NCBI GenBank assembly: GCA_001796355.1
Contig: MGMG01000077.1
Coordinates: 1 to 64,000 of the forward strand
Origin: Chloroflexi bacterium GWB2_54_36
Lineage (GTDB): Bacteria; Chloroflexota; Anaerolineae; Anaerolineales; Anaerolineaceae
Length of the DNA: 64,000 nucleotides
Direction: 5' to 3'
This document shows positions 1 to 64,000 of this stretch, one piece after another (within the stretch, counting starts at the first letter, position 1; every line of letters starts with the position of its first letter). A program made the translations under genes and the position numbers. Below the pieces are notes generated by a model. That model ran no database searches. It was not told where the DNA came from and saw only the letters and a program-made list of their open reading frames with translations.

Positions 1-655
1 CTTCCTGAAACCCCAGTTGACGCAGCAGCCGGTATAAATAGCTTTCCGCATTCTTCTGGGCGGTATCCAAAATCCCATCCGCTACCGCAGCTTTCTCGAT
101 TTCATCTTCAGCCGCCTTGCGCGCCAGACTTTCCAGGGTGACATCGCCGCGTTTCAAAATCCCCGTTTCGCGGTCATAAACGTACGAGAGTTGATTGTCC
201 AGCGTCGCGACAAAGATTTCCGCTTCCGGCAGGCGTACCATCAATACGCCATTTTCAACCCACATCTGGTCCGCACCCAATTTTTCCAGATCGATCCCGG
301 CAATAACCTCGCCATGCGCAACAAACAACAGCCGGTCGCCAAACAAAAAGCCAAGCGCGCCTTGTCCTACCTCGGTAGTGATCACCTTTTCCATCGAGTA
401 TTGCACGGTTTCCAGGCGGGCTAACGACCGCACCTCGCGCAGGATGGTTACCGGGTCGGGAATAACGGTTGGCGTGGGGTGCAATACATTGGTCACCTGT
501 GTGGAAAGGTAATTGCTGGCCTGTTCAACCGGTTGCATGGCTTTTTGAGCGCCATTTTTTAATATCAACCCGGTCGCGGCCAACAGACCTGCAATGATGA
601 CCACCAAAATAAGAAGCGATACGGCTAAGCCTTTGATAAATTGTTGAAATGTCAT
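1..655 (-). CDS. DUF4230-like membrane-anchored protein (3' end cut off by window edge)
   Basis: Reverse-strand frame open from ATG at 655 (MTFQQFIKGLAVSLLILVVIIAGLLAATGLILKNG...) to the window edge; N-terminal TM helix, then LETVQYSMEKVITTEVGQG...LLFVAHGEVIAGIDLEKL typical of DUF4230 proteins. Missing from the ORF track because no stop is in the window. Confidence 0.75.
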   Translation of the reverse strand, partial: MTFQQFIKGLAVSLLILVVIIAGLLAATGLILKNGAQKAMQPVEQASNYLSTQVTNVLHPTPTVIPDPVTILREVRSLARLETVQYSMEKVITTEVGQGALGFLFGDRLLFVAHGEVIAGIDLEKLGADQMWVENGVLMVRLPEAEIFVATLDNQLSYVYDRETGILKRGDVTLESLARKAAEDEIEKAAVADGILDTAQKNAESYLYRLLRQLGFQE

Positions 656-780
656 CCATTCCTCATTTACTGAAATACATTCAGCTGAACTCTCGTTATC
701 CGGCCCGATAAATCGATTTAAACAATAACGATTATAATCAAGATTCGGCCGGTATCCACTACCTGGAGGGAATCATCGCC

Positions 781-1815
781 GTGCCCATTATTAAACACCA
801 TCCGATACTCATAGTTCTTATTCTCACTACTATATTGTCGCTGGCCGCCTGCCAGGCGGCCACGCCAACTTCCACACCCACCCCTACCGGCGGTCCGCTC
901 CAACCGACCTCCACCCCGACCCCGGTTCCATTGGGCGATGCGGGCAATCCCATTCTGATCGGCTATGTTTATACCGATCCAGATACCGATACTCAAGCCG
1001 CGATCGAAGCGCTTGCTGAAGAACTGGATACCCGGACGGGAAACTCTTTCGGGGCGGTAGTATATCCTACCTATGAACAACTGCTGAGCGAAATGGAAGC
1101 CGGCCGCATCCACGCCGCCTGGTTGCAGCCGATTACTTTCCTGCATGCCAGTACACAAGGGATTGCCCAGACAGCTTTGCTTGCCAACCATTTTGGCACT
1201 TATTATTACGGGACTCAATTCCTGGTCAATATCGAAAATGGCTTCACCGTGTACTTTGACCCGACAACCAACACTTCTACGGCGGATGCAGCGACGGCGC
1301 TGCAGCAGTTGGATGGTCTGCGGCCATGCTGGGCGGAGGAAGGCTCAATTTCCGGGCTGATCTATCCGTTGGGGCTCCTAAACCAACTCAACATCAACCT
1401 TTTGCCGGGCGCAATTGTTCAATCCCACACTGCCGTAATTCGCAGCCTCTACATCAAGGGAATTTGTGATTTCGGCGCCACCTTTTCCTACTCCGGCGAC
1501 CCGCGGACTTCCAGCGCAGTCATTTCCGACTTGCCGGACGTCGATCAAAGAGTGGTCATCATCTGGCAATCCAGTCCGGACATCCCCAATATGAATTTTT
1601 CCACTATTCCAACCCTGAATCCCACTTTGCGCAGCAATCTGATCAGTGCGCTGACCAATCTGGTGAAAACGGATGAGGGCAAGGCATTGCTTACCCAGGC
1701 GACCGGCAATTACGATATCCAGGACCTGCGGGTGATCGATGATTCGGTCTATGATGCGCTGCGTGAGGTCGTGCGGCGCTCCGGTATTGACCTGACCGAG
1801 TGGCTCGGTCGCTGA
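781..1815 (+). CDS. PhnD-like phosphate/phosphonate-type ABC transporter substrate-binding lipoprotein
   Basis: Lipobox LSLAAC, Thr/Pro linker, then periplasmic-binding fold sequence (AIEALAEELDTRTGNSFGAVVYPTYEQLLSEMEAGRIHAAWLQPITFLHA). GTG start. Confidence 0.75.
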   Translation: MPIIKHHPILIVLILTTILSLAACQAATPTSTPTPTGGPLQPTSTPTPVPLGDAGNPILIGYVYTDPDTDTQAAIEALAEELDTRTGNSFGAVVYPTYEQLLSEMEAGRIHAAWLQPITFLHASTQGIAQTALLANHFGTYYYGTQFLVNIENGFTVYFDPTTNTSTADAATALQQLDGLRPCWAEEGSISGLIYPLGLLNQLNINLLPGAIVQSHTAVIRSLYIKGICDFGATFSYSGDPRTSSAVISDLPDVDQRVVIIWQSSPDIPNMNFSTIPTLNPTLRSNLISALTNLVKTDEGKALLTQATGNYDIQDLRVIDDSVYDALREVVRRSGIDLTEWLGR

Positions 1816-1867
1816 CCCCCTACCTGCTGCAAGAATGGTTCACCTTTGGCATGGTAAAATCACCGCT

Positions 1868-2536
1868 ATGATTCGATTTCTGCGGTTCACCGCCCGGGCT
1901 TTCTTCACGACTGCCGCAGCCTTACTGCTGGTTTTGGGGCTGCCCACCCTTCTGGCAGAGATTTCCGCGCGTAACCGAACTTCCACGGTGGATCAGGCGC
2001 CAGACGCTCCGGTAGCCATCATATTTGGGGCTGGATTAAACCGCGACGGCGGGCCAAGCCCGGTGTTGCGTGACCGGGTCAGCACTGCCGTTGATTTGTA
2101 CTTTGCCGGGAAGGTTCAAAAGCTGTTGATGAGCGGCGACAACAGTTACCTGGATTACAACGAGCCGGGCGCCATGCAATCCTACGCTCTCGAACTCGGC
2201 GTACCAGAAAAGGATATTATTCTGGACTACGCCGGAAGGCGCACTTATGACACCTGTTACCGTGCGCTGCACATCTTCGGTGTGACCAATGCGCTCGTGG
2301 TAACCCAGGCCTACCATCTGCCGCGGACATTGTTGACCTGCCAGGGTCTTGGTCTTAACGCCTTTGGCGTAATCGCCGATCAGCGAGAATATCACCCCAT
2401 CACCATGCAGCGCTGGCGTATTCGCGAAGTGCCGGCGACCCTGGTTGCCCTCTGGGATGTCTATGTCACCCGTCCGTTACCTGTCCTGGGCAAACCCGAG
2501 CCCATTTTTTCCAATTCCCAAACAGACCCAACTTAA
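1868..2536 (+). CDS. SanA/YdcF-like DUF218 membrane protein
   Basis: N-terminal TM; APVAIIFGAGLNRDGGPSPVLRDRVSTAVDLYFAGKVQKLLMSGDN and TYDTCYRALHIFGV...VTQAYHLPRTL are DUF218/SanA hallmarks. Start placed at MIRFLRF. Confidence 0.85.
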   Translation: MIRFLRFTARAFFTTAAALLLVLGLPTLLAEISARNRTSTVDQAPDAPVAIIFGAGLNRDGGPSPVLRDRVSTAVDLYFAGKVQKLLMSGDNSYLDYNEPGAMQSYALELGVPEKDIILDYAGRRTYDTCYRALHIFGVTNALVVTQAYHLPRTLLTCQGLGLNAFGVIADQREYHPITMQRWRIREVPATLVALWDVYVTRPLPVLGKPEPIFSNSQTDPT

Positions 2537-2553
2537 TCGTCCGAGGTAATGAT

Positions 2554-3111
2554 ATGGATCGTGAAACCGCATTAAGCATCGTGCATGAGAACATCAAAAA
2601 TCAAGGTTTGATCAATCACATGTTGTCGGTTGAAGCCGCGATGCGTTTCTATGCTGAGAAATACAACCAGGACGTCGAGCTATGGGGGCTGGCTGGCCTG
2701 TTGCATGACTTTGACTGGGAAATTCACCCAACCCTGGAAGAGCACCCGACTGCTGGCGCTCCAATCTTGAAAGAAAAAGGCGTCCCGGATGAGGTAATCC
2801 AGGCTATTCTCAGCCACGGGATCAATACCGGCGTCCCGCGTGACTCCCTATTCCGCAAAGCACTGTTTGCCTGTGACGAAATTACCGGGTTGATTACAGC
2901 AGTGGCACTGGTGCGTCCCTCGCGCTCACTATACGACCTTACTGCTTCATCGGTAAAGAAGAAGTGGAAGGACCGCGCCTTTGCCGCCGGTACCAACCGC
3001 GAGGAAATGGCTGAAGCTGCTGAAGATTTTGGCGTTGAACTCTGGCAGCACGTGGATAATATCATATTGGCTATGCGCAGCATCGCTCCTCAGCTTGGGT
3101 TGGCAGGATAA
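2554..3111 (+). CDS. HD domain-containing putative phosphohydrolase
   Basis: 185 aa; NHMLSVEAAMRFYAEKY...WGLAGLLHDFDWEIHP...HPTAGAPILKEKGV..AILSHG HD motifs. Confidence 0.85.
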   Translation: MDRETALSIVHENIKNQGLINHMLSVEAAMRFYAEKYNQDVELWGLAGLLHDFDWEIHPTLEEHPTAGAPILKEKGVPDEVIQAILSHGINTGVPRDSLFRKALFACDEITGLITAVALVRPSRSLYDLTASSVKKKWKDRAFAAGTNREEMAEAAEDFGVELWQHVDNIILAMRSIAPQLGLAG

Positions 3112-3166
3112 TTGCAACACACTGTTTGCTGACCCTGACCATCCAGCTGAATAGAGGTGTTCAACC

Positions 3167-4267
3167 ATGTCGATTGAAGGAAAAGGATTCTTTATCTGGA
3201 AAATCCGCGATGCTGAAGGCGGTGATCCGGCAAAGATCGTTACCGCAGCCCAGGCTGGCGGCTTTACCCATGTACTGCTAAAAATAGCGGATGGGCAGTA
3301 CGCCTATAACCTGGACCGCAATTCCAATTCCGATTTACTTGCGCCGGTGGTCGATGCCCTGCATACTGCGGGGATTGATGCCTGGGGCTGGCATTACGTA
3401 TACGGTTACAACCCCGCCGCCGAGGCCAATATTGCCATTCAACGGTTGCAACAACTCAAACTGGACGGCTATGTTATCGATGCGGAAATCGAATATAAAC
3501 AGCCGGGCCGGGTGAATGCCGCCCGCCATTATATGGACCGCCTGCGCCGCGCCTTCCCCAATCTGCCGATGGCGCTTAGTTCCTATCGTTTTCCCTCATA
3601 CCATCCACAACTGCCCTGGAAAGAATTTTTGGACAAAGTCGACTACAACATGCCGCAAGTCTATTGGGAAAAGGCGCATAATCCCGAACCGCAGGTGCAG
3701 CGTACCCTGCGTGAATTCGAAGCAAAATCGCCTTTCCGCCCCGTCATTCCAACCGGCCCCGCTTACCGTGCCGGTCGCTGGGCGCCTTCGGTGGATGACA
3801 CCAATAAGTTTATGGATACGGTCAAAGCCAATAACCTTAAAGGTGCCAATTTCTTCTCGTGGGATGAATGCCGGCGTGACCTTCCGCAGATTTGGGACAC
3901 AGTCTCAGGGTATCAATGGAACCCGCCGCCACCCACTGCGGACATCGTCGATAATTATTTTGCGGCCTTGAATTCGCGCGACCCGGTCAAGGTTAATAAC
4001 CTTTATCTGCCGGGTGCGGTTCATACCACCTTTGTTCACACTGTGCAGGGTTCAGAGGCGCTGCGCGCCTGGTATTCCAATCTGTTCACCCAGCTTTTGC
4101 CCGAGCCTACCTTCACCTTGACAGGCGCATCCGGCAAGGGAAACTCGCGCCATTTCACCTGGACTGCCGCCTCGACGAAAGGTAAGGTCAGCAATGGCAG
4201 CGACACCTTCGGCTTGCTGGACGGCAAGATCGCCTATCATTATTCGTTCTTCCACGTCTCCCGCTAG
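3167..4267 (+). CDS. TIM-barrel glycoside-hydrolase-like domain fused to C-terminal SnoaL/NTF2-like domain
   Basis: GKGFFIWKIRDAEGGDPAKIVTAAQAGGFTHVLLKIADG...AGIDAWGWHYVYG...DGYVIDAEIEYK barrel-like motifs; C-terminal DNYFAALNSRDPVKVNNLYLPGAVHTT is SnoaL/NTF2-like. Confidence 0.65.
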   Translation: MSIEGKGFFIWKIRDAEGGDPAKIVTAAQAGGFTHVLLKIADGQYAYNLDRNSNSDLLAPVVDALHTAGIDAWGWHYVYGYNPAAEANIAIQRLQQLKLDGYVIDAEIEYKQPGRVNAARHYMDRLRRAFPNLPMALSSYRFPSYHPQLPWKEFLDKVDYNMPQVYWEKAHNPEPQVQRTLREFEAKSPFRPVIPTGPAYRAGRWAPSVDDTNKFMDTVKANNLKGANFFSWDECRRDLPQIWDTVSGYQWNPPPPTADIVDNYFAALNSRDPVKVNNLYLPGAVHTTFVHTVQGSEALRAWYSNLFTQLLPEPTFTLTGASGKGNSRHFTWTAASTKGKVSNGSDTFGLLDGKIAYHYSFFHVSR

Positions 4268-4290
4268 AATCTGAAAAGGTATAACCAACC

Positions 4291-4545
4291 ACCGGTTGCT
4301 GCCCTTCGACTAGCTCACTCGCAGAGTGCCCTGTGGGCAGGGACCGGTCGAAGCCCCTCAAAACCCGGTTGCTGAGCCTGTCGAAGCACCGGGCAATAAA
4401 CCTGTCGAAGCACCGGTTGTTGCCCTTCGACAAACTCACTCGCAGAGTGCCCTGTGGGCAGGGACCGGTCGAAGCCCTTCAAAACCCGGTTGCTGAGCCT
4501 GTCGAAGCACCGGGCATTGCCCTTCGACAAGCTCAAGGCTCGGCA
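4291..4545. repeat. Two tandem 121-bp units of a palindromic 'GAGCCTGTCGAAG' intergenic repeat
   Basis: Unit 1 starts at accggttgctgcccttcgac (4291), unit 2 at accggttgttgcccttcgac (4412); both carry cactcgcagagtgccctgtgggcagggaccggtcgaagccc..caaaacccggttgctgagcctgtcgaagcaccgggca. Confidence 0.9.
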
Positions 4546-4550
4546 TATCC

Positions 4551-7544
4551 TTATTTTGTAGTGGTTTTAGGCTTCCTCGCCGGACTTTTGGGTGCTTTTT
4601 TGCTACCAGCTTTACTCGTTCCTGCAGCCGGTTTTTTGATCGCGGGCTTTTTGGTTACCCCGGCCGGCTTTGTTGTTGACGAGGTAGCAGGTTTAACCGC
4701 AGGCTTGCTTGCAGGTTTGCCAGTCGTGACGGGTTTGGTTTTCTTTACCGGGACGGTTGCGGCTTTTACAGTTGGTTTGGCAGCCTTTTTGTTAACCGTC
4801 GTGGCTTTTGTAGTTGCCGTTTTTGACTTCACTACTGACGTTTTAGGCGCTTTTTTTGCAGGGGCTTTCGCCACAGACTTCGTTTTCACGGCTGCGGCCT
4901 TTGCAGTGGTCTTTGTTTTTACGGCTGACGTTTTTGTGGCTTTAGGCCCTCGGTCGCTTTTCGCTTTGTCAGCAGTTGTTTTTTGAGTCGCTGCAGCAGC
5001 CCGCTTCCTTCCAGGCTGGCCATCCAACGGCAAGGCCAACTGGTCTGCTCGCGCTTCAGGTGCCACCACACGCCGGACCTTCTTAAGCGGTTTTCCCTGC
5101 CGTTTTTCCCAGTAGGCCATCCCGTCCTCGATCACGGTCAAACCGGCGACCTGGTCCCCTGGCTTCACCGCAATCAATGACTTGCCGGTCGATTGGCGCC
5201 GTCCGGATGGGATCGCGTCGATGGTTTCGACTTTGTTGGCCGCTTCCTTCAATTGGATCACAAATTCCTGCCCGGGGTGACTGTAGGCCAGTGAAACCAG
5301 TTCAGCGCCTGGCTGCGGCTTGCAGGCAATGGCTCCCTGCCCGTAGCGGCCTTGGACCGGCAACTGCGCTGTTGGCAACCGCCAGCCTTTTCCGTCTCGC
5401 CCGACCAGCAGCAGATCGAATTCCGGTAGAATACGCGCAGCGCCGATCAGTTGGTCATTAGACGACAGTTTAATGCCGTTCACTCCGGCGGCCACCAATC
5501 CCATCGGCCGGACATCTTCTTCCGTGAACCGTATCACCATCCCTTTGCGCGTCGCCAGCAGCAATTCCGACTTGCCGTCGGTCAACACTGCCCAACCGAT
5601 TTCATCGCCCGGGTTGACCTTTGCCAGCCAGAACAACTGTGTCGATGGCCCGGGCAGGTCGCGAATACTCGACTTCTTCACCAGGCCAGCGCGGGAAACG
5701 GTCACGATAAAATGTTCTTCACCCTCATCAAGGCGCGTCGGCGCGGAAAAGAGCTGTACTAACTTTTGCTCCTCTTCAAATGGCGAAGCTTTACGCAGTG
5801 GGATGCCGTCCTCGAAGCGTTCGACCTCGGGCAGCGACTGTACCGAAATGGCTGCAGCCCGGCCGTCGCTGGCAACCATATAGAGCGTCTGGTGGGTATT
5901 GGTGGCATACACCTGGCGCGGCGCATTCCGGCCGCTCCAGCGCGGCAGGGTTTCTCCGGAGGTGCGCCCAATTAAGCCGTCTTCTGTCACGCCAACCCAC
6001 ACATTCTGCGTCGGCATCAGGTCGGTGGTGGTCAGCAGGTTGCGCATTTCAGCGCCGTCTTTGAGGGCTACGATCTGCGTGCGCCGCCGGTCGGAATAGG
6101 CAGCCTTCATCGCCTTGAGTTCATCGCCGACTACCAAACGTAATTTTTGGGGCGAGCGCAGCAGGCTTTCCAACTCGCCGATCAGTTCCTGCACTTCTTT
6201 ATATTCCAGTTCAATTTTGCGTCGTTCCAGCGCAGCCAGCCGCCGCAACTGCATCTCGAGGATGGCATTGGTCTGAATCTCGGTCAGCTTGAAGCGTTTC
6301 ATCAGTTTGCTGCGGGCATCTTCCACATCCTGGGCTTTTCGAATCAAACTGATTACTTCGTCCAGATTATTGAGCGCCACGCGCAACCCTTCCAGGATGT
6401 GAGCGCGCGCCTTGGCTTTGGCCAGATCAAATTCACTACGGCGCCTGACAACCGTGATGCGGTGTTCGAGGTAAACCCGCAGCGCCTGTTTTAACGAAAG
6501 CATGTGTGGTTCGCCGCCCACCAACGCCAGCAGCGAGATGCGGAAGGTCGATTGCAGCGGGGTGCGGCGGTAAAGGTCGCGCAGCACATTTTCCGTTTCC
6601 GCCACCTTATTAAGCTCGATGACGATACGCATTCCCTGGCGGTCCGATTCATCGCGCAGATCACTGATGCCTTCCAGCCCGCCCTCTCGAGCCAGTTCCG
6701 CGATGCGTTCGATCAGTGAGGATTTGTTGATCTGGTAAGGTAATTCGGTGATGATGATCCGATTTTTACCGCGCCCCATTTCCTCCAGGTGAATCTTTCC
6801 GCGCAGGATGACCTTGCCGCGCCCGGTGGCATAGGCAGCGAGTAAATCCTCGCCGTTGTTTTCATGCATAATGATGCCGCCGGTCGGAAAATCAGGACCC
6901 TTTACGAATTTCATCAGGTCGCTGACGGTGACATCTTCCTGAACTTCCCACCTTTCCAATAGATAGTTAAGAGCATCGATAACCTCGCCCAAATTGTGCG
7001 GCGGAATACTGGTCGCCATGCCTACGGCAATGCCGCTGGCGCCGTTGACCAGCAGATTGGGGATGGCTGCCGGCAGGACATCCGGCTCATTGAGAGAATC
7101 GTCAAAGTTGCGAGTGAAATCGATCGTGTCGCGATCCAATTGCGCCAAAATATCCACCGCCGCCGGGGTCAGGCGTGCCTCGGTATAGCGCATCGCCGCA
7201 GGCGGGTCGCCATCCACCGAGCCAAAGTTACCCTGTCCGTCAACCAACGCGTAGCGCATGGAAAAATCCTGCGCCAGCCGCGCCATGGCTTCATAAACAG
7301 TCTGATCGCCATGTGGGTGATATTTACCCAGCACTTCACCGACGATCCGGGCAGATTTTTTGTAGGTCGAATCAGCCCGCAAGCCCATGTCGTACATACC
7401 ATATAGGATCCGACGCTGAACGGGTTTTAAACCGTCGCGCGCGTCTGGCAGCGCCCGCGCCACGATAACGCTCATGGCGTAATCCAGGTATGACTGCTGC
7501 ATCTCCTGGTCTATATCGACGTTCTTTACCAGCCCAATCTCCAT
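4551..7544 (-). CDS. gyrA: Type IIA DNA topoisomerase subunit A (GyrA/ParC family) with long K/A/T/P-rich C-terminal tail
   Basis: [93 protein letters not shown]; beta-pinwheel CTD followed by a ~150-aa basic tail. Confidence 0.93.
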
Positions 7545-7685
7545 AATAAACTCCTGCCGCGCTGCCGTGGCAACGGAAGATAGAATATTTGATCGCGCAT
7601 AAGTTTATCACGGTTTAGCCGTGGGATAGCGCCGCCGCGGACCCTGCGTACCGAGGCCTTATGCTTTTGCCCGATCTTTAACCAA

Positions 7686-7714
7686 AAACCCCGAGGGACA
7701 TGCCCTCGGGGTTG
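7686..7714 (-). terminator. Rho-independent terminator downstream of rpoC
   Basis: Minus strand AACCCCGAGGGCATGTCCCTCGGGGTTTTTGG: GC-rich stem followed by a T tract, between the rpoC stop and the topoisomerase start. Confidence 0.9.
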
Positions 7715-7734
7715 GTAGTGGATAACGGAGCAGC

Positions 7735-10700
7735 TTATGAGCTGGTGATATTGGTGATCGATATGCGCGAATTGTCCTCGATAAAATCACCGCTGGTGAA
7801 GCGTCCTTCCTGGAAGCCCGTTCCAGCCGGGATCAGTTTGCCGATGATGACATTTTCCTTCAGGCCAAACAGCGGATCGGCCGTTCCGGCGATGGCAGCC
7901 CCTGCCAGTACCTTGATGGTATGCTGGAAGGAAGACGCGGACAGGAACGAATCGGTGCTCAGCGAAGCTTTGGTCACGCCCAGCAAGATTTCAACATAGC
8001 GCGCCGGCTGTTTACCTTCCGAGACCATTACCTCGTTGCGGCGGTGAATTTCCAACCGGTCAACCAGGTCCATCGGCAGATATTGGGTGTCACCGGGGCG
8101 AATGACCTGCACGCGGCCTAACATCTTGCGGATGATAACTTCGAAGTGCTTGTCATTGATGTTCTGGCCCTGGGCGCGATACACCTTCTGAATTTCGCTC
8201 ATCAAGTACATCTGAGCCGCGTCGCGGCCTTTGATGCGCAGGATGGTGTGCGGATTGAGCGAGCCTTCGGTTAGCGGTTGGCCGGCTTCGACATGTTCGC
8301 CGTCTTTGATCAGAATGCGCGAGGTGCTTGGGATTTCATCCTCTTCCGTTTCGCGAAGTTCGTACGATACGACCACCTTGCGGTCTTCCATACGCACTTT
8401 GCCGGTGTGCTGTGCTGCAATGGTGGCTTCACCCTGCGTGGCGATTGGATCGCCTAATGAAACCGCGCTTTCGTCCTTAACGGTGATTTCCCAAGATTCG
8501 GGGATCTCATACTCGTCGCTGACCATTTCAGCATGCTCGACCCGAACCACGCGCTGCTCGGTGAATTTTTCGGACTGGGTGATGCGCGCCACACCGGAGA
8601 TCCGGGTAATGACCGCCTCACCTTTCGGCATCCGACGGGCCTCGAACAGCTCCTCTACGCGCGGGAGACCGGTCGTGATATCGCTGCCCGCCGCAACACC
8701 GCCGGTGTGGAAGGTGCGCAGTGTCAGTTGCGTGCCTGGCTCACCAATGGATTGGGCTGCTACAATACCTACCGCCGAACCCAGCTTGACCAATTCACCG
8801 CGGCCAAGGTCCATGCCGTAGCATCGCTGGCAGATACCGTGCGAGAGTTCGCAGGTCATGGGTGAACGGACTTTAAAGTTCTCGATGCCGGCGTTGAGCA
8901 GGGTCTTGATCACGTTGTGATCCAGCAAGGTGTTGCGCTCGGCTAAAATCTCGCCGGTGCGCGGATCCAGCATTCGCTCTGCAGTCATGCGGCCATACAA
9001 ACGCACGCTCAACGGCTGCCCGGCGACGTCGTCCGCTTTTTTGATTATGATGCCATCGCTGGTATCGCAATCTTCCTGGTTGACGATCATGTCCTGCGCA
9101 ACATCCACCAGACGGCGGGTCAGATACCCGGCGTCAGCAGTACGCAGCGCGGTGTCTGCCAGACCTTTGCGGGCGCCGTGCGTCGAGATGAAGTATTCCA
9201 ACGCGGTCAGGCCTTCGCGGAAGTTTGACTGGATCGGCAAGCGGATAATTCGTCCAGCCGGATCAGCCATAAGGCCACGCATACCGGCTAACTGCGAGAT
9301 AGGGCCGAAACCGCCCTTGGTCGCGCCGGAGTTAGCCATTGTGGACAGATTGCCATTTGGGTCCATCCCGCGACGGACAGCATCACCAACATCTTTGGTG
9401 GTCTGCTGCCAGATTTCAATTTCACGTTCGTTACGTTCCTGTTCGGTCAGCAAACCGCGGCGATAAGAGCGCTGTACGTTTTCAACGCTTTCATTGGCCT
9501 TGGCCAAAATTTCAGCTTTGTCGCTCGGCATGGTGATGTCAGCCACGGCAATAGTCGAGCCGGAGCGCATGGCAAATTCAAAGCCGATATCCTTGACAGC
9601 ATCTGCGGTCTCGGTCGTGATTTTTTCACCGCAGATGTCATACACGCTGGCGATCAAGTCTTTCACGCCGCCCTTGTCGAGCGCCATATTCTGGAAGCGC
9701 ATCGCATCGGGCAAGATGTAGTTAAAGAGCACCCGACCAACTGTCGTGCTGAGCAGCGTTTTGCGGGCTTCGGGCAGGCGGTTGTTATGCTCATCGTAGA
9801 ATGTTTCTACGTTAACCTGAATGCGCGCATGGATTTCAAGTTGGCCTAACTGATAAGCCAGGTTGACCTCGTCGATGCTGGCGAAGTTGCGGCCATTACC
9901 GGCATGATCCAAATCGTCGATCATGGTCAGGTAATACACGCCAAGCACCATGTCCTTGGATGGGCTGATGATCGGCTCGCCGTCTGCGGGTTTGAGCAAG
10001 TTGCGCGATGATAACATCAGGTTGTTGGCTTCCCACACTGCCTTCTCGGAAAGCGGTACGTGCACAGCCATCTGGTCGCCATCGAAGTCAGCGTTAAAGG
10101 CGGTGGTCACCAGGGGATGTAATTGAATGGCAGAGCCTTCGATCAGGATCGGCTTGAACGCCTGAATACCAAGTCGGTGCAGGGTTGGCGCGCGATTGAG
10201 CAGCACTGGCCGTTCTTTAATGACCTCTTCGAGTACTTCCCAGACCTCGGGACGGTTGCGTTCGATGAACCGGCGGGCACCTTTGACATTCGCAGCATAG
10301 GAATGGAAAACCAGCTTGGCAATCACAAACGGCCGGAAAAGTTCTAGCGCCATGGTCTTTGGCAGTCCGCATTCGTACAGTTTCAGGGTCGGGCCGACTA
10401 CGATAACCGAGCGGCCGGAATAGTCAACACGTTTGCCGAGCAGGTTGCGGCGGAAACGCCCCTTCTTGCCCTTGAGCATATCGCTCAAAGACTTCAGTTC
10501 GCGGCGTCCACGGCGCGAAAGCGCCTTGCCGCGCTGAGAATTGTCGATCAGAGAGTCAACCGCTTCCTGGAGCATGCGTTTTTCATTGCGCACGATTACA
10601 TCCGGGGCGCCCAATTCGAGCAGACGTTTGAGACGGTTGTTACGGTTGATTACCCGGCGGTAGAGGTCGTTCAGGTCAGAAGTGGCGAAGCGGCCGCCGT

Positions 10701-11967
10701 CCAACTGAACCATCGGGCGCAGGTCGGGCGGAATGACCGGCAAAACGGTCATGATCATCCACTCGGGTCGGTTGTTCGAGCGGCGGAAAGCCTCCACCAC
10801 CTTCAAACGAGTGGTCGCTTTCTTGCGCTTCTGCTTGCTCTTGGAGGTCTTGACTTCGTGCCACAGATCCTCGGCCAATTTTTCCAGATCGAGGCGGCGC
10901 AGCACATCGTAAAAGGCTTCAGCGCCCATATCGGCGCGGAAGACATTGCCCCACCGCGATTTCAGTTCGCGGTAGCGATTTTCAGTGAGGAAGGTGAACG
11001 GCCGCAGCTCTTGCAGCTCGTCGCGCTGGCGGGAATTGTTATTCTGCGAGACGTTGGACTGATCTTCTAGAGCATTGCGCAGACCTTCCATCTCGGTATC
11101 AGCCTGAACGCGAATCTCCTCGATCTGCATTTTGATCATCTCAAGATCGCGCTGCAGTTGTCCTTTGGATTCCTTTTCCAGTTCATCCAACCGTTCTTTG
11201 ACAACTTTTTGAATCTTGGAGATTTGCTGGGTTGTAATCGCCTCGCCGGCGGCGGCAATCTCGACGCTGGCGGAATTGAAGACGATGGCAGCGCGGGTGG
11301 GCGTACCCACTTTTTCCTGCAGTTGACGTTCCAGCGATTGGCCTTCCTGGATGACCGGTTCGAGCTTTTGCGCAATTTGCTCGTCGTGGCGGGATTCCAT
11401 GTCCTGCTTTCGCTGGTTTAACTCGCCAATTTTATGGTCGCGGCCTAGCTTGACTTCCAGAATGCGCGCGTTGATCTGTTGCGCCTGCTCGCGTTCCGAG
11501 AGATTAATTTCATCGTCCAGGCGTTTCAGCGCCTTCTGACGAGCATCTTCATCCACATAGGTGACGATGTACTGCGCGAAGTACAGTACCCGGTCCAGGT
11601 TTCGGCGGGAAATATCCAGCAGTAACCCCAGGTATGAAGGAACCCGACGGGTGTACCAGATGTGGGCCACCGGGGTTGCCAGATCGATGTGACCCATGCG
11701 TTCGCGCCGTACGGAGGACCGTGTGACTTCGACACCGCATTTGTCGCAAATAATGCCTTTGTAGCGCGGATTTTTATATTTGCCGCAGTAGCATTGATAA
11801 TCGCGGGTGGGGCCAAAAATGGCCTCGTCGAACAGGCCATCCTTTTCCGGGCGCAGGCGCCGGTAGTTAATTGTTTCAGGTTTTAATACTTCACCATACG
11901 ACCAGCTACGAATCGTATCTGGCGAGGCCAGGCTGATACGAAGTGCAACCAAACTTTTCGTTTCCAC
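7735..11967 (-). CDS. rpoC: DNA-directed RNA polymerase subunit beta'
   Basis: [69 protein letters not shown]; 1410 aa. Confidence 0.98.
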
Positions 11968-12081
11968 TAATATGCCTCCTCAGACTGGAACCCGGGGGGT
12001 TTAAATAAGAATGGACGCTAGAGAAATCTCTCAGCGTAAAAATCGTTTTAGAGGACTCCCAGGACACACATGCAAACTTGA

Positions 12082-12109
12082 ATTATATCACAAGAACTAC
12101 ATTCTTCAA
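12082..12109 (-). promoter_or_regulatory. Predicted sigma70-type promoter for rpoC
   Basis: Minus strand TTGAAG (12109-12104), 16-bp spacer, TATAAT (12087-12082), about 115 nt upstream of the rpoC ATG. Confidence 0.65.
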
Positions 12110-12231
12110 GAGTTTTTAAGACCAATTTCAAAGATTTTTCAATTTCCCCGGATCAATTTGGCAAACAATTCCCTGGAACCCATGTTCGTGATTAATTATA
12201 ACCCACTCTACCCCATTTTCGACCCACTCAT

Positions 12232-13302
12232 TTATGAATCCTGGCTCAACCCGAGATCATTGCCTAAGTCGTCCACAAAGTGGAACGAAAAATAGGCATC
12301 GGTCTTTGCAAGCGGCAGCCGGGCAAATGAAAAATGATATTCTCCATTGCTCGTGACCGGAAACCGGCTCTCGCCGGAGGTCATGGCTGCGATCGGTTGA
12401 TGGCTTCGCGCTATGGCAAAATAATCCATCTCGTTTGCATCGAAAGATGTCCCGCTGATGGAATATTCATTTTCCTGCAAATCCAGATTGATGTTTCCCA
12501 GTACCGAGACATAGCGGGAAAACACCACCTGCCGGTAGAAATAAGCGCTTTTAGCGCCATCCTTGGATTCCGAAAAAATGACCAGATACTCGCCAACCTG
12601 CGAATGGGCCACAAGCTGCTGATCCTGCTGGGGCAGCTTATCCACGATCATTTTTTCAGTCTCAGTACTGCTGATGATGGAGAGATAGAATATGGCCAAA
12701 AACCCTGTCAGAACAACCCCGGCAAAGCTGATGAAATAATGCTTTCCAGCAGGTTTTTCAGAATCCGCGATGGTATCGAACCAACGGTTAAGAAAGGGAA
12801 TCATGTACAGCAATTTAAAAACCCAGTAGCCAAGCGCCACACCGATGGTATTGATGATCAAATCATCGATGTCGAACACGCGGAAGCGGAGCATTAATTG
12901 AAATACTTCAATCGAGAGCGTGACCAGGAAACCCGTTGCGAGAACGACGGTGAACTTTCTGGACTTGTGGAACAAGAGCGGTAGAAAAATCCCTAGTGGC
13001 GCCAACAATACCAGATTACCCAACAAATTACGGATGACGAATGGGTTTTCCAGATATCGTAAAAAACGGATCATCTGGACAAGAGGGATTAAATTGGCAT
13101 CGTTGGGATCAAAACCGTAAAGGACGATATCCATTGGGAAGAAAGTATAGGAAAACACGAAGCAAGCGTAAATGAAGAAAAAATTGACCACAATCTCGCG
13201 CCCCAGGTGCAGGCTGCCTGCTCGCCTGGCCGCAAGGATACGGTGGATTACCCAGGCAGTGATGATGATGAGGAAAATGGGTTCGCTGTTTATTGAAATC
13301 AA
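12232..13302 (-). CDS. VanZ-like family membrane protein
   Basis: Several TM helices; NLLGNLVLLAPLGIFLPLLFHKSRKFTVVLATGFLVTLSIEVFQLMLRFRVFDIDDLIINTIGVALGYWVFKLL is VanZ-like. Confidence 0.85.
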   Translation of the reverse strand: MISINSEPIFLIIITAWVIHRILAARRAGSLHLGREIVVNFFFIYACFVFSYTFFPMDIVLYGFDPNDANLIPLVQMIRFLRYLENPFVIRNLLGNLVLLAPLGIFLPLLFHKSRKFTVVLATGFLVTLSIEVFQLMLRFRVFDIDDLIINTIGVALGYWVFKLLYMIPFLNRWFDTIADSEKPAGKHYFISFAGVVLTGFLAIFYLSIISSTETEKMIVDKLPQQDQQLVAHSQVGEYLVIFSESKDGAKSAYFYRQVVFSRYVSVLGNINLDLQENEYSISGTSFDANEMDYFAIARSHQPIAAMTSGESRFPVTSNGEYHFSFARLPLAKTDAYFSFHFVDDLGNDLGLSQDS

Positions 13303-13408
13303 CTAAGGTTCCTTCCACGGTCAGTTTCGCCAGAAGATTATACCCGATGGAAATTGACCATCCCCCACCTAGAGAGTCGGCGACCTTTGCGGTTTATGCA
13401 GATTACGA

Positions 13409-13441
13409 GTGCGATGCACCTGCATACAAGGTGCGTCGCAC
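13409..13441. repeat. Strong intergenic inverted repeat (13-bp arms, 7-nt loop)
   Basis: gtgcgatgcacct-gcataca... aggtgcgtcgcac; arms complementary with one wobble position. Confidence 0.75.
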
Positions 13442-13628
13442 TTGCATTTGGGTTACACTTGCATTTGACACTTACTCACCATGATGCGTTGGAAGGGTGA
13501 TGCTGCGCCCACTTCGCTCTGCAACAGGAACAGCCATGAAACGTGCACAAACCCATGGGCAGCAAGGAACGACGCCTGCGGTTTATCATTCTGTAGGCTG
13601 GTCGTTCCCCGCTTGGATTGATAATAAA

Positions 13629-13690
13629 TCCTGTCGAAGCACCGGTCGCTGCCCGCACTCACAGATTGTCCTGCGGACAGGGCTCGGAAC
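13629..13690. repeat. Dispersed 'CCTGTCGAAGCACCGG' repeat, related to 4291-4545
   Basis: cctgtcgaagcaccggtcgctgcccgcactcacagattgtcctgcggacaggg resembles the 4.3-kb unit. Confidence 0.75.
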
Positions 13691-13715
13691 GGATGGCCAC
13701 CCACCCTACAAAAAC

Positions 13716-13751
13716 CTTCGTGATCTTTGTGGTCTTTGTGACCTTCGCGTT
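13716..13751. repeat. Degenerate 9-bp tandem repeat (about 4 copies)
   Basis: cttcgtgat/ctttgtggt/ctttgtgac/cttcgcgtt. Confidence 0.75.
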
Positions 13752-13804
13752 TTATTGTCGAATGCCGGGATGAAATTGAATCTCGCCACCCCTCATCTGT
13801 CGGA

Positions 13805-16800
13805 TCAGCCTTTATTCTGCGGCATACCGACTAACGGCTTGACCGGCGGTTGTTCCTGCAAAGGAATTCGGATTGTAAAGACGCTGCCTTTTCCCAACCG
13901 GCTCTCCACCACAACCTCGCCGCCGTGCCGTTCGGCAATCGACTTGACGATTGCCAGTCCCAGCCCGGTCCCGCGCTGCTCATGCGCCTCGCGCCGTTCG
14001 CTGCGGTAGAACTTTTCGAACAACCTGGGCAGATCGAGCGGGGCGATGCCAATTCCGGAATCGACTACCTGGAAGGCGAGTTTATTGTCCTGTAATTCCA
14101 GGCGGACAATGACTTCTCCGCCTACCTTGGTGTATTTGATGGCGTTTTCAACCAGGTTGATCAGGGCTTGCTGGATGAGCGCCACGTCGGCAGTCAAATC
14201 GGACGGCAATTCCTCTTGGAGCGGTTCGATGGCCAGCCGAATTTTCTTCTGGTTGGCCTGCGGCGTCAGTTGATTAATCACCTGCTCGACCAATGTTTCC
14301 GGTTGCAGCTGGCTTAGTTTCAGCTTGATGCCAGAGTCCAAACGCCCCAGGTCGAGCAGGTTGTTGACCAACCGGCTCATATCTTCGATACCGTGCACCA
14401 TTTTTGCCACGTAACTCTTTTGTTGGTCATTCAACTCACCCACCATCGACATCATGGTGGTGTACCCGCGCATCAGTGCCAGCGGCGAACGCAGATCATG
14501 GCTGACGGTTGCCACAAAGTCGGATTTGATCGAGTCGAGTTCCTTGTAATGACTGATATCGCGCATTACACAGACCTTGCCGATTTGTTGATTCTCGCCC
14601 ATCACTGGCGCCACCGAGGCATGGTAAATGTTGCCATTCGGTAGCTTTACTTCTCGCGTGGCTATGCGCATCTCAATAGGCCCGGTCAACAACGCGGCCA
14701 GTTCCGCTGAAGAAACTACTTCCTGCGCTGGCAACCCGACCGTTGGAGATGCGATCAAGCCCGTCACTTGCAAAGCAGCCGGATTTAGCAGCAGTAGCCG
14801 GTCTTTGTCATCGAACACCATAACCGGTTCCGGGTTGGAGGTCAATACAGCCTCAAGCCGGCGCCGGCCAATTTCAGCCGATGCGTACAGGTTGGCATTC
14901 GCAGCAGCTACCGCTGCCTCGCCAGCCAGGGTGGAGAGGAACCGTACCTCCTCATCTTCGAACTGCCTTGGCTTTTGGTAGCCAATCCACAGCGCGCCAT
15001 AATACGTGTTCTCATGATACAGCGCCAGCCCAATTAACGCCGCTGGGTGTAGCTGGTGATCCAATGAGGAGATGCGCCGCACCCGGGTTGTATTTTGAAT
15101 GGTTAACACTTCCTGCTGGCGCATCAAGTCGAACACCTGGCCGTCAAGGTGAGAAAATTGATCGGCAACCGGCCCGGCGCTGATGGTGACCAGTTTATCG
15201 CCGGCAATATCCATTCGCACGCCTTGTATCAGTACAGCCCGCGCGGATACGGCATCTTCGCTTAACGCCGCTTCCAGGATGGGGTGCACAGCATCATAGA
15301 TATCCAGTTTGGCAGCCACACCCTGGCTCACTTTGAGCAATTTGTTCAATTCATCCAGTCGGGCTTTCAGGCTGAGGCGCATTTGTTCGAACGATTTTCC
15401 CAGTGCGCCGATCTCGTCCACACCCGTCACGGGCGCCGTCGACGACAACTCCCCCTGGGCGATGCGGGTTGCCTGACCGCCAAGTTGTTTGAGCGTTTGC
15501 GTAACCGACCCCAGGGAGAAACGCAGCATCACATAAGCCAGCATGGTGAACAATCCCAAAATGGCCAGCAACGGGACAGCAATTTCCAGCGAGGTTTGTT
15601 GAGCTACCCGGGCTGGCATGGTTGCGACGACTGCCCATGGCCGGCCAACGACGGGTTGGTAATACACTAACTGCCGGGTGCCGGTCGGCGAGAAATCCTC
15701 GAAGAACACCGGCTCGCCATCAACTTTATCAGTGTACATATCCATGCCGGTTAGGGCAGTCGTTTCACTGGTACGGTAGAGGATTTGCCCGGCATCATCC
15801 AGAATGAATCCTTCCCCGCCATCATCGCCAAGGGAAGCTAACGCGGTCAACGCCGGTTGCGTAAAGGGGTTGATCTTCAAGTCAGCTCGCCCCAGTAAAA
15901 CCCCCTGAGCTATCCCGGCATCGTCCAATATCGCGGCAACGAACGAAATATTTCCACCGGTTTCGGTCGATGCGGGTGGCACAGTGTAAATTTGTAATCG
16001 GATGCCCTTATTTGCCAGCCCGATCGCCAGTTCCTCTTCATCAGTTAAATCATTCTGCGAGAAAGTGGATTGAGGATAACTTCCACGGATGGCTCCGGCA
16101 GCATCGAACAGCGTTAGCTGGTGAAAATAAGATACCGCCTTAATGTTGTAAGCCAGTTCGTCCTCGATGGCATCATCCGGTAAGTTGGCCAGGTCTGGTG
16201 TGGCCATATTGAGGATAAAACTCTGCCCGGCTTCCAGGAAATACGGCACACTTTCCGCTGCAATTCGAGTGGTATTCCCAAGCCGGTCCTCCATCATCTG
16301 GCGGGCAGCATAACCAGCCACCAGCCAGTCAGCCAGGGTCAGCACCAAAACCAGGATAAGGACCATGGGTAATGTAATCGTCATGAAGCGGGTTTGCAAA
16401 CTGGTTTCAGCTGGCGACGGCACCAATTTCGCCGGACGCCGCCACAAAAGCGGGAAGATCCAATAAATCAATTGACCAAGGAAACCTGCTGCGTACAGCG
16501 GGAGAATTTTAGCGAATATCTGCATCCAGTTTTGAGCCAGTGCATAGTCCAGGCGTTCAGCCAGGATGCCGGGAATGCTCAAAAAGGCGATCAGCAGGAA
16601 AACGGGGATATAGACCAGCGAGAGTAAAACTGCCGCGACGAATGGCTGCCTCAACCAGCGGAAAAATCCTGTGCGGTAGCACTGCCGCACAGCAGCGCCG
16701 TAGATCAACGCCAGACCGGCTATTTCCAGTGGAGTGAAAAGGCTGTGGGTGACAAACATCCCCAGCACCAAACCGCTTGCCAGACCAACCAGTCCTGCGC

Positions 16801-17134
16801 CCGCTACCCCAACCATGCCACCAGCCATTACCCAGGGAATAGCGCTGAGCACAAAAACCAGCGGCTCTTCAGCTTCAATGGGCAAATTGGGAATGGGCAG
16901 AGCGCCAGATTGGGGTAAATAGAAATTGAGGAAGATCAGGGTCAGCGGCGTGGTTGCGATGAGGAATAGTATCAGGCCCCATTGTTGGGTTGACTTACCA
17001 ACCAGGTATTCACGCCATTTAAAGAATCCCCATCCCAAAGCGCCAGCCAAAATAAAAAGGCCAATCCAGCTGCTTACCTGAAAAGGTAAATCGAAGTACG
17101 GCTGTGAGGAATACGGGTTGAAATCAATCAGCAT
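13805..17134 (-). CDS. Multidomain sensor histidine kinase (TM region, Cache-like sensor, HAMP, GAF, PAS, HisKA, HATPase)
   Basis: SDFVATVSHDLRSPLALMRGYTTMM (H box), NLVENAIKYTKVGGEV (N box), DSGIGIAPLDLPRLFEKFYRSERREAHEQRGTGLGLAIVKSIAERHGG (G boxes); HAMP-like LGGQATRIAQGELSSTAPVTGVDEIGALGKSFEQM. Confidence 0.95.
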   Translation of the reverse strand: MLIDFNPYSSQPYFDLPFQVSSWIGLFILAGALGWGFFKWREYLVGKSTQQWGLILFLIATTPLTLIFLNFYLPQSGALPIPNLPIEAEEPLVFVLSAIPWVMAGGMVGVAGAGLVGLASGLVLGMFVTHSLFTPLEIAGLALIYGAAVRQCYRTGFFRWLRQPFVAAVLLSLVYIPVFLLIAFLSIPGILAERLDYALAQNWMQIFAKILPLYAAGFLGQLIYWIFPLLWRRPAKLVPSPAETSLQTRFMTITLPMVLILVLVLTLADWLVAGYAARQMMEDRLGNTTRIAAESVPYFLEAGQSFILNMATPDLANLPDDAIEDELAYNIKAVSYFHQLTLFDAAGAIRGSYPQSTFSQNDLTDEEELAIGLANKGIRLQIYTVPPASTETGGNISFVAAILDDAGIAQGVLLGRADLKINPFTQPALTALASLGDDGGEGFILDDAGQILYRTSETTALTGMDMYTDKVDGEPVFFEDFSPTGTRQLVYYQPVVGRPWAVVATMPARVAQQTSLEIAVPLLAILGLFTMLAYVMLRFSLGSVTQTLKQLGGQATRIAQGELSSTAPVTGVDEIGALGKSFEQMRLSLKARLDELNKLLKVSQGVAAKLDIYDAVHPILEAALSEDAVSARAVLIQGVRMDIAGDKLVTISAGPVADQFSHLDGQVFDLMRQQEVLTIQNTTRVRRISSLDHQLHPAALIGLALYHENTYYGALWIGYQKPRQFEDEEVRFLSTLAGEAAVAAANANLYASAEIGRRRLEAVLTSNPEPVMVFDDKDRLLLLNPAALQVTGLIASPTVGLPAQEVVSSAELAALLTGPIEMRIATREVKLPNGNIYHASVAPVMGENQQIGKVCVMRDISHYKELDSIKSDFVATVSHDLRSPLALMRGYTTMMSMVGELNDQQKSYVAKMVHGIEDMSRLVNNLLDLGRLDSGIKLKLSQLQPETLVEQVINQLTPQANQKKIRLAIEPLQEELPSDLTADVALIQQALINLVENAIKYTKVGGEVIVRLELQDNKLAFQVVDSGIGIAPLDLPRLFEKFYRSERREAHEQRGTGLGLAIVKSIAERHGGEVVVESRLGKGSVFTIRIPLQEQPPVKPLVGMPQNKG

Positions 17135-17314
17135 GGAAATTCACCACGTCAGGCAATGTGAAAATTATAGCATCCCGCACAGGCGCGGCGTCCATTTTCA
17201 TGCATTCAAAATGTGAAAGATAGGGAAACCGCAAGGTTGCCAGACATTAACAATCCGCAATCGCCGTGATTTCCCTCGATCATCATGGCTTCCTCGGGCC
17301 TTTTCGGATAAAAT

Positions 17315-17995
17315 CTACGCCTTTTCGATCAGTTCAAGCGCGCGCTCGACGACCTGCTCGATCGTTAACCCTTCCGAGTCCAGAATGATTGCATCCTCGG
17401 CTGGCCTTAGCGGGGCAAGCTTTCGACCTGAATCATACGCATCGCGCCAGCGCAGGGAAGCTAGAATCTGGTCATACTCGGCAATTTCTCCGCGAGCAGT
17501 TAACTCATGGTAGCGGCGCCGGGCGCGTTCTTCGACGGTCGCCACCAGATAGATTTTCAACTCGGCTTCGGGGAAAACGACCGTTCCAATATCCCGGCCG
17601 ACCATGACCACCCCGCCGCGCTGCCCAATGCGCCTTTGCAGCCGGGTCATGGCCTGCCGCACACGCGGGTAAGCCGAAACTTGCGAGACGTTGGCGTCCA
17701 CGTCAGAGCTGCGGATATCCCAGGTGATATCTACCCCGTTTATACAAACATCTGCGCTTCTGCCATCCGTTATGGACGGCGGCCTCACATCAATATTCAC
17801 TTCTTCGGAGAGAGCTGAAACCTCGTCTTCCTGATCCACGCGCCCCAGTTTTTGCAGGGCTGCCCAAGTGACGGCGCGGTACAGAATGCCAGTGTCGAAA
17901 AATAAATAGCCGATCCGTTGAGCGAGGCGTTCACCCAGGGTTGATTTTCCCGAGGCAGCCGGCCCGTCGATTGCGATGATACTCGGTTTAACCAT
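17315..17995 (-). CDS. cmk: (d)CMP kinase
   Basis: MVKPSIIAIDGPAASGKSTLGERLAQRIGYLFFDTGILYRAVTWAAL; VGRDIGTVVFPEAELKIYLVATVEERARRR. Start trimmed from 18136 to the ATG at 17995. Confidence 0.96.
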   Translation of the reverse strand: MVKPSIIAIDGPAASGKSTLGERLAQRIGYLFFDTGILYRAVTWAALQKLGRVDQEDEVSALSEEVNIDVRPPSITDGRSADVCINGVDITWDIRSSDVDANVSQVSAYPRVRQAMTRLQRRIGQRGGVVMVGRDIGTVVFPEAELKIYLVATVEERARRRYHELTARGEIAEYDQILASLRWRDAYDSGRKLAPLRPAEDAIILDSEGLTIEQVVERALELIEKA

Positions 17996-18023
17996 ACAAA
18001 TATTCCAATCTAAGAGGTTGATT

Positions 18024-19733
18024 TCAGGGGTTAAACCCTGGCGCATCCGGGAATAAATCAGCGCGCGCCCATAAGACAACAATTGTTTTTTCCACCGGAA
18101 CGGATTTGAAGGCAATCCATTGCAACCACTCATCAATACTCATCTGCCACTTTGGGTTGACTTCCAGAACAAAGTCCTGGCCGCGGTAGGTATCCGCTAA
18201 TTCGGGCGATTGCTTATCAACAGTGATCAACAATGCTGGCGTGGACGTCGATGCAGTAGTGGTTACATATTGCGCCTGCCGGTAATCACGCAATGCCCAG
18301 CGCAGTGCCGGGGAATCAACCCCTTCGACCACCAATTCAAGTTCCCCGGGAACGCGCATTTTCCAGGTCGAGAGGTCATTGAGGGTAGTCTGCAGCAAAT
18401 CCACCTCATCCACCCAGGCCCCACGCCGCCAGATCTGACCCTCGGGGTTGGCTCCTAATCCTGTGCCACCCCAGGCTGCTGAAAAGCCCCACAATCCCAA
18501 CGCCGCGATTAAGCCCCACATTGCCCCCTGCCCGGCGGTTTCCTCGTCCCAGAACCAACGGATCACGAAAGCTGCCCCCACCAGCAGCAACACCGGAAAA
18601 AGCGTACTAACCGTCTTGACTAAGGTCGAGACTTCCGGGCGGTCAGCCTGGAAATAGGCGATAAAGCTGAGCCAGGTAAAGGCTAATAGCACAACCACAA
18701 TTATGCTATACGCAATCGCTGTCCAGCGAAAACTAACCGCTGCCGTCAACAGCTTCGCCAGTTGACGTGCTGCCAACGCCAGCATGGGCAGCAACGCCCA
18801 GCCCAAATCAGCGACCTCGCGCGCCGGGGAAAGCAGCGCCAGCGCTAACGCCGCCAGCCACCAGACCGCTAAAAAGGTGTCCAGCGGGTTTTTCGTCTGG
18901 ATGACGCGTACAAGGCCAACGGCCGCAAACAAGAATCCAAGCGGCTGCGAGAGGACAAGTCCGAGCAGCATCCGGCCGGCTGTGACTGTGCTCGCCTGCG
19001 ACCAACCCGTCAAATATTGAACGATGCCATTGGCTGCGGCATTCAAGCCGTTAGGAATCAGAAAAAGCAGCGTGCCAAATACCAGCACAACGCCTATGAA
19101 CCAGCCAAGCACAACTTTCCAGTCGAATCCGCCAGATACGCCGGCAAATGGGTCCTCAACGGGCTCTTCGACCGGCTGGCGGGGCTGAAAGACGAAGCGG
19201 TAGAGCAGGGACGCAAATCCCAAACCAATGGCTCCCTGCCAGAAAGCTGGCCCACCCAGTAAGGCTAATCCTGCAAATGCACCCAGTAACGCGGTTTTTT
19301 TTGCCAGCAGGGCTGCCAGAGTTAAGAGTACAAACAGCCCTGCCCAGCTCATGCCGTTGGCCTGGCGTGAAACCGCCACCCAACCGGCATCGACCGCCAG
19401 TCCAAAACACAGCAGCAGCGCTGCTTTTTCACCCAGGTGTTTGCGGAACAACCAAGGGGTTAGTGCCAATGCCGTCCCAGCCAGCGCAGGCCAAAAACGC
19501 GCCACGGCTTCACCGGCACCGAATATAAAAAACCAGGCGGTGGTGAGCAGCCCGTAACCGCCTTCGCTGCCAATGAAATGCTCGCCGCCCAAAGCCTGCA
19601 GCGCATTGACCGCTTCGCTGTCAGTCAGCGGCAGCTTGCCCAACAGGATAAATCGTATTAAAAACGCAATTACGCCGGTTAGCAGCAAGGCGATGCGTTG
19701 GTAAGGTAGGTTGCGGTCTATGGATGGGTTCAT
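18024..19733 (-). CDS. GT-C/GT39-like multi-pass membrane glycosyltransferase-family protein
   Basis: IRFILLGKLPLTDSEAVNALQAL followed by repeated TM helices (AALLLCFGLAVDAGWVAVSRQANGMSWAGLFVLLTLAAL). Confidence 0.7.
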   Translation of the reverse strand: MNPSIDRNLPYQRIALLLTGVIAFLIRFILLGKLPLTDSEAVNALQALGGEHFIGSEGGYGLLTTAWFFIFGAGEAVARFWPALAGTALALTPWLFRKHLGEKAALLLCFGLAVDAGWVAVSRQANGMSWAGLFVLLTLAALLAKKTALLGAFAGLALLGGPAFWQGAIGLGFASLLYRFVFQPRQPVEEPVEDPFAGVSGGFDWKVVLGWFIGVVLVFGTLLFLIPNGLNAAANGIVQYLTGWSQASTVTAGRMLLGLVLSQPLGFLFAAVGLVRVIQTKNPLDTFLAVWWLAALALALLSPAREVADLGWALLPMLALAARQLAKLLTAAVSFRWTAIAYSIIVVVLLAFTWLSFIAYFQADRPEVSTLVKTVSTLFPVLLLVGAAFVIRWFWDEETAGQGAMWGLIAALGLWGFSAAWGGTGLGANPEGQIWRRGAWVDEVDLLQTTLNDLSTWKMRVPGELELVVEGVDSPALRWALRDYRQAQYVTTTASTSTPALLITVDKQSPELADTYRGQDFVLEVNPKWQMSIDEWLQWIAFKSVPVEKTIVVLWARADLFPDAPGFNP

Positions 19734-22306
19734 GGCATCCCGTCTTGGGTCAGGATTGGCGAAAGGGGATTATGACCGGGTACTTCGTAAATGGTCACTG
19801 CTGCATTCTGAAAAACGATTTCTAAATTACCTTGAAATTTGGCTTCATTTACCCGGTAGGTGGTGCGTTCAACTGGCCCGATATAGATATATCGAATATT
19901 GTAGCGGTCGATCACCGTAGAAGCTTCATCCCAACTATTGGTGGCATACAGCAATTCCAGATCGCCGCGCCGCGAGCCGATTTCCTCCGCGCCGCCGCGC
20001 CATTGCCACTCATGGCCCTCCCAACCCAGCAAGGCAGGCTGTCCGCTGTGGGTCGAAACCCGCGCTGTGTCGGGGTTGTACGATGCGCCAACCGTCTCAG
20101 CAACGACGCCCAAAGGAGCCGTTTGCAGCCACATGAAAGCTGCCCATTCGTCAGGGTTGTATTGTTGCAGGTAAGCTTTGCCGTCCAGTGTCAGTTCGGA
20201 CAGCGGCTTGGAGGGCAACCCGGTCTTCGCAGCCAGCATGATTACCGGATAAACGAGCGCAGCCGCTGTAACTAACAGCCAGATCACTTTGAACGCTACC
20301 TGCCGTAGGCCGTGTAATTTGCGCCACAGCATAGCGGTCGCGTACGCCGCTGCCAGGCCCCAAAGCATCCAGGCCTGGAAGTAGAACTTGAAAATCGTGT
20401 TCAAGCGCGTGCCAAAGCCATCTTTAAGATAGAAAAACTCCGGCAGCAGAGTCAACCCGGCGCCAACCAGGATCAAAATGGCAACAAAAGCATCCACCGA
20501 ACGCTGCGGGTCAGCCGGAGCGGATGGCGCATCAGGCGCGACTTCCGCCGGCTCAGGTTGGCGTCGTGTGGCAGATAGCAACGCCCAGGCCAGAGCTACT
20601 ACCCCGAGAAGCACCAGCCAGGTAACCAGGTCAGTAACCCGCCGCTGGATCGCCGTCTGAAATAGTTCAACACCCTGCCCGCCTTGCTTGCCAAAGTATT
20701 CGCTCAGACCAAAAACCAGGGATGAACCGAATGGTTGAAGAATGCTGACGCTTTGCTGCCACGAAGTTGCGGCGGACAAGGCTGCCTGGAAAACGCCCCA
20801 GGCTGCAAGCATGAGTACCCACAGCCCACCCACAACGCTGACGCCGGCCAGCAGGCCGTTCTTAATGTCCTGTCGCCGGCTGTGACGGGTCTGGTTTACC
20901 AACCAAAATGCGATAGGCAGCAGCAGCGGCAGGAACATAACCAGGAAATAGGCGCCGCGCGTTTGGAATGCCATCGACGGCAGCAATCCGCCAGCCTGTG
21001 ACGCAAAGCCAAGGTAAAACGGCAGATACAGCACTCCACCTGTAAGCCCCAGCAGCAATCCGATCTTGAAAAAATCGGCCACCCGCGCCCACCCCCATCC
21101 ATTTTGAGAGACGCGCAGCCAGGCGTATACAGCCGCAAACAAAGCAACATAAATCGGAAAATCCCAGGTGTTCAGGAAGGACAGCCCGCCTAAAATAACC
21201 GCGGTGGGCCAGAAATCGAAACGTTTGAACCATTCCTTGATCTGAATCGCCTCAATTTTCTCACCCAACCCGCGGTATGCCAGGTTAAGCGCCAGGCCAA
21301 CCGCCAGCAACACAAACGGCATCCCTAGTACATGCGGATGCAGGTCAGCCAACAGATAGGAAAAGAATGGAAATTCGTTGATAATTTCGGTGGCAGCGCC
21401 GGACAGGTTGAAATCCTGCAGCACGCGCGAACCCATCCACCACAGCCAGCCGCCGCGCTGCGGCAGCCAACTGTAAGGTTGAATTGGCGCAGCGTTGATT
21501 TCTTTAATATTCAACCAGGTCCAAAAGTTCGCCAGCGGTTGACCTTCCATGCCGCTCGACCAGAACAAGCCACGGGCGTGCAGTACATCCAGCAATCCGC
21601 TTAAATTGCTTACCACCAGAATAAAAAGCGGGGCAAGCAGCGCCCAGCCGGTTGCACTCCGGGTGTGCGGGTCTTTGTCACCCTCGCCCGTCCTGGCCAG
21701 CAGGTTATACACAATCCCATAAGCAGCCACCGCAGTCAGCGCAAACCACATAGCTACCGCAAGGTTGAAAGCGACGCTGGTCGCCGTTCCGGTGACCTGT
21801 ACCAGCATCGCGACCATGATGTAACCAAAGTAATAATAGGAAATGGCATACCCGGAGAGCCAGGGATCGATTGGCGGGAAGCCCGGCGAGCGCAAGATGG
21901 CGTTGATGAAGGCCAGTTCCATCGGCTTTTCGGTCCAATTGACTTCAGGATTGGCCGCCCGCACAAACGCCCAGGCAGCAAACGCCAGCGCAAACAGGAC
22001 CTCGGTGGTAATCACCACCCGCTTATGCTGCCTGATCCAATCCCATAGCTCCAGCAAGTTGCCTTTCCCGGCTGCCAGGCTAATTCCAGCCAGCAGGATC
22101 AGCGCCAGCAGCACGCCCCCTGTATTGTTTTGCAACAACCCCAGGTAAGTCAGCAGCCAGAACAGGTAACCCCATCCCAGCAAAGCCAGCGGCCTTGCCA
22201 GCGTGTAACCGCGATCAGGGAGAAAACGGAACAGCCGCTGCGCCAGCGGCAGCGTCAGCCAACCGGCAATCGAGACCAGCAGGTACCACCACAACACATC
22301 GATCAA
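19730..22306 (-). CDS. DUF2298 / Chlor_Arch_YYY membrane protein
   Basis: 858 aa, strongly hydrophobic; EKPMELAFINAILRSPGFPPIDPWLSGYAISYYYFGYIMVAML contains the YYYxG signature. Confidence 0.88.
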   Translation of the reverse strand: MIDVLWWYLLVSIAGWLTLPLAQRLFRFLPDRGYTLARPLALLGWGYLFWLLTYLGLLQNNTGGVLLALILLAGISLAAGKGNLLELWDWIRQHKRVVITTEVLFALAFAAWAFVRAANPEVNWTEKPMELAFINAILRSPGFPPIDPWLSGYAISYYYFGYIMVAMLVQVTGTATSVAFNLAVAMWFALTAVAAYGIVYNLLARTGEGDKDPHTRSATGWALLAPLFILVVSNLSGLLDVLHARGLFWSSGMEGQPLANFWTWLNIKEINAAPIQPYSWLPQRGGWLWWMGSRVLQDFNLSGAATEIINEFPFFSYLLADLHPHVLGMPFVLLAVGLALNLAYRGLGEKIEAIQIKEWFKRFDFWPTAVILGGLSFLNTWDFPIYVALFAAVYAWLRVSQNGWGWARVADFFKIGLLLGLTGGVLYLPFYLGFASQAGGLLPSMAFQTRGAYFLVMFLPLLLPIAFWLVNQTRHSRRQDIKNGLLAGVSVVGGLWVLMLAAWGVFQAALSAATSWQQSVSILQPFGSSLVFGLSEYFGKQGGQGVELFQTAIQRRVTDLVTWLVLLGVVALAWALLSATRRQPEPAEVAPDAPSAPADPQRSVDAFVAILILVGAGLTLLPEFFYLKDGFGTRLNTIFKFYFQAWMLWGLAAAYATAMLWRKLHGLRQVAFKVIWLLVTAAALVYPVIMLAAKTGLPSKPLSELTLDGKAYLQQYNPDEWAAFMWLQTAPLGVVAETVGASYNPDTARVSTHSGQPALLGWEGHEWQWRGGAEEIGSRRGDLELLYATNSWDEASTVIDRYNIRYIYIGPVERTTYRVNEAKFQGNLEIVFQNAAVTIYEVPGHNPLSPILTQDGMP

Positions 22307-22680
22307 AGTTCATCCTCGTTTTTTGGCAATCCTGCCGGCCAGACAAAACTGCCATCGCTTTCGGGCGCAAAAACCAACACCGCCGTCACTGCATCCAGGT
22401 TGAGTTGGCCGTACAGGTGCGGGAATTCCTGTCCATCTTCGATTGGCTCGTAGCGCAACTCAGCAGCCAGTAGATTCGGGTCGATCAACAGCAGTACGAC
22501 ATTACGGTTGCCATGATAGAACTTGTTGGCGGTGCGCAGCAGCTGGCGCCCCGTTGAAAAATGGATGAAACCTTCGGTTTCGAGTGAGCCGGTGGCGTAT
22601 GCGCCATTTTCCAGCGCTTTTGACCATTCATGTGCCGGGGCGATATGAAATATGCGCTTGGGACGCTCTGCATCACTCAT
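22303..22680 (-). CDS. DUF952 family protein
   Basis: RIFHIAPAHEWSKALENGAYATGSLETEGFIHFSTGRQLLRTANKFYHGNRNVVLLLIDPNLLAAELRYEP...FPHLYGQLNLDAV is DUF952. Confidence 0.92.
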   Translation of the reverse strand: MSDAERPKRIFHIAPAHEWSKALENGAYATGSLETEGFIHFSTGRQLLRTANKFYHGNRNVVLLLIDPNLLAAELRYEPIEDGQEFPHLYGQLNLDAVTAVLVFAPESDGSFVWPAGLPKNEDEL

Positions 22681-25600
22681 GGAATCACCTCGTAGATGGC
22701 GGTCGAACCATCCAAATAAACCTGCTGCCAGTATTGACCGGCATAAGTGGGGAATTTGGCAATGCCAAAGGGGTCGTAGGTCACTTGCTCCAACTGACCA
22801 ACGATGATGTATTTAACATTGTACTTCTGCAGGAATTGAACCGCCTGCTCGGGGTCAGTCGTGTTGTAGAAATTGGCCACTTCGTCGATGCGCGCCCAGA
22901 TGGAGGTATCCGGAATCGTCGCCCGCTGCTGCCGCTGGTGCCAGTTCCAGCCAATGGTGGCGGGCAGGCCGGTGTAAATCGAGATGCGCGAACCCCAGCG
23001 GTACTCGACGGTATTGGCTTCTACGATCACCGGCGAGCCCTGAACGTTTTCCTGCAGCCAGCGGATGGCTTTGTAGTCTGCGTTCAGGTCCAGCAAACCA
23101 TTCTGGTCATGGTACTGTGAGGTCTGCATGTAGGCCATGCCGTCCAAAGTATGGGGAGCTGAATCACTGATCCGGTCGCGCATTTTAGACGGAGCGGCGG
23201 TTAATGGGTAGAAAAATGCGAATACGACAAACAAACCGACAACAGCAATCCAGGCGTTGCGCCACCCCGGTTTCCAGCGGAGTTCGATTTGCGGCAGCAG
23301 CCAGAACAATCCGGCAGCCGCGCTGAGTGAGAACAGGGTCCAGGCTTGCAAATAAAATTTGAAGACCGTGTTCATGCGGTTGATGTCGCCAACCAGCACA
23401 ATAATTTCCACTGCCAGCGTCAGCACTGCAGCCGTCCCAAGCATGAACAGCACCGCCCGTTTTGGGTCGGGTTGACCGGGACGCAGCAAAAGCAGCAGCG
23501 CCCAAACCGCCAGCGATAACGCCAGCCAGGTAACCGCTACTTTTTGCTGGTAGGTAAGGAACAAGACCACAACGATAAACAGTGCTGTTCCCCCTAAAAT
23601 CACGGTTTTATAGGGGCGCAGCTTATTCAAAGATGACAGCGGAGTCTTTTCCATCCAATCGACGGTTTCCCAAAACAACCAGGTGACTAGGATTACCAGG
23701 AATAACCCCCAGTGGGTAAAGTAATCGTAAAAGGTGGTCTTTGCGCCTTGCCACAAATCAATCTTGGTGTAACCCTGCGCGTACCAGGCCTGATACGGCT
23801 GGTACAGCGCAAAGGCCAGCCCGGCCAGCAGAATCACTGCCTCAACCGCCACAATTAACCGCCGGATAACCTGCGGCAACCGCGGCAGAAACTTTTCGGG
23901 GGGTACAGCGTGACGGATAGCACTGTAAAGAATAGCCGCAATTGCCAGGCCGAGATAGGTGGGCATATCCCAGGTGTTGGCCGGGTACAAAGCGCCAATG
24001 GTCAGTCCGCCAAGGAACATGGACAAACCAAAGGGCAGCCATCCGCTCGCGTGCGAACCAATCTTCCAATTCCATTTACCCAGTACGATGGATAAGGCCC
24101 AGCCCAACGCCAGCAGCGTAATTGGCAAAGCGAACAGATGAGCATGTGGATCGCCGTAAAGGAAGGTAAAGAACGGGAACTCGGTAATCGCATCGCCGCC
24201 CTTGACTGCCCGGCTGGGAATCCAGTACCAGTCCGCCGGAGAGTAAGGCAGTACTACCCCTTTGAAATATTCTGCCAGGCCGCGGAAGGTCCATCCCACC
24301 TGTGTAATCAGGTTGGCGTCCTCGATGGTGCCGCCAGGCGCGACCAACTTCATGATGCCTTCCCACATCATGCGAATCGTGCCGAGGTTGCCAAGGATCA
24401 GCGTTGCCACCGCAGAAGATACACCGGCAATCCATGGTGCAATTCCGGGGCGTTCATCATCGTCGCCGTTCGCCTGATGGGATTTAAACCACTGCTGTAC
24501 ATTCGAGCCGAAACTGTAAGCCCCCAGCGCGATCAGCGAAAAGAAAGTCGGCAGAATCAAGTTGTAGGCAATCGACGGAACGACGCCAAGCCATTTGGTG
24601 GGGACTGCGGCGACAACAAAACCGTAGTAATAGTAATTGATCCATCCGCCAGCGTACCACGGGTTGTAAGGCGGGAATGTTGTGCTTTTCAAAACGGCAT
24701 TGAAGTACGCGAAATCCATCGGCTTTTCGCCGCCGTAATTCGGATGCCAGAGATCGGGGTTGCCCAGTCGGATGAACAGGAAGAGCAGGAAAAAAGCCAA
24801 CCCGACCGCTTCGACCGTCAGAAAAGATCGCCAACGAAGTTTAATTTCGCGGCCCAATTCGTTGCGCTGCCAGATCGCCAGCGCCAGGCTTGCCCCGCCT
24901 AACAAACCTACCGCGCCCCAAATCGTCCAGCGGGTGAACGGGATGTTGTTTGCTCCTGCCATCCATACCAGCCAGGTGAGCACCAGTAAACTTGCAGTTT
25001 TTGCCAGCGGGTAGCCGTAATCCGGCAATCCTTTCATGGCTATGCGCAAAATTGGATAGATCAACCAGCCCAACAGCAGGATCACCAGATACCAGACCGC
25101 TGCCCCAATCCCAGGGTAGCGGTTGATCAGCGCATCGACATCGAACAACTCTGACCAGGTGCCGCCGTTTTGCTGGATCGCCAGGCGATCATCAGGCAGG
25201 AGTAAGTCCGCTGGATAATCCGGCGCCTGCCCGGGTATGACATGGATCACATTGCTCAGGTCGACTGCTTCTAGTATTCGGTTAACCTCTGCCTGCGAAT
25301 AATTTGCAGTTTTTTTGAAAATGAGTACCTTGGGATGGTCGTATACCGTGAAGGCTTCTTCCGCGAATTGGTCGTTTATTTGAATCGATCCAAGCGTTGG
25401 ATACGATTGGAAGACCTGAACCAGTTCGAAGCCCAACCGCCCGCTATAAGTCCCAACCTGAGCGGTGCGGTAGCAATCAATCAGGTCTTCTTCCGCCGGG
25501 CAGCCCAGCAGTTCGCGGTAATAAACGGTGGTCAGGGGGTAGCGCTCAGGTACGCGCGTGGTCGTGCCCCATTGGCGGTTGGAGGTAATGGTAATGGCAT

Positions 25601-27959
25601 CGGCGCGTTCGAGAACGGCCTCAAAGCGGGCCAACTTATCCAGGCTGTCATCCCAGTACATCTCGAAGTTGAGGTCACCCTCATACAACCCAGCAAAAGG
25701 GTCGTATCCATCGATGCGCAGAGGGACGCTGTCATCCCAGGGGGTTTCCACTGCGATGCCAGAACCATAAACTGCCAGCTCAGCATCGCGATTCACTACT
25801 TCCATGCGCAGCAGATAGAGCGCGCCAGCCGTCACCTGAATTGAATGGTCTAATTGCCAGCGGTACTCTCGCCCGCGCGGATCTTCGTCGGCGGCAAAGT
25901 CGCTGACGATTTCAGTTTGCGCCAGCGGAGCGGCCAGATTGCCTTCTTCCGAGATGCTAATCCGCAGGGTACTCAGCCCCGGCTCGCCGGTTGTGGCCAC
26001 CACCCGATTGAGCACGACCTGGCTTAACTGGCCGCTGGTCGACGGCACGAAGCGGATGTCGCCCGGTTGCAATGTCCGAATGGTGTCTATCATCGGCGGC
26101 AGTTCCAGCCTTGTGACGCCGTCCAGCGTCTGGATGGTTGCGCCGGTTGCTCCCGATAAGCCGAGCGCAACTTCAGATTCTTGCACATGGAGATCGATCC
26201 GATATCTTTGCCCTGCTTGAACCGCCACGGGCTGTTCCAGCGGAACGCTCCAGCCCAAAAGCTGCCCTCCGCCTTGGAAAGTGTTGGCGAGGATTCCAAA
26301 ACCCGCCGCCCGCGCTTCTGATCCCACCTCATAAAGAGTGATTCCCAAAGTCTTCGGGTTTGGGTCCGACGATAAATCCTGGATGTTGGTGAATTGGAAG
26401 GCGGTCAGCAGTCCGGAAGTATCGGAAGTGAAACCTATTGAAATCGTTTCAGCGGAGGAGAGAATCTGCATTGGGGCGTACGGCAACTGCTGCCGTACCC
26501 GGCCATCGTCAGTGTCAATTTCCAGGTTGACCGGCCCTGAGACATTCTGGAACACCCAGCGAGAGGCTTCCACCCGAGTCATCGGTTGGGTGTAAATGCG
26601 GGTGAAAGCGAAGGCCCAGGCAAAGGTGGCTGCCAGGGTGAGGAAGCCGGTTGTCACAGCAGCAATCTTCAACCAGCGCCCGGCCTGCAATTTGCCGGCA
26701 TCCATTTTCTTCCGACCAATCTCCCAGAGGTTCCACAGCGCCCAACCGGCAGTCAATGCCAGGGTCGGGTAAATCGGCAGTTCGTAGCGCATGGTCGGGT
26801 TGCCCTGCTGCGACTGCCAGATAAAATAGATGGCTGTCCAGCCCCACACCAGCAGGCTGCGCTTCCAGGTTCCATTGAGTTGGCGAACGCCCATCCAGAT
26901 GAACCCGGCCCAGGCCAAAATTCCCATGGGCAGTCCCATACCCCACAACACCATATTGGTGAAGGAGAAGGTTACCGGGCGGCGCGCCCATTGCAGCGCC
27001 GGCGGGAAATCGACATTCCCGGTCATCTGGTTCGAGAGTTCTTTCAGGTTGGCAATCCACTTTTCATTGGGCACAATCCCAAAGAAACCCGGCCCGCTGA
27101 AAGCATACGGCTGCAAAACACGAAATATCAGGAAGGTTGCCGCGCCGCCGACTACCAGGTCGCGAAATGTAATTTGCCACAGCTCAATCCGTTGGTCGCG
27201 GGGATGGCGCATGATCAAAATAAACCAGGCTGCCGGCAATAATACCGCCATCAAAGCGGTGTTGATTTTACAGGCCATCGCGCTGCCAATCGCAACGCCA
27301 AACCACAGGCTGTTGCGTACGGATTCACTCTGGTACCATTTTTGACCGGCACGGACGCTCGGTTCAAGGATTGGCTGTGTGGCTAAGCGAGCCGCGAAGT
27401 ACAATGCCAGGGTAGTGAAAGTCGTCGAGAATGAATCGGCGGTGTAAAAATGCGACTGCTGGATTTGCATGACAGCAAAGGCCGAAAATGCCGCGCCAAG
27501 CACGCCAATTTTGCGGTTGAACAACCGTGCGCCCAATAAATAAACCAGCAGCACGGTCACCAGATCCATCAAAGCCGAAAAAACTCGGCCGGTCTGCAGG
27601 ATTTGCTCCCAGAATACCGTTCCAAATATCGCATCAGCCAGATAACGGGTGGCGATGAGCGGGAAAGTGCCGTAAACGAAAAATGTATCGCCAACATTAT
27701 GCGGATTGAGCGTCGATTTGGCCGTATCGAAGTAGTCGCCCAGGCTATCCACTGCAGAAATATGCGAGGTCACTCCGACAAAAAAGCGTTCATCAGGATG
27801 CAAAAAACTGTATTCGCCCCAAAACAGGCCGGTAAAGCGGAAATAAGCCGCTGCGGCCATGATGATAAATAACAGAATAATCCATAACCGCGAATCCCAT
27901 GACTTTCTGGGAATAGTCTTGATGGTTTCCATTACGGAGGGCATGGTCGGTTCGGTCAT
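22677..27959 (-). CDS. GT39-like domain fused to a DUF2298/Chlor_Arch_YYY domain (1760 aa)
   Basis: N-terminal half: YFRFTGLFWGEYSFLHPDERFFVGVTSHI and GT-C-type TM helices. C-terminal half (about 22677-25130): EKPMDFAYFNAVLKSTTFPPYNPWYAGGWINYYYYGFVVA, homologous to the 19730-22306 product. Confidence 0.88.
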   Translation of the reverse strand: MTEPTMPSVMETIKTIPRKSWDSRLWIILLFIIMAAAAYFRFTGLFWGEYSFLHPDERFFVGVTSHISAVDSLGDYFDTAKSTLNPHNVGDTFFVYGTFPLIATRYLADAIFGTVFWEQILQTGRVFSALMDLVTVLLVYLLGARLFNRKIGVLGAAFSAFAVMQIQQSHFYTADSFSTTFTTLALYFAARLATQPILEPSVRAGQKWYQSESVRNSLWFGVAIGSAMACKINTALMAVLLPAAWFILIMRHPRDQRIELWQITFRDLVVGGAATFLIFRVLQPYAFSGPGFFGIVPNEKWIANLKELSNQMTGNVDFPPALQWARRPVTFSFTNMVLWGMGLPMGILAWAGFIWMGVRQLNGTWKRSLLVWGWTAIYFIWQSQQGNPTMRYELPIYPTLALTAGWALWNLWEIGRKKMDAGKLQAGRWLKIAAVTTGFLTLAATFAWAFAFTRIYTQPMTRVEASRWVFQNVSGPVNLEIDTDDGRVRQQLPYAPMQILSSAETISIGFTSDTSGLLTAFQFTNIQDLSSDPNPKTLGITLYEVGSEARAAGFGILANTFQGGGQLLGWSVPLEQPVAVQAGQRYRIDLHVQESEVALGLSGATGATIQTLDGVTRLELPPMIDTIRTLQPGDIRFVPSTSGQLSQVVLNRVVATTGEPGLSTLRISISEEGNLAAPLAQTEIVSDFAADEDPRGREYRWQLDHSIQVTAGALYLLRMEVVNRDAELAVYGSGIAVETPWDDSVPLRIDGYDPFAGLYEGDLNFEMYWDDSLDKLARFEAVLERADAITITSNRQWGTTTRVPERYPLTTVYYRELLGCPAEEDLIDCYRTAQVGTYSGRLGFELVQVFQSYPTLGSIQINDQFAEEAFTVYDHPKVLIFKKTANYSQAEVNRILEAVDLSNVIHVIPGQAPDYPADLLLPDDRLAIQQNGGTWSELFDVDALINRYPGIGAAVWYLVILLLGWLIYPILRIAMKGLPDYGYPLAKTASLLVLTWLVWMAGANNIPFTRWTIWGAVGLLGGASLALAIWQRNELGREIKLRWRSFLTVEAVGLAFFLLFLFIRLGNPDLWHPNYGGEKPMDFAYFNAVLKSTTFPPYNPWYAGGWINYYYYGFVVAAVPTKWLGVVPSIAYNLILPTFFSLIALGAYSFGSNVQQWFKSHQANGDDDERPGIAPWIAGVSSAVATLILGNLGTIRMMWEGIMKLVAPGGTIEDANLITQVGWTFRGLAEYFKGVVLPYSPADWYWIPSRAVKGGDAITEFPFFTFLYGDPHAHLFALPITLLALGWALSIVLGKWNWKIGSHASGWLPFGLSMFLGGLTIGALYPANTWDMPTYLGLAIAAILYSAIRHAVPPEKFLPRLPQVIRRLIVAVEAVILLAGLAFALYQPYQAWYAQGYTKIDLWQGAKTTFYDYFTHWGLFLVILVTWLFWETVDWMEKTPLSSLNKLRPYKTVILGGTALFIVVVLFLTYQQKVAVTWLALSLAVWALLLLLRPGQPDPKRAVLFMLGTAAVLTLAVEIIVLVGDINRMNTVFKFYLQAWTLFSLSAAAGLFWLLPQIELRWKPGWRNAWIAVVGLFVVFAFFYPLTAAPSKMRDRISDSAPHTLDGMAYMQTSQYHDQNGLLDLNADYKAIRWLQENVQGSPVIVEANTVEYRWGSRISIYTGLPATIGWNWHQRQQRATIPDTSIWARIDEVANFYNTTDPEQAVQFLQKYNVKYIIVGQLEQVTYDPFGIAKFPTYAGQYWQQVYLDGSTAIYEVIP

Positions 27960-28044
27960 GATTGGGTCACGTTATTTTATAAATGAAAAATGGGCGATAG
28001 CATTAATTGTATGCAAGTTTTGCCGCAAGTGAATATGGGTTTTA

Positions 28045-29220
28045 TTAACTCCTGGCGGCTTTCATTTCATCCTTGATCTCAAGGAACAGGCGCTCATAAT
28101 TTTCAGCAATCGTATCGGGCAGGTATTGCAGCTGTATAGATTGTGGTTCGCGGATGAACGCCTGGCGGTTGCCCAGGATCTCAAGCAGGCATCCCGCCAG
28201 CGCTGCTGCATCGCCAGCCGGAAAAATTTTCCCCATGCCGTGCATCTTGACCGGCTGACGCACGCCCGGGATATCCGAAGCGACCGCCGGCACCCCTTTG
28301 GTCATTGCCTCGATCTGGACGATGCCAAACGATTCAGTCGAGTTCAGCGAAGGCAAGGCCAGTACATCAAGATTGGAGAAAAAGGCCGGCATATCGGCAT
28401 CCGGAATAAATCCGAGAAATTTCCAATTGCCAGCTTTTTCATATTCTTGAATGCGCGGATAGAGCCGGGCGAAATAAGCTTCTTCGCCCACGACATTCTT
28501 GTATGCTCCGACAAACTGCACCTGTGCCCGGGGATATTCCTTCAATACCGCTGGCAGCGCATCCAGCAGCACCTCGACGCCTTTCTCGGTGGCAAACCGC
28601 GAGGCCAATCCGATGACCGGACGGCGACCATCGGGATTGTACTTTTGTGCAAAGCCATGCGCTGCGTCCGGTGTCACCGGCGGTAATTCGATGGGCGGTG
28701 GAATCACTTTCAATTTACCAAGGTAGCGTTTCAGAAATGGCGAATGCTCGGCATAATCGCGGGTGTTGGTGACGATTCGGTGGGCAAATCGGGCCGCCAG
28801 TTCATTCATTAGCAAAATACCCTGGTTGGCCGCCCAGCTGAGCAAACCCGGCGGCATTAATAAGTCGCAATGATAAGTAATGATAGTCGGTTTTTCCCAG
28901 ATGCGGCCGCGGAAAGCCACCCCGGCAGCATCGAACTGCGGCAGGTGCAACTGGATGACGTCGTTCTCACGCACCAAATCAGTAGCCATCCGCCCAAAAC
29001 GCGGCATGACGACCCCCTTGCTGACCCGGAACGCGACCGGTACCCGTACAACGCGCACACCCTCGATCATCTCGTCCAAGGGGAGGTCGTTGGTGTATTG
29101 CGAGGTCATCACCGTCACCTGATGCCCGCGCCGCGCCAGCGCCTTCGCCAACCGTTCGGCGTAGATGGTCAGCCCGGATGCGTGGGGACGGTAGTAGGTC
29201 AAAACAGATAGGATGCGCAT
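28045..29220 (-). CDS. Glycosyltransferase family 4
   Basis: MRILSVLTYYRPHASGLTIYAERLAKALARRGHQVTVMTSQ; PVIGLASRFATEKGVEVLLDALP; LALPSLNSTESFGIVQIEAMTKGVPAVASDIPGVRQPV. Confidence 0.95.
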   Translation of the reverse strand: MRILSVLTYYRPHASGLTIYAERLAKALARRGHQVTVMTSQYTNDLPLDEMIEGVRVVRVPVAFRVSKGVVMPRFGRMATDLVRENDVIQLHLPQFDAAGVAFRGRIWEKPTIITYHCDLLMPPGLLSWAANQGILLMNELAARFAHRIVTNTRDYAEHSPFLKRYLGKLKVIPPPIELPPVTPDAAHGFAQKYNPDGRRPVIGLASRFATEKGVEVLLDALPAVLKEYPRAQVQFVGAYKNVVGEEAYFARLYPRIQEYEKAGNWKFLGFIPDADMPAFFSNLDVLALPSLNSTESFGIVQIEAMTKGVPAVASDIPGVRQPVKMHGMGKIFPAGDAAALAGCLLEILGNRQAFIREPQSIQLQYLPDTIAENYERLFLEIKDEMKAARS

Positions 29221-29254
29221 ATCGTTTTATCGACTGCCGGATGACAGCTTAAGT

Positions 29255-30265
29255 TCAGGCAGCACTCTTTCGGTTTTGCAGGTCGAGAAACAGGCTGCTG
29301 ATAGAGCGCCCCTGGCGCACCAATCCAAACAAACCGAGTGCGCCGGTTACTAAAATTTGCATGAAATGCAGCGTGATGGCATAAGCCAGCCCCGTAGTCT
29401 GGTCGATGCCAAGTATCGTAAGCGCCCCGACCGTCGCAGCCTCAAAGGTCCCTAGCGCTGCCGGCGCGGACGGGATTGCGATCCCGAGGGCCAGTACTGC
29501 GTCTGTGAACACACCCCACCATATCGGCACCGTTGGAGCGATCGCCAGCAGCCCGACATAATAAACCCCTATGGCAATTGCCCAGGAGGCCAACAACAAC
29601 AGCAGCGCCAGGATAAATTGACGGAGGTCGGTTAGCGCAGTCAATCCGGTCAAAAGCGAGCGCACTTGCGGCGCCACCCATTTACCCACGAATTTCCAGC
29701 GTATGCCTAGCTTATCTACCCAGGCGCTCACTTTCAGGTGATGGCGGGCCATCAAAAATAGGCTCGCCATACCGGCAGCCACTACGGCCAGCATGATGAT
29801 TGCCACCGGCTTTGCCCAGGTCATTTCGAGCGCCAGCGGCAGGGTGGAGAGCAGCATGGTGGCGGCAATGGCAATATCCAGCGCGCGCTCGATGATGATG
29901 CTGCTAAGGATTTGTGCGGCTGGCAGATTGGTCTGCTGGCCAAGCAGCACCGCCCGCCCGATTTCGCCCAAACGGAACGGCAGAATATTGTTGAGCAGGT
30001 AACCCTGGTTGATCGCCCAGAAAGCCTCGCTGAGTTTAGGACGTCCGGAAAGCAGCACCCTGGATACCCCGGCTCGAATCAACAGGAAGACAAGGGTCAG
30101 GAGAACCATAACCCCTATATACCCCAGCGAAAAACGGCGCAAGGCTGGGCCAAGCTCCTGCCACTGGGTCACCCGGGCGACAAAGAAGAAGGCTACCAGG
30201 CTAATGAACACACCGGGCAGCCAACGCCGCGATTTCTTCCATACAGTCGCGATCGCTGAGGTCAA
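29255..30265 (-). CDS. Lysylphosphatidylglycerol synthase TM region / flippase-like (UPF0104, AglD-like) membrane protein
   Basis: [45 protein letters not shown] and [22 protein letters not shown] are LPG_synthase_TM hallmarks. Confidence 0.88.
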
Positions 30266-32064
30266 TCTTCCTCCAGCCGTAAGATCGCCATGAAGGCTTC
30301 CTGCGGGATTTCAACATTCCCCACCATCTTCATGCGCTTTTTACCGCGTTTCTGTTTTTCAAGCAGCTTTTTCTTCCGGGTAATATCGCCGCCATAGCAT
30401 TTTGCCAATACATCCTTGCGCAGTGCTTTGACATTGGCGCGTGAAATGATGCGCCCGTCTGCGGACGCCTGAATCGCGACATCATACAGCTGCCGCGGGA
30501 TCAATTCCTTCAGCTTGGTAACCAATGCCTGACCTTTATGATACGCGTCTTCTTTATGAACGATGGTTGCCAGCGCGTCCATCTGCTCCCCGCCCACCAA
30601 CACTTCCAGTTTGGTCAGGTTGCCTGGTCGGTAATCCGCCAGGTGATAATCCATCGAGGCGTAACCACGGGTGCGCGACTTAAGATCATCAAAGAAATTT
30701 ACGACCAATTCGGAAAGCGGAATCTCGTAGGACAACTGCACCCGGTTGGGAGCTGGATATTCCTGCTCTTTGAAGATCGCATGCCGTTTTTTGGTCAGTT
30801 CCATGATCGTACCGTAGAACTCGGTCGGGGTGATGATTTGCAGCACCATCCACGGCTCGCGGATTTCGACAATCGACCCGGGGTCTGGCAGCAGTGCTGG
30901 CGAATCAATCCGGATGAATTCCTGGTTGATCAACTCGATTTCGTATTCCACCGACGGCGCGGTAACCACAATATCCAGGTCGTACTCGCGCTCCAGCCGT
31001 TCCTGAATAATCTCCATGTGGAACAATCCCAGGAAGCCGCAGCGGAAGCCAAAATTGAGGGCCTGCGATTTTTCCGGTTCATATACCAGCGAAGCATCAT
31101 TTAATTGCAGCTTTTCCAGCGCTTCGCGCAGATCACCATAATCGTCACCGTCCACTGGATAAATGCCGGCGAATACCATCGGCTTGGGGTGGCGAAAACC
31201 GGGCAGCGCTTCCGCAGCCAAGTTCGTCGGATTGGTAATTGTGTCACCCACGCGGCATTCCGCCACTGTTTTTAATCCGGTGGCGACATAACCGACATCG
31301 CCGGGCAGCAATTCTTTGACCGCCCGCATGGTGGGCGAAAAAATGCCAATCTCGACCGGGCGCACATCCGCGAAGGTTGACATCATCCGCAGCGAGTCTC
31401 CGGATGCAATTTGGCCTTCGACAACCCGGACATAAGCCACCACTCCTTTGTAGGAGTCATAGTGCGAATCGAATATCAGCGCTCGCAGCGGCAGGTTGAC
31501 GTCGCCGGTCGGGGGCGGGATGGTGCGCACGACCGCCTCCAGCACCTGTTCGACATTGATCCCCTCTTTCGCAGAGATGGCAATAATGTTTTCCGGATCG
31601 ACCCCCAGCAGATTGTGGATATCGTTGGCCACTTCTTCTGTACGGGCCGATGGCAAATCGATCTTATTGATCACTGGAACGATGGCCAGGTCGGCCTCCA
31701 GCGCCAGATAGAGGTTCGCTAGCGTCTGAGCCTCGATGCCCTGGGTGGCATCCACCACCAAGACAGCACCTTCACAGGCTAATAAAGCCCGGCTGACCTC
31801 GTAGCCGAAGTCGACATGCCCGGGGGTATCGATCAAATTGAGTTCATATTCGATGCCATCTTGGGCGGCATACTTCATCCGCACGGCTGAGGCTTTGATG
31901 GTGACGCCTTTTTCACGTTCAAGGTCCATGCTGTCCAGCACCTGGTCCACCATGTCGCGATCTGAGATGGTGCCGGTTAGCTGCAGCATACGGTCCGCCA
32001 GCGTTGATTTGCCGTGGTCGATGTGCGCGATGATGCAAAAATTACGGGTGAATTCAGTTCCCAT
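30262..32064 (-). CDS. lepA: Elongation factor 4 (LepA)
   Basis: [53 protein letters not shown]-terminal [40 protein letters not shown]. Start trimmed to MGTEFTRN. Confidence 0.98.
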
Positions 32065-32492
32065 TCCGCGGATAGTATAACCGATAATTCCCAGCCGTTG
32101 ACGGCTGATTATGCGCCGGCGGATTGACATGGCCGTGGTGATGTTTGGGGCAGCACTGGGTCGGGTCTGAAAGTATAAATCCCGTGCAAATTAAGCAATG
32201 GTTTATTGTGATTTTGCAACCAACTGTGGTAGGACCCACTCCTCCATTATCCTGTTTGGCGTAAGGGTGGGTCTGCTGCCAAGAATAAAACACCTGCGGA
32301 CCAATTGGCCTGCCGGAAGTGATAGACCATCAGCGACCAGACCCGCCCTGTGTTGGCTGTGAAGGAGTCCAGGTTAACTGTAGGGGCCCTAGAATTTTCT
32401 CAACGCCTCAGAACAGAAGATTACCCCGGTGTCCGATCAAAACCTGGGCACGGGATTAATGAAATGGTTGAAAAACTTTAATCATCCCTGTA

Positions 32493-32534
32493 CCCTTCGA
32501 TTGGCTCAAGCGGCGCCCGGAGCCTGTCGAAGGG
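32493..32534. repeat. Palindromic 'CCCTTCGA..GGCTC / GAGCCTGTCGAAGGG' element
   Basis: cccttcgattggctcaagcggcgcccggagcctgtcgaaggg forms an inverted repeat. Confidence 0.85.
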
Positions 32535-32591
32535 CACGACTAGAAAATCTGTGCAACCCCCTGCCTGAGTATTCGGTTTTGGCCGGGCTTC

Positions 32592-33845
32592 CTATGCAGT
32601 CACGAACATCCGCATGCGCGGCTCTTCGGACTTATCCACTGCTTCGATCCGTTTGATCGCCTGATCCGCCAACCCGTACAGTGCCTTGGAATACGCCGAA
32701 TCGCGGCTCGAGCGTAAGGCAGGTTGCCCTAGCGCATCCGCCTTACGGGCAGCTTCATTGTCCTCCGGCAACAACATATTGACCGGGAATTTCAAGCGCT
32801 CCCCTACGCGTTCCGTCGTAATCGGGCTGGTCGGGTCATACCTGGAAATAACAAGTTGAATTCGGTCCTTCGTCATCCCCATGGCATTCCACAGGTCAAG
32901 GAAAAGCCGGGTATTGCGAATGGCGTTGATCGACTGGGCGGTCAATAAAACGACCACTTCGCTGGCATCCAGGGCTGCCAAGACCGCATCCGAGATATAA
33001 GAGTCGGTATTGAGCACAACATAATCGTAATGGCGGCGCATAAATTCAAGAATCCGCGCAAAAGCTTCGCCGGTAATTTTTTCGGCAAATTCGGGGCGCG
33101 GCGGCGCTGGCAAGATCGATATGCCCGTAGCGCGATTAAAAAGCATCACATTTTCGACCAGTTCGATGTCCAGTTCATTCAACCGCGGAACCAAATCCAT
33201 AACGGAAGCTTGCCCAAGTTCATTGAACATCAAATGGACATCGCCATATTGAATTGCGCCGTCCACCAGCACCACGCGCGCATCGTGATCGCGATCCATT
33301 AGCGCCAGCGCCAGGTTGGCTGCGACCGTCGTCGTTCCGATTCCGCCTTTGGCGCCATAGACAGCCACGATCTTACCCTGCGGTCCGCTCGGAACTGTAA
33401 CCTTGCGCTCTGGAGTTGCCATCCCAACAAATGCGGGTAACTTGGACCGGTCTTGTACCGCCAGCGTGGCGGCTCGCGTTAGCACATCGTTCAATTCTTT
33501 GACAGAAACGTCGTGGGTGATAAAGTCGCAAGCGCCTGCCCGGACAGCCTGCAGGACCACATCGGTATAATTATCTTGCGAAATAACGATCACCTGAGTG
33601 CCGGGGTATTCTTTCCGAATAATTTCGGTCAGGTTAATCCCGTTCATGTCCGGCAGGTTGTAATCCACCAGAGCAACGAGTGGTTTCTGTTCGCGGATGA
33701 CTTCCAAAGCATCCTGAGCCAGCAGGGAGGTATTGATCAAATCAACTTTATCGATCAAACCCAGCGTCTTCTGCATATGCTTCATCAATTGCGCGTTGTT
33801 CTCGACTAACAGCACTGTAACCGTTTCGCGTTCGCCGCTCATCAT
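32592..33845 (-). CDS. CpaE/TadZ-like protein: receiver domain + ParA/MinD-type ATPase
   Basis: Receiver: VTVLLVENNAQLMKHM..VALVDYNLPDMNGINL; ATPase: KIVAVYGAKGGIGTTTVAANLALAL..VVLVDGAIQYGDVHLMFNE. Confidence 0.92.
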   Translation of the reverse strand: MMSGERETVTVLLVENNAQLMKHMQKTLGLIDKVDLINTSLLAQDALEVIREQKPLVALVDYNLPDMNGINLTEIIRKEYPGTQVIVISQDNYTDVVLQAVRAGACDFITHDVSVKELNDVLTRAATLAVQDRSKLPAFVGMATPERKVTVPSGPQGKIVAVYGAKGGIGTTTVAANLALALMDRDHDARVVLVDGAIQYGDVHLMFNELGQASVMDLVPRLNELDIELVENVMLFNRATGISILPAPPRPEFAEKITGEAFARILEFMRRHYDYVVLNTDSYISDAVLAALDASEVVVLLTAQSINAIRNTRLFLDLWNAMGMTKDRIQLVISRYDPTSPITTERVGERLKFPVNMLLPEDNEAARKADALGQPALRSSRDSAYSKALYGLADQAIKRIEAVDKSEEPRMRMFVTA

Positions 33846-34215
33846 AAAACCTCCCTATTAAAAATACAGGCTCCACCGCTCCATACTTGCCACCGGTTAT
33901 TTACCCCCAATTTCAGGATCACAATACAAATCGCAAATATATATAGCAATGCGATTCACCCTTCAATATTGTTATGTGACCAGACAACTTCACTCTGTAT
34001 AATAATCTTACCACAAGGTAGATTATAGCCACCCCACATAATCGCCAAGTTCCAAAACAAATGGGTTTATGTTATGATAACTCGGGCACGGTTTTTGCAC
34101 CTTTATACACGAGGCGTTACCATACACCCGGGTACTAAGGGGGAAGTTACAAGAACCGTACCCCTGACATCCTTGACTGTTTTTATGCATAATATCCGGA
34201 GAGGATATACTTAGG

Positions 34216-35970
34216 ATGACAGCGACAGGTCTCTCGCAAAAGAGTGAAGGAATGAATACAGGCGGAAAATTTATACGCCCAAAAGAGGTTGCACAAAAAG
34301 CGGACAGCACAGAAGGTGTTTTGTCTGCCAGCTTACCTATTAATCAGGTTGAAATTAGTCCGGGAGATAACCATTACGAGTTAGAGTCAACGCCCTGGGC
34401 GAAAAAGATCGTTCGCCAGGCGGTACAGTCGGTTGACGATTGGTCAGACTTACAGAAAAACATTCGTTCCAGCCCCGACCGGGTGAAAACTCGGATGAAA
34501 GAGATTGAAAAGCAGTTTTCAGTCTATCGCCTGACCTACGCCAGCATCCTGTATAAAGCGTCTAAAGTCGAAGAGGACATCTGGGGTGTATTTTCCAACA
34601 TCATCGAAAATATCCCTCGTCTGGAACAACGGACCAAAAAACGCCCGCTCTTCTTGTATACCAATTCAGGTCTGCGCGACCTGAATCTAGCCTGGGAAAA
34701 TCTTTCCTCGCTGCAGGACGCTTTATCACGCTTATTGGATCGCGGACCGCGCAAGCTTGAATTCTATAACCGCATGCTCATCTACCGGGAAGACAAGCGG
34801 CAGGTGGATGTCCAACGCCGGCAAAATGAAACGCGCATCAATTTTGCCTATGAATCGGTCAAGAAAGCGCTAAATTTTGTTGAACGACAGACCAAGGATG
34901 ACCAGCCGATTTTCTTTGGCAATGAAATTCTCACCCTGGATGACGCGAAAACGGTCTGGAATGGATCGATCGAAAGTATTTTACAACTTCGCGCTAATCG
35001 GGCAGCGACGACCGAGTCGATTGTCGGACGCCTGCGCGGGCTCGAAGAATCCATCCGCGATTACCCAACTCTTTCCAAACAGGTTCAACGGACTGGCGAA
35101 CGCTTCCAACGCATGATTTCCTACCACGACCTGTTAGTTTCAACCGGGAAACGGGTCATCCCGCAACCGGAAATTGCGCGTGCATCCGTGATGATGTTCG
35201 AGCAAATCCCTGAATTTTGGACAACCGGGAACTATGCAGAATTAAAAGTGACTTTGGAGCGCGTCGAAAACTTCCTCAATTTCTATGAGAACACAGTGGA
35301 ATTGGAGGTTGCAGTTGGTGAACGACGCCGCACCGGTTTTGCGCAGGGAATGGCTGCTCCCACCATGGCAGGTGCGACCGGACTTTCCCCATTGATCAAT
35401 TTGGCGCGGGTGTTGGTTTCCGCTATTGACCAGCGCGACCGGTTTATGGTTGGACATTCGGAACAGGTGGCTAACCTGGCTTTGGCAACAGGACGCAAAC
35501 TTAACTGGTCTACGTCTGACCTTGAATTCCTAGAGCTTGCGGCTTTATTACATGATATCGGTAAAATCTCTATCCCGGAATCGCTGCTGACTAAAGTTAA
35601 ACCACTTTCCAGTGACGATTGGGATACGATTCACCTGCACCCCTATTACGGCGCTCAGATTATCCGGCAGATCAACCAATTTGCCCGCATCGTACCTTGG
35701 GTTTATCATCACCAGGAACGCTGGGATGGCACAGGGTATCCGGATCAATTGAGCAAACAGGAAATTCCACAGGCAGCATCGATCATCTCTATCGCTGAAT
35801 CTTTCTCAGCCATGACCTTAGAGCTGCCTTACCGGAATACACTCAGCCCATCCGAAGCGTTGCAATCAATCAAAGCCGAATCAGGAACGCAATTTGATCC
35901 GGAAGTTGTGGAAGCCTTCTCTGAAAGCCTCCCCACCGAGACTGAAAAACCATCGCCCACCGAAGAATAA
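34216..35970 (+). CDS. HD-GYP-type phosphohydrolase with long alpha-helical N-terminal region
   Basis: DQRDRFMVGHSEQVANLALATGRKL...LEFLELAALLHDIGKISIPESLLTKVKPLSSDDWDTIHLHPYYGAQIIRQI...PWVYHHQERWDGTGYPDQL. Confidence 0.92.
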   Translation: MTATGLSQKSEGMNTGGKFIRPKEVAQKADSTEGVLSASLPINQVEISPGDNHYELESTPWAKKIVRQAVQSVDDWSDLQKNIRSSPDRVKTRMKEIEKQFSVYRLTYASILYKASKVEEDIWGVFSNIIENIPRLEQRTKKRPLFLYTNSGLRDLNLAWENLSSLQDALSRLLDRGPRKLEFYNRMLIYREDKRQVDVQRRQNETRINFAYESVKKALNFVERQTKDDQPIFFGNEILTLDDAKTVWNGSIESILQLRANRAATTESIVGRLRGLEESIRDYPTLSKQVQRTGERFQRMISYHDLLVSTGKRVIPQPEIARASVMMFEQIPEFWTTGNYAELKVTLERVENFLNFYENTVELEVAVGERRRTGFAQGMAAPTMAGATGLSPLINLARVLVSAIDQRDRFMVGHSEQVANLALATGRKLNWSTSDLEFLELAALLHDIGKISIPESLLTKVKPLSSDDWDTIHLHPYYGAQIIRQINQFARIVPWVYHHQERWDGTGYPDQLSKQEIPQAASIISIAESFSAMTLELPYRNTLSPSEALQSIKAESGTQFDPEVVEAFSESLPTETEKPSPTEE

Positions 35971-35995
35971 CGAAACCCTCAAAAGGCAAAACACC

Positions 35996-36274
35996 ATGGT
36001 CAAAGTCCAGCCAGTGATTCACTATGCCCCCGAAACCTGCGCCTTTTGCACTGGAAATGGCAGCGGTCGATGTAAAGATGGCAACATTTATGATGTCTGC
36101 CCGGTTTGCAAAGGCATCGGAACGCTGTTAGTTGCTCAAACCGCAAAAAAATGCGCGTTTTGTTCCGGCAACGGAGCTGGACAAGCGCGTGATGGCTATG
36201 TTTATGACCGCTGCCCGGTATGCAAAGGCACCGGTTGGGCCTACGTATTCGAAGGTGAAATCGAAAACATGTAA
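35996..36274 (+). CDS. Small DnaJ-type zinc-finger-like protein (four C-x2-C motifs in two repeats)
   Basis: CAFCTGNGSGRCKDGNIYDVCPVCKGIG...CAFCSGNGAGQARDGYVYDRCPVCKGTG. Start trimmed to MVKVQPV. Confidence 0.85.
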   Translation: MVKVQPVIHYAPETCAFCTGNGSGRCKDGNIYDVCPVCKGIGTLLVAQTAKKCAFCSGNGAGQARDGYVYDRCPVCKGTGWAYVFEGEIENM

Positions 36275-36304
36275 TTTGTAAACAGCTACGATAAGTCATC
36301 TATA

Positions 36305-36332
36305 AAAGGACAGCATTCCAGCTGTCCTTTCT
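36305..36332 (+). terminator. Rho-independent terminator (possibly bidirectional, between convergent genes)
   Basis: aaaggacagc-attcca-gctgtcctttcttt. Confidence 0.85.
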
Positions 36333-36347
36333 TTATCCCGCCGCAAA

Positions 36348-37139
36348 TTACCCCTCAATAGGTTGGAACAAAGCCTGAATATAATCTTCGAACGAAGCCT
36401 GGTTTTGCGCCGGATATTCCAGCCAGACAAGAAATTCGGTATTTCCCTTTGGACCAAGCAGCGGTGAACGGATTAAACCCTTAATCCCAAATCCTTCTTG
36501 AACGGCGCCGGCGAGGACGTTCACCAACACTTGGCGATGCACTGCAGGGTCGCGGATTACCCCCTCCCCTTTGGCTGCATCTTGCCGGCCCGCTTCGAAT
36601 TGCGGTTTGATCAAGGCTACAACTTGGCCGCTCCCCTCGAACCAGCCTCTTGCAACCGGCAGTAAGATTTTCAACGAGATGAAAGATGCATCGATGGTGA
36701 CTAGCTGCACCGGCTGCGGCAAATTGATCATATAACGGGCGTTGGTCCGTTCCATCACCGTAACCCGTTCATCCTGCCTGATTTTCCAGTGCAATACCCC
36801 GTAACCGACGTCAATGGCATATACATGAGCCGCGCCGTGCTGCAGCAGGCAATCGGTAAACCCGCCGGTTGACGCGCCAATATCGGCGCAAACGAAGTTT
36901 TGCAAATCGACCAGCCCAAATGCTTCCAGAGCAGCATCCAGTTTTTCACCGCCGCGGGATACAAAGCGCGGGCCGTGATCAATGACAATTTCCGCCAGTT
37001 CTTCCACTTTGTCCGCCGGTTTGAATACCACCTGCCCGGCCACTCTCACCTGACCGGCCATCACCAATCGCTGAGCCAGGCTGCGGCTTTCGACCAGCCC
37101 GCGTTCCACCAGCAGGACATCCAAGCGGCTTTTCGGCAT
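36348..37139 (-). CDS. tlyA: TlyA family rRNA 2'-O-methyltransferase/hemolysin-like protein
   Basis: S4 domain RLDVLLVERGLVESRSLAQRLVMAGQVRVAGQ; FVSRGGEKLDAALEAFGL; ADIGASTGGFTDCLLQHGAAHVYAIDVGYGVLHWKIR. Confidence 0.95.
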   Translation of the reverse strand: MPKSRLDVLLVERGLVESRSLAQRLVMAGQVRVAGQVVFKPADKVEELAEIVIDHGPRFVSRGGEKLDAALEAFGLVDLQNFVCADIGASTGGFTDCLLQHGAAHVYAIDVGYGVLHWKIRQDERVTVMERTNARYMINLPQPVQLVTIDASFISLKILLPVARGWFEGSGQVVALIKPQFEAGRQDAAKGEGVIRDPAVHRQVLVNVLAGAVQEGFGIKGLIRSPLLGPKGNTEFLVWLEYPAQNQASFEDYIQALFQPIEG

Positions 37140-37209
37140 AGGCAGATTGTACCCGGTTTGCGCCTGTCGAAGCGCATCTGCCAGACATTACTTATGATAT
37201 GATTACCGC

Positions 37210-38079
37210 ATGCTTCGCGCCCTCATCAAATCCATGCGTCTGCGGCAGTGGTCTAAGAATGTGTTTGTGCTGGCTGCCGTAGTATTCGACCGCCAGTTAG
37301 GCCACCTGCCGGCAGTTCTGGCATCTCTGGCTGGCTTCGTTCTGTTCTGCCTTTTATCCAGCAGCGTATATTTGATCAATGACGTGTTGGATGTCAAAGC
37401 TGACCGCCAGCATCCGGAAAAACGCAACCGTCCGATCGCATCGGGCGCGCTGCCGATCCGAGTCGCGCTCGGCGCTGCATTTATCCTGGTAATGATCACC
37501 ATTCCGGCAGCATTCCTGTTATCCACAAACTTCGGCTGGGTGGCGCTGACCTATTTTCTGCTCAATCTGGCCTATTCCAACTGGCTGAAGCACATCCCGT
37601 TGCTGGATGTGATGATCATCGCAGCCGGATTTGTCCTTCGGGTGGCGGGCGGCGTGGTCTTGATTATCGTCGAGCGTTTTTCCCCCTGGTTATATGTCGT
37701 CACCACCCTTGGCGCGCTTTATATCGGATTTGGCAAGCGCCGCTCCGAACTGGCTCTTCTGGAAAACGAAGCCAACAGCCACCGCCGGGTGTTTGACGGG
37801 TACACCATTCCGCTGCTCGACCAGTTGATCCTGATCGTTTCCAGCACCACCATCATTGCGTACAGTTTGTACACCTTTTCGGCGCCCAACCTTCCGGCTA
37901 ACCACAGCATGATGTTGACGATCCCTTTTGTACTTTACGGCGTCTTCCGATACCTGTATCTGATTCAGGTCAAGCAAGCGGGTGGCGCCCCCGAGGAACT
38001 GTTGATCTCAGATCGACCGTTGCAGGCAACCATTGTCCTGTGGGGAATAGCCATCCTGATCATTTTCTACCTTTTTTAA
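37210..38079 (+). CDS. UbiA-family prenyltransferase, decaprenyl-phosphate phosphoribosyltransferase-like
   Basis: MRLRQWSKNVFVLAAVVF...YLINDVLDVKADRQHPEKRNRPIASGALP; several TM helices. Confidence 0.88.
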   Translation: MLRALIKSMRLRQWSKNVFVLAAVVFDRQLGHLPAVLASLAGFVLFCLLSSSVYLINDVLDVKADRQHPEKRNRPIASGALPIRVALGAAFILVMITIPAAFLLSTNFGWVALTYFLLNLAYSNWLKHIPLLDVMIIAAGFVLRVAGGVVLIIVERFSPWLYVVTTLGALYIGFGKRRSELALLENEANSHRRVFDGYTIPLLDQLILIVSSTTIIAYSLYTFSAPNLPANHSMMLTIPFVLYGVFRYLYLIQVKQAGGAPEELLISDRPLQATIVLWGIAILIIFYLF

Positions 38080-38086
38080 GTCAAAA

Positions 38087-39049
38087 ATGCCAGCGATCTC
38101 TGCAACTGCTCCCGGGAAATTGATTTTATTCGGCGAACATGCGGTCGTCTATAACCATCCGGCGATCGCCATCCCCTTCAATGGTGTGCACGCAAAGGCC
38201 ACAGTATTCGCCACGCCCATTGCCCCGACCGGCCGCGTGCGCATTGAAGCCCAGGCCATTGGGTTGGATCAAACCCTGGACCAACTGGCTGCCGACCATC
38301 CATTTGCCATTGCCATTCATGGGGTAATGAAAACACTGGGTATCCACTGGCTGCCCGCCTGCCACATCCGCATTACTTCGAGCATTCCTATCGCGGCCGG
38401 AATGGGCTCGAGCGCTGCAGTATCCATTGCCCTTTCCCGCGCACTGGCGACTTTTTTAGGTCACCCGTTGGAGGATTCGGCTGTCAATGTGATCGCTTTC
38501 CAGGTCGAACAGCAATCGCACGGCACGCCGTCCGGGGTGGATAACACGGTTATCAGCTTTGGTCGCCCGGTTTATTTTGTCCGCAACCAGCCCATTGAGT
38601 TTTTAATGATACGCGAACCGCTTGATTTATTGGTAGCCGATAGCGGCATAGCGGCTGCTACCGGTCCGATGGTGGCTGGCGTTTTGCAGCGCTTTCAGGC
38701 AGACCCTGAAACCTACGGAACTTATTTCGATCAAATCGCCAACCTGGTAAAACAGGCCCGCACGGATCTCGAAAGCAGCGCTGGAGTTCATCTCGGTCCG
38801 TTGATGACCGAAAATCACAGCCTGCTGCAAAAAATCGGGGTTTCGACGCCGGAACTGGACCGGCTGGTCGAAGCGGCTTTGGATGCTGGTGCTTTGGGCG
38901 CCAAATTGACCGGCGGCGGAGGCGGCGGCAACATCATCGCCCTGGTCGCCAACAACCAGATTGAAAAAGCCACCCAGGCTTTGTTGGCGGCCGGTGCGCA
39001 CCGGACCTGGCTGCTTAACTTACCGCGCTATAAGGAACCGGCCTCGTGA
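38087..39049 (+). CDS. mvk: Mevalonate kinase
   Basis: ATAPGKLILFGEHAVVYNHPAIAIPF; ITSSIPIAAGMGSSAAVSIALSRAL; LTGGGGGGNIIAL (GHMP motifs). Confidence 0.94.
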   Translation: MPAISATAPGKLILFGEHAVVYNHPAIAIPFNGVHAKATVFATPIAPTGRVRIEAQAIGLDQTLDQLAADHPFAIAIHGVMKTLGIHWLPACHIRITSSIPIAAGMGSSAAVSIALSRALATFLGHPLEDSAVNVIAFQVEQQSHGTPSGVDNTVISFGRPVYFVRNQPIEFLMIREPLDLLVADSGIAAATGPMVAGVLQRFQADPETYGTYFDQIANLVKQARTDLESSAGVHLGPLMTENHSLLQKIGVSTPELDRLVEAALDAGALGAKLTGGGGGGNIIALVANNQIEKATQALLAAGAHRTWLLNLPRYKEPAS

Positions 39050-39840
39050 TCACGTTCCTCAAATTGGGCGGCTCGCTCATTACCGACAAATCCACGCCGC
39101 GTAAGGCGGACATGGACGTTATCCGCCGTTTAGCGGCTGAAATCCGAACAGCTCAGAAGGAACTGCCACAGTTGAGGTTGTTGCTTGGGCACGGGTCTGG
39201 CTCTTTTGGGCACGTTCCCGCCCGTGAATACAACACGCGCAATGGAGTTCGAACTGTTTCCGAGTGGAACGGGTTTCTGGAAGTCTGGCGGCAGGCTCGC
39301 GACCTCAATCAGATCATGATCGAAGCTCTTACTCAGGCTGGCATTCCCATTATGGCCTTTCCACCCTCGGCTATCATCCAGGCTGCCGACGGCCAACCGG
39401 TTAGTGTCCAGTCCGAGCCGCTGCTTTCTGCCCTTAATTCAGGGCTGACGCCGCTGGTTGCCGGGGATGTTATTTTTGATAAAGTGCGCGGCGGTACCAT
39501 TTTTTCCACCGAAGACGTCTTCATGGCGCTCACAGCAACCAATCCTCCCGACCGAGTGCTGGTATGCGGCAAAGAAAGCGGCGTCTGGGAAGACTACCCG
39601 GCCAATACCCGCTTGATCCCCAAAATAACCTCTTCCAGCTACGAACAGTTGCAAAAATCGCTTGGCAACTCGGCTGGGATTGATGTCACAGGCGGAATGC
39701 GCACTAAAGTGGAACAAATGCTTAACCTGATAAAACGATACCCGAAAACCAGAGCAGTCATATTCTCAGGCAGCCAGCCAGGCGTTTTGTATGACGTGCT
39801 GGTCGGCCGCCCCCATGGAACGGTTATTGCGAATATTTAA
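39046..39840 (+). CDS. Isopentenyl phosphate kinase
   Basis: ITFLKLGGSLITDKSTPRKADMDVIRRLAAEI..LLLGHGSGSFGHVPAREYNT; amino-acid-kinase fold with the IPK-type GSFGH motif; 4-bp GTGA overlap with mvk. Confidence 0.92.
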   Translation: MITFLKLGGSLITDKSTPRKADMDVIRRLAAEIRTAQKELPQLRLLLGHGSGSFGHVPAREYNTRNGVRTVSEWNGFLEVWRQARDLNQIMIEALTQAGIPIMAFPPSAIIQAADGQPVSVQSEPLLSALNSGLTPLVAGDVIFDKVRGGTIFSTEDVFMALTATNPPDRVLVCGKESGVWEDYPANTRLIPKITSSSYEQLQKSLGNSAGIDVTGGMRTKVEQMLNLIKRYPKTRAVIFSGSQPGVLYDVLVGRPHGTVIANI

Positions 39841-39852
39841 GGAGATTGAAAT

Positions 39853-41004
39853 ATGATTTTCTCCCGCGAACAACTCGAAGCAATCGAAGATAAATATCTG
39901 GCGCCGTATGGCTCGCACAGTAAATACTCCCGCGGGCGCTTGCACCAGGAGGATGAACCGCCGTACCGGACGATATATCAACGTGACCGGGACCGCATCT
40001 TACACACCACTGCATTCCGCCGGTTGGAATACAAAACCCAGGTATTTATAAATTATGAAGGCGATTATTACCGCACCCGCCTGACCCATACCCTGGAAGT
40101 CGCCCAAATTGGCCGGACCCTGGCGCGCGTGTTGGGCGCCAGCGAAGACCTGACCGAGACCATCTGTCTGGCTCACGATCTGGGGCACCCGCCATTTGGG
40201 CATTCCGGTGAGACCGCGTTAGCCGGCCTGATGAAAGAATATGGCGGATTCGAGCACAACAAACAATCCTTCCGCATTGTCACCGAACTCGAACGGCGCT
40301 ATCCTGACTTCCCCGGTTTAAACCTGAGTTGGGAGGTTCTGGAGGGCATTGTCAAGCATGAGACGGAGTATGACCGGGCCGACGCCCGCGACTTCAACCC
40401 CGATTTGCGCGGCCATATGGAAGCCCAGATCGCTAATGTGGCGGATGAACTGGCTTACACGGCGCACGATCTGGATGATGGGCTGCGCTCCAGCATGATT
40501 AACGAAGAGATGTTGGAGAGCATCGAGCTCTGGCAGGTCATGCGCGAGAGCATCGGTTGGCGAACTGGCAACCTGGATGACCTTACCCGGCATCGTATCA
40601 TCCGGCGCTTGATTGGCAGCGAGGTGGATGATCTGGTTGAAACCACCGAGCAGCGCCTGCGCGAAAGCAACCCATCGTCTGTTGAGGATTTGCAACGGCT
40701 GCCTTACAATGTGGTTACTTTCTCGGAAAAGATGCACCGCCGTAACCGTCAATTGAAGGACTTCCTCTACAATCGGTTGTACCGTCACTACCGCGTAGTG
40801 CGCATGGCCGTCAAAGCAGAGAATCTCATTGCGCAACTCTTTAAGGCCTACCGGAAAGAGCCCACGGTGCTGCCAGGGCATGTCCAGCCGCGGATAAAGG
40901 AAATCGGCCTGGAACGCACCATTTGCGACTACATCGCTGGCATGACCGACCGCTATGCAATCGAAGAATCAAAAAAATTGTTCGACCCGGCCACCCTGCC
41001 CTAA
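39853..41004 (+). CDS. dgt: dGTP triphosphohydrolase-like HD protein
   Basis: TIYQRDRDRILHTTAFRRLEYKTQVFINYEGDYYRTRLTHTLEVAQIGRTLAR..ICLAHDLGHPPFGHSGETAL. Confidence 0.95.
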   Translation: MIFSREQLEAIEDKYLAPYGSHSKYSRGRLHQEDEPPYRTIYQRDRDRILHTTAFRRLEYKTQVFINYEGDYYRTRLTHTLEVAQIGRTLARVLGASEDLTETICLAHDLGHPPFGHSGETALAGLMKEYGGFEHNKQSFRIVTELERRYPDFPGLNLSWEVLEGIVKHETEYDRADARDFNPDLRGHMEAQIANVADELAYTAHDLDDGLRSSMINEEMLESIELWQVMRESIGWRTGNLDDLTRHRIIRRLIGSEVDDLVETTEQRLRESNPSSVEDLQRLPYNVVTFSEKMHRRNRQLKDFLYNRLYRHYRVVRMAVKAENLIAQLFKAYRKEPTVLPGHVQPRIKEIGLERTICDYIAGMTDRYAIEESKKLFDPATLP

Positions 41005-41167
41005 CGCTGATCGGATTGCATCCATCCCCAATATTGAACGTTTGATGATATCATTGGGGCTGTTCTTAGATCCAATAAGAACCAACTTATCTGTTTACCC
41101 CAATCGGGTATATCAGGAGTGATTGCAATGCGTTTGACTTATTATTACTTCGGAGTTGGCATTAATA

Positions 41168-41635
41168 ATGGCTGATGTTTCTTATCTAACCCTTGATGGC
41201 TTGAACCGTTTGAAAAATGAACTGGCCAAAATGACAGGCCCTGAGCGCGAGGAAATCGCAAAGCGGTTGCGGGCTGCGATTGACCAGGGCGACCTTTCTG
41301 AGAATGCCGATTACACCTCGGCCAAGGAAGATCAGTCGTTCCTGGAAGGCCGCATCCAGGAAGCCGAACGCCTTCTCTCGAACGTGGTCATTATTGATAA
41401 CGTCACAAAAAATCTGGAAGAAGTGGGTATTGGTGACCACATCACCATCCAGGAAGGTACTTACCCGGTTGAAAAATACCACCTGGTGGGCCCTAAAGAA
41501 GCTGACCCCGGAAACGGGCGGATTTCACTGGAATCCCCCATCGGCAAAGCCCTGTTGGGACGAAAAGTCGGGGAAGAAGTCTTGGCTGACACGCCAGGCG
41601 GCAGTATCCGCTTTACAATCCTAAAGATCGAATAA
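41168..41635 (+). CDS. greA: Transcription elongation factor GreA
   Basis: YLTLDGLNRLKNELAKMTGPEREEIAKRLRAAIDQGDLSENADYTSAKEDQSFLEGRIQEAERLL. Confidence 0.97.
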   Translation: MADVSYLTLDGLNRLKNELAKMTGPEREEIAKRLRAAIDQGDLSENADYTSAKEDQSFLEGRIQEAERLLSNVVIIDNVTKNLEEVGIGDHITIQEGTYPVEKYHLVGPKEADPGNGRISLESPIGKALLGRKVGEEVLADTPGGSIRFTILKIE

Positions 41636-41660
41636 AACTGAGGTTTTTACAGGGCAAAAT

Positions 41661-41692
41661 AAAAGGCAGAGGATTTTCCCTCTGCCTTTTTG
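41661..41692 (+). terminator. Rho-independent terminator after greA
   Basis: aaaaggcagagg-attttc-cctctgccttttttga; 12-bp stem with T tract. Confidence 0.92.
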
Positions 41693-41717
41693 ATTACGAA
41701 AACAGGACTAGCAAGTG

Positions 41718-42725
41718 TTATGCGCTAGTTTTTGGCCAGACAGCCAGTTCGAGGGTCAGGCGGTCAAAGTAGCTGTTTTCAGGTAAAGCCCCGCCACCCA
41801 GGTTGAGGTCAACCACACGGGCTTCCAGTACCAGGGTTGCGGTTTCGAGTACGATGCGTTTGTCGGCCTCAACTTCAATCGGTTCGCCTTTGGATTCAAG
41901 GCGGGCGCGAATGGCGCTGTCATTCATGGCGTGCGGGCTCATCACCACCTTGGTAATGGTTTGGATGTCGTTTTTATCGAATAGCCAGACCTCGAAGGCG
42001 GTCACTTTCTTGGGATCGCCCACTCCGATCATGTCAGAAATGCCAACGCCGCACTCGCCAAGGAACTCACCGGTTGGCGAGTCAATGCTGAACGAGTCGT
42101 CATAGAGATCGTCACCGATCATATAGGTAGTCATGAACTGCGAGATCGGCGCTTCCTGACCCTGAGCAGAAAAGTCCGTACGGGGCGCCTGGCGGCTAAT
42201 GTCATGCGCCACGGCAACTGGAGATTCAGCAGACGAACCACCGCGATTTCGGAAGACTAATAGATAGACCAATCCGGCGCCAACAAGCAAGGTGACCAGG
42301 CACAATCCAACCACCAGGCCGACATTTTTCGGGGCCGCCGGTTTTTCAGCTTCAACGGGTGTCACTGTTGTAACTGGCAATGGAACGCTGGGTCCAAGCA
42401 CTATCGCCCGAAAGGCATTGATTTCAGCTTCATTCAGGTTGCAAGTACCCGGTTTGAAGGCATCCAGCTGAGACGATGCATCTTCACCCAGTAAATCGAA
42501 ACGAGTCTTGGCTGAAACAGGATCCTGTCTTACCAGAAACGAATCGATCGTCATGCAGAGATAATCCTGCTTTAGATCTTCTCGCAGGAATTTAGGCTCT
42601 GCGTCAACCCATTTCACTGGCCAAATCGCCCAACCCAGGATCGGCAAGCCGATAATCAAGCCGACAACCAGGCCGACCGCAGCTGTAATAATCGGATTGC
42701 GCAGTTGTTCTCGGATCTTATCCAT
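41718..42725 (-). CDS. Conserved hypothetical membrane protein (two TM segments)
   Basis: N-terminal TM IITAAVGLVVGLIIGLPILGWAIWPVKW, second TM NVGLVVGLCLVTLLVGAGLVYLLVF; cytosolic-looking C-terminal domain not recognised. Confidence 0.75.
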   Translation of the reverse strand: MDKIREQLRNPIITAAVGLVVGLIIGLPILGWAIWPVKWVDAEPKFLREDLKQDYLCMTIDSFLVRQDPVSAKTRFDLLGEDASSQLDAFKPGTCNLNEAEINAFRAIVLGPSVPLPVTTVTPVEAEKPAAPKNVGLVVGLCLVTLLVGAGLVYLLVFRNRGGSSAESPVAVAHDISRQAPRTDFSAQGQEAPISQFMTTYMIGDDLYDDSFSIDSPTGEFLGECGVGISDMIGVGDPKKVTAFEVWLFDKNDIQTITKVVMSPHAMNDSAIRARLESKGEPIEVEADKRIVLETATLVLEARVVDLNLGGGALPENSYFDRLTLELAVWPKTSA

Positions 42726-42850
42726 GTCTCTGCTCCTACAGGTTTATAGCTATCCCGCCAGATTGACCAATTTATCTATACGTATTGTAGAACAAATATC
42801 AGATAAAGGCAACGACTATGGTCGGGTAGATGTCAATATTGTTGCAAGGT

Positions 42851-45169
42851 TTATGCCCGTTCCGCGGTAGATTCGAGAATTTGTTCCAATAGAAAAGTGG
42901 ATTCGCACTTTAAGCATTGTGCTTCCCGTTTGTTGAGGACCACAAGCGTCCCGCCACAGGCTGGACAGGGTTTGGCAACGGGTTTCTTCCATGAGGTGAA
43001 ACCACAGGTCGGGTAATTGGCGCATCCGTAGAAGACGCGTCCTTTCCGGGTCTTGCGTTCCACCAATTCACCGCCATCTTCCGGACAAGTAACGCCGATT
43101 TTCTGGAGGAAAGGTTCGGTGTGCCGGCAAGTTGGGAAGGTGCTGCAACTGATGAATTTGCCAAAACGCCCATAGCGGTAAACGAGATCATTGCCGCAAA
43201 CCGGGCAGGCTCTCCCCACTTTTTCGAGTTCAGCTTTGGATACCGGAATTTCGATTTGAGCTTTCTTCACCTGTGGTTCGAAAGTCTTATAAAATTTCCC
43301 GATTACATCTTCCCATTGACGCCCACCCGTTGACACGTCGTCGAGTGCCTTCTCCATTTGCGCAGTGAAATTCACATTGACAATGTCCGAGAAGTGGCGA
43401 ACCAACAGGTCGTTGACGGTGAAACCGGTGTCTGTCGGGATCAGCCGCTTGCTTTTCCGCACCACATAACCACGCTCCTGGATGGTCGAAATAATGGGCG
43501 CATAGGTGCTTGGCCGCCCGATTCCATTTTCTTCGAGCGCCGCGATGAGGGTTGCTTCGGTGAAGCGCGGCGGCGGCTGGGTAAAGTGTTGTTCAGGGAT
43601 CAACCGCACCAGTTGTTGTTTTTGGTTTTCTTCCAGTCCAGCTGGAATGCGAACATTTTCTTCTTCGTCCGTTTTAATATCCTCATCCCGCGAGTCTTCG
43701 AAGACCACCAGGAATCCCGGGAAGCGCACCGTTGATCCCGACGCCCGGAACAGGTAATTTTGATTGCCCTGTCCTTCGACCTCAACCGTGACGGTATCAA
43801 GCAGCGCCGATTCCATCTGCGACGCGACGAACCGCTGCCAGATTACCTGGTACAACTTGAATTGGTCTCCGCTCAGAAACGGCTTGACCTTTTCCGGTAA
43901 GCGCAGCACAGACGTCGGACGGATGGCTTCATGCGCTTCCTGCGCTCCGACCGCCCGCGTGCGGTATTGCGGCGGGATAGGCGGCACAAAATTAGCCCCA
44001 TAAGTATTTTGCACAAACTCGCGTGCTTCTTTTTGTGCCAGATCCGACACGTTAGTCGAATCGGTTCGCATGTAGGTGATCAAACCTGTTGCGCCGCCAT
44101 TGCCAACATCCAGGCCTTCGTAAAGTTGCTGAGCAACTGCCATCGTCTTGCGGGTGGTAAATCCCAGGCGGCGTGAGGCTTCCTGCTGCAGGGACGAGGT
44201 GATGAACGGTGCGGAAGGTTTGCGTTTGCGTTCGCCGCGCTTGATGCGCACAATTTTGTACGCCGCTTTTTCAAGATCGGGCAAAATGGCGTCAGCATCC
44301 GCTTTTTGCGCCAGCGCCGGGTCTTGATCATTGATTTTGACCAGTTTGGCGACAAAGGTCTGGCGGATATGATCGGGTTTGAACTCTGCCCCGATCGTCC
44401 AGTACTCGACTGGATTGAAATCCTCGATTTCCCGTTCGCGTTCGACCACCAGCCGCAGCGCAACCGACTGCACCCGACCAGCGGAGAGCCGGCTGCGTAC
44501 TTTTTCCCACAACAACGGACTCAGGCTGTAGCCTACCAGCCGGTCTAGTACTCGCCGGCCCTGCTGGGCATTAACTAAATCCATGTCGATGTCCCGCGGG
44601 TGCGAAAAAGCTTCTTGAATCGCCGGTTGTGTAATCTCGTGAAAAACCACGCGCTTGGTCACAGCCGGGTTAATTTCAGCCGCTTCCAGCAAATGCCAGG
44701 CAATCGCTTCCCCTTCGCGATCAGGGTCGGTCGCCAGGAAGACTTCTTCGGCGGTTTTCACCAGCGCCTTCAACTCCTTGACCACCGGACGTTTTTCGTT
44801 GGGAACGCGGTACTTCGGTTGGAAATTGTTTTCCACATCCACGGAAAGTTCTGACCGCAACAGGTCGCGCACATGTCCAACTGACGCCTTAACCGTGTAA
44901 CCCTTGCCAAGAAAGCGTCCGACTGTGCGCGCTTTGGCAGGTGATTCAACAATGACCAGTTTGCCGTTTCGTTTAGGTTCCCGCTTGACCTTTTCTGGCG
45001 GTGTCAATCCATCGTGGGCCGGCGTACGCCCCATGCGGTACATTTTAGTGCCGCAGACCGGGCAGATCCCGTGGGTTACTGGGGCCCCGGCTGCATTAAA
45101 ATCCGCCTTGGCGTTGGAGATTTCTCTTTTGGTTTTGCACTTTACACAATAAGCTTCCAAATTATCCAC
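42851..45169 (-). CDS. topA: DNA topoisomerase I with N-terminal zinc-binding (DUF5679-like) module and C-terminal zinc fingers
   Basis: GKLVIVESPAKARTVGRFLGKGYTVKASVGHVRDL; ITYMRTDSTNVS; C-terminal CPVCGNDLVYRYGRFGKFISCSTFPTCRHTEP, CPEDGGELVERKTRKGRVFYGCANYPTC, CPACGGTLV...CLKC. GTG start. Confidence 0.96.
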   Translation of the reverse strand: MDNLEAYCVKCKTKREISNAKADFNAAGAPVTHGICPVCGTKMYRMGRTPAHDGLTPPEKVKREPKRNGKLVIVESPAKARTVGRFLGKGYTVKASVGHVRDLLRSELSVDVENNFQPKYRVPNEKRPVVKELKALVKTAEEVFLATDPDREGEAIAWHLLEAAEINPAVTKRVVFHEITQPAIQEAFSHPRDIDMDLVNAQQGRRVLDRLVGYSLSPLLWEKVRSRLSAGRVQSVALRLVVEREREIEDFNPVEYWTIGAEFKPDHIRQTFVAKLVKINDQDPALAQKADADAILPDLEKAAYKIVRIKRGERKRKPSAPFITSSLQQEASRRLGFTTRKTMAVAQQLYEGLDVGNGGATGLITYMRTDSTNVSDLAQKEAREFVQNTYGANFVPPIPPQYRTRAVGAQEAHEAIRPTSVLRLPEKVKPFLSGDQFKLYQVIWQRFVASQMESALLDTVTVEVEGQGNQNYLFRASGSTVRFPGFLVVFEDSRDEDIKTDEEENVRIPAGLEENQKQQLVRLIPEQHFTQPPPRFTEATLIAALEENGIGRPSTYAPIISTIQERGYVVRKSKRLIPTDTGFTVNDLLVRHFSDIVNVNFTAQMEKALDDVSTGGRQWEDVIGKFYKTFEPQVKKAQIEIPVSKAELEKVGRACPVCGNDLVYRYGRFGKFISCSTFPTCRHTEPFLQKIGVTCPEDGGELVERKTRKGRVFYGCANYPTCGFTSWKKPVAKPCPACGGTLVVLNKREAQCLKCESTFLLEQILESTAERA

Positions 45170-45170
45170 C

Positions 45171-46262
45171 TTACAAATAACGAGTTTGACCGGTATCCTT
45201 CAACTGCTGCACTGCTTCTTTTACCTTTTGGCTGTCGGATCGCCGACAAACCAACAGCACATCCTCGGTGTCGATAATTACCAAGTCATCTACTCCAATA
45301 GCGGCCACCAATCGATGGGTGCCATCTGAGAGAATTAACGTATTGTGCGTGTCGATGATGACATTTGGGTCATTGAGCTGAATATTACCACTGCTGTCAA
45401 GGGGCAAGACCTCGAAAAGCGAGTCCCAACTGCCTACATCGTTCCAACCCAACCCGGCCGCCGGCAGGACAGCTACCCGCTGGGCGCGCTCCATAATACC
45501 ATAATCAATCGTTTGCGCCTTGATGGTCGGCCACAGAGCTGCAACAACCTTGCTTTGCTCCGGTGTGTCCCAGGCCTGGCCAATTTCACGCAGGGTTGAA
45601 TCCAGTTCCGGCATCAAATGCTCAAACTCCACCAGGATATCGGAAACCTGCCAGATGAACATACCAGAATTCCAGTCGTGATCTTCATCTGCCAGCATTT
45701 TTTGAGCAGCCGCAGCCGTTGGTTTTTCTTTAAACCGCTGCACCGAATATACCGCCTGACCTTCGATGTTTTCCAGAATCACGCCGCGCTGGATATAACC
45801 ATACGCTGTAGCGGGATGGGTTGGAGTGATACCCAGCGTGACCAGCATGTTTTTTCGCGAGACTTCCGCCGCTATCCGCAGCAATTTTTGAAAATACGGT
45901 ACATTTTGGATGAAATGGTCGGCTGTTAAAACCACCATTATTGCCTGCGGATCGCGTTTTTGGAGAACCGTCGCAGCCAACCCGACCACCGAGGCAGTAC
46001 CGCGCGGCATGGGTTCCAACAGATAATTTTCAGCCGGAATTCCAGGCACCTGTTTTTGCAGCTCAGCCGCCTGTTCTGTCACAGTAACCACAAGAATACG
46101 GTCAGGTGAAAACAACCCGGCCAGGCGGTCACAAGCAATTTGAAAAAGAGAGCGGTCCGAACCCAGGTTGAGCATCTGTTTGGGCCGGTCAGCCCGGGAA
46201 AGCGGCCACAGGCGCGTCCCGCCGCCGCCGGCCATAATGACTGCATAATAATTATTGTCCAT
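45171..46262 (-). CDS. manC: Mannose-1-phosphate guanylyltransferase
   Basis: YYAVIMAGGGGTRLWPLSRADRPKQMLNLGSDRSLFQIACDRL; FKEKPTAAAAQKMLADEDHDWNSGMFIWQ. Start trimmed to MDNNYY. Confidence 0.93.
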   Translation of the reverse strand: MDNNYYAVIMAGGGGTRLWPLSRADRPKQMLNLGSDRSLFQIACDRLAGLFSPDRILVVTVTEQAAELQKQVPGIPAENYLLEPMPRGTASVVGLAATVLQKRDPQAIMVVLTADHFIQNVPYFQKLLRIAAEVSRKNMLVTLGITPTHPATAYGYIQRGVILENIEGQAVYSVQRFKEKPTAAAAQKMLADEDHDWNSGMFIWQVSDILVEFEHLMPELDSTLREIGQAWDTPEQSKVVAALWPTIKAQTIDYGIMERAQRVAVLPAAGLGWNDVGSWDSLFEVLPLDSSGNIQLNDPNVIIDTHNTLILSDGTHRLVAAIGVDDLVIIDTEDVLLVCRRSDSQKVKEAVQQLKDTGQTRYL

Positions 46263-47376
46263 GGTCCCCTGCATAATATTCTGCCGCTTCATCTCGAATG
46301 GCCATATAGGACATGCTGCCGGCATTGCGCACCAGCCCTTTGAGTTCCATCATCGCCAGGGTCGCCGAAACAACCTCAACCGGCAAGCCGGACAAAAAGC
46401 TGATCTCGTCAACCGAAAGTGTACTCTCGGCAATGACTTTAATGAGCTGCGTCTCGGTTGCATCCGCTGGAAGAATTTCACGCGCTATTCTGCGCGTATT
46501 GACCTGTTCGAGGTTGAGCACCTCCAACAGGTCTTCGGGTTTGAGGTAAGGCCGCGCCCCATTCTGGATCAACATATTCGTGCCCTTGCTATTGGGCGAG
46601 GTGATATTGCCGGGGACTGCCAGCACATCCCGGTTCTGGTCAGCGGCAAATGAAGCCGTGATCAGCGCGCCGCTGGTCGAGCCTGCTTCGATCACTACCA
46701 CCGCCAATGACAGCCCGGAGATGATGCGATTGCGCGGCGGGAAATTGGTGCTTTCCGGGGCGGTTCCCAAGGGGTAATCGCTGAGGAGCGCACCCGACCT
46801 GGCAATGTCTGCCCCGAGGTTCTGGTTTTCAGGAGGATAAACCCGGTCAAGTCCGCTGCCAAGCACAGCCAGAGTCCGTCCGCCGGCCTGCAAAGCCGCG
46901 CGGTGGGCAATGGCATCCACTCCGCGCGCCAGACCGCTCACAACCGTGATCCGGTTGCGCGCCAGAAATGCTGCCAATTCCTCGGTGACGCCGCGTCCGT
47001 AGGCGGAGACCCGCCGTGTTCCGACGATCGCGACTGCGGCTTCATCTTCAGGGATGACTTCACCGCGCTGGTATAGAACGGGCGGCGGCTGGTCGATTTC
47101 CTTGAGCATTCGCGGGTAAACTTCGTCGTCCCAGGTAAGCACCTGAATGCCTTCGGTCTGCATGCGGTTCCAGATTTGCTCCAGGTTGATCTGGCTGCGC
47201 ACCCGCACGATATTTTCAACAATGCGCTCGCTCAGTCCAAGACTATGGAAGCGGCTGATTGGGGCTTCCCAGGCGGCTTGTAAATCCCCGTCGAAGGCAT
47301 CCAGCAGCGCCCGCATCCGGACGGCACCGATCCCCTTGACAAAGTTAAATCCGACCCAGTAGGCTTTTGAATCCAT
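46252..47376 (-). CDS. dprA: DNA-processing protein DprA
   Basis: VAIVGTRRVSAYGRGVTEELAAFLARNRITVVSGLARGVDAIAHRAAL..GGRTLAVLGSGLDRVYPPENQNL; C-terminal winged helix. Confidence 0.96.
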   Translation of the reverse strand: MDSKAYWVGFNFVKGIGAVRMRALLDAFDGDLQAAWEAPISRFHSLGLSERIVENIVRVRSQINLEQIWNRMQTEGIQVLTWDDEVYPRMLKEIDQPPPVLYQRGEVIPEDEAAVAIVGTRRVSAYGRGVTEELAAFLARNRITVVSGLARGVDAIAHRAALQAGGRTLAVLGSGLDRVYPPENQNLGADIARSGALLSDYPLGTAPESTNFPPRNRIISGLSLAVVVIEAGSTSGALITASFAADQNRDVLAVPGNITSPNSKGTNMLIQNGARPYLKPEDLLEVLNLEQVNTRRIAREILPADATETQLIKVIAESTLSVDEISFLSGLPVEVVSATLAMMELKGLVRNAGSMSYMAIRDEAAEYYAGDHGQ

Positions 47377-47388
47377 CCTGGCGACCTG

Positions 47389-47946
47389 CTACTCCCAATC
47401 TGGCGGCGCTACTTTGATGACCCGCTGCTCTAAATTAATCTCCAGGATAAATTCATCCACCGCCGGGATCAGGATTTCCTTACCGTCCGCCGCTTTAACC
47501 ACATACACATCGTTGGCGCGGGTTTCGAGGATATCGTCTAAAATGCCGATTTCCGATCCGTCTTTGTTGACTACGCGCAATCCAACCACCTGGTGATGAT
47601 AATATTCCCCTGCAGGCAGGGCTGGAAGTTCTGCCGAAGACACATAAACCAGTTGATTGCGTAAATCAGCCGTTGATTCGGGGTTGTTGTACCCTTCGAA
47701 TCCGATGATCAACTCTTTGTCCTTGGGCCGCAGGCTGCGGATGGCCAATGGTCGGTGGCTTTCACCAATCAGCAGCATTTTACCTACCGATAGCCGCTCC
47801 GGGAAGTCAGTGTAAACGTCCATGATGACGTCCCCGGATAAGCCATGTGACCGACGCAGCTTACCGATAACCAAGAAGACAGGCTCGCCGCCTTGTGGCG
47901 AGCCTGTCTGGTTATTCTCTGGGTTTGAAGAGCCTGGCAAACCCAT
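47389..47946 (-). CDS. rimM: Ribosome maturation factor RimM
   Basis: FLVIGKLRRSHGLSGDVIMDVYTDFPERLSVG; EYYHHQVVGLRVVNKDGSEIGILDDILETRANDVYVVKAADGKEILIPAVDEFILEINLEQRVIKVAPP. Confidence 0.95.
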   Translation of the reverse strand: MGLPGSSNPENNQTGSPQGGEPVFLVIGKLRRSHGLSGDVIMDVYTDFPERLSVGKMLLIGESHRPLAIRSLRPKDKELIIGFEGYNNPESTADLRNQLVYVSSAELPALPAGEYYHHQVVGLRVVNKDGSEIGILDDILETRANDVYVVKAADGKEILIPAVDEFILEINLEQRVIKVAPPDWE

Positions 47947-47948
47947 GC

Positions 47949-48185
47949 CTAGCGGGGCTCCAGAACGTCCAGGTTGGCTTGTTTTCCTTCTCTGGCAGCC
48001 GCAACACGCAGCAATATGCGCATCGCATTGGCTACCCGCCCGCTCTTGCCGATTACCCGGCCCATATCTTCTTTGGCAACCGATAGCTCCAGCCGAACTT
48101 TACCGCCCAGGCGTTCCTGTTCGACGACAACCTGGGTGGGATCTTCCACCAAAGATCGGGCGATATATTCGATCAACTCCTTCAC
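47949..48185 (-). CDS. khpA: KH domain RNA-binding protein (KhpA-like)
   Basis: MKELIEYIARSLVEDPTQVVVEQ...ELSVAKEDMGRVIGKSGRVANAMRILLRVAA. Confidence 0.94.
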   Translation of the reverse strand: MKELIEYIARSLVEDPTQVVVEQERLGGKVRLELSVAKEDMGRVIGKSGRVANAMRILLRVAAAREGKQANLDVLEPR

Positions 48186-48249
48186 GATTTCTCCTTTTTA
48201 ACCTGACCGGTACACAAACCGGTCTGAATCCAGCAGGTTTACAGAGGAC

Positions 48250-48588
48250 TTAGTTCGTCTTGGCGTTGACCTTCCGGTTGGCGTAAAACTCTCCTGCTTC
48301 CTTGAGGACTGCTTCCGCAGCTTCGCCACCTTTGACGCGCTCGTACCTTGTGGTCAGACCAACGCTCCTAAAGAGCATGGCGACGGACTCGGACGGCTGT
48401 GCGCCGTTGTTCAGCCAGTGGTACACCCGTTCTTCGTTCACCTGGAAGGTGAAGGGTTCAGTGCGTGGGTTATATGAACCCAGGATTTCGAGGAAGCGCC
48501 CATCCCGCGGGCTTTCTTTATCTGCCGCAATAATGCGGTAGCTGGGTTGACCTTTTAATCCGACGCGGCGTAAACGAATTCGAACCAT
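48250..48588 (-). CDS. rpsP: 30S ribosomal protein S16
   Basis: MVRIRLRRVGLKGQPSYRIIAADKESPRDGRFLEILGSYNPRTEP. Start trimmed to MVRIRL. Confidence 0.97.
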   Translation of the reverse strand: MVRIRLRRVGLKGQPSYRIIAADKESPRDGRFLEILGSYNPRTEPFTFQVNEERVYHWLNNGAQPSESVAMLFRSVGLTTRYERVKGGEAAEAVLKEAGEFYANRKVNAKTN

Positions 48589-48704
48589 TTTAAGACCTAT
48601 CTCCTGTTGCAAATGTGAACTATGCGAATCTTACCATAGGGTTGGCGTACCGGCGGAAAATATCTTGAGGGACGCTGAAGGAGCGCTTATTTTCCACCAG
48701 GGGA

Positions 48705-50027
48705 CTACCCAAACAGGCGTGGCAATCCACGCCCGCCCGTTTTCTGTAGAGTTTTAAACAATCGTTGTGCATCACGGAATTGCTTGAGCACCCGGTTAAC
48801 ATCCTGAACTTCCGTGCCGGAACCGCGGGCGATCCGGCGGCGGCGGCTGGCATTGAGTATATCAGGATTCCGGCGTTCTTTCATCGTCATGGAGGATAAT
48901 ATCGCCTCGGTGACTTGTAATGACTTTTCAGCTTCGTCGGGTGAAACGTTGCGCGCCATTTGCCCCATGCCGCCTGGCAGCATCTCCAGGACTTTGGCAA
49001 ATGGTCCCATCTTGCGCAATTGCTTCAACTGGCTGGCAAAATCCTCCAGGCTGAATTGCCCGGACATCATCTTTTCGGCCTGCGCGCGAGCTTCTTTTTC
49101 ATCCAGCGCCGATTCAGCCTTTTCGATCAATCCCAGCATATCACCCATGCCAAGGATGCGCGAAGCCAACCGTCCGGGGTCGTATGCCTCGATGGCATCG
49201 ATGCCTTCGCCGGTACCGAGGAACTTGATCGGAACCCCGGTGACGCTGCGAATGGATATGGCTGCGCCGCCGCGCGAATCGCCGTCCATTTTGGTCATCA
49301 CCAAGCCGGTCAGCGAAACCGAGTCGCGGAAACCCTCAGCGATGTGCAGCGCTTCCTGGCCGATCATCGAATCAACGACCAAAAGGATTTCGTTGGCAGG
49401 CACTTTGCGGGTGATGGAACGTAATTCTTCCATCAAGGTATCGTCCAGCTGCGACCGTCCGGCGGTATCGATAATTAAAGCCGTCACCCCGCCCTTTTGC
49501 GCCAGGTCGAAGGCTTTGGCTGCCAGTTCCGGTGGTTTAACCCCGTCCTGGGTGAAAACCGGTACGCCGATGCGTTCACCCAAGGTTTGCAGTTGCTTGA
49601 TGGCTGCCGGCCGGTATGGATCGCCAGCGACCAACTCCACCCGCTCGCCCTGCGACCGCAACTGGGCTGCAATCTTCGCGGCAGCGGTGGTTTTACCAGA
49701 GCCTTGGAGGCCAACCATTAGAATGACGTGCGGCTTGGCGCCGCTCAAGTTCAAGCGGGAAGGTTCACCCAGTGTTTGGATCAATTCCTCGTGCACAATC
49801 TTGATCACCTGCTGGGCCGGGTTGAGAGCGCGTGATACTTCAGCGCCTACGGCGCGTGTTCGTACGCGTGCAACGAAATCCTTGACCACGCTGTAGTGCA
49901 CATCCGCTTCCAACAGAGCCAGGCGCACCTCGCGCATGGCTAAATCCACATCCTGTTCAGAAAGCTTACCGCGCCGTCGCAGTTGCTGGAAAACCTGCTC
50001 TAATCGTTGAGTCAGCGATTCAAACAC
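48705..50027 (-). CDS. ffh: Signal recognition particle protein Ffh
   Basis: MFESLTQRLEQVFQQLRRRGKLSEQDVDLAMREVRLALLEADVHYSVVKDF; VGLQGSGKTTAAAKIA; M-domain MTMKERRNPDILNASRRRRIARGSGTEVQDVNRVLKQF. Confidence 0.98.
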   Translation of the reverse strand: MFESLTQRLEQVFQQLRRRGKLSEQDVDLAMREVRLALLEADVHYSVVKDFVARVRTRAVGAEVSRALNPAQQVIKIVHEELIQTLGEPSRLNLSGAKPHVILMVGLQGSGKTTAAAKIAAQLRSQGERVELVAGDPYRPAAIKQLQTLGERIGVPVFTQDGVKPPELAAKAFDLAQKGGVTALIIDTAGRSQLDDTLMEELRSITRKVPANEILLVVDSMIGQEALHIAEGFRDSVSLTGLVMTKMDGDSRGGAAISIRSVTGVPIKFLGTGEGIDAIEAYDPGRLASRILGMGDMLGLIEKAESALDEKEARAQAEKMMSGQFSLEDFASQLKQLRKMGPFAKVLEMLPGGMGQMARNVSPDEAEKSLQVTEAILSSMTMKERRNPDILNASRRRRIARGSGTEVQDVNRVLKQFRDAQRLFKTLQKTGGRGLPRLFG

Positions 50028-50314
50028 ACGTCACCTTAATGCATAAGAAATGGACACCCTTTCCGGGGCGTAACCAGGCCAAATTTTAGCCGGGATTACC
50101 CTAGTGGTCAAGGGAAAGGTGATTTTTGATGATAGAGGCTCAGAGTAGGGTGCGTTCGATCTTTGAACGCACCGTTTTTTCTGTTGTTAAGCATTTCGGC
50201 CATGCAATTGGTGAGTCGCTCTTTCCGGTTTTTGCGCCCTGTGGCTGAACACAGCCCTCCCCTGGCACGCCGCTTTCTCTGGTTAAACTTTTCCTCTATC
50301 AACAGGCATCGGTA

Positions 50315-50379
50315 GGGGCGGCTCGCGAGCCGCCCCTTGTAGCGCAAACTTTAGTTTGCGTGGCGAACTAAAGTTCGCC
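50315..50379. repeat. Three consecutive short palindromes
   Basis: ggggcggctcgcgagccgcccc (50315-50336); cgcaaacttTagtttgcg (50343-50360); ggcgaactaaagttcgcc (50362-50379). Confidence 0.9.
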
Positions 50380-50433
50380 CTACATGCGCTAAAGCATTGA
50401 AGTAGAGTGTGTTCAAATAACCATGGCCTTGAT

Positions 50434-50610
50434 GTCTCCCCTGAAGACGCAGTTTCAGGGTGAGGTGGTGCCCTGCCCACAGGACACTCTGATCGCGCCG
50501 GTCTCCGCCCGCAGGGCGCTCTGTGAGCGACCGCGCGCGCAGACTGACCGAAGGTCTCCCCTTTGCGGATCGTACCTGTGTCTCCCCTGAAAACGTCGGT
50601 TTTCGGGGGG
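50434..50610. repeat. Two copies of a 'gtctcccctgaaRacg' hairpin element flanking a GC-rich repeat
   Basis: gtctcccctgaagacgcagtttcaggg (50434-50460) and gtctcccctgaaaacgtcggttttcgggg (50580-50608), each an imperfect inverted repeat. Confidence 0.8.
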
Positions 50611-50697
50611 TTTGAACGTAACTTTTAGTCTCTTTCCGTGTTTGACAGCTTGAGCATTATTCTGCAAAATCCCCGCACTCGCCCCCAGGAGGTTTTC

Positions 50698-51555
50698 ATG
50701 TCCAAGGTTGCCATCGTTACAGACAGCACGGCCAATCTTTCCGAGGATGCAATTGCAAGCAATGGAATTACGTCCATCCCCCTGCAATTAATCTGGGGCG
50801 AGGATACATACCGCGATGGCCTTGACATAACGCCGCTTGAGTTTTACACCCGGTTGAAGTCCGCCAAGGTCATGCCCACCAGTTCCCAGCCCTCGCCGGC
50901 TGCTTTCCACAGCGTTTATACAGACCTGCTCGACCAGGGCTTCGACATCCTGAGCATTCATATCTCAGCCAAACTCTCGGGTACGCTCGATTCAGCCATT
51001 CAGGCGAAAAACATGATCGGGTCAGACCGCATAGCGTTGGTCGATTCAAAAAGCACATCCATGGCGCTGGGTTTTTTGACGCTGCTCGCCGCGCGAGCTG
51101 CCAAAGACGGGGCCTCATTTGCTGAATGCCGTCAGTTTGCCGAAAAAGCAGTCGATCATACCGGCGTGTACTTCGTCGTCAGTACATTGGAATTCCTGCG
51201 CCGCGGCGGACGCATCGGCGGCGCGGCTGCCTTCCTTGGCACCGCGCTGAATCTCAAGCCCATTCTCATGCTGCACGGTGGACGAGTGGAACCGAAAGAA
51301 AAAGTACGTACCATGAGCAAAGCGCTGGATCGAGTCGCGGATATCCTGGTGGAAAAGGTTGGCGACCAGAAACCCTTGCACCTATCAGTGCTGCATGCTA
51401 ACGCGCCAATCGAAGCGGAACAACTCTTAAAAAAGGCGCAGGACCGCCTGCCAAACGGCATCATTCAGGAATCCGTCGTGACGCCTGTCAGCCCGGTCAT
51501 TGGAACACACACCGGCCCCGGCACCGTCGGGTTTGCTTATCTGGCCGGAATGTAA
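50698..51555 (+). CDS. DegV family fatty-acid-binding protein
   Basis: MSKVAIVTDSTANLSEDAIASNGITSIPLQLIWGEDTYRDGLDITPLEFYTRL..PTSSQPSPAAF; HTGPGTVGFAYL. Confidence 0.96.
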   Translation: MSKVAIVTDSTANLSEDAIASNGITSIPLQLIWGEDTYRDGLDITPLEFYTRLKSAKVMPTSSQPSPAAFHSVYTDLLDQGFDILSIHISAKLSGTLDSAIQAKNMIGSDRIALVDSKSTSMALGFLTLLAARAAKDGASFAECRQFAEKAVDHTGVYFVVSTLEFLRRGGRIGGAAAFLGTALNLKPILMLHGGRVEPKEKVRTMSKALDRVADILVEKVGDQKPLHLSVLHANAPIEAEQLLKKAQDRLPNGIIQESVVTPVSPVIGTHTGPGTVGFAYLAGM

Positions 51556-51580
51556 CGCCAGACAACAATTTACTGGCCGT

Positions 51581-51613
51581 CCCCTGCTCCGTTATCACGA
51601 GCAGGGGATTTTT
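51581..51613 (+). terminator. Rho-independent terminator after degV
   Basis: cccctgctc-cgttatcac-gagcaggggattttt. Confidence 0.88.
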
Positions 51614-51748
51614 ATGTCGTAATCCTTCCTCATCTTGGCTGATACAATTCCTGTTTCCATGGAAAGGGGTCGCAACTTGGCCAGATTTTGCTACAATAGC
51701 TCTGGTCAAACCTCTCATCCATTTTTCATCCCGCCGGAGCGTGATTCC

Positions 51749-53065
51749 ATGCGTAATTACTCGAGTGTTGGCATACAAGTCGCTGATATCTTACTTCCCA
51801 AAAACGGTTTGGAGGCGCACAAGTGGGCTACTATCGCCTGCGACCAGTTTACCTCGCAGCCGGAATACTGGCAGAAGGTTGCGGATATCATTGGCGCCGC
51901 TCCTTCGACTTATAACCTGGTTCTTCCTGAAGTATTTTTGGGCACGCCGAATGAGAATGAGCGCATCCAACTTTCGCAGCAAAAAATGCGCGAATACGTT
52001 CACCAGGAATTGCTGGATACCCACACCGGGCTGATTTATGTGGAACGCACATCGCTTGGAAGGCTGCGCCGCGGACTGATGCTGGCACTGGACCTGGAAA
52101 ATTATGATTTCAACAAAGGATCGCAAACCCTGATCCGCGCAACGGAAGACACCATCCTCAACCGCCTGCCGCCGCGCATGCGCATTCGTGAGGGCGCCAT
52201 CCTGGAACTGCCACACATTCTGGTCCTCATCGATGATCCTGACTGCTCGGTAATCGATCCGATCTCGGCTGAAGCCGCTTCTTTACCGCTGCTCTACGAC
52301 TTTGACCTGATGCAAGGCAGCGGTCATCTGACCGGGCGGTTGGTGAACACTCCTGCCCTGGAAAAACAGGTGATTGCCGCTCTGGAGCGCCTGGCATCGC
52401 CTGAGGTTTTTTATTCAAAATACGATGTCACCCCCGAACACGGCGTGCTGCTGTTTGCAGTCGGCGACGGCAATCATTCGCTCGCAACCGCCAAAGCTAT
52501 CTGGGAAAAAATTAAACCTGTGGTTGGCATGAACCATCCCGCTCGTTATGCCCTGGTCGAAATCGAAAACGTCCACGATGAAGGCCTGCACTTTGAACCG
52601 ATCCACCGGGTCGTGTTTGGCTGCCAGAGCAACCCCAGAGACGCAATGAAAACCTGCTTTGGGGATGCCTTGCGGTTCTCCCCATGCCAGTCGCCCGAGG
52701 AAGTCGTTGAAAAGGTCGAAACCTACCGGGGGAATGATCACGTAATTGGCCTTGTGAACGCCGCCGGACCCGAACTGGCTTTTATCAGCCATCCATCTGC
52801 CAACCTGCCGGTGGGGACGCTGCAATCTTTCCTCGACACATGGATTGGGCTGGGTAACGCCGAAAATTTGGATTATGTCCACGGCGCAGACGTGGTTCTC
52901 ACCTTGGGCAAGCAACCTGGAAACTGCGGTTTTTACCTGCCCGCCATGCCAAAGAACGGCCTATTCAAAACGGTGATTTTGGACGGCGCGCTACCGCGGA
53001 AAACTTTCTCGATGGGCGAAGCTGTGGAAAAGCGCTTTTATATGGAAGCGCGCCGGATCGGTTGA
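51749..53065 (+). CDS. DUF1015 family protein
   Basis: HKWATIACDQFTSQPEYWQKVADIIGAAPSTYNLVLPEVFL; GVLLFAVGDGNHSLATAKAIWEKIK; HYxx-type DUF1015 motifs. Start trimmed to MRNYSS. Confidence 0.92.
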   Translation: MRNYSSVGIQVADILLPKNGLEAHKWATIACDQFTSQPEYWQKVADIIGAAPSTYNLVLPEVFLGTPNENERIQLSQQKMREYVHQELLDTHTGLIYVERTSLGRLRRGLMLALDLENYDFNKGSQTLIRATEDTILNRLPPRMRIREGAILELPHILVLIDDPDCSVIDPISAEAASLPLLYDFDLMQGSGHLTGRLVNTPALEKQVIAALERLASPEVFYSKYDVTPEHGVLLFAVGDGNHSLATAKAIWEKIKPVVGMNHPARYALVEIENVHDEGLHFEPIHRVVFGCQSNPRDAMKTCFGDALRFSPCQSPEEVVEKVETYRGNDHVIGLVNAAGPELAFISHPSANLPVGTLQSFLDTWIGLGNAENLDYVHGADVVLTLGKQPGNCGFYLPAMPKNGLFKTVILDGALPRKTFSMGEAVEKRFYMEARRIG

Positions 53066-53072
53066 ATCCCCT

Positions 53073-53423
53073 GTGTCGCGATTTAACCCCCTCCACCCAG
53101 CTGAAGGCGCTGTCCCACCTGAAGGAGTGCGTTTTGTCGATTTGCACGTCGAGCCCTGGGGTGACAACAGCAAAGTTCGCGTGCACCTTCGCCTTACCCC
53201 TTTTACGAAACCGCCCAACCTGATCGCAACCCTTACTGACGCAGACGATCTTGAAGTGGCCAGCATTTTAATCATCGAGAATATCGATTTTGACCTGGTG
53301 TTCACGATGCATATTCGTCCGGTCGATGCTCCCGGGCCGTTTGAACTGTCCGCCAGAATTGAGTATGATGATTTGGGCGTAGTCGATACAAAATCGATCC
53401 ACTTCAAACTGCCGTCCAACTGA
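53073..53423 (+). CDS. Small conserved-looking hypothetical protein (116 aa), predicted beta-rich
   Basis: Starts 7 nt after the DUF1015 stop in the same direction; PEGVRFVDLHVEPWGDNSKVRVHLRLTPFTKPPNLIATLTDADDLEVASILIIENIDFDLVFTMHIR. Confidence 0.7.
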   Translation: MSRFNPLHPAEGAVPPEGVRFVDLHVEPWGDNSKVRVHLRLTPFTKPPNLIATLTDADDLEVASILIIENIDFDLVFTMHIRPVDAPGPFELSARIEYDDLGVVDTKSIHFKLPSN

Positions 53424-53459
53424 ATCCAGGCAGGTGTATACAAAGCCCTGCCGATCGTT

Positions 53460-53540
53460 GAGCCTGTCGCAGCGTGGTCGCTGAGCCTGTCGAAGCGTGG
53501 TCGCTGAGCCTGTCGAAGCGTGGTCGCTGAGCCTGTGAAG
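53460..53540. repeat. 23-bp tandem repeat, about 3.4 copies
   Basis: gagcctgtcg[c/a]agcgtggtcgct at 53460, 53483, 53506 and a partial copy at 53529. Confidence 0.95.
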
Positions 53541-53698
53541 AACAATTTTTGGCGACCACGCTGCCCGGGTCTTAACAATCCTGTAATCTGTGACCATTTT
53601 GCTCCAATTGCCTGCCTGGATTAATTTCCAGGTGCTAAAATGGTAGGGATTCAGAATATTATCCTTACTCAGGGGCGGATCCCATTTCAAATTCAGGC

Positions 53699-55639
53699 AT
53701 GCTACCCAACTCTACCGATTCGAATGGCAAAAAAACAGGGATGGTTCCCCGGTTTTTTCTCATTCTTACGGCTGCTCTGCTGCTTCTTGGCGCTTGGGTC
53801 TTATGGTCGGGAATGAAAAAGGAACTGGCTGCGGCTCAGGCGACTGCCACCCTGACTCCCTCGTCGCTGCCAACTGAAACAGCCCATCCGCCCACCCCAA
53901 CCGCCACATTTACATTAACAGTTCCAGCACCGGTTGATGGCCCAACCGGTGCGAGTGAGCCTCAGTATCCCCGCGGGTTGATCGTATTGTCGCTTTCCGA
54001 CGGCTACTATCGCCACCTGTTCGCCTACCACCCATCCGACCTGCAATTCACCCGCCTGACGGATCACCCCTGGGACGACATCCAGCCAGCGGTCAGCCCA
54101 GACGGAACCCGGTTGGCCTATGCATCCCGCCGAAACGGGTATTGGGACATTTACATCTTTGATTTCGTCACCGGGCAGTCCACCCGGGTGACGGATACCC
54201 CCGCCTATGACGGCAACCCGGCCTGGGCGCCGGACGGGCAGTGGCTGGCTTACGAGTCATACCAGGCCGGAAACCTCGATATATTTATCCAATCCCTGGC
54301 TGACCTGTCTCAGCCTGCGCTGCTGCTCACCACTGATCCTGCTGCGGATACCGACCCGGATTGGTCGCCGAGCGGTAATTTGCTCGCCTTCACCTCCCTG
54401 CGCAGCGGGGAATCAGAGATTTGGACTGCAGCGCTCGACCAACCCGGCAACCGTTTTCAAAACCGCAGCCAAAACCCTGAATCAGCGGATAGAGATCCTG
54501 CCTGGTCACCGGATGGGCAGCAATTGGCCTGGAACACCCTGATTTATGGGTTACCCAACATTGTGGTAGCTGCTGCTGTCGAAAATGGTGAAGAGCCTCA
54601 TACGCTTGGGGCCGGCAGCTATCCGCTTTGGGATCCAGCCGGCAGCCAAATTTTGGCACAGCTTGACTTGGCCGGAGGCGTATCCTTCGCTGGCTATAAT
54701 TCGGAAAACGGCCAGGTGACCTTGCCCCCTCAACCCTTACCAGCCGCAATTCACGGCGCTGACTGGCAATCCGCTAATTTCGCTGCCTCTTTGCAATCCT
54801 ATCTGTCAGCCGATTCCAGTGGCCCGCGTAAAATCATGACAGAAATACAGGCCAGCCAGCCGACCGACGCATCGACCGGGCGGAGCGGGCTGTTTCCCCT
54901 GACTGGTATTAATGCCCCCTATCCTTATTTGAGCGACCAGGCCGACGAATCCTTTTTTGCATTACGCCAGGAAATCGCCCGCGTTTCCGGCTGGGATGTG
55001 CTGGCCAACCTGCAAAATGCTTACCTGCCGGTAACCGAACCTTCGCTTCCGGGCGCCGGCGATGATTGGCTGGTCACCGGGCTGGGAATCGCCATTAATC
55101 CCCTGCCTTACCAGGCCGGCTGGATGACGGTACAACGGGAAGACCTGGGTGGCGAAGTTTACTGGCGCTTGTACATCCGTGCCCGTTACCAGGATGGCTC
55201 GCAGGGTGAACCCATTACGGCACCTGTCTGGAACCTGGATGCCCGTTCGAGCGGCGACCCAAATACCTATGAGCAAGGCGGTGCAACGGACGCTGCCCCG
55301 GCAGGTTATTGGATTGACTTCACCGAACTGGCTGCCCGTTTTAACTGGCAGCGGCTGGCTGCCTATCCCAACTGGCGAACATACTATGCCGCTGCCCGAT
55401 TCAACCAGTTTGCCTATTCTGTCGACCAGGGCTGGGATCAAGCCATGCAGCAATTGTATCCGGTCGAGTTGGTTCACCGCCCGACCCAGATTCCAACCTT
55501 GACCTCCTTCCCAACGAATACGCCGCTGCCGCTCAATGCTCTCACCGCCACTGCTCAAGCAACCCCCTGGCAGGGGCTGCCGCTCAATCCTGAACCACGG
55601 CCAACCTGGACTCCTGTTCCGGGAGAAACCTTCCCATGA
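53699..55639 (+). CDS. TolB-like (PD40/WD40) beta-propeller envelope protein
   Basis: N-terminal TM, Thr/Pro linker, then DIQPAVSPDGTRLAYASRRNGYWDIYIFDFVTG / NPAWAPDGQWLAYESYQAGNLDIFIQ / DPDWSPSGNLLAFTSLRSGESEIW / DPAWSPDGQQLAWNT repeats. Confidence 0.92.
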   Translation: MLPNSTDSNGKKTGMVPRFFLILTAALLLLGAWVLWSGMKKELAAAQATATLTPSSLPTETAHPPTPTATFTLTVPAPVDGPTGASEPQYPRGLIVLSLSDGYYRHLFAYHPSDLQFTRLTDHPWDDIQPAVSPDGTRLAYASRRNGYWDIYIFDFVTGQSTRVTDTPAYDGNPAWAPDGQWLAYESYQAGNLDIFIQSLADLSQPALLLTTDPAADTDPDWSPSGNLLAFTSLRSGESEIWTAALDQPGNRFQNRSQNPESADRDPAWSPDGQQLAWNTLIYGLPNIVVAAAVENGEEPHTLGAGSYPLWDPAGSQILAQLDLAGGVSFAGYNSENGQVTLPPQPLPAAIHGADWQSANFAASLQSYLSADSSGPRKIMTEIQASQPTDASTGRSGLFPLTGINAPYPYLSDQADESFFALRQEIARVSGWDVLANLQNAYLPVTEPSLPGAGDDWLVTGLGIAINPLPYQAGWMTVQREDLGGEVYWRLYIRARYQDGSQGEPITAPVWNLDARSSGDPNTYEQGGATDAAPAGYWIDFTELAARFNWQRLAAYPNWRTYYAAARFNQFAYSVDQGWDQAMQQLYPVELVHRPTQIPTLTSFPTNTPLPLNALTATAQATPWQGLPLNPEPRPTWTPVPGETFP

Positions 55640-56775
55640 ACCGCCGGTACGCTAAGGAGCGGTTTGGTTTTTTCGCTGGGATGATCTGCCTGTTAATTCT
55701 GACTGGCTGCACTCCAAGCCCGGCCCAGGCAGTCGAATTGCCACTGGCACCAACGCCGGTTCCGCTGGCTTTCGTTGAAGATAATTCTGCCCCAGCGTCA
55801 GAACAACCGCCTGCCAGACCTGTGGAAGCTGAACCCGCTCCAGCCCTGGTGGAGGAACCGTTGCAATTTACCTTCCCCACTCCGGCAACGGAAGCGGTAT
55901 CTGCCTGGCGCCCGCCGCTGGTACCCGTCCCCTGGGCATTGACGCCCTACGACCATTTTTATTTCACCCGGCCGATTGCCACAGATGCGGTCAACTGGCC
56001 CTCGGCAGATTATCGCTATGGTGATTTTTTCACCGATACCGACATCGTCCACACCGGTATTGATATCGCCGCCGACCGTGGCACCCCGGTGATCGCCGCG
56101 GCTGCCGGCAAAGTTACCTGGGCAGGCGAAGGATTGTACAAGGGCGGCAATGTTGAAGGCGACCCCTACGGTCTGGCGGTAGCCATCCGGCATAATTTTA
56201 GCTACAATGAGCGCGAGGTTTATACCATTTACGCCCATATGGATCGGGTGGATGTTGTGGTCGGTCAGAATGTCGAAGCTGGAGAGCAGGTTGGAATTGT
56301 TGGAACCACAGGTAAAACAACCGGCCCGCACTTGCATTTCGAAGTGCGCATCGAAAGCAACAGCTTTTTCTATACGCGCAATCCAGAGTTGTGGCTGGCT
56401 CCGCCGCAAGGCTGGGGTGTACTGGTTGGTAAAATGATCGATCGTTATGGCTTCCCTTTGTATAAAATCAAAATAAAAGTTATTTCCGAGGAACTGGGTA
56501 AGACCTGGGTGGTACGCACGTACGGTCCGACCAGCGTCAATAAAGACGATTTTTACCAGGAGAACCTGGTGCTGAGTGATTTACCGGCAGGCGATTACTG
56601 GGTTGAGTTTCGGGTGCGTTGGAAGGATTACCGTCACAAAATCACGATAAAACCCGGCATGGTGACTTATCTCAACTTCCTCGAACGTCCAGGGACATTC
56701 TCAGACGCGTTGCCAGCGCCTGGAAACGGCAGTGCCTTCGAGCCAGCGGCGCTGGAGCCGGTTGTCAACCCTTGA
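55636..56775 (+). CDS. M23-family metallopeptidase lipoprotein
   Basis: Lipobox LILTGC; VHTGIDIAADRGTPVIAAAAGKVTWAGEG..YGLAVAIRHNF..YTIYAHMDRVDVVVGQNVEAGEQVGIVGTTGKTTGPHLHFEVRI. Confidence 0.95.
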   Translation: MNRRYAKERFGFFAGMICLLILTGCTPSPAQAVELPLAPTPVPLAFVEDNSAPASEQPPARPVEAEPAPALVEEPLQFTFPTPATEAVSAWRPPLVPVPWALTPYDHFYFTRPIATDAVNWPSADYRYGDFFTDTDIVHTGIDIAADRGTPVIAAAAGKVTWAGEGLYKGGNVEGDPYGLAVAIRHNFSYNEREVYTIYAHMDRVDVVVGQNVEAGEQVGIVGTTGKTTGPHLHFEVRIESNSFFYTRNPELWLAPPQGWGVLVGKMIDRYGFPLYKIKIKVISEELGKTWVVRTYGPTSVNKDDFYQENLVLSDLPAGDYWVEFRVRWKDYRHKITIKPGMVTYLNFLERPGTFSDALPAPGNGSAFEPAALEPVVNP

Positions 56776-56893
56776 CAATTTGATCAACAACCCTGAAAAT
56801 TCCTTCCGCCGGTAATCCGGCTGCCGGATGCGCCAGCTATCAGGTTCATCGCGGTATATTTTTTTGCTTTTAAGCGCAATTCGGAGGTAAAGT

Positions 56894-57586
56894 TTGATGT
56901 TAGGAAATCGTAAATTGGTCGGGGGTATCTTACTGGCGATCCTGCTGCTGACAACCCTGGCGGCTTGCTCGAAGGCGGATGCCACCCCCACGAATAGCCC
57001 GGAAATGGTCTATACCCAGGCTGCCCAAACAGTAGCTGCCGGTCTCACCCAGACCGCTGTATTAATGCCTACTGCTACCAGCACGCCCACTCTTCAGCCT
57101 TCCAACACGCCGGCGCCAACTCAGGCTGCCACGGCAACCTTAAGCGTCTCGGTCACCCCGCTGGTGCAAAAATCTGCTACCAGCGCTACAGGTCCGGACA
57201 AGGCCGAATGGGTGGCGCAGAACCCTGGCGACGGCACCGTTTTGAACGCCGGGCAGGATTTCACCCTGGTTTGGACCGTCAAAAATACGGGCACAACCAC
57301 CTGGACCACGGACTACCAGCTGCGCTACTACCTGGTCGAACAGTCGCTGCGCATGGGAGCTGGGGATCTCAAGTTGTCCAAAGAAGTCAAGCCCAACGAG
57401 TCCATCGACCTCTCGCTGGCCATGAAGGCTCCCGCCAACAGCGGTGAATATACAACGATTTGGGTATTGACCAACAAAGAAGGCGTCAATTTCTATCCGC
57501 TGACCTTCGGCTTTAAGGTCGGCGCGGCTGCCGCGACCGCTACCGCAACCGTTGCACCTACCGCAGGAGCGACGGCCACTCCGTAG
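56894..57586 (+). CDS. Lipoprotein with NBR1/Ig-like 'four-Trp' domain
   Basis: Lipobox LTTLAAC; Thr/Pro linker; AEWVAQNPGDGTVLNAGQDFTLVWTVKNTGTTTWTTDYQLRYY...ANSGEYTTIWVLTNKEGVNF. Confidence 0.9.
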   Translation: MMLGNRKLVGGILLAILLLTTLAACSKADATPTNSPEMVYTQAAQTVAAGLTQTAVLMPTATSTPTLQPSNTPAPTQAATATLSVSVTPLVQKSATSATGPDKAEWVAQNPGDGTVLNAGQDFTLVWTVKNTGTTTWTTDYQLRYYLVEQSLRMGAGDLKLSKEVKPNESIDLSLAMKAPANSGEYTTIWVLTNKEGVNFYPLTFGFKVGAAAATATATVAPTAGATATP

Positions 57587-57601
57587 CACTTTCCCAGGCC
57601 C

Positions 57602-58807
57602 ATGGAACCAACGCAGAATTCCAGCGTATCATCTGTGGGCCTAAAATCTGCCATTAAAACCGAGGCCAACCGCCTCGGTTTTACGCTTTTCGGGGTGACT
57701 GAACCCAAGACCCCTGACACACTGCCAGATTTTCTTTCCTGGCTGGCGCAAGGCCGAAATGGCTCAATGGATTACCTGGCCGTTGAGCGGGCTGTCGCGC
57801 GGCGCGCAGACCCGCGCCTGATCCTGCCCGACGTGCGCAGCGTGATCGTCCTGGGGCTGCGCTACCCACGCCCTGCTGATCTGCCGGCCAGTGCTGCGTC
57901 TGGTTTGCACGGACGGGTTGCAGCCTATGCCTGGGGCAAAGACTATCATGATTTGATTCCGCCGCGTCTTGAACAACTGGCTAAATTCATCCAGTCTCGA
58001 ATGGATCAGCCGTTGGCATATAAGGCCTATACGGATACCGGTCCCATTCTGGAACGCGACCTGGCATCTCGCGCCGGCCTGGGATGGATGGGTAAAAACA
58101 CCTGCCTGATTGACCCGCAATCCGGTTCTTACTACCTGCTGGCGGAGTTATTCATCAATATCAGGCTGGAGAACGATCTGCCTTTTACCACCGACCATTG
58201 CGGTTCGTGCCGGCGCTGCATCGATGCCTGCCCAACCGGTTGCATCCTCCCCGACCGAACCCTGGACGCCCGCCGCTGTATTTCCTACCTGACCATCGAA
58301 AACAAGGGGAACGTTCCAACCGAGCTGCGCCCGCAATTGGGAGATTGGGTATTTGGCTGCGATATTTGCCAGCAGGTCTGTCCCTGGAATATTCGTTTTG
58401 CTTCGCCTGAATTTGATTCCGGACTTTCCCCGCAGGCTGAAAATGCCCGGCCGGATTTAATGGCAGCCCTGAGTCTTACCCCCCACGATTTTAATCGTCA
58501 GTTCAAGGGAAGTCCCATTCTACGCGCGCGCCGGCGCGGGTACTTGCGCAATGCCGCTGTCGTGCTGGGTAATTTTCGCGATGCCCGGGCGGTACCCGCA
58601 TTGGCCATTGCGTTGCAATCAGACAGCGAGCCGTTGGTGCGGGCACATGCCGCCTGGGCGCTCGGCCAGATTGGGGGAGACGCAGCCAGGCAGGTGCTCG
58701 ATCAGTGTTCCGGCAGTGAAACAGATGCTGAGGTACTGGCTGAGATTACGGCTGCACAGATCGCCTGCCAGGATGGGGGTAGATCCGGGATTAGGGCAGC
58801 CAGGTAG
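57602..58807 (+). CDS. queG: Epoxyqueuosine reductase QueG
   Basis: KDYHDLIPPRLEQL; YTDTGPILERDLASRAGLGWMGKNTCLIDPQSGSYYLLAELF; CGSCRRCIDACPTGCI..DARRCISYLTIENKG; GCDICQQVCPWN; C-terminal HEAT-like repeats. Confidence 0.97.
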   Translation: MEPTQNSSVSSVGLKSAIKTEANRLGFTLFGVTEPKTPDTLPDFLSWLAQGRNGSMDYLAVERAVARRADPRLILPDVRSVIVLGLRYPRPADLPASAASGLHGRVAAYAWGKDYHDLIPPRLEQLAKFIQSRMDQPLAYKAYTDTGPILERDLASRAGLGWMGKNTCLIDPQSGSYYLLAELFINIRLENDLPFTTDHCGSCRRCIDACPTGCILPDRTLDARRCISYLTIENKGNVPTELRPQLGDWVFGCDICQQVCPWNIRFASPEFDSGLSPQAENARPDLMAALSLTPHDFNRQFKGSPILRARRRGYLRNAAVVLGNFRDARAVPALAIALQSDSEPLVRAHAAWALGQIGGDAARQVLDQCSGSETDAEVLAEITAAQIACQDGGRSGIRAAR

Positions 58808-59870
58808 GCAGCGCCCCATTTTCCGCTGCAACTATGAATTCACCGCTGACCCGATCCCAGACGAGCACCCGCGGGACAGCATTGGCGGTGCCAGGCGTAT
58901 ATTCCTGATAAACCAGCCGGTCCCCATCGGGCGACCACTGAATCGCAGTATGCGAGGTACCTGGTTCATCGGTAACAGCCTGAAACTGGCTCCCATCCAT
59001 TTTTGAGATATAAATTTGCCGCCCGGCCTGATAATCCCCGCTCCGCAGTGCAAAGGCAGTCCATACCCCATCGCGGGTTATCTTTATGCCGCCAGCATCA
59101 TAGCTAGATAGTTGTGCAGGCAGAAAAGGTTCGATCTGCAAGGTAGTGAGGTCAACCTGAAATAACCGGGATTGAAGCAATATCCCAGTCACTTCATTTT
59201 CGTTGAAATAAATATGGTTTGAATCAGCCGCCCAGGTGACCGGATCCGGGGTACTGGTTCGTACCTGCCGTTCTACTCCGCTGGATAGATCCAAAATGCG
59301 GATAAAGTCTTCTTCAGGGTTGTTCATGGCTAAATTTTGGCTGTCCGGCGAAAAAACTGGATTTGTGCCGGTTATAAGCTTGTCGGGCCATCCTGCCGGA
59401 AGCTGCTCACGGAAGGCATAAACCGCGACACCGCGGGTTATCTTGTCCTCCATCCGAATAATATGGCTATACGCAATGTATTGACCGTCGTTTGACCAGG
59501 CCGGTGTTTCGCAGCGCGCCTCACCACAATCGACCAGCATCTGCGCATCCCCGCCGGCGCGACCGATCCGGTACAATGCGCTGCTCCCGTCCGAATTATG
59601 CACTGCATAAACGATCGCTGCGCCATCCGGCGAAACTGAAAAATCATAAACCGCACCTGCGCTCGAAGTCAGGCGCCGCAATGAGCGGCCGTCGATTGAC
59701 ACCGACCAGATTTCCGGTGAATCGAGCGGATTGCCGATAAAGGCAACCGATGGGGCTCGTGGCGCAACGATCGACCTGCCCAAAAGGGAATACAACGCCG
59801 CCGCTGCTACGCCAATGCAGATCATAACCAGGATAAAAACCCGGTCGATGCGTCGCAAAGAAATAATCAT
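58791..59870 (-). CDS. TolB-like PD40 beta-propeller membrane-anchored protein
   Basis: N-terminal TM; VYDFSVSPDGAAIVYAVHNSDGSSALYRI, TPAWSNDGQYIAYSH, NPVFSPDSQNLAMNN, AIQWSPDGDRLVYQEY. Confidence 0.9.
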   Translation of the reverse strand: MIISLRRIDRVFILVMICIGVAAAALYSLLGRSIVAPRAPSVAFIGNPLDSPEIWSVSIDGRSLRRLTSSAGAVYDFSVSPDGAAIVYAVHNSDGSSALYRIGRAGGDAQMLVDCGEARCETPAWSNDGQYIAYSHIIRMEDKITRGVAVYAFREQLPAGWPDKLITGTNPVFSPDSQNLAMNNPEEDFIRILDLSSGVERQVRTSTPDPVTWAADSNHIYFNENEVTGILLQSRLFQVDLTTLQIEPFLPAQLSSYDAGGIKITRDGVWTAFALRSGDYQAGRQIYISKMDGSQFQAVTDEPGTSHTAIQWSPDGDRLVYQEYTPGTANAVPRVLVWDRVSGEFIVAAENGALPTWLP

Positions 59871-59877
59871 CAGGGTT

Positions 59878-60186
59878 TCACCGGAATAATAAAAAAACCA
59901 TAAGCGGAACGACCAACCAGATCAAACCGGCTGATTTCCAGCTGCCCTCTGCATCTGAATCCTCTTTATGGCCATCATTTTCAACTGTATTTGTGGACCT
60001 TTTGCCAGCCGTTGACAGCACCACCTGGGCCAAAATGACGCAGCCAAGCCCGGTCAAAAACACCAGAATCCCCTGCCTCGGATCGACATAATCCGCCAGC
60101 CGGCCATCCCAAATCAGGCTGAGTTGAAAAAGTCCCAACACCGCCAGCGCCAGCGCAGAGAACTTGATCCGCGCATTCCTCTTCAA
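59878..60186 (-). CDS. TIGR03943/DUF1980-like putative permease partner (short), probable TTG start
   Basis: LKRNARIKFSALALAVLGLFQLSLIWDGRLADYVDPRQGILVFLTGLGCVILAQVV resembles the TIGR03943 N-terminus; TTG at 60186 preceded by ggaggg and overlapping the permease stop. Confidence 0.6.
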   Translation of the reverse strand: MKRNARIKFSALALAVLGLFQLSLIWDGRLADYVDPRQGILVFLTGLGCVILAQVVLSTAGKRSTNTVENDGHKEDSDAEGSWKSAGLIWLVVPLMVFLLFR

Positions 60187-61244
60187 CTCAGCCCTCCAAA
60201 ACTTTCGATCACCAACCCGGCCATCAAACTCAAGCTCAGCGACAGCAATATCCAATAGAGCAACACCTTAAAGCGGAAAATACGCCCGTAAAACAAGATC
60301 AATTTGACATCGACCGCCATGCCAACCAGTAAATAGATCCTCTGCGCGCCTGCTGACCAGCTGGACAGCCCGTTTTGCACGGTGTGCAGGTCGCCGACAG
60401 CGCTTTGGGCGGTAAGCATCGCCCACAAGCCGCTCCCGGCATTTTGCCAGGCCCCGCTACCCGAGACCGGCGGATTCCACCCGCCGGGGATCAATGCTTG
60501 TAACAAGCCGCCCAGTAGTGCGGCAATGACCAATAGTGGCATCCATTCAAGGAATTCGATGCTGGCCGTAAGCACGATGGCTTTGGCCTTGCTTACCTGA
60601 CCTTCGCCTTCCAACAAAGACGCAGAATCACCCCCTACTGTCGGCAGGTTCCCGACCTTTATGATTCGTTTGGGCTCGCTTTCCTGGGCGAGGATCAATC
60701 CAAAAACAAGCGCAAGTATGATCGCGGTTGCGAAGCGCAGCCCGGCCAGCCCGGCCATACCGGTCGCCCCCAGGCCGGCGCCGGTAGCGATCAAGGTTAC
60801 CCCTGGACCCGCCGCCATCAAAGCGGCAGCGGCTGGTACACCTGCGCCTTTACGCAAAAGCTGCCTGGCTACCAGTGCTGATCCGCCGTCGCCAACCGGT
60901 AAGATTACCGCTGCCAGGATTCCAAAAATCACGCTTCCGAGAGTCCCGCCTTTGAACAGCGCCTGAATATCAGCATCTGTAAATAAGTGGGCTACCACGG
61001 CAGAGGTGAACGCACCTAGCAACAAGAACGGCGCTGTTTCCAGAAAGATGCGCTCAAACCCGACCGAAAAACGGTGAGCGCTATCCAGAAATGCAGTCAT
61101 CCAGGTTGCATTCCCGCCTGAGCTTTCCAGGATCCGCGACAGAATGCCTGCCAGCGCCACAGCCGCTATAACCAACAGCGGCAGACTGCCGCCCGTTGTA
61201 CGGGAAGAAGCATGGTATTTGGATGCTGATGGCAAAGAGTCCAC
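60183..61244 (-). CDS. ArsP/DUF318-type permease
   Basis: FERIFLETAPFLLLGAFTSAVVAHLFTDADIQALFKGGTLGSVIFGILAAVILPVGDGGSALVARQLLRKGAGVPAAAALMAAGPGVTLIATGA; eight or so TM helices. Confidence 0.85.
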   Translation of the reverse strand: MDSLPSASKYHASSRTTGGSLPLLVIAAVALAGILSRILESSGGNATWMTAFLDSAHRFSVGFERIFLETAPFLLLGAFTSAVVAHLFTDADIQALFKGGTLGSVIFGILAAVILPVGDGGSALVARQLLRKGAGVPAAAALMAAGPGVTLIATGAGLGATGMAGLAGLRFATAIILALVFGLILAQESEPKRIIKVGNLPTVGGDSASLLEGEGQVSKAKAIVLTASIEFLEWMPLLVIAALLGGLLQALIPGGWNPPVSGSGAWQNAGSGLWAMLTAQSAVGDLHTVQNGLSSWSAGAQRIYLLVGMAVDVKLILFYGRIFRFKVLLYWILLSLSLSLMAGLVIESFGGLS

Positions 61245-61313
61245 GCCCCGTTTATACCATCTTTTCAGCCGTACCCATCCTTTATCCTGTCAGCCCTGTT
61301 CACGCTTTAAATA

Positions 61314-61352
61314 AAACCCGCCCCTCGTCCAATTGTAGAGGAGCGGGTTTCA
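61314..61352 (-). terminator. Rho-independent terminator after the LysM gene
   Basis: Minus strand AAACCCGCTCCTC..tacaattggac..GAGGGGCGGGTTTTATTT. Confidence 0.85.
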
Positions 61353-61367
61353 TTCGTTTAGTCTCGT

Positions 61368-62096
61368 TTAACCGCTTGTCGGCGTGGCTGTTTGAGTTGC
61401 GCCGCCTGGGGTCGGGGTGAGCGATGGTTGGCGCGTCGGCGTCGGGGTAACCAGATTCACTCGCACGATCAACGTTTGACCGACATTAATCTTGTTACGG
61501 TCGGTGAGCTTATTCTGCGTCATGATGTCGTCCACGGTCGAATTGAACTGGCTTGCAATGCTATCCAGCGAATCACCGGTCTGGACGACATAATTAATTT
61601 TCGTCCCACGCGGCATATCATCCGGAATGGGAGTCGCGGTCGGCAGCGCCTGACCGGGCGCCGGAATTAAGATGATGTCGCCGGGGCGGATCGGGCATTG
61701 GTCCGGCGCAAAGTTGTTGATCGCCAACAGCACCAACAAATCCACATCGTAAGTCAGCGAAAGGTCAAAGCACGTGTCGCCCTCCAGGACTGTATACTCG
61801 AATGGCCCGGAAGGAGTCAAGGTGAAAGTCGGAACAGGCGTTTCGGTAATGGTTGGCGTCAGCGAGGCGGTAGCCGTAGGGGTTATCGGGGTAGCCGTAG
61901 GCGTTGCGCTGGCAGTCGGAGTCGCCGAAGAGAATAGCCCTAATCTGGGCGCGTTCGGGCCGGTGAACCACACCACCAGCAGAATGACCCCGACAATGAC
62001 TAACAGGATGGCGATTCCCCACACCATATACGGCATCATCCGTTGGCGCTTCTTGTAGGAGTCGATGATACTTTGCGGTGAGCTTTTTCCACTCAT
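61368..62096 (-). CDS. LysM-domain membrane protein with Thr/Pro linker
   Basis: TM helix MVWGIAILLVIVGVILLVVWFTG; TPTASATPTATPITPTATASLTPTITETP linker; LysM-like YTVLEGDTCFDLSLTYDVDLLVLLAINN and INYVVQTGDSLDSIASQFNSTVDDIMTQNKL. Confidence 0.93.
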   Translation of the reverse strand: MSGKSSPQSIIDSYKKRQRMMPYMVWGIAILLVIVGVILLVVWFTGPNAPRLGLFSSATPTASATPTATPITPTATASLTPTITETPVPTFTLTPSGPFEYTVLEGDTCFDLSLTYDVDLLVLLAINNFAPDQCPIRPGDIILIPAPGQALPTATPIPDDMPRGTKINYVVQTGDSLDSIASQFNSTVDDIMTQNKLTDRNKINVGQTLIVRVNLVTPTPTRQPSLTPTPGGATQTATPTSG

Positions 62097-62485
62097 GGGT
62101 TATTTTCCTATCCTTGCGCCGGTCTTTATTGTTTCCGGCATGTGTAAATATCCAATGGAATCCATCAAAATCAATTTTCAGAGAGGATTCTACCCGAAAA
62201 CTAAAAATGGGACGAATCCTAAGCCAAATTTTGTCGTCTCTATCGACGCCAGAGTATTCCATCAACCAATAACATTGGATAACCGGGAGATTTCAACAGT
62301 ATTACCTATTAAATAACATAACTTTCCTGAATCATGCAAGGATAATTGCCAGAAATTGGCGAAAATTCATGGCCTATTTAAGCGAATCTGTTAATTCTGT
62401 CATTTACTTTGGCACGAACTAAACGCCATTATGTTATAATTTTTCCTACAAACTGACATCCATATCAAGAATTGGAGAGAAGAAA

Positions 62486-62821
62486 ATGGTAATCGAGCAC
62501 ACCGAGCTGAAACGCTGTGACGTGATTAATATCAAAGGCCGGATCGATAGCGCCACTGCCCCAAAATTAGCCGAGGTGGTGAATGAAATCGTTGAGGCAG
62601 GCCGTTTTCGGATCGTCTTCGACATGGATGGGGTAGATTTCATTTCCAGCGCTGGTCTGCGAGTGCTCATCGGTACGCAGAAAACTTGCAAACGCTATAA
62701 CCGTGGTGAGGTCGCGCTGGCTGCGGTTCCCGAGACTATCATGGCTTCGCTCGAGCTGGCGGGTTTTACGCCGTTATTCAAAATTTTCAAAGATGGCGTC
62801 TCAGCAGTTGGTAATTTTTAA
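62486..62821 (+). CDS. STAS-domain anti-sigma factor antagonist
   Basis: VIEHTELKRCDVINIKGRIDSATAPKLAEVVNEIVEAGRFRIVFDMDGVDFISSAGLRVLIGTQKTCKRY. Confidence 0.95.
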   Translation: MVIEHTELKRCDVINIKGRIDSATAPKLAEVVNEIVEAGRFRIVFDMDGVDFISSAGLRVLIGTQKTCKRYNRGEVALAAVPETIMASLELAGFTPLFKIFKDGVSAVGNF

Positions 62822-62837
62822 GGGTGGATTCATTTGG

Positions 62838-63245
62838 ATGCCAACAGTGATATTTCCCGGACGCTATGACAGTCTGGCAAAAATAGCTGACCTGGTTAAA
62901 AAGGCAACCCAGGAATTCGGTCTGGACCGATTAGCTGCATACGGCGTGGAAACCGCCGTGGATGAAGCCTGCTCAAATATCATTGAGCATGCCTACGGTG
63001 GTGAGGGCAAGGGTGAAATTGAATTTAACTATCGTATAAAAGATGATTTCTTGATCATCACACTGCAAGACACGGGTGCAAGCTTCAATCCAAAATCAGT
63101 CCCGAAGCCAAAAATCAACGTCCCGCTCAAGCAGCGTCAGGAAACCGGTCTGGGTTTGTATTTCATGCACCAGTGGATGGATGAAGTCAATTACGTTACC
63201 GCTGGAAAGACCAATATTCTCACGTTGATAAAGCGAAAAGGATAA
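62838..63245 (+). CDS. RsbW-like anti-sigma regulatory factor (HATPase_c, serine kinase type)
   Basis: AAYGVETAVDEACSNIIEHAYGGEGKGEIEFNYRIKDDFLIITLQDTGASFNP...GLGLYFMHQWMDEVNY. Start trimmed to MPTVIF. Confidence 0.93.
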   Translation: MPTVIFPGRYDSLAKIADLVKKATQEFGLDRLAAYGVETAVDEACSNIIEHAYGGEGKGEIEFNYRIKDDFLIITLQDTGASFNPKSVPKPKINVPLKQRQETGLGLYFMHQWMDEVNYVTAGKTNILTLIKRKG

Positions 63246-63253
63246 TTCAACCC

Positions 63254-64000
63254 ATGGATGCCACCAGTCCGCATTCCAAACCGGATTGGAAGCTTTTTCT
63301 CGAGCTTGGTGAGTCGCTGCTCTCCCAGGAATCGGTCGCGGCGCAGAGCAGTCTGATCGAACAGTTTATATCCAGGCACCAACGTGCTCGGGCAAAGTTC
63401 TGGGGGGCGCGGCCTGCCTACCCGCTTCCTGCAGAACCGGACATGCCGTTGCTACCGGGTGCCAAAGCACCGGCTTTAGTCCGTAAAGCCGGCGAAAAAC
63501 AGACGGTTCAAATCCGAAAGACCAACCAGGGTACTAAAGCCCAGGTTGCTTTGCCGTTAATCGCACAAGAAGTCCTGCTCGGAGTACTGCTGGTCGAGCG
63601 GTCGGCTGAAGATCCGTTTACGAGGGATGATATAAATTTCTTAACCGGCGTCGCTAACCACGCTGCGGTCGCGATGCAGACTATGCGGCAAATTAGTCTA
63701 AAAAACTGGCGCTTCGACCAGCTGGCCCTGGTGCGTTCAGTAAGCGCACGAATTGCCAACCAGCGCAATCTGGAGGAATTATGCCGTCAGGTGACCGGGC
63801 TAATCCAGGAAACATTCGATTTTTATTTCGTCACCATTTTTACCCTGGACAGCAGCACCGGAACCCTTCATTTTCAAGCCAGCACTGGAATCCCCGGGCA
63901 GGATTTGCATGAGTCAGAAAACTTCTCGATAAAAGTGGGGGATGGCATCGTTGGGTCGGTCGCATCCACCGGGCAGGAAATCCATGCACCGGATGTCAGC
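63254..64000 (+). CDS. GAF-domain signalling protein (3' end cut off by window edge)
   Basis: Frame open from ATG at 63254 (MDATSPHSKPDWKLFLELGESLL...) to the edge; VALPLIAQEVLLGVLLVERSAEDPFTRDDINFLTGVANHAAVAMQTM and a second GAF start (RNLEELCRQVTGLIQETFDFYFVTIFTLD). Missing from the ORF track because there is no stop. Confidence 0.85.
   Translation, partial: MDATSPHSKPDWKLFLELGESLLSQESVAAQSSLIEQFISRHQRARAKFWGARPAYPLPAEPDMPLLPGAKAPALVRKAGEKQTVQIRKTNQGTKAQVALPLIAQEVLLGVLLVERSAEDPFTRDDINFLTGVANHAAVAMQTMRQISLKNWRFDQLALVRSVSARIANQRNLEELCRQVTGLIQETFDFYFVTIFTLDSSTGTLHFQASTGIPGQDLHESENFSIKVGDGIVGSVASTGQEIHAPDVS

What the first reader, a model, noticed from the sequence alone, without database searches (positions are those of the whole stretch)
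37210..39840. DPPR-synthase-like UbiA, mevalonate kinase and isopentenyl phosphate kinase in a row: alternative mevalonate route feeding a polyprenyl-phosphate pentose donor
Seen: three plus-strand genes, mvk and ipk sharing a GTGA overlap; ubiA ends 7 nt before mvk. Established: IPK belongs to the alternative mevalonate pathway (mevalonate-5-phosphate decarboxylase then IPK), known in archaea and reported for the Chloroflexi genus Roseiflexus; DPPR synthase makes polyprenyl-phosphoryl-pentose precursors used by GT-C arabinosyltransferases in mycobacteria. Inference: isoprenoid supply and a lipid-linked pentose donor are genetically linked here, and the GT-C/YYY proteins could be the users.
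Basis: partly seen in the sequence, partly recalled or inferred. Interest (0 to 1): 0.65.

Follow-up and report, generated by a model that had tools for sequence, protein, structure and literature searches.

The report
Isoprenoid genes wired to pentose-lipid synthase
A Chloroflexota bacterium (order Anaerolineales) keeps two enzymes of an archaea-like isoprenoid pathway in one probable operon with an enzyme predicted to load ribose-phosphate onto an isoprenoid lipid, and this pairing is conserved across its order, which suggests that making the lipid carrier and charging it with a sugar are run as one unit.

Summary
The isoprenoid half is supported but already known in kind: the genome has thiolase, HMG-CoA synthase and HMG-CoA reductase in a row, and a decarboxylase closest to the solved Anaerolinea thermophila phosphomevalonate decarboxylase; no phosphomevalonate kinase passes its cut-off and IspG is absent. 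UbiA is a phosphoribosyltransferase-family protein: nine PRPP-site residues of Rv3806c are invariant in 32 homologues, and its predicted fold matches 8j8j best. The link is the new part: UbiA-MVK is adjacent in 39 of 39 relatives that have UbiA and in 72 of 80 database loci, and UbiA-IPK is adjacent in 7 of 7 members of a second family. I found no paper describing it. One inference is corrected: the arabinose-epimerase domain (DprE1, PF04030) is missing, so polyprenyl-phosphate-ribose is the likelier donor. The GT-C/YYY 'users' remain unproven: they sit in a conserved but divergent neighbouring block, missing near UbiA in 5 of 20 relatives. No enzyme activity was measured.

The parts
37210..38079 (+). 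ubiA-like polyprenyl-phosphate 5-phosphoribosyltransferase (DPPR synthase / PPPRS family), 289 aa, no fused HAD phosphatase
   Evidence: NF008977 263.4 bits over cut-off 234; only solved relatives found by sequence are Rv3806c 8j8j/8j8k; PRPP-site residues invariant in 32 homologues; AlphaFold model closest to 8j8j, TM 0.83
38087..39049 (+). mevalonate kinase (mvk), 320 aa
   Evidence: TIGR00549 254.2 bits over cut-off 163; best PDB hits are mevalonate kinases
39046..39840 (+). isopentenyl phosphate kinase (ipk), 264 aa, GTG start overlapping the mvk stop
   Evidence: NF040647 160.3 bits over cut-off 120; aligns to M. jannaschii IPK 3k4o; K6 G8 G9 K15 H56 G140 D213 T215 G216 invariant in 33 homologues
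39853..41004 (+). dGTPase-like gene 12 nt after ipk, probable end part of the same transcription unit
   Evidence: NF002326 488 bits over cut-off 390; follows the cluster in 25 of 80 loci
37140..37209 (.). 70-nt divergent intergenic region between tlyA (minus) and ubiA (plus), presumed promoter region of the operon
   Evidence: Sequence; tlyA divergent just upstream in 57 of 80 loci; no consensus sigma-70 promoter found there
18024..30265 (-). Neighbouring minus-strand block: GT-C-like 569 aa, two Chlor_Arch_YYY/DUF2298 proteins, GT4 glycosyltransferase, LPG_synthase_TM protein; possible but unproven users of the lipid-linked sugar
   Evidence: Pfam and NCBIfam; block kept upstream of UbiA in 15 of 20 relatives

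Best explanation
This is the UbiA-MVK-IPK operon of an Anaerolineales bacterium. MVK and IPK are the first and last kinases of the alternative (haloarchaea-type) mevalonate route: acetyl-CoA to HMG-CoA to mevalonate, mevalonate-5-phosphate (MVK), isopentenyl phosphate (PMD, on another contig), isopentenyl diphosphate (IPK). UbiA transfers phosphoribose from PRPP to a polyprenyl phosphate made from that isoprenoid. After loss of the 5-phosphate by a separate phosphatase, polyprenyl-phosphate-ribofuranose would be flipped outward and used by a GT-C enzyme to put ribofuranose on an envelope glycan. Co-transcription would keep the polyprenyl-phosphate pool in step with its loading. Shown by sequence: gene identities, gene order, its conservation and the make-up of the pathway. 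Inferred: activities, co-transcription, ribose as the final sugar, phosphatase, flippase, acceptor, and the regulatory reason.
For: Gene identities over curated cut-offs. PMD homologue in the own genome, closest to A. thermophila PMD 6n0x at E 3e-130 (PMC9254496), keeping N22, R28, H196 and catalytic D282. HMGR, archaeal-type HMGS and thiolase in a row. No IspG in 21 genomes while 9 controls ring. No PMK over cut-off; the own-genome hits are this MVK. All 29 IPK-bearing genomes of the phylum sample carry UbiA, against 50 of 92 without IPK. UbiA-MVK adjacency in 39/39 relatives and 72/80 loci, mostly under 30 nt apart. UbiA-IPK adjacency 7/7 in family f28, a separate clade of the UbiA tree. PRPP-site residues equivalent to Rv3806c R22 K28 Y70 N73 D77 K87 R90 Y138 K143 are invariant (PMC10994848), as are those needed in C. 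youngae ORF15 (PMC11127046).
Against: No activity measured. Rv3806c Q135 (ribose contact) is N here and not conserved. UbiA is also found in many Chloroflexota without MVK or IPK, so it is not part of the mevalonate pathway itself. The 5-phosphatase, flippase and acceptor glycan were not identified. Two of the MPD-type residues listed for R. castenholzii (Leu77, Ala201) are N and S here.
Confidence: 0.72

Rival explanations
1. One reading: the lipid-linked donor is arabinose (a DPA-like pathway as in mycobacteria), used by the GT-C/YYY proteins.
For: UbiA family is that of DPPR synthase; GT-C-like proteins lie 7-19 kb upstream and the block is conserved in 15 of 20 relatives.
Against: PF04030 (DprE1 C-terminal domain) gives no match in the own genome and none over cut-off in 21 genomes, while the C. 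glutamicum control rings. In the surveyed systems Araf goes with DprE1/E2 homologues (PMC11127046).
Confidence: 0.1
2. UbiA is an ordinary prenyltransferase (for quinone, archaeal-type lipid or another acceptor) placed beside mvk/ipk because it uses their product.
For: UbiA superfamily fold; the prenyltransferase AfUbiA is the next best structural match.
Against: Quinone and lipid UbiA models score about 18-50 bits against 263 for the phosphoribosyltransferase model; phmmer finds only Rv3806c in the PDB; the HPxK motif region with K71 and R74 (Rv3806c K87, R90) is invariant.
Confidence: 0.07
3. The linkage is a frozen ancestral gene order without functional meaning.
For: Neighbouring housekeeping genes (tlyA, lepA, dgt, greA, topA) are also kept in order in many relatives.
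Against: UbiA-MVK stays adjacent where IPK has moved away (G011, G029, G031, G035), and a second clade links UbiA to IPK instead.
Confidence: 0.15

Closest known systems
Alternative (haloarchaea-type) mevalonate pathway of Roseiflexus castenholzii and Anaerolinea thermophila (PMC3857490, PMC9254496)
   Same: MVK, a DMD-like PMD and IPK without PMK; the window genome's PMD is a close homologue of the solved A. thermophila enzyme.
   Different: PMD is on another contig than mvk-ipk; mvk and ipk stand in a row with a phosphoribosyltransferase gene, which these papers do not describe in the passages read.
Mycobacterial DPPR synthase Rv3806c and the DPA pathway (PMC10994848)
   Same: Same enzyme family, PRPP-site residues and fold (TM 0.83 to 8j8j).
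   Different: No DprE1 domain detected, so no known route to arabinose; linked to mevalonate genes rather than to arabinan genes.
Three-component pentofuranose system of Citrobacter youngae O1/O2 (PMC11127046)
   Same: UbiA-type polyprenyl phosphoribose synthase as entry to a lipid-linked pentofuranose donor; no arabinose epimerase needed for Ribf.
   Different: No fused HAD phosphatase; no MATE flippase or GT136 enzyme identified in the operon.

Membership tests
Alternative (haloarchaea-type) mevalonate pathway | IPK with the catalytic histidine and conserved residues | tested here: met
   NF040647 over cut-off; H56, aligned to the FGH motif of M. jannaschii IPK, and K6 G8 G9 K15 G140 D213 T215 G216 invariant (list from PMC3857490)
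Alternative (haloarchaea-type) mevalonate pathway | DMD-like decarboxylase with PMD-type specificity residues | tested here: met
   Own-genome hit G000:C90; closest to 6n0x, the A. thermophila PMD; N22 and H196 are the two positions where the 6n0z chain differs (K and M); R28 as in Chloroflexi MPD. The Leu77 and Ala201 equivalents are N and S, so the R. castenholzii pattern is met only in part
Alternative (haloarchaea-type) mevalonate pathway | No phosphomevalonate kinase | tested here: met
   TIGR01220: 0 of 21 genomes over cut-off; the own-genome hits are the window MVK. Weakness: no control genome, L. lactis included, passes this model's cut-off in the six-frame search
Alternative (haloarchaea-type) mevalonate pathway | Upper mevalonate pathway present, MEP pathway absent | tested here: met
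   HMGR, HMGS and thiolase in a row; IspG 0 of 21 genomes, 9 controls positive
Alternative (haloarchaea-type) mevalonate pathway | Enzyme activities | not testable with these tools
   Needs biochemistry
Archaeal (anhydromevalonate phosphate) mevalonate pathway | Mevalonate-5-phosphate dehydratase (AcnX, PF04412) | tested here: not met
   Own genome only 25.2 bits, below cut-off 31.5, over part of a 429-aa frame
Polyprenyl-phosphate phosphoribosyltransferase (DPPR synthase / PPPRS) | Family profile over curated cut-off | tested here: met
   NF008977 and NF008978
Polyprenyl-phosphate phosphoribosyltransferase (DPPR synthase / PPPRS) | PRPP and Mg binding residues and UbiA-PRTase fold | tested here: met
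   R10 K16 Y54 N57 D61 K71 R74 Y122 K127 invariant; the Q135 equivalent is N; 8j8j is the best fold match
Polyprenyl-phosphate phosphoribosyltransferase (DPPR synthase / PPPRS) | Transfer of phosphoribose from PRPP to polyprenyl phosphate | not testable with these tools
   Needs biochemistry
Mycobacterial DPA (arabinose) pathway | DprE1/DprE2 epimerase | tested here: not met
   PF04030: no match in own genome, none over cut-off in 21 genomes. DprE2 not tested
Three-component pentofuranose system | 5-phosphatase (fused HAD PRP domain or separate) | tested here: inconclusive
   Fused domain absent: 289 aa, one UbiA domain. A separate phosphatase was not sought
Three-component pentofuranose system | Flippase and GT-C transferase | tested here: inconclusive
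   GT-C-like genes in a neighbouring divergent block; GtrA next to UbiA in one other Chloroflexota genome; GT136 membership not tested

The most novel reading that the evidence does not exclude
Across Anaerolineales, and by a separate event in a second Chloroflexota family, charging of polyprenyl phosphate with ribose is hard-wired to isoprenoid supply: UbiA-made lipid-linked ribofuranose is a major sink for the isoprenoid pool, and these bacteria carry an undescribed ribofuranosylated envelope glycan.
Probability: 0.4. Interest if true: 0.65.

Novelty: new variant of a known kind. Interest (0 to 1): 0.5.

Why it matters
Both enzyme families are known, but their stable genetic union is not described in the papers searched. 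It gives a testable clue to the chemistry of the poorly known Chloroflexota envelope and points to where the isoprenoid supply goes. In Corynebacterium the size of the polyprenyl phosphate pool and its loading by UbiA are tied together physiologically (PMC3937683, abstract), so an operon that joins supply and loading makes functional sense.

Tried and rejected
Arabinose donor: rejected as the first choice, because the DprE1 domain is missing. Archaeal AcnX route: not met in the own genome. Classical mevalonate pathway: no PMK over cut-off. Ordinary prenyltransferase: much lower scores. UbiA neighbours in 20 Chloroflexota genomes outside the family gave no single recurring partner: GtrA in one, LPG_synthase_TM plus GT2 in family f33, GT-C-like genes within 4 kb in f28 and next to it in one other. 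Literature searches for a UbiA/mevalonate link in Chloroflexi and for pentose in Chloroflexus or Anaerolineae envelopes gave nothing direct. Promoter and terminator scans gave no more than chance. The whole genome was not available as a file, so it was examined by searches and stretches only.

Full report
OBSERVATION. ubiA 37210-38079, mvk 38087-39049 and ipk 39046-39840 run on the plus strand; 7 nt separate ubiA and mvk, and the ipk GTG overlaps the mvk TGA as GTGA. A dGTPase-like gene starts 12 nt after ipk, and a tlyA-like gene is divergent 70 nt upstream. All three pass curated NCBIfam cut-offs, and the nearest solved structures by sequence are Rv3806c, mevalonate kinases and archaeal IPKs.

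THE MEVALONATE HALF. The genome (G000, 2.89 Mb, 94.5% complete) has a DMD-family decarboxylase at C90:1116-2009. Its best solved relative is 6n0x at E 3e-130, far ahead of any classical DMD; 6n0x is the phosphomevalonate decarboxylase of Anaerolinea thermophila (PMC9254496). In the alignment the 6n0z chain differs from 6n0x at the two positions that are N22 and H196 in the window genome's enzyme (K and M in 6n0z); that these were mutated to change specificity is my reading, from the sequences and from memory. R28 matches the Arg of Chloroflexi MPD in PMC3857490, while the Leu77 and Ala201 equivalents do not match. HMG-CoA reductase (TIGR00532), archaeal-type HMG-CoA synthase (TIGR00748) and a thiolase-like gene stand in a row on C92. 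IspG is absent from all 21 genomes searched, while nine controls ring. No PMK passes its cut-off and the hits in the own genome are the window MVK. The archaeal AcnX dehydratase is below cut-off here. IPK matches in 41 of 41 genomes of the relatives search, 39 over the cut-off. So this is the haloarchaea-type route already known from Chloroflexi.

THE UbiA HALF. Phosphoribosyltransferase models score 263 and 239 bits; quinone and lipid prenyltransferase models score at most about 50. Gao et al. (PMC10994848) list the PRPP, Mg and pyrophosphate contacts of Rv3806c. Through the alignment, R22, K28, Y70, N73, D77, K87, R90, Y138 and K143 correspond to R10, K16, Y54, N57, D61, K71, R74, Y122 and K127, all invariant in 32 homologues of the order. 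Q135 is N here and varies. The residues tested in C. youngae ORF15 (N, D, D, D in loop II; R and E in loop IV; PMC11127046) correspond to N57, D58, D61, D65, R177 and E180, all invariant. An AlphaFold model (pLDDT 87) matches 8j8j best (E 6e-13, TM 0.83), well ahead of UbiA prenyltransferases. The protein has no fused HAD phosphatase.

THE LINK. In the relatives search UbiA is found in 39 of 41 genomes, usually one copy. Adjacency was read, and MVK follows UbiA on the same strand in all 39 (in one of them UbiA is split between two contig ends). In an independent database, 72 of 80 loci have MVK directly after UbiA, most gaps under 30 nt, and IPK directly after MVK in 30. In G011, G029, G031 and G035 IPK has moved away but UbiA-MVK has stayed. 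In a sample of 121 genomes from the phylum, UbiA is in 79, MVK over cut-off in 28 and IPK in 29; all 29 IPK genomes have UbiA against 50 of 92 others (Fisher p 7e-7, not corrected for kinship). Outside the order UbiA and MVK are not adjacent in that sample, but in all 7 sampled members of family f28 UbiA and IPK are adjacent on the same strand. In the UbiA tree the two f28 sequences tested form a fully supported clade apart from the MVK-linked clade, which suggests two linkage events.

WHICH SUGAR, AND WHO USES IT. PF04030 (DprE1) is absent in the own genome and never over cut-off in 21. In the surveyed three-component systems arabinofuranose goes with DprE1/E2, xylofuranose with an SDR epimerase, and ribofuranose with neither (PMC11127046). 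Ribofuranose is therefore the simplest prediction; xylofuranose remains possible. The GT-C/YYY genes of the window belong to a minus-strand block (TlyA, LepA, LPG_synthase_TM, GT4, YYY, YYY, GT-C, cmk) kept next to UbiA in 15 of 20 relatives, with an added SDR epimerase and PMT_2-type protein, and in one a methyltransferase, in the two relatives read in full. In the other five relatives the block is not within the roughly 20 kb upstream of UbiA while UbiA-MVK is still there. So this is a plausible glycan neighbourhood, but not a demonstrated user.

MECHANISM AND CERTAINTY. Shown by sequence: identities, order, conservation, pathway make-up, missing alternatives. Inferred: activities, ribose, the missing phosphatase and flippase, the acceptor, and the reason for linkage. 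A reason with precedent is balance of the polyprenyl phosphate pool: in Corynebacterium, absence of decaprenyl phosphoribose synthesis and a raised decaprenyl phosphate pool change the response to a block of decaprenyl phosphate recycling (PMC3937683, abstract).

VERDICT. The pathway part is known; the conserved UbiA-mevalonate linkage appears undescribed in the library searched, which lacks most subscription journals.

Noticed in passing
window 17315-32130, minus strand; L199-L217: A block TlyA-LepA-LPG_synthase_TM-GT4-YYY-YYY-GT-C-cmk is conserved next to UbiA in 15 of 20 relatives; two relatives read in full also hold an SDR epimerase, a PMT_2-type GT-C and in one a methyltransferase that the window lacks.
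   Followed up: partly
window 39853-41635: A dGTPase-like gene and greA follow ipk, and do so in 25 and 23 of 80 loci; why a dGTPase travels with isoprenoid genes is unexplained.
   Followed up: no
L196-L198 and G008, G009, G026: Six of 21 relatives carry AcnX (PF04412) over cut-off, most of them together with a PMD homologue; possible second mevalonate route or an unrelated dehydratase.
   Followed up: no
L008 (G016 PMD): The PMD homologue of G016 has L and M at the N and H specificity positions, so its substrate may differ.
   Followed up: no
L176, 5946-7367: In a distant Chloroflexota genome UbiA is followed directly by a GtrA-type flippase gene, a lead for the missing flippase.
   Followed up: no
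L190 and L191: In f28 genomes UbiA-IPK is followed by a SpoIIM-family gene, with a PMT_2/TMEM260-like GT-C gene close by on the other strand.
   Followed up: no
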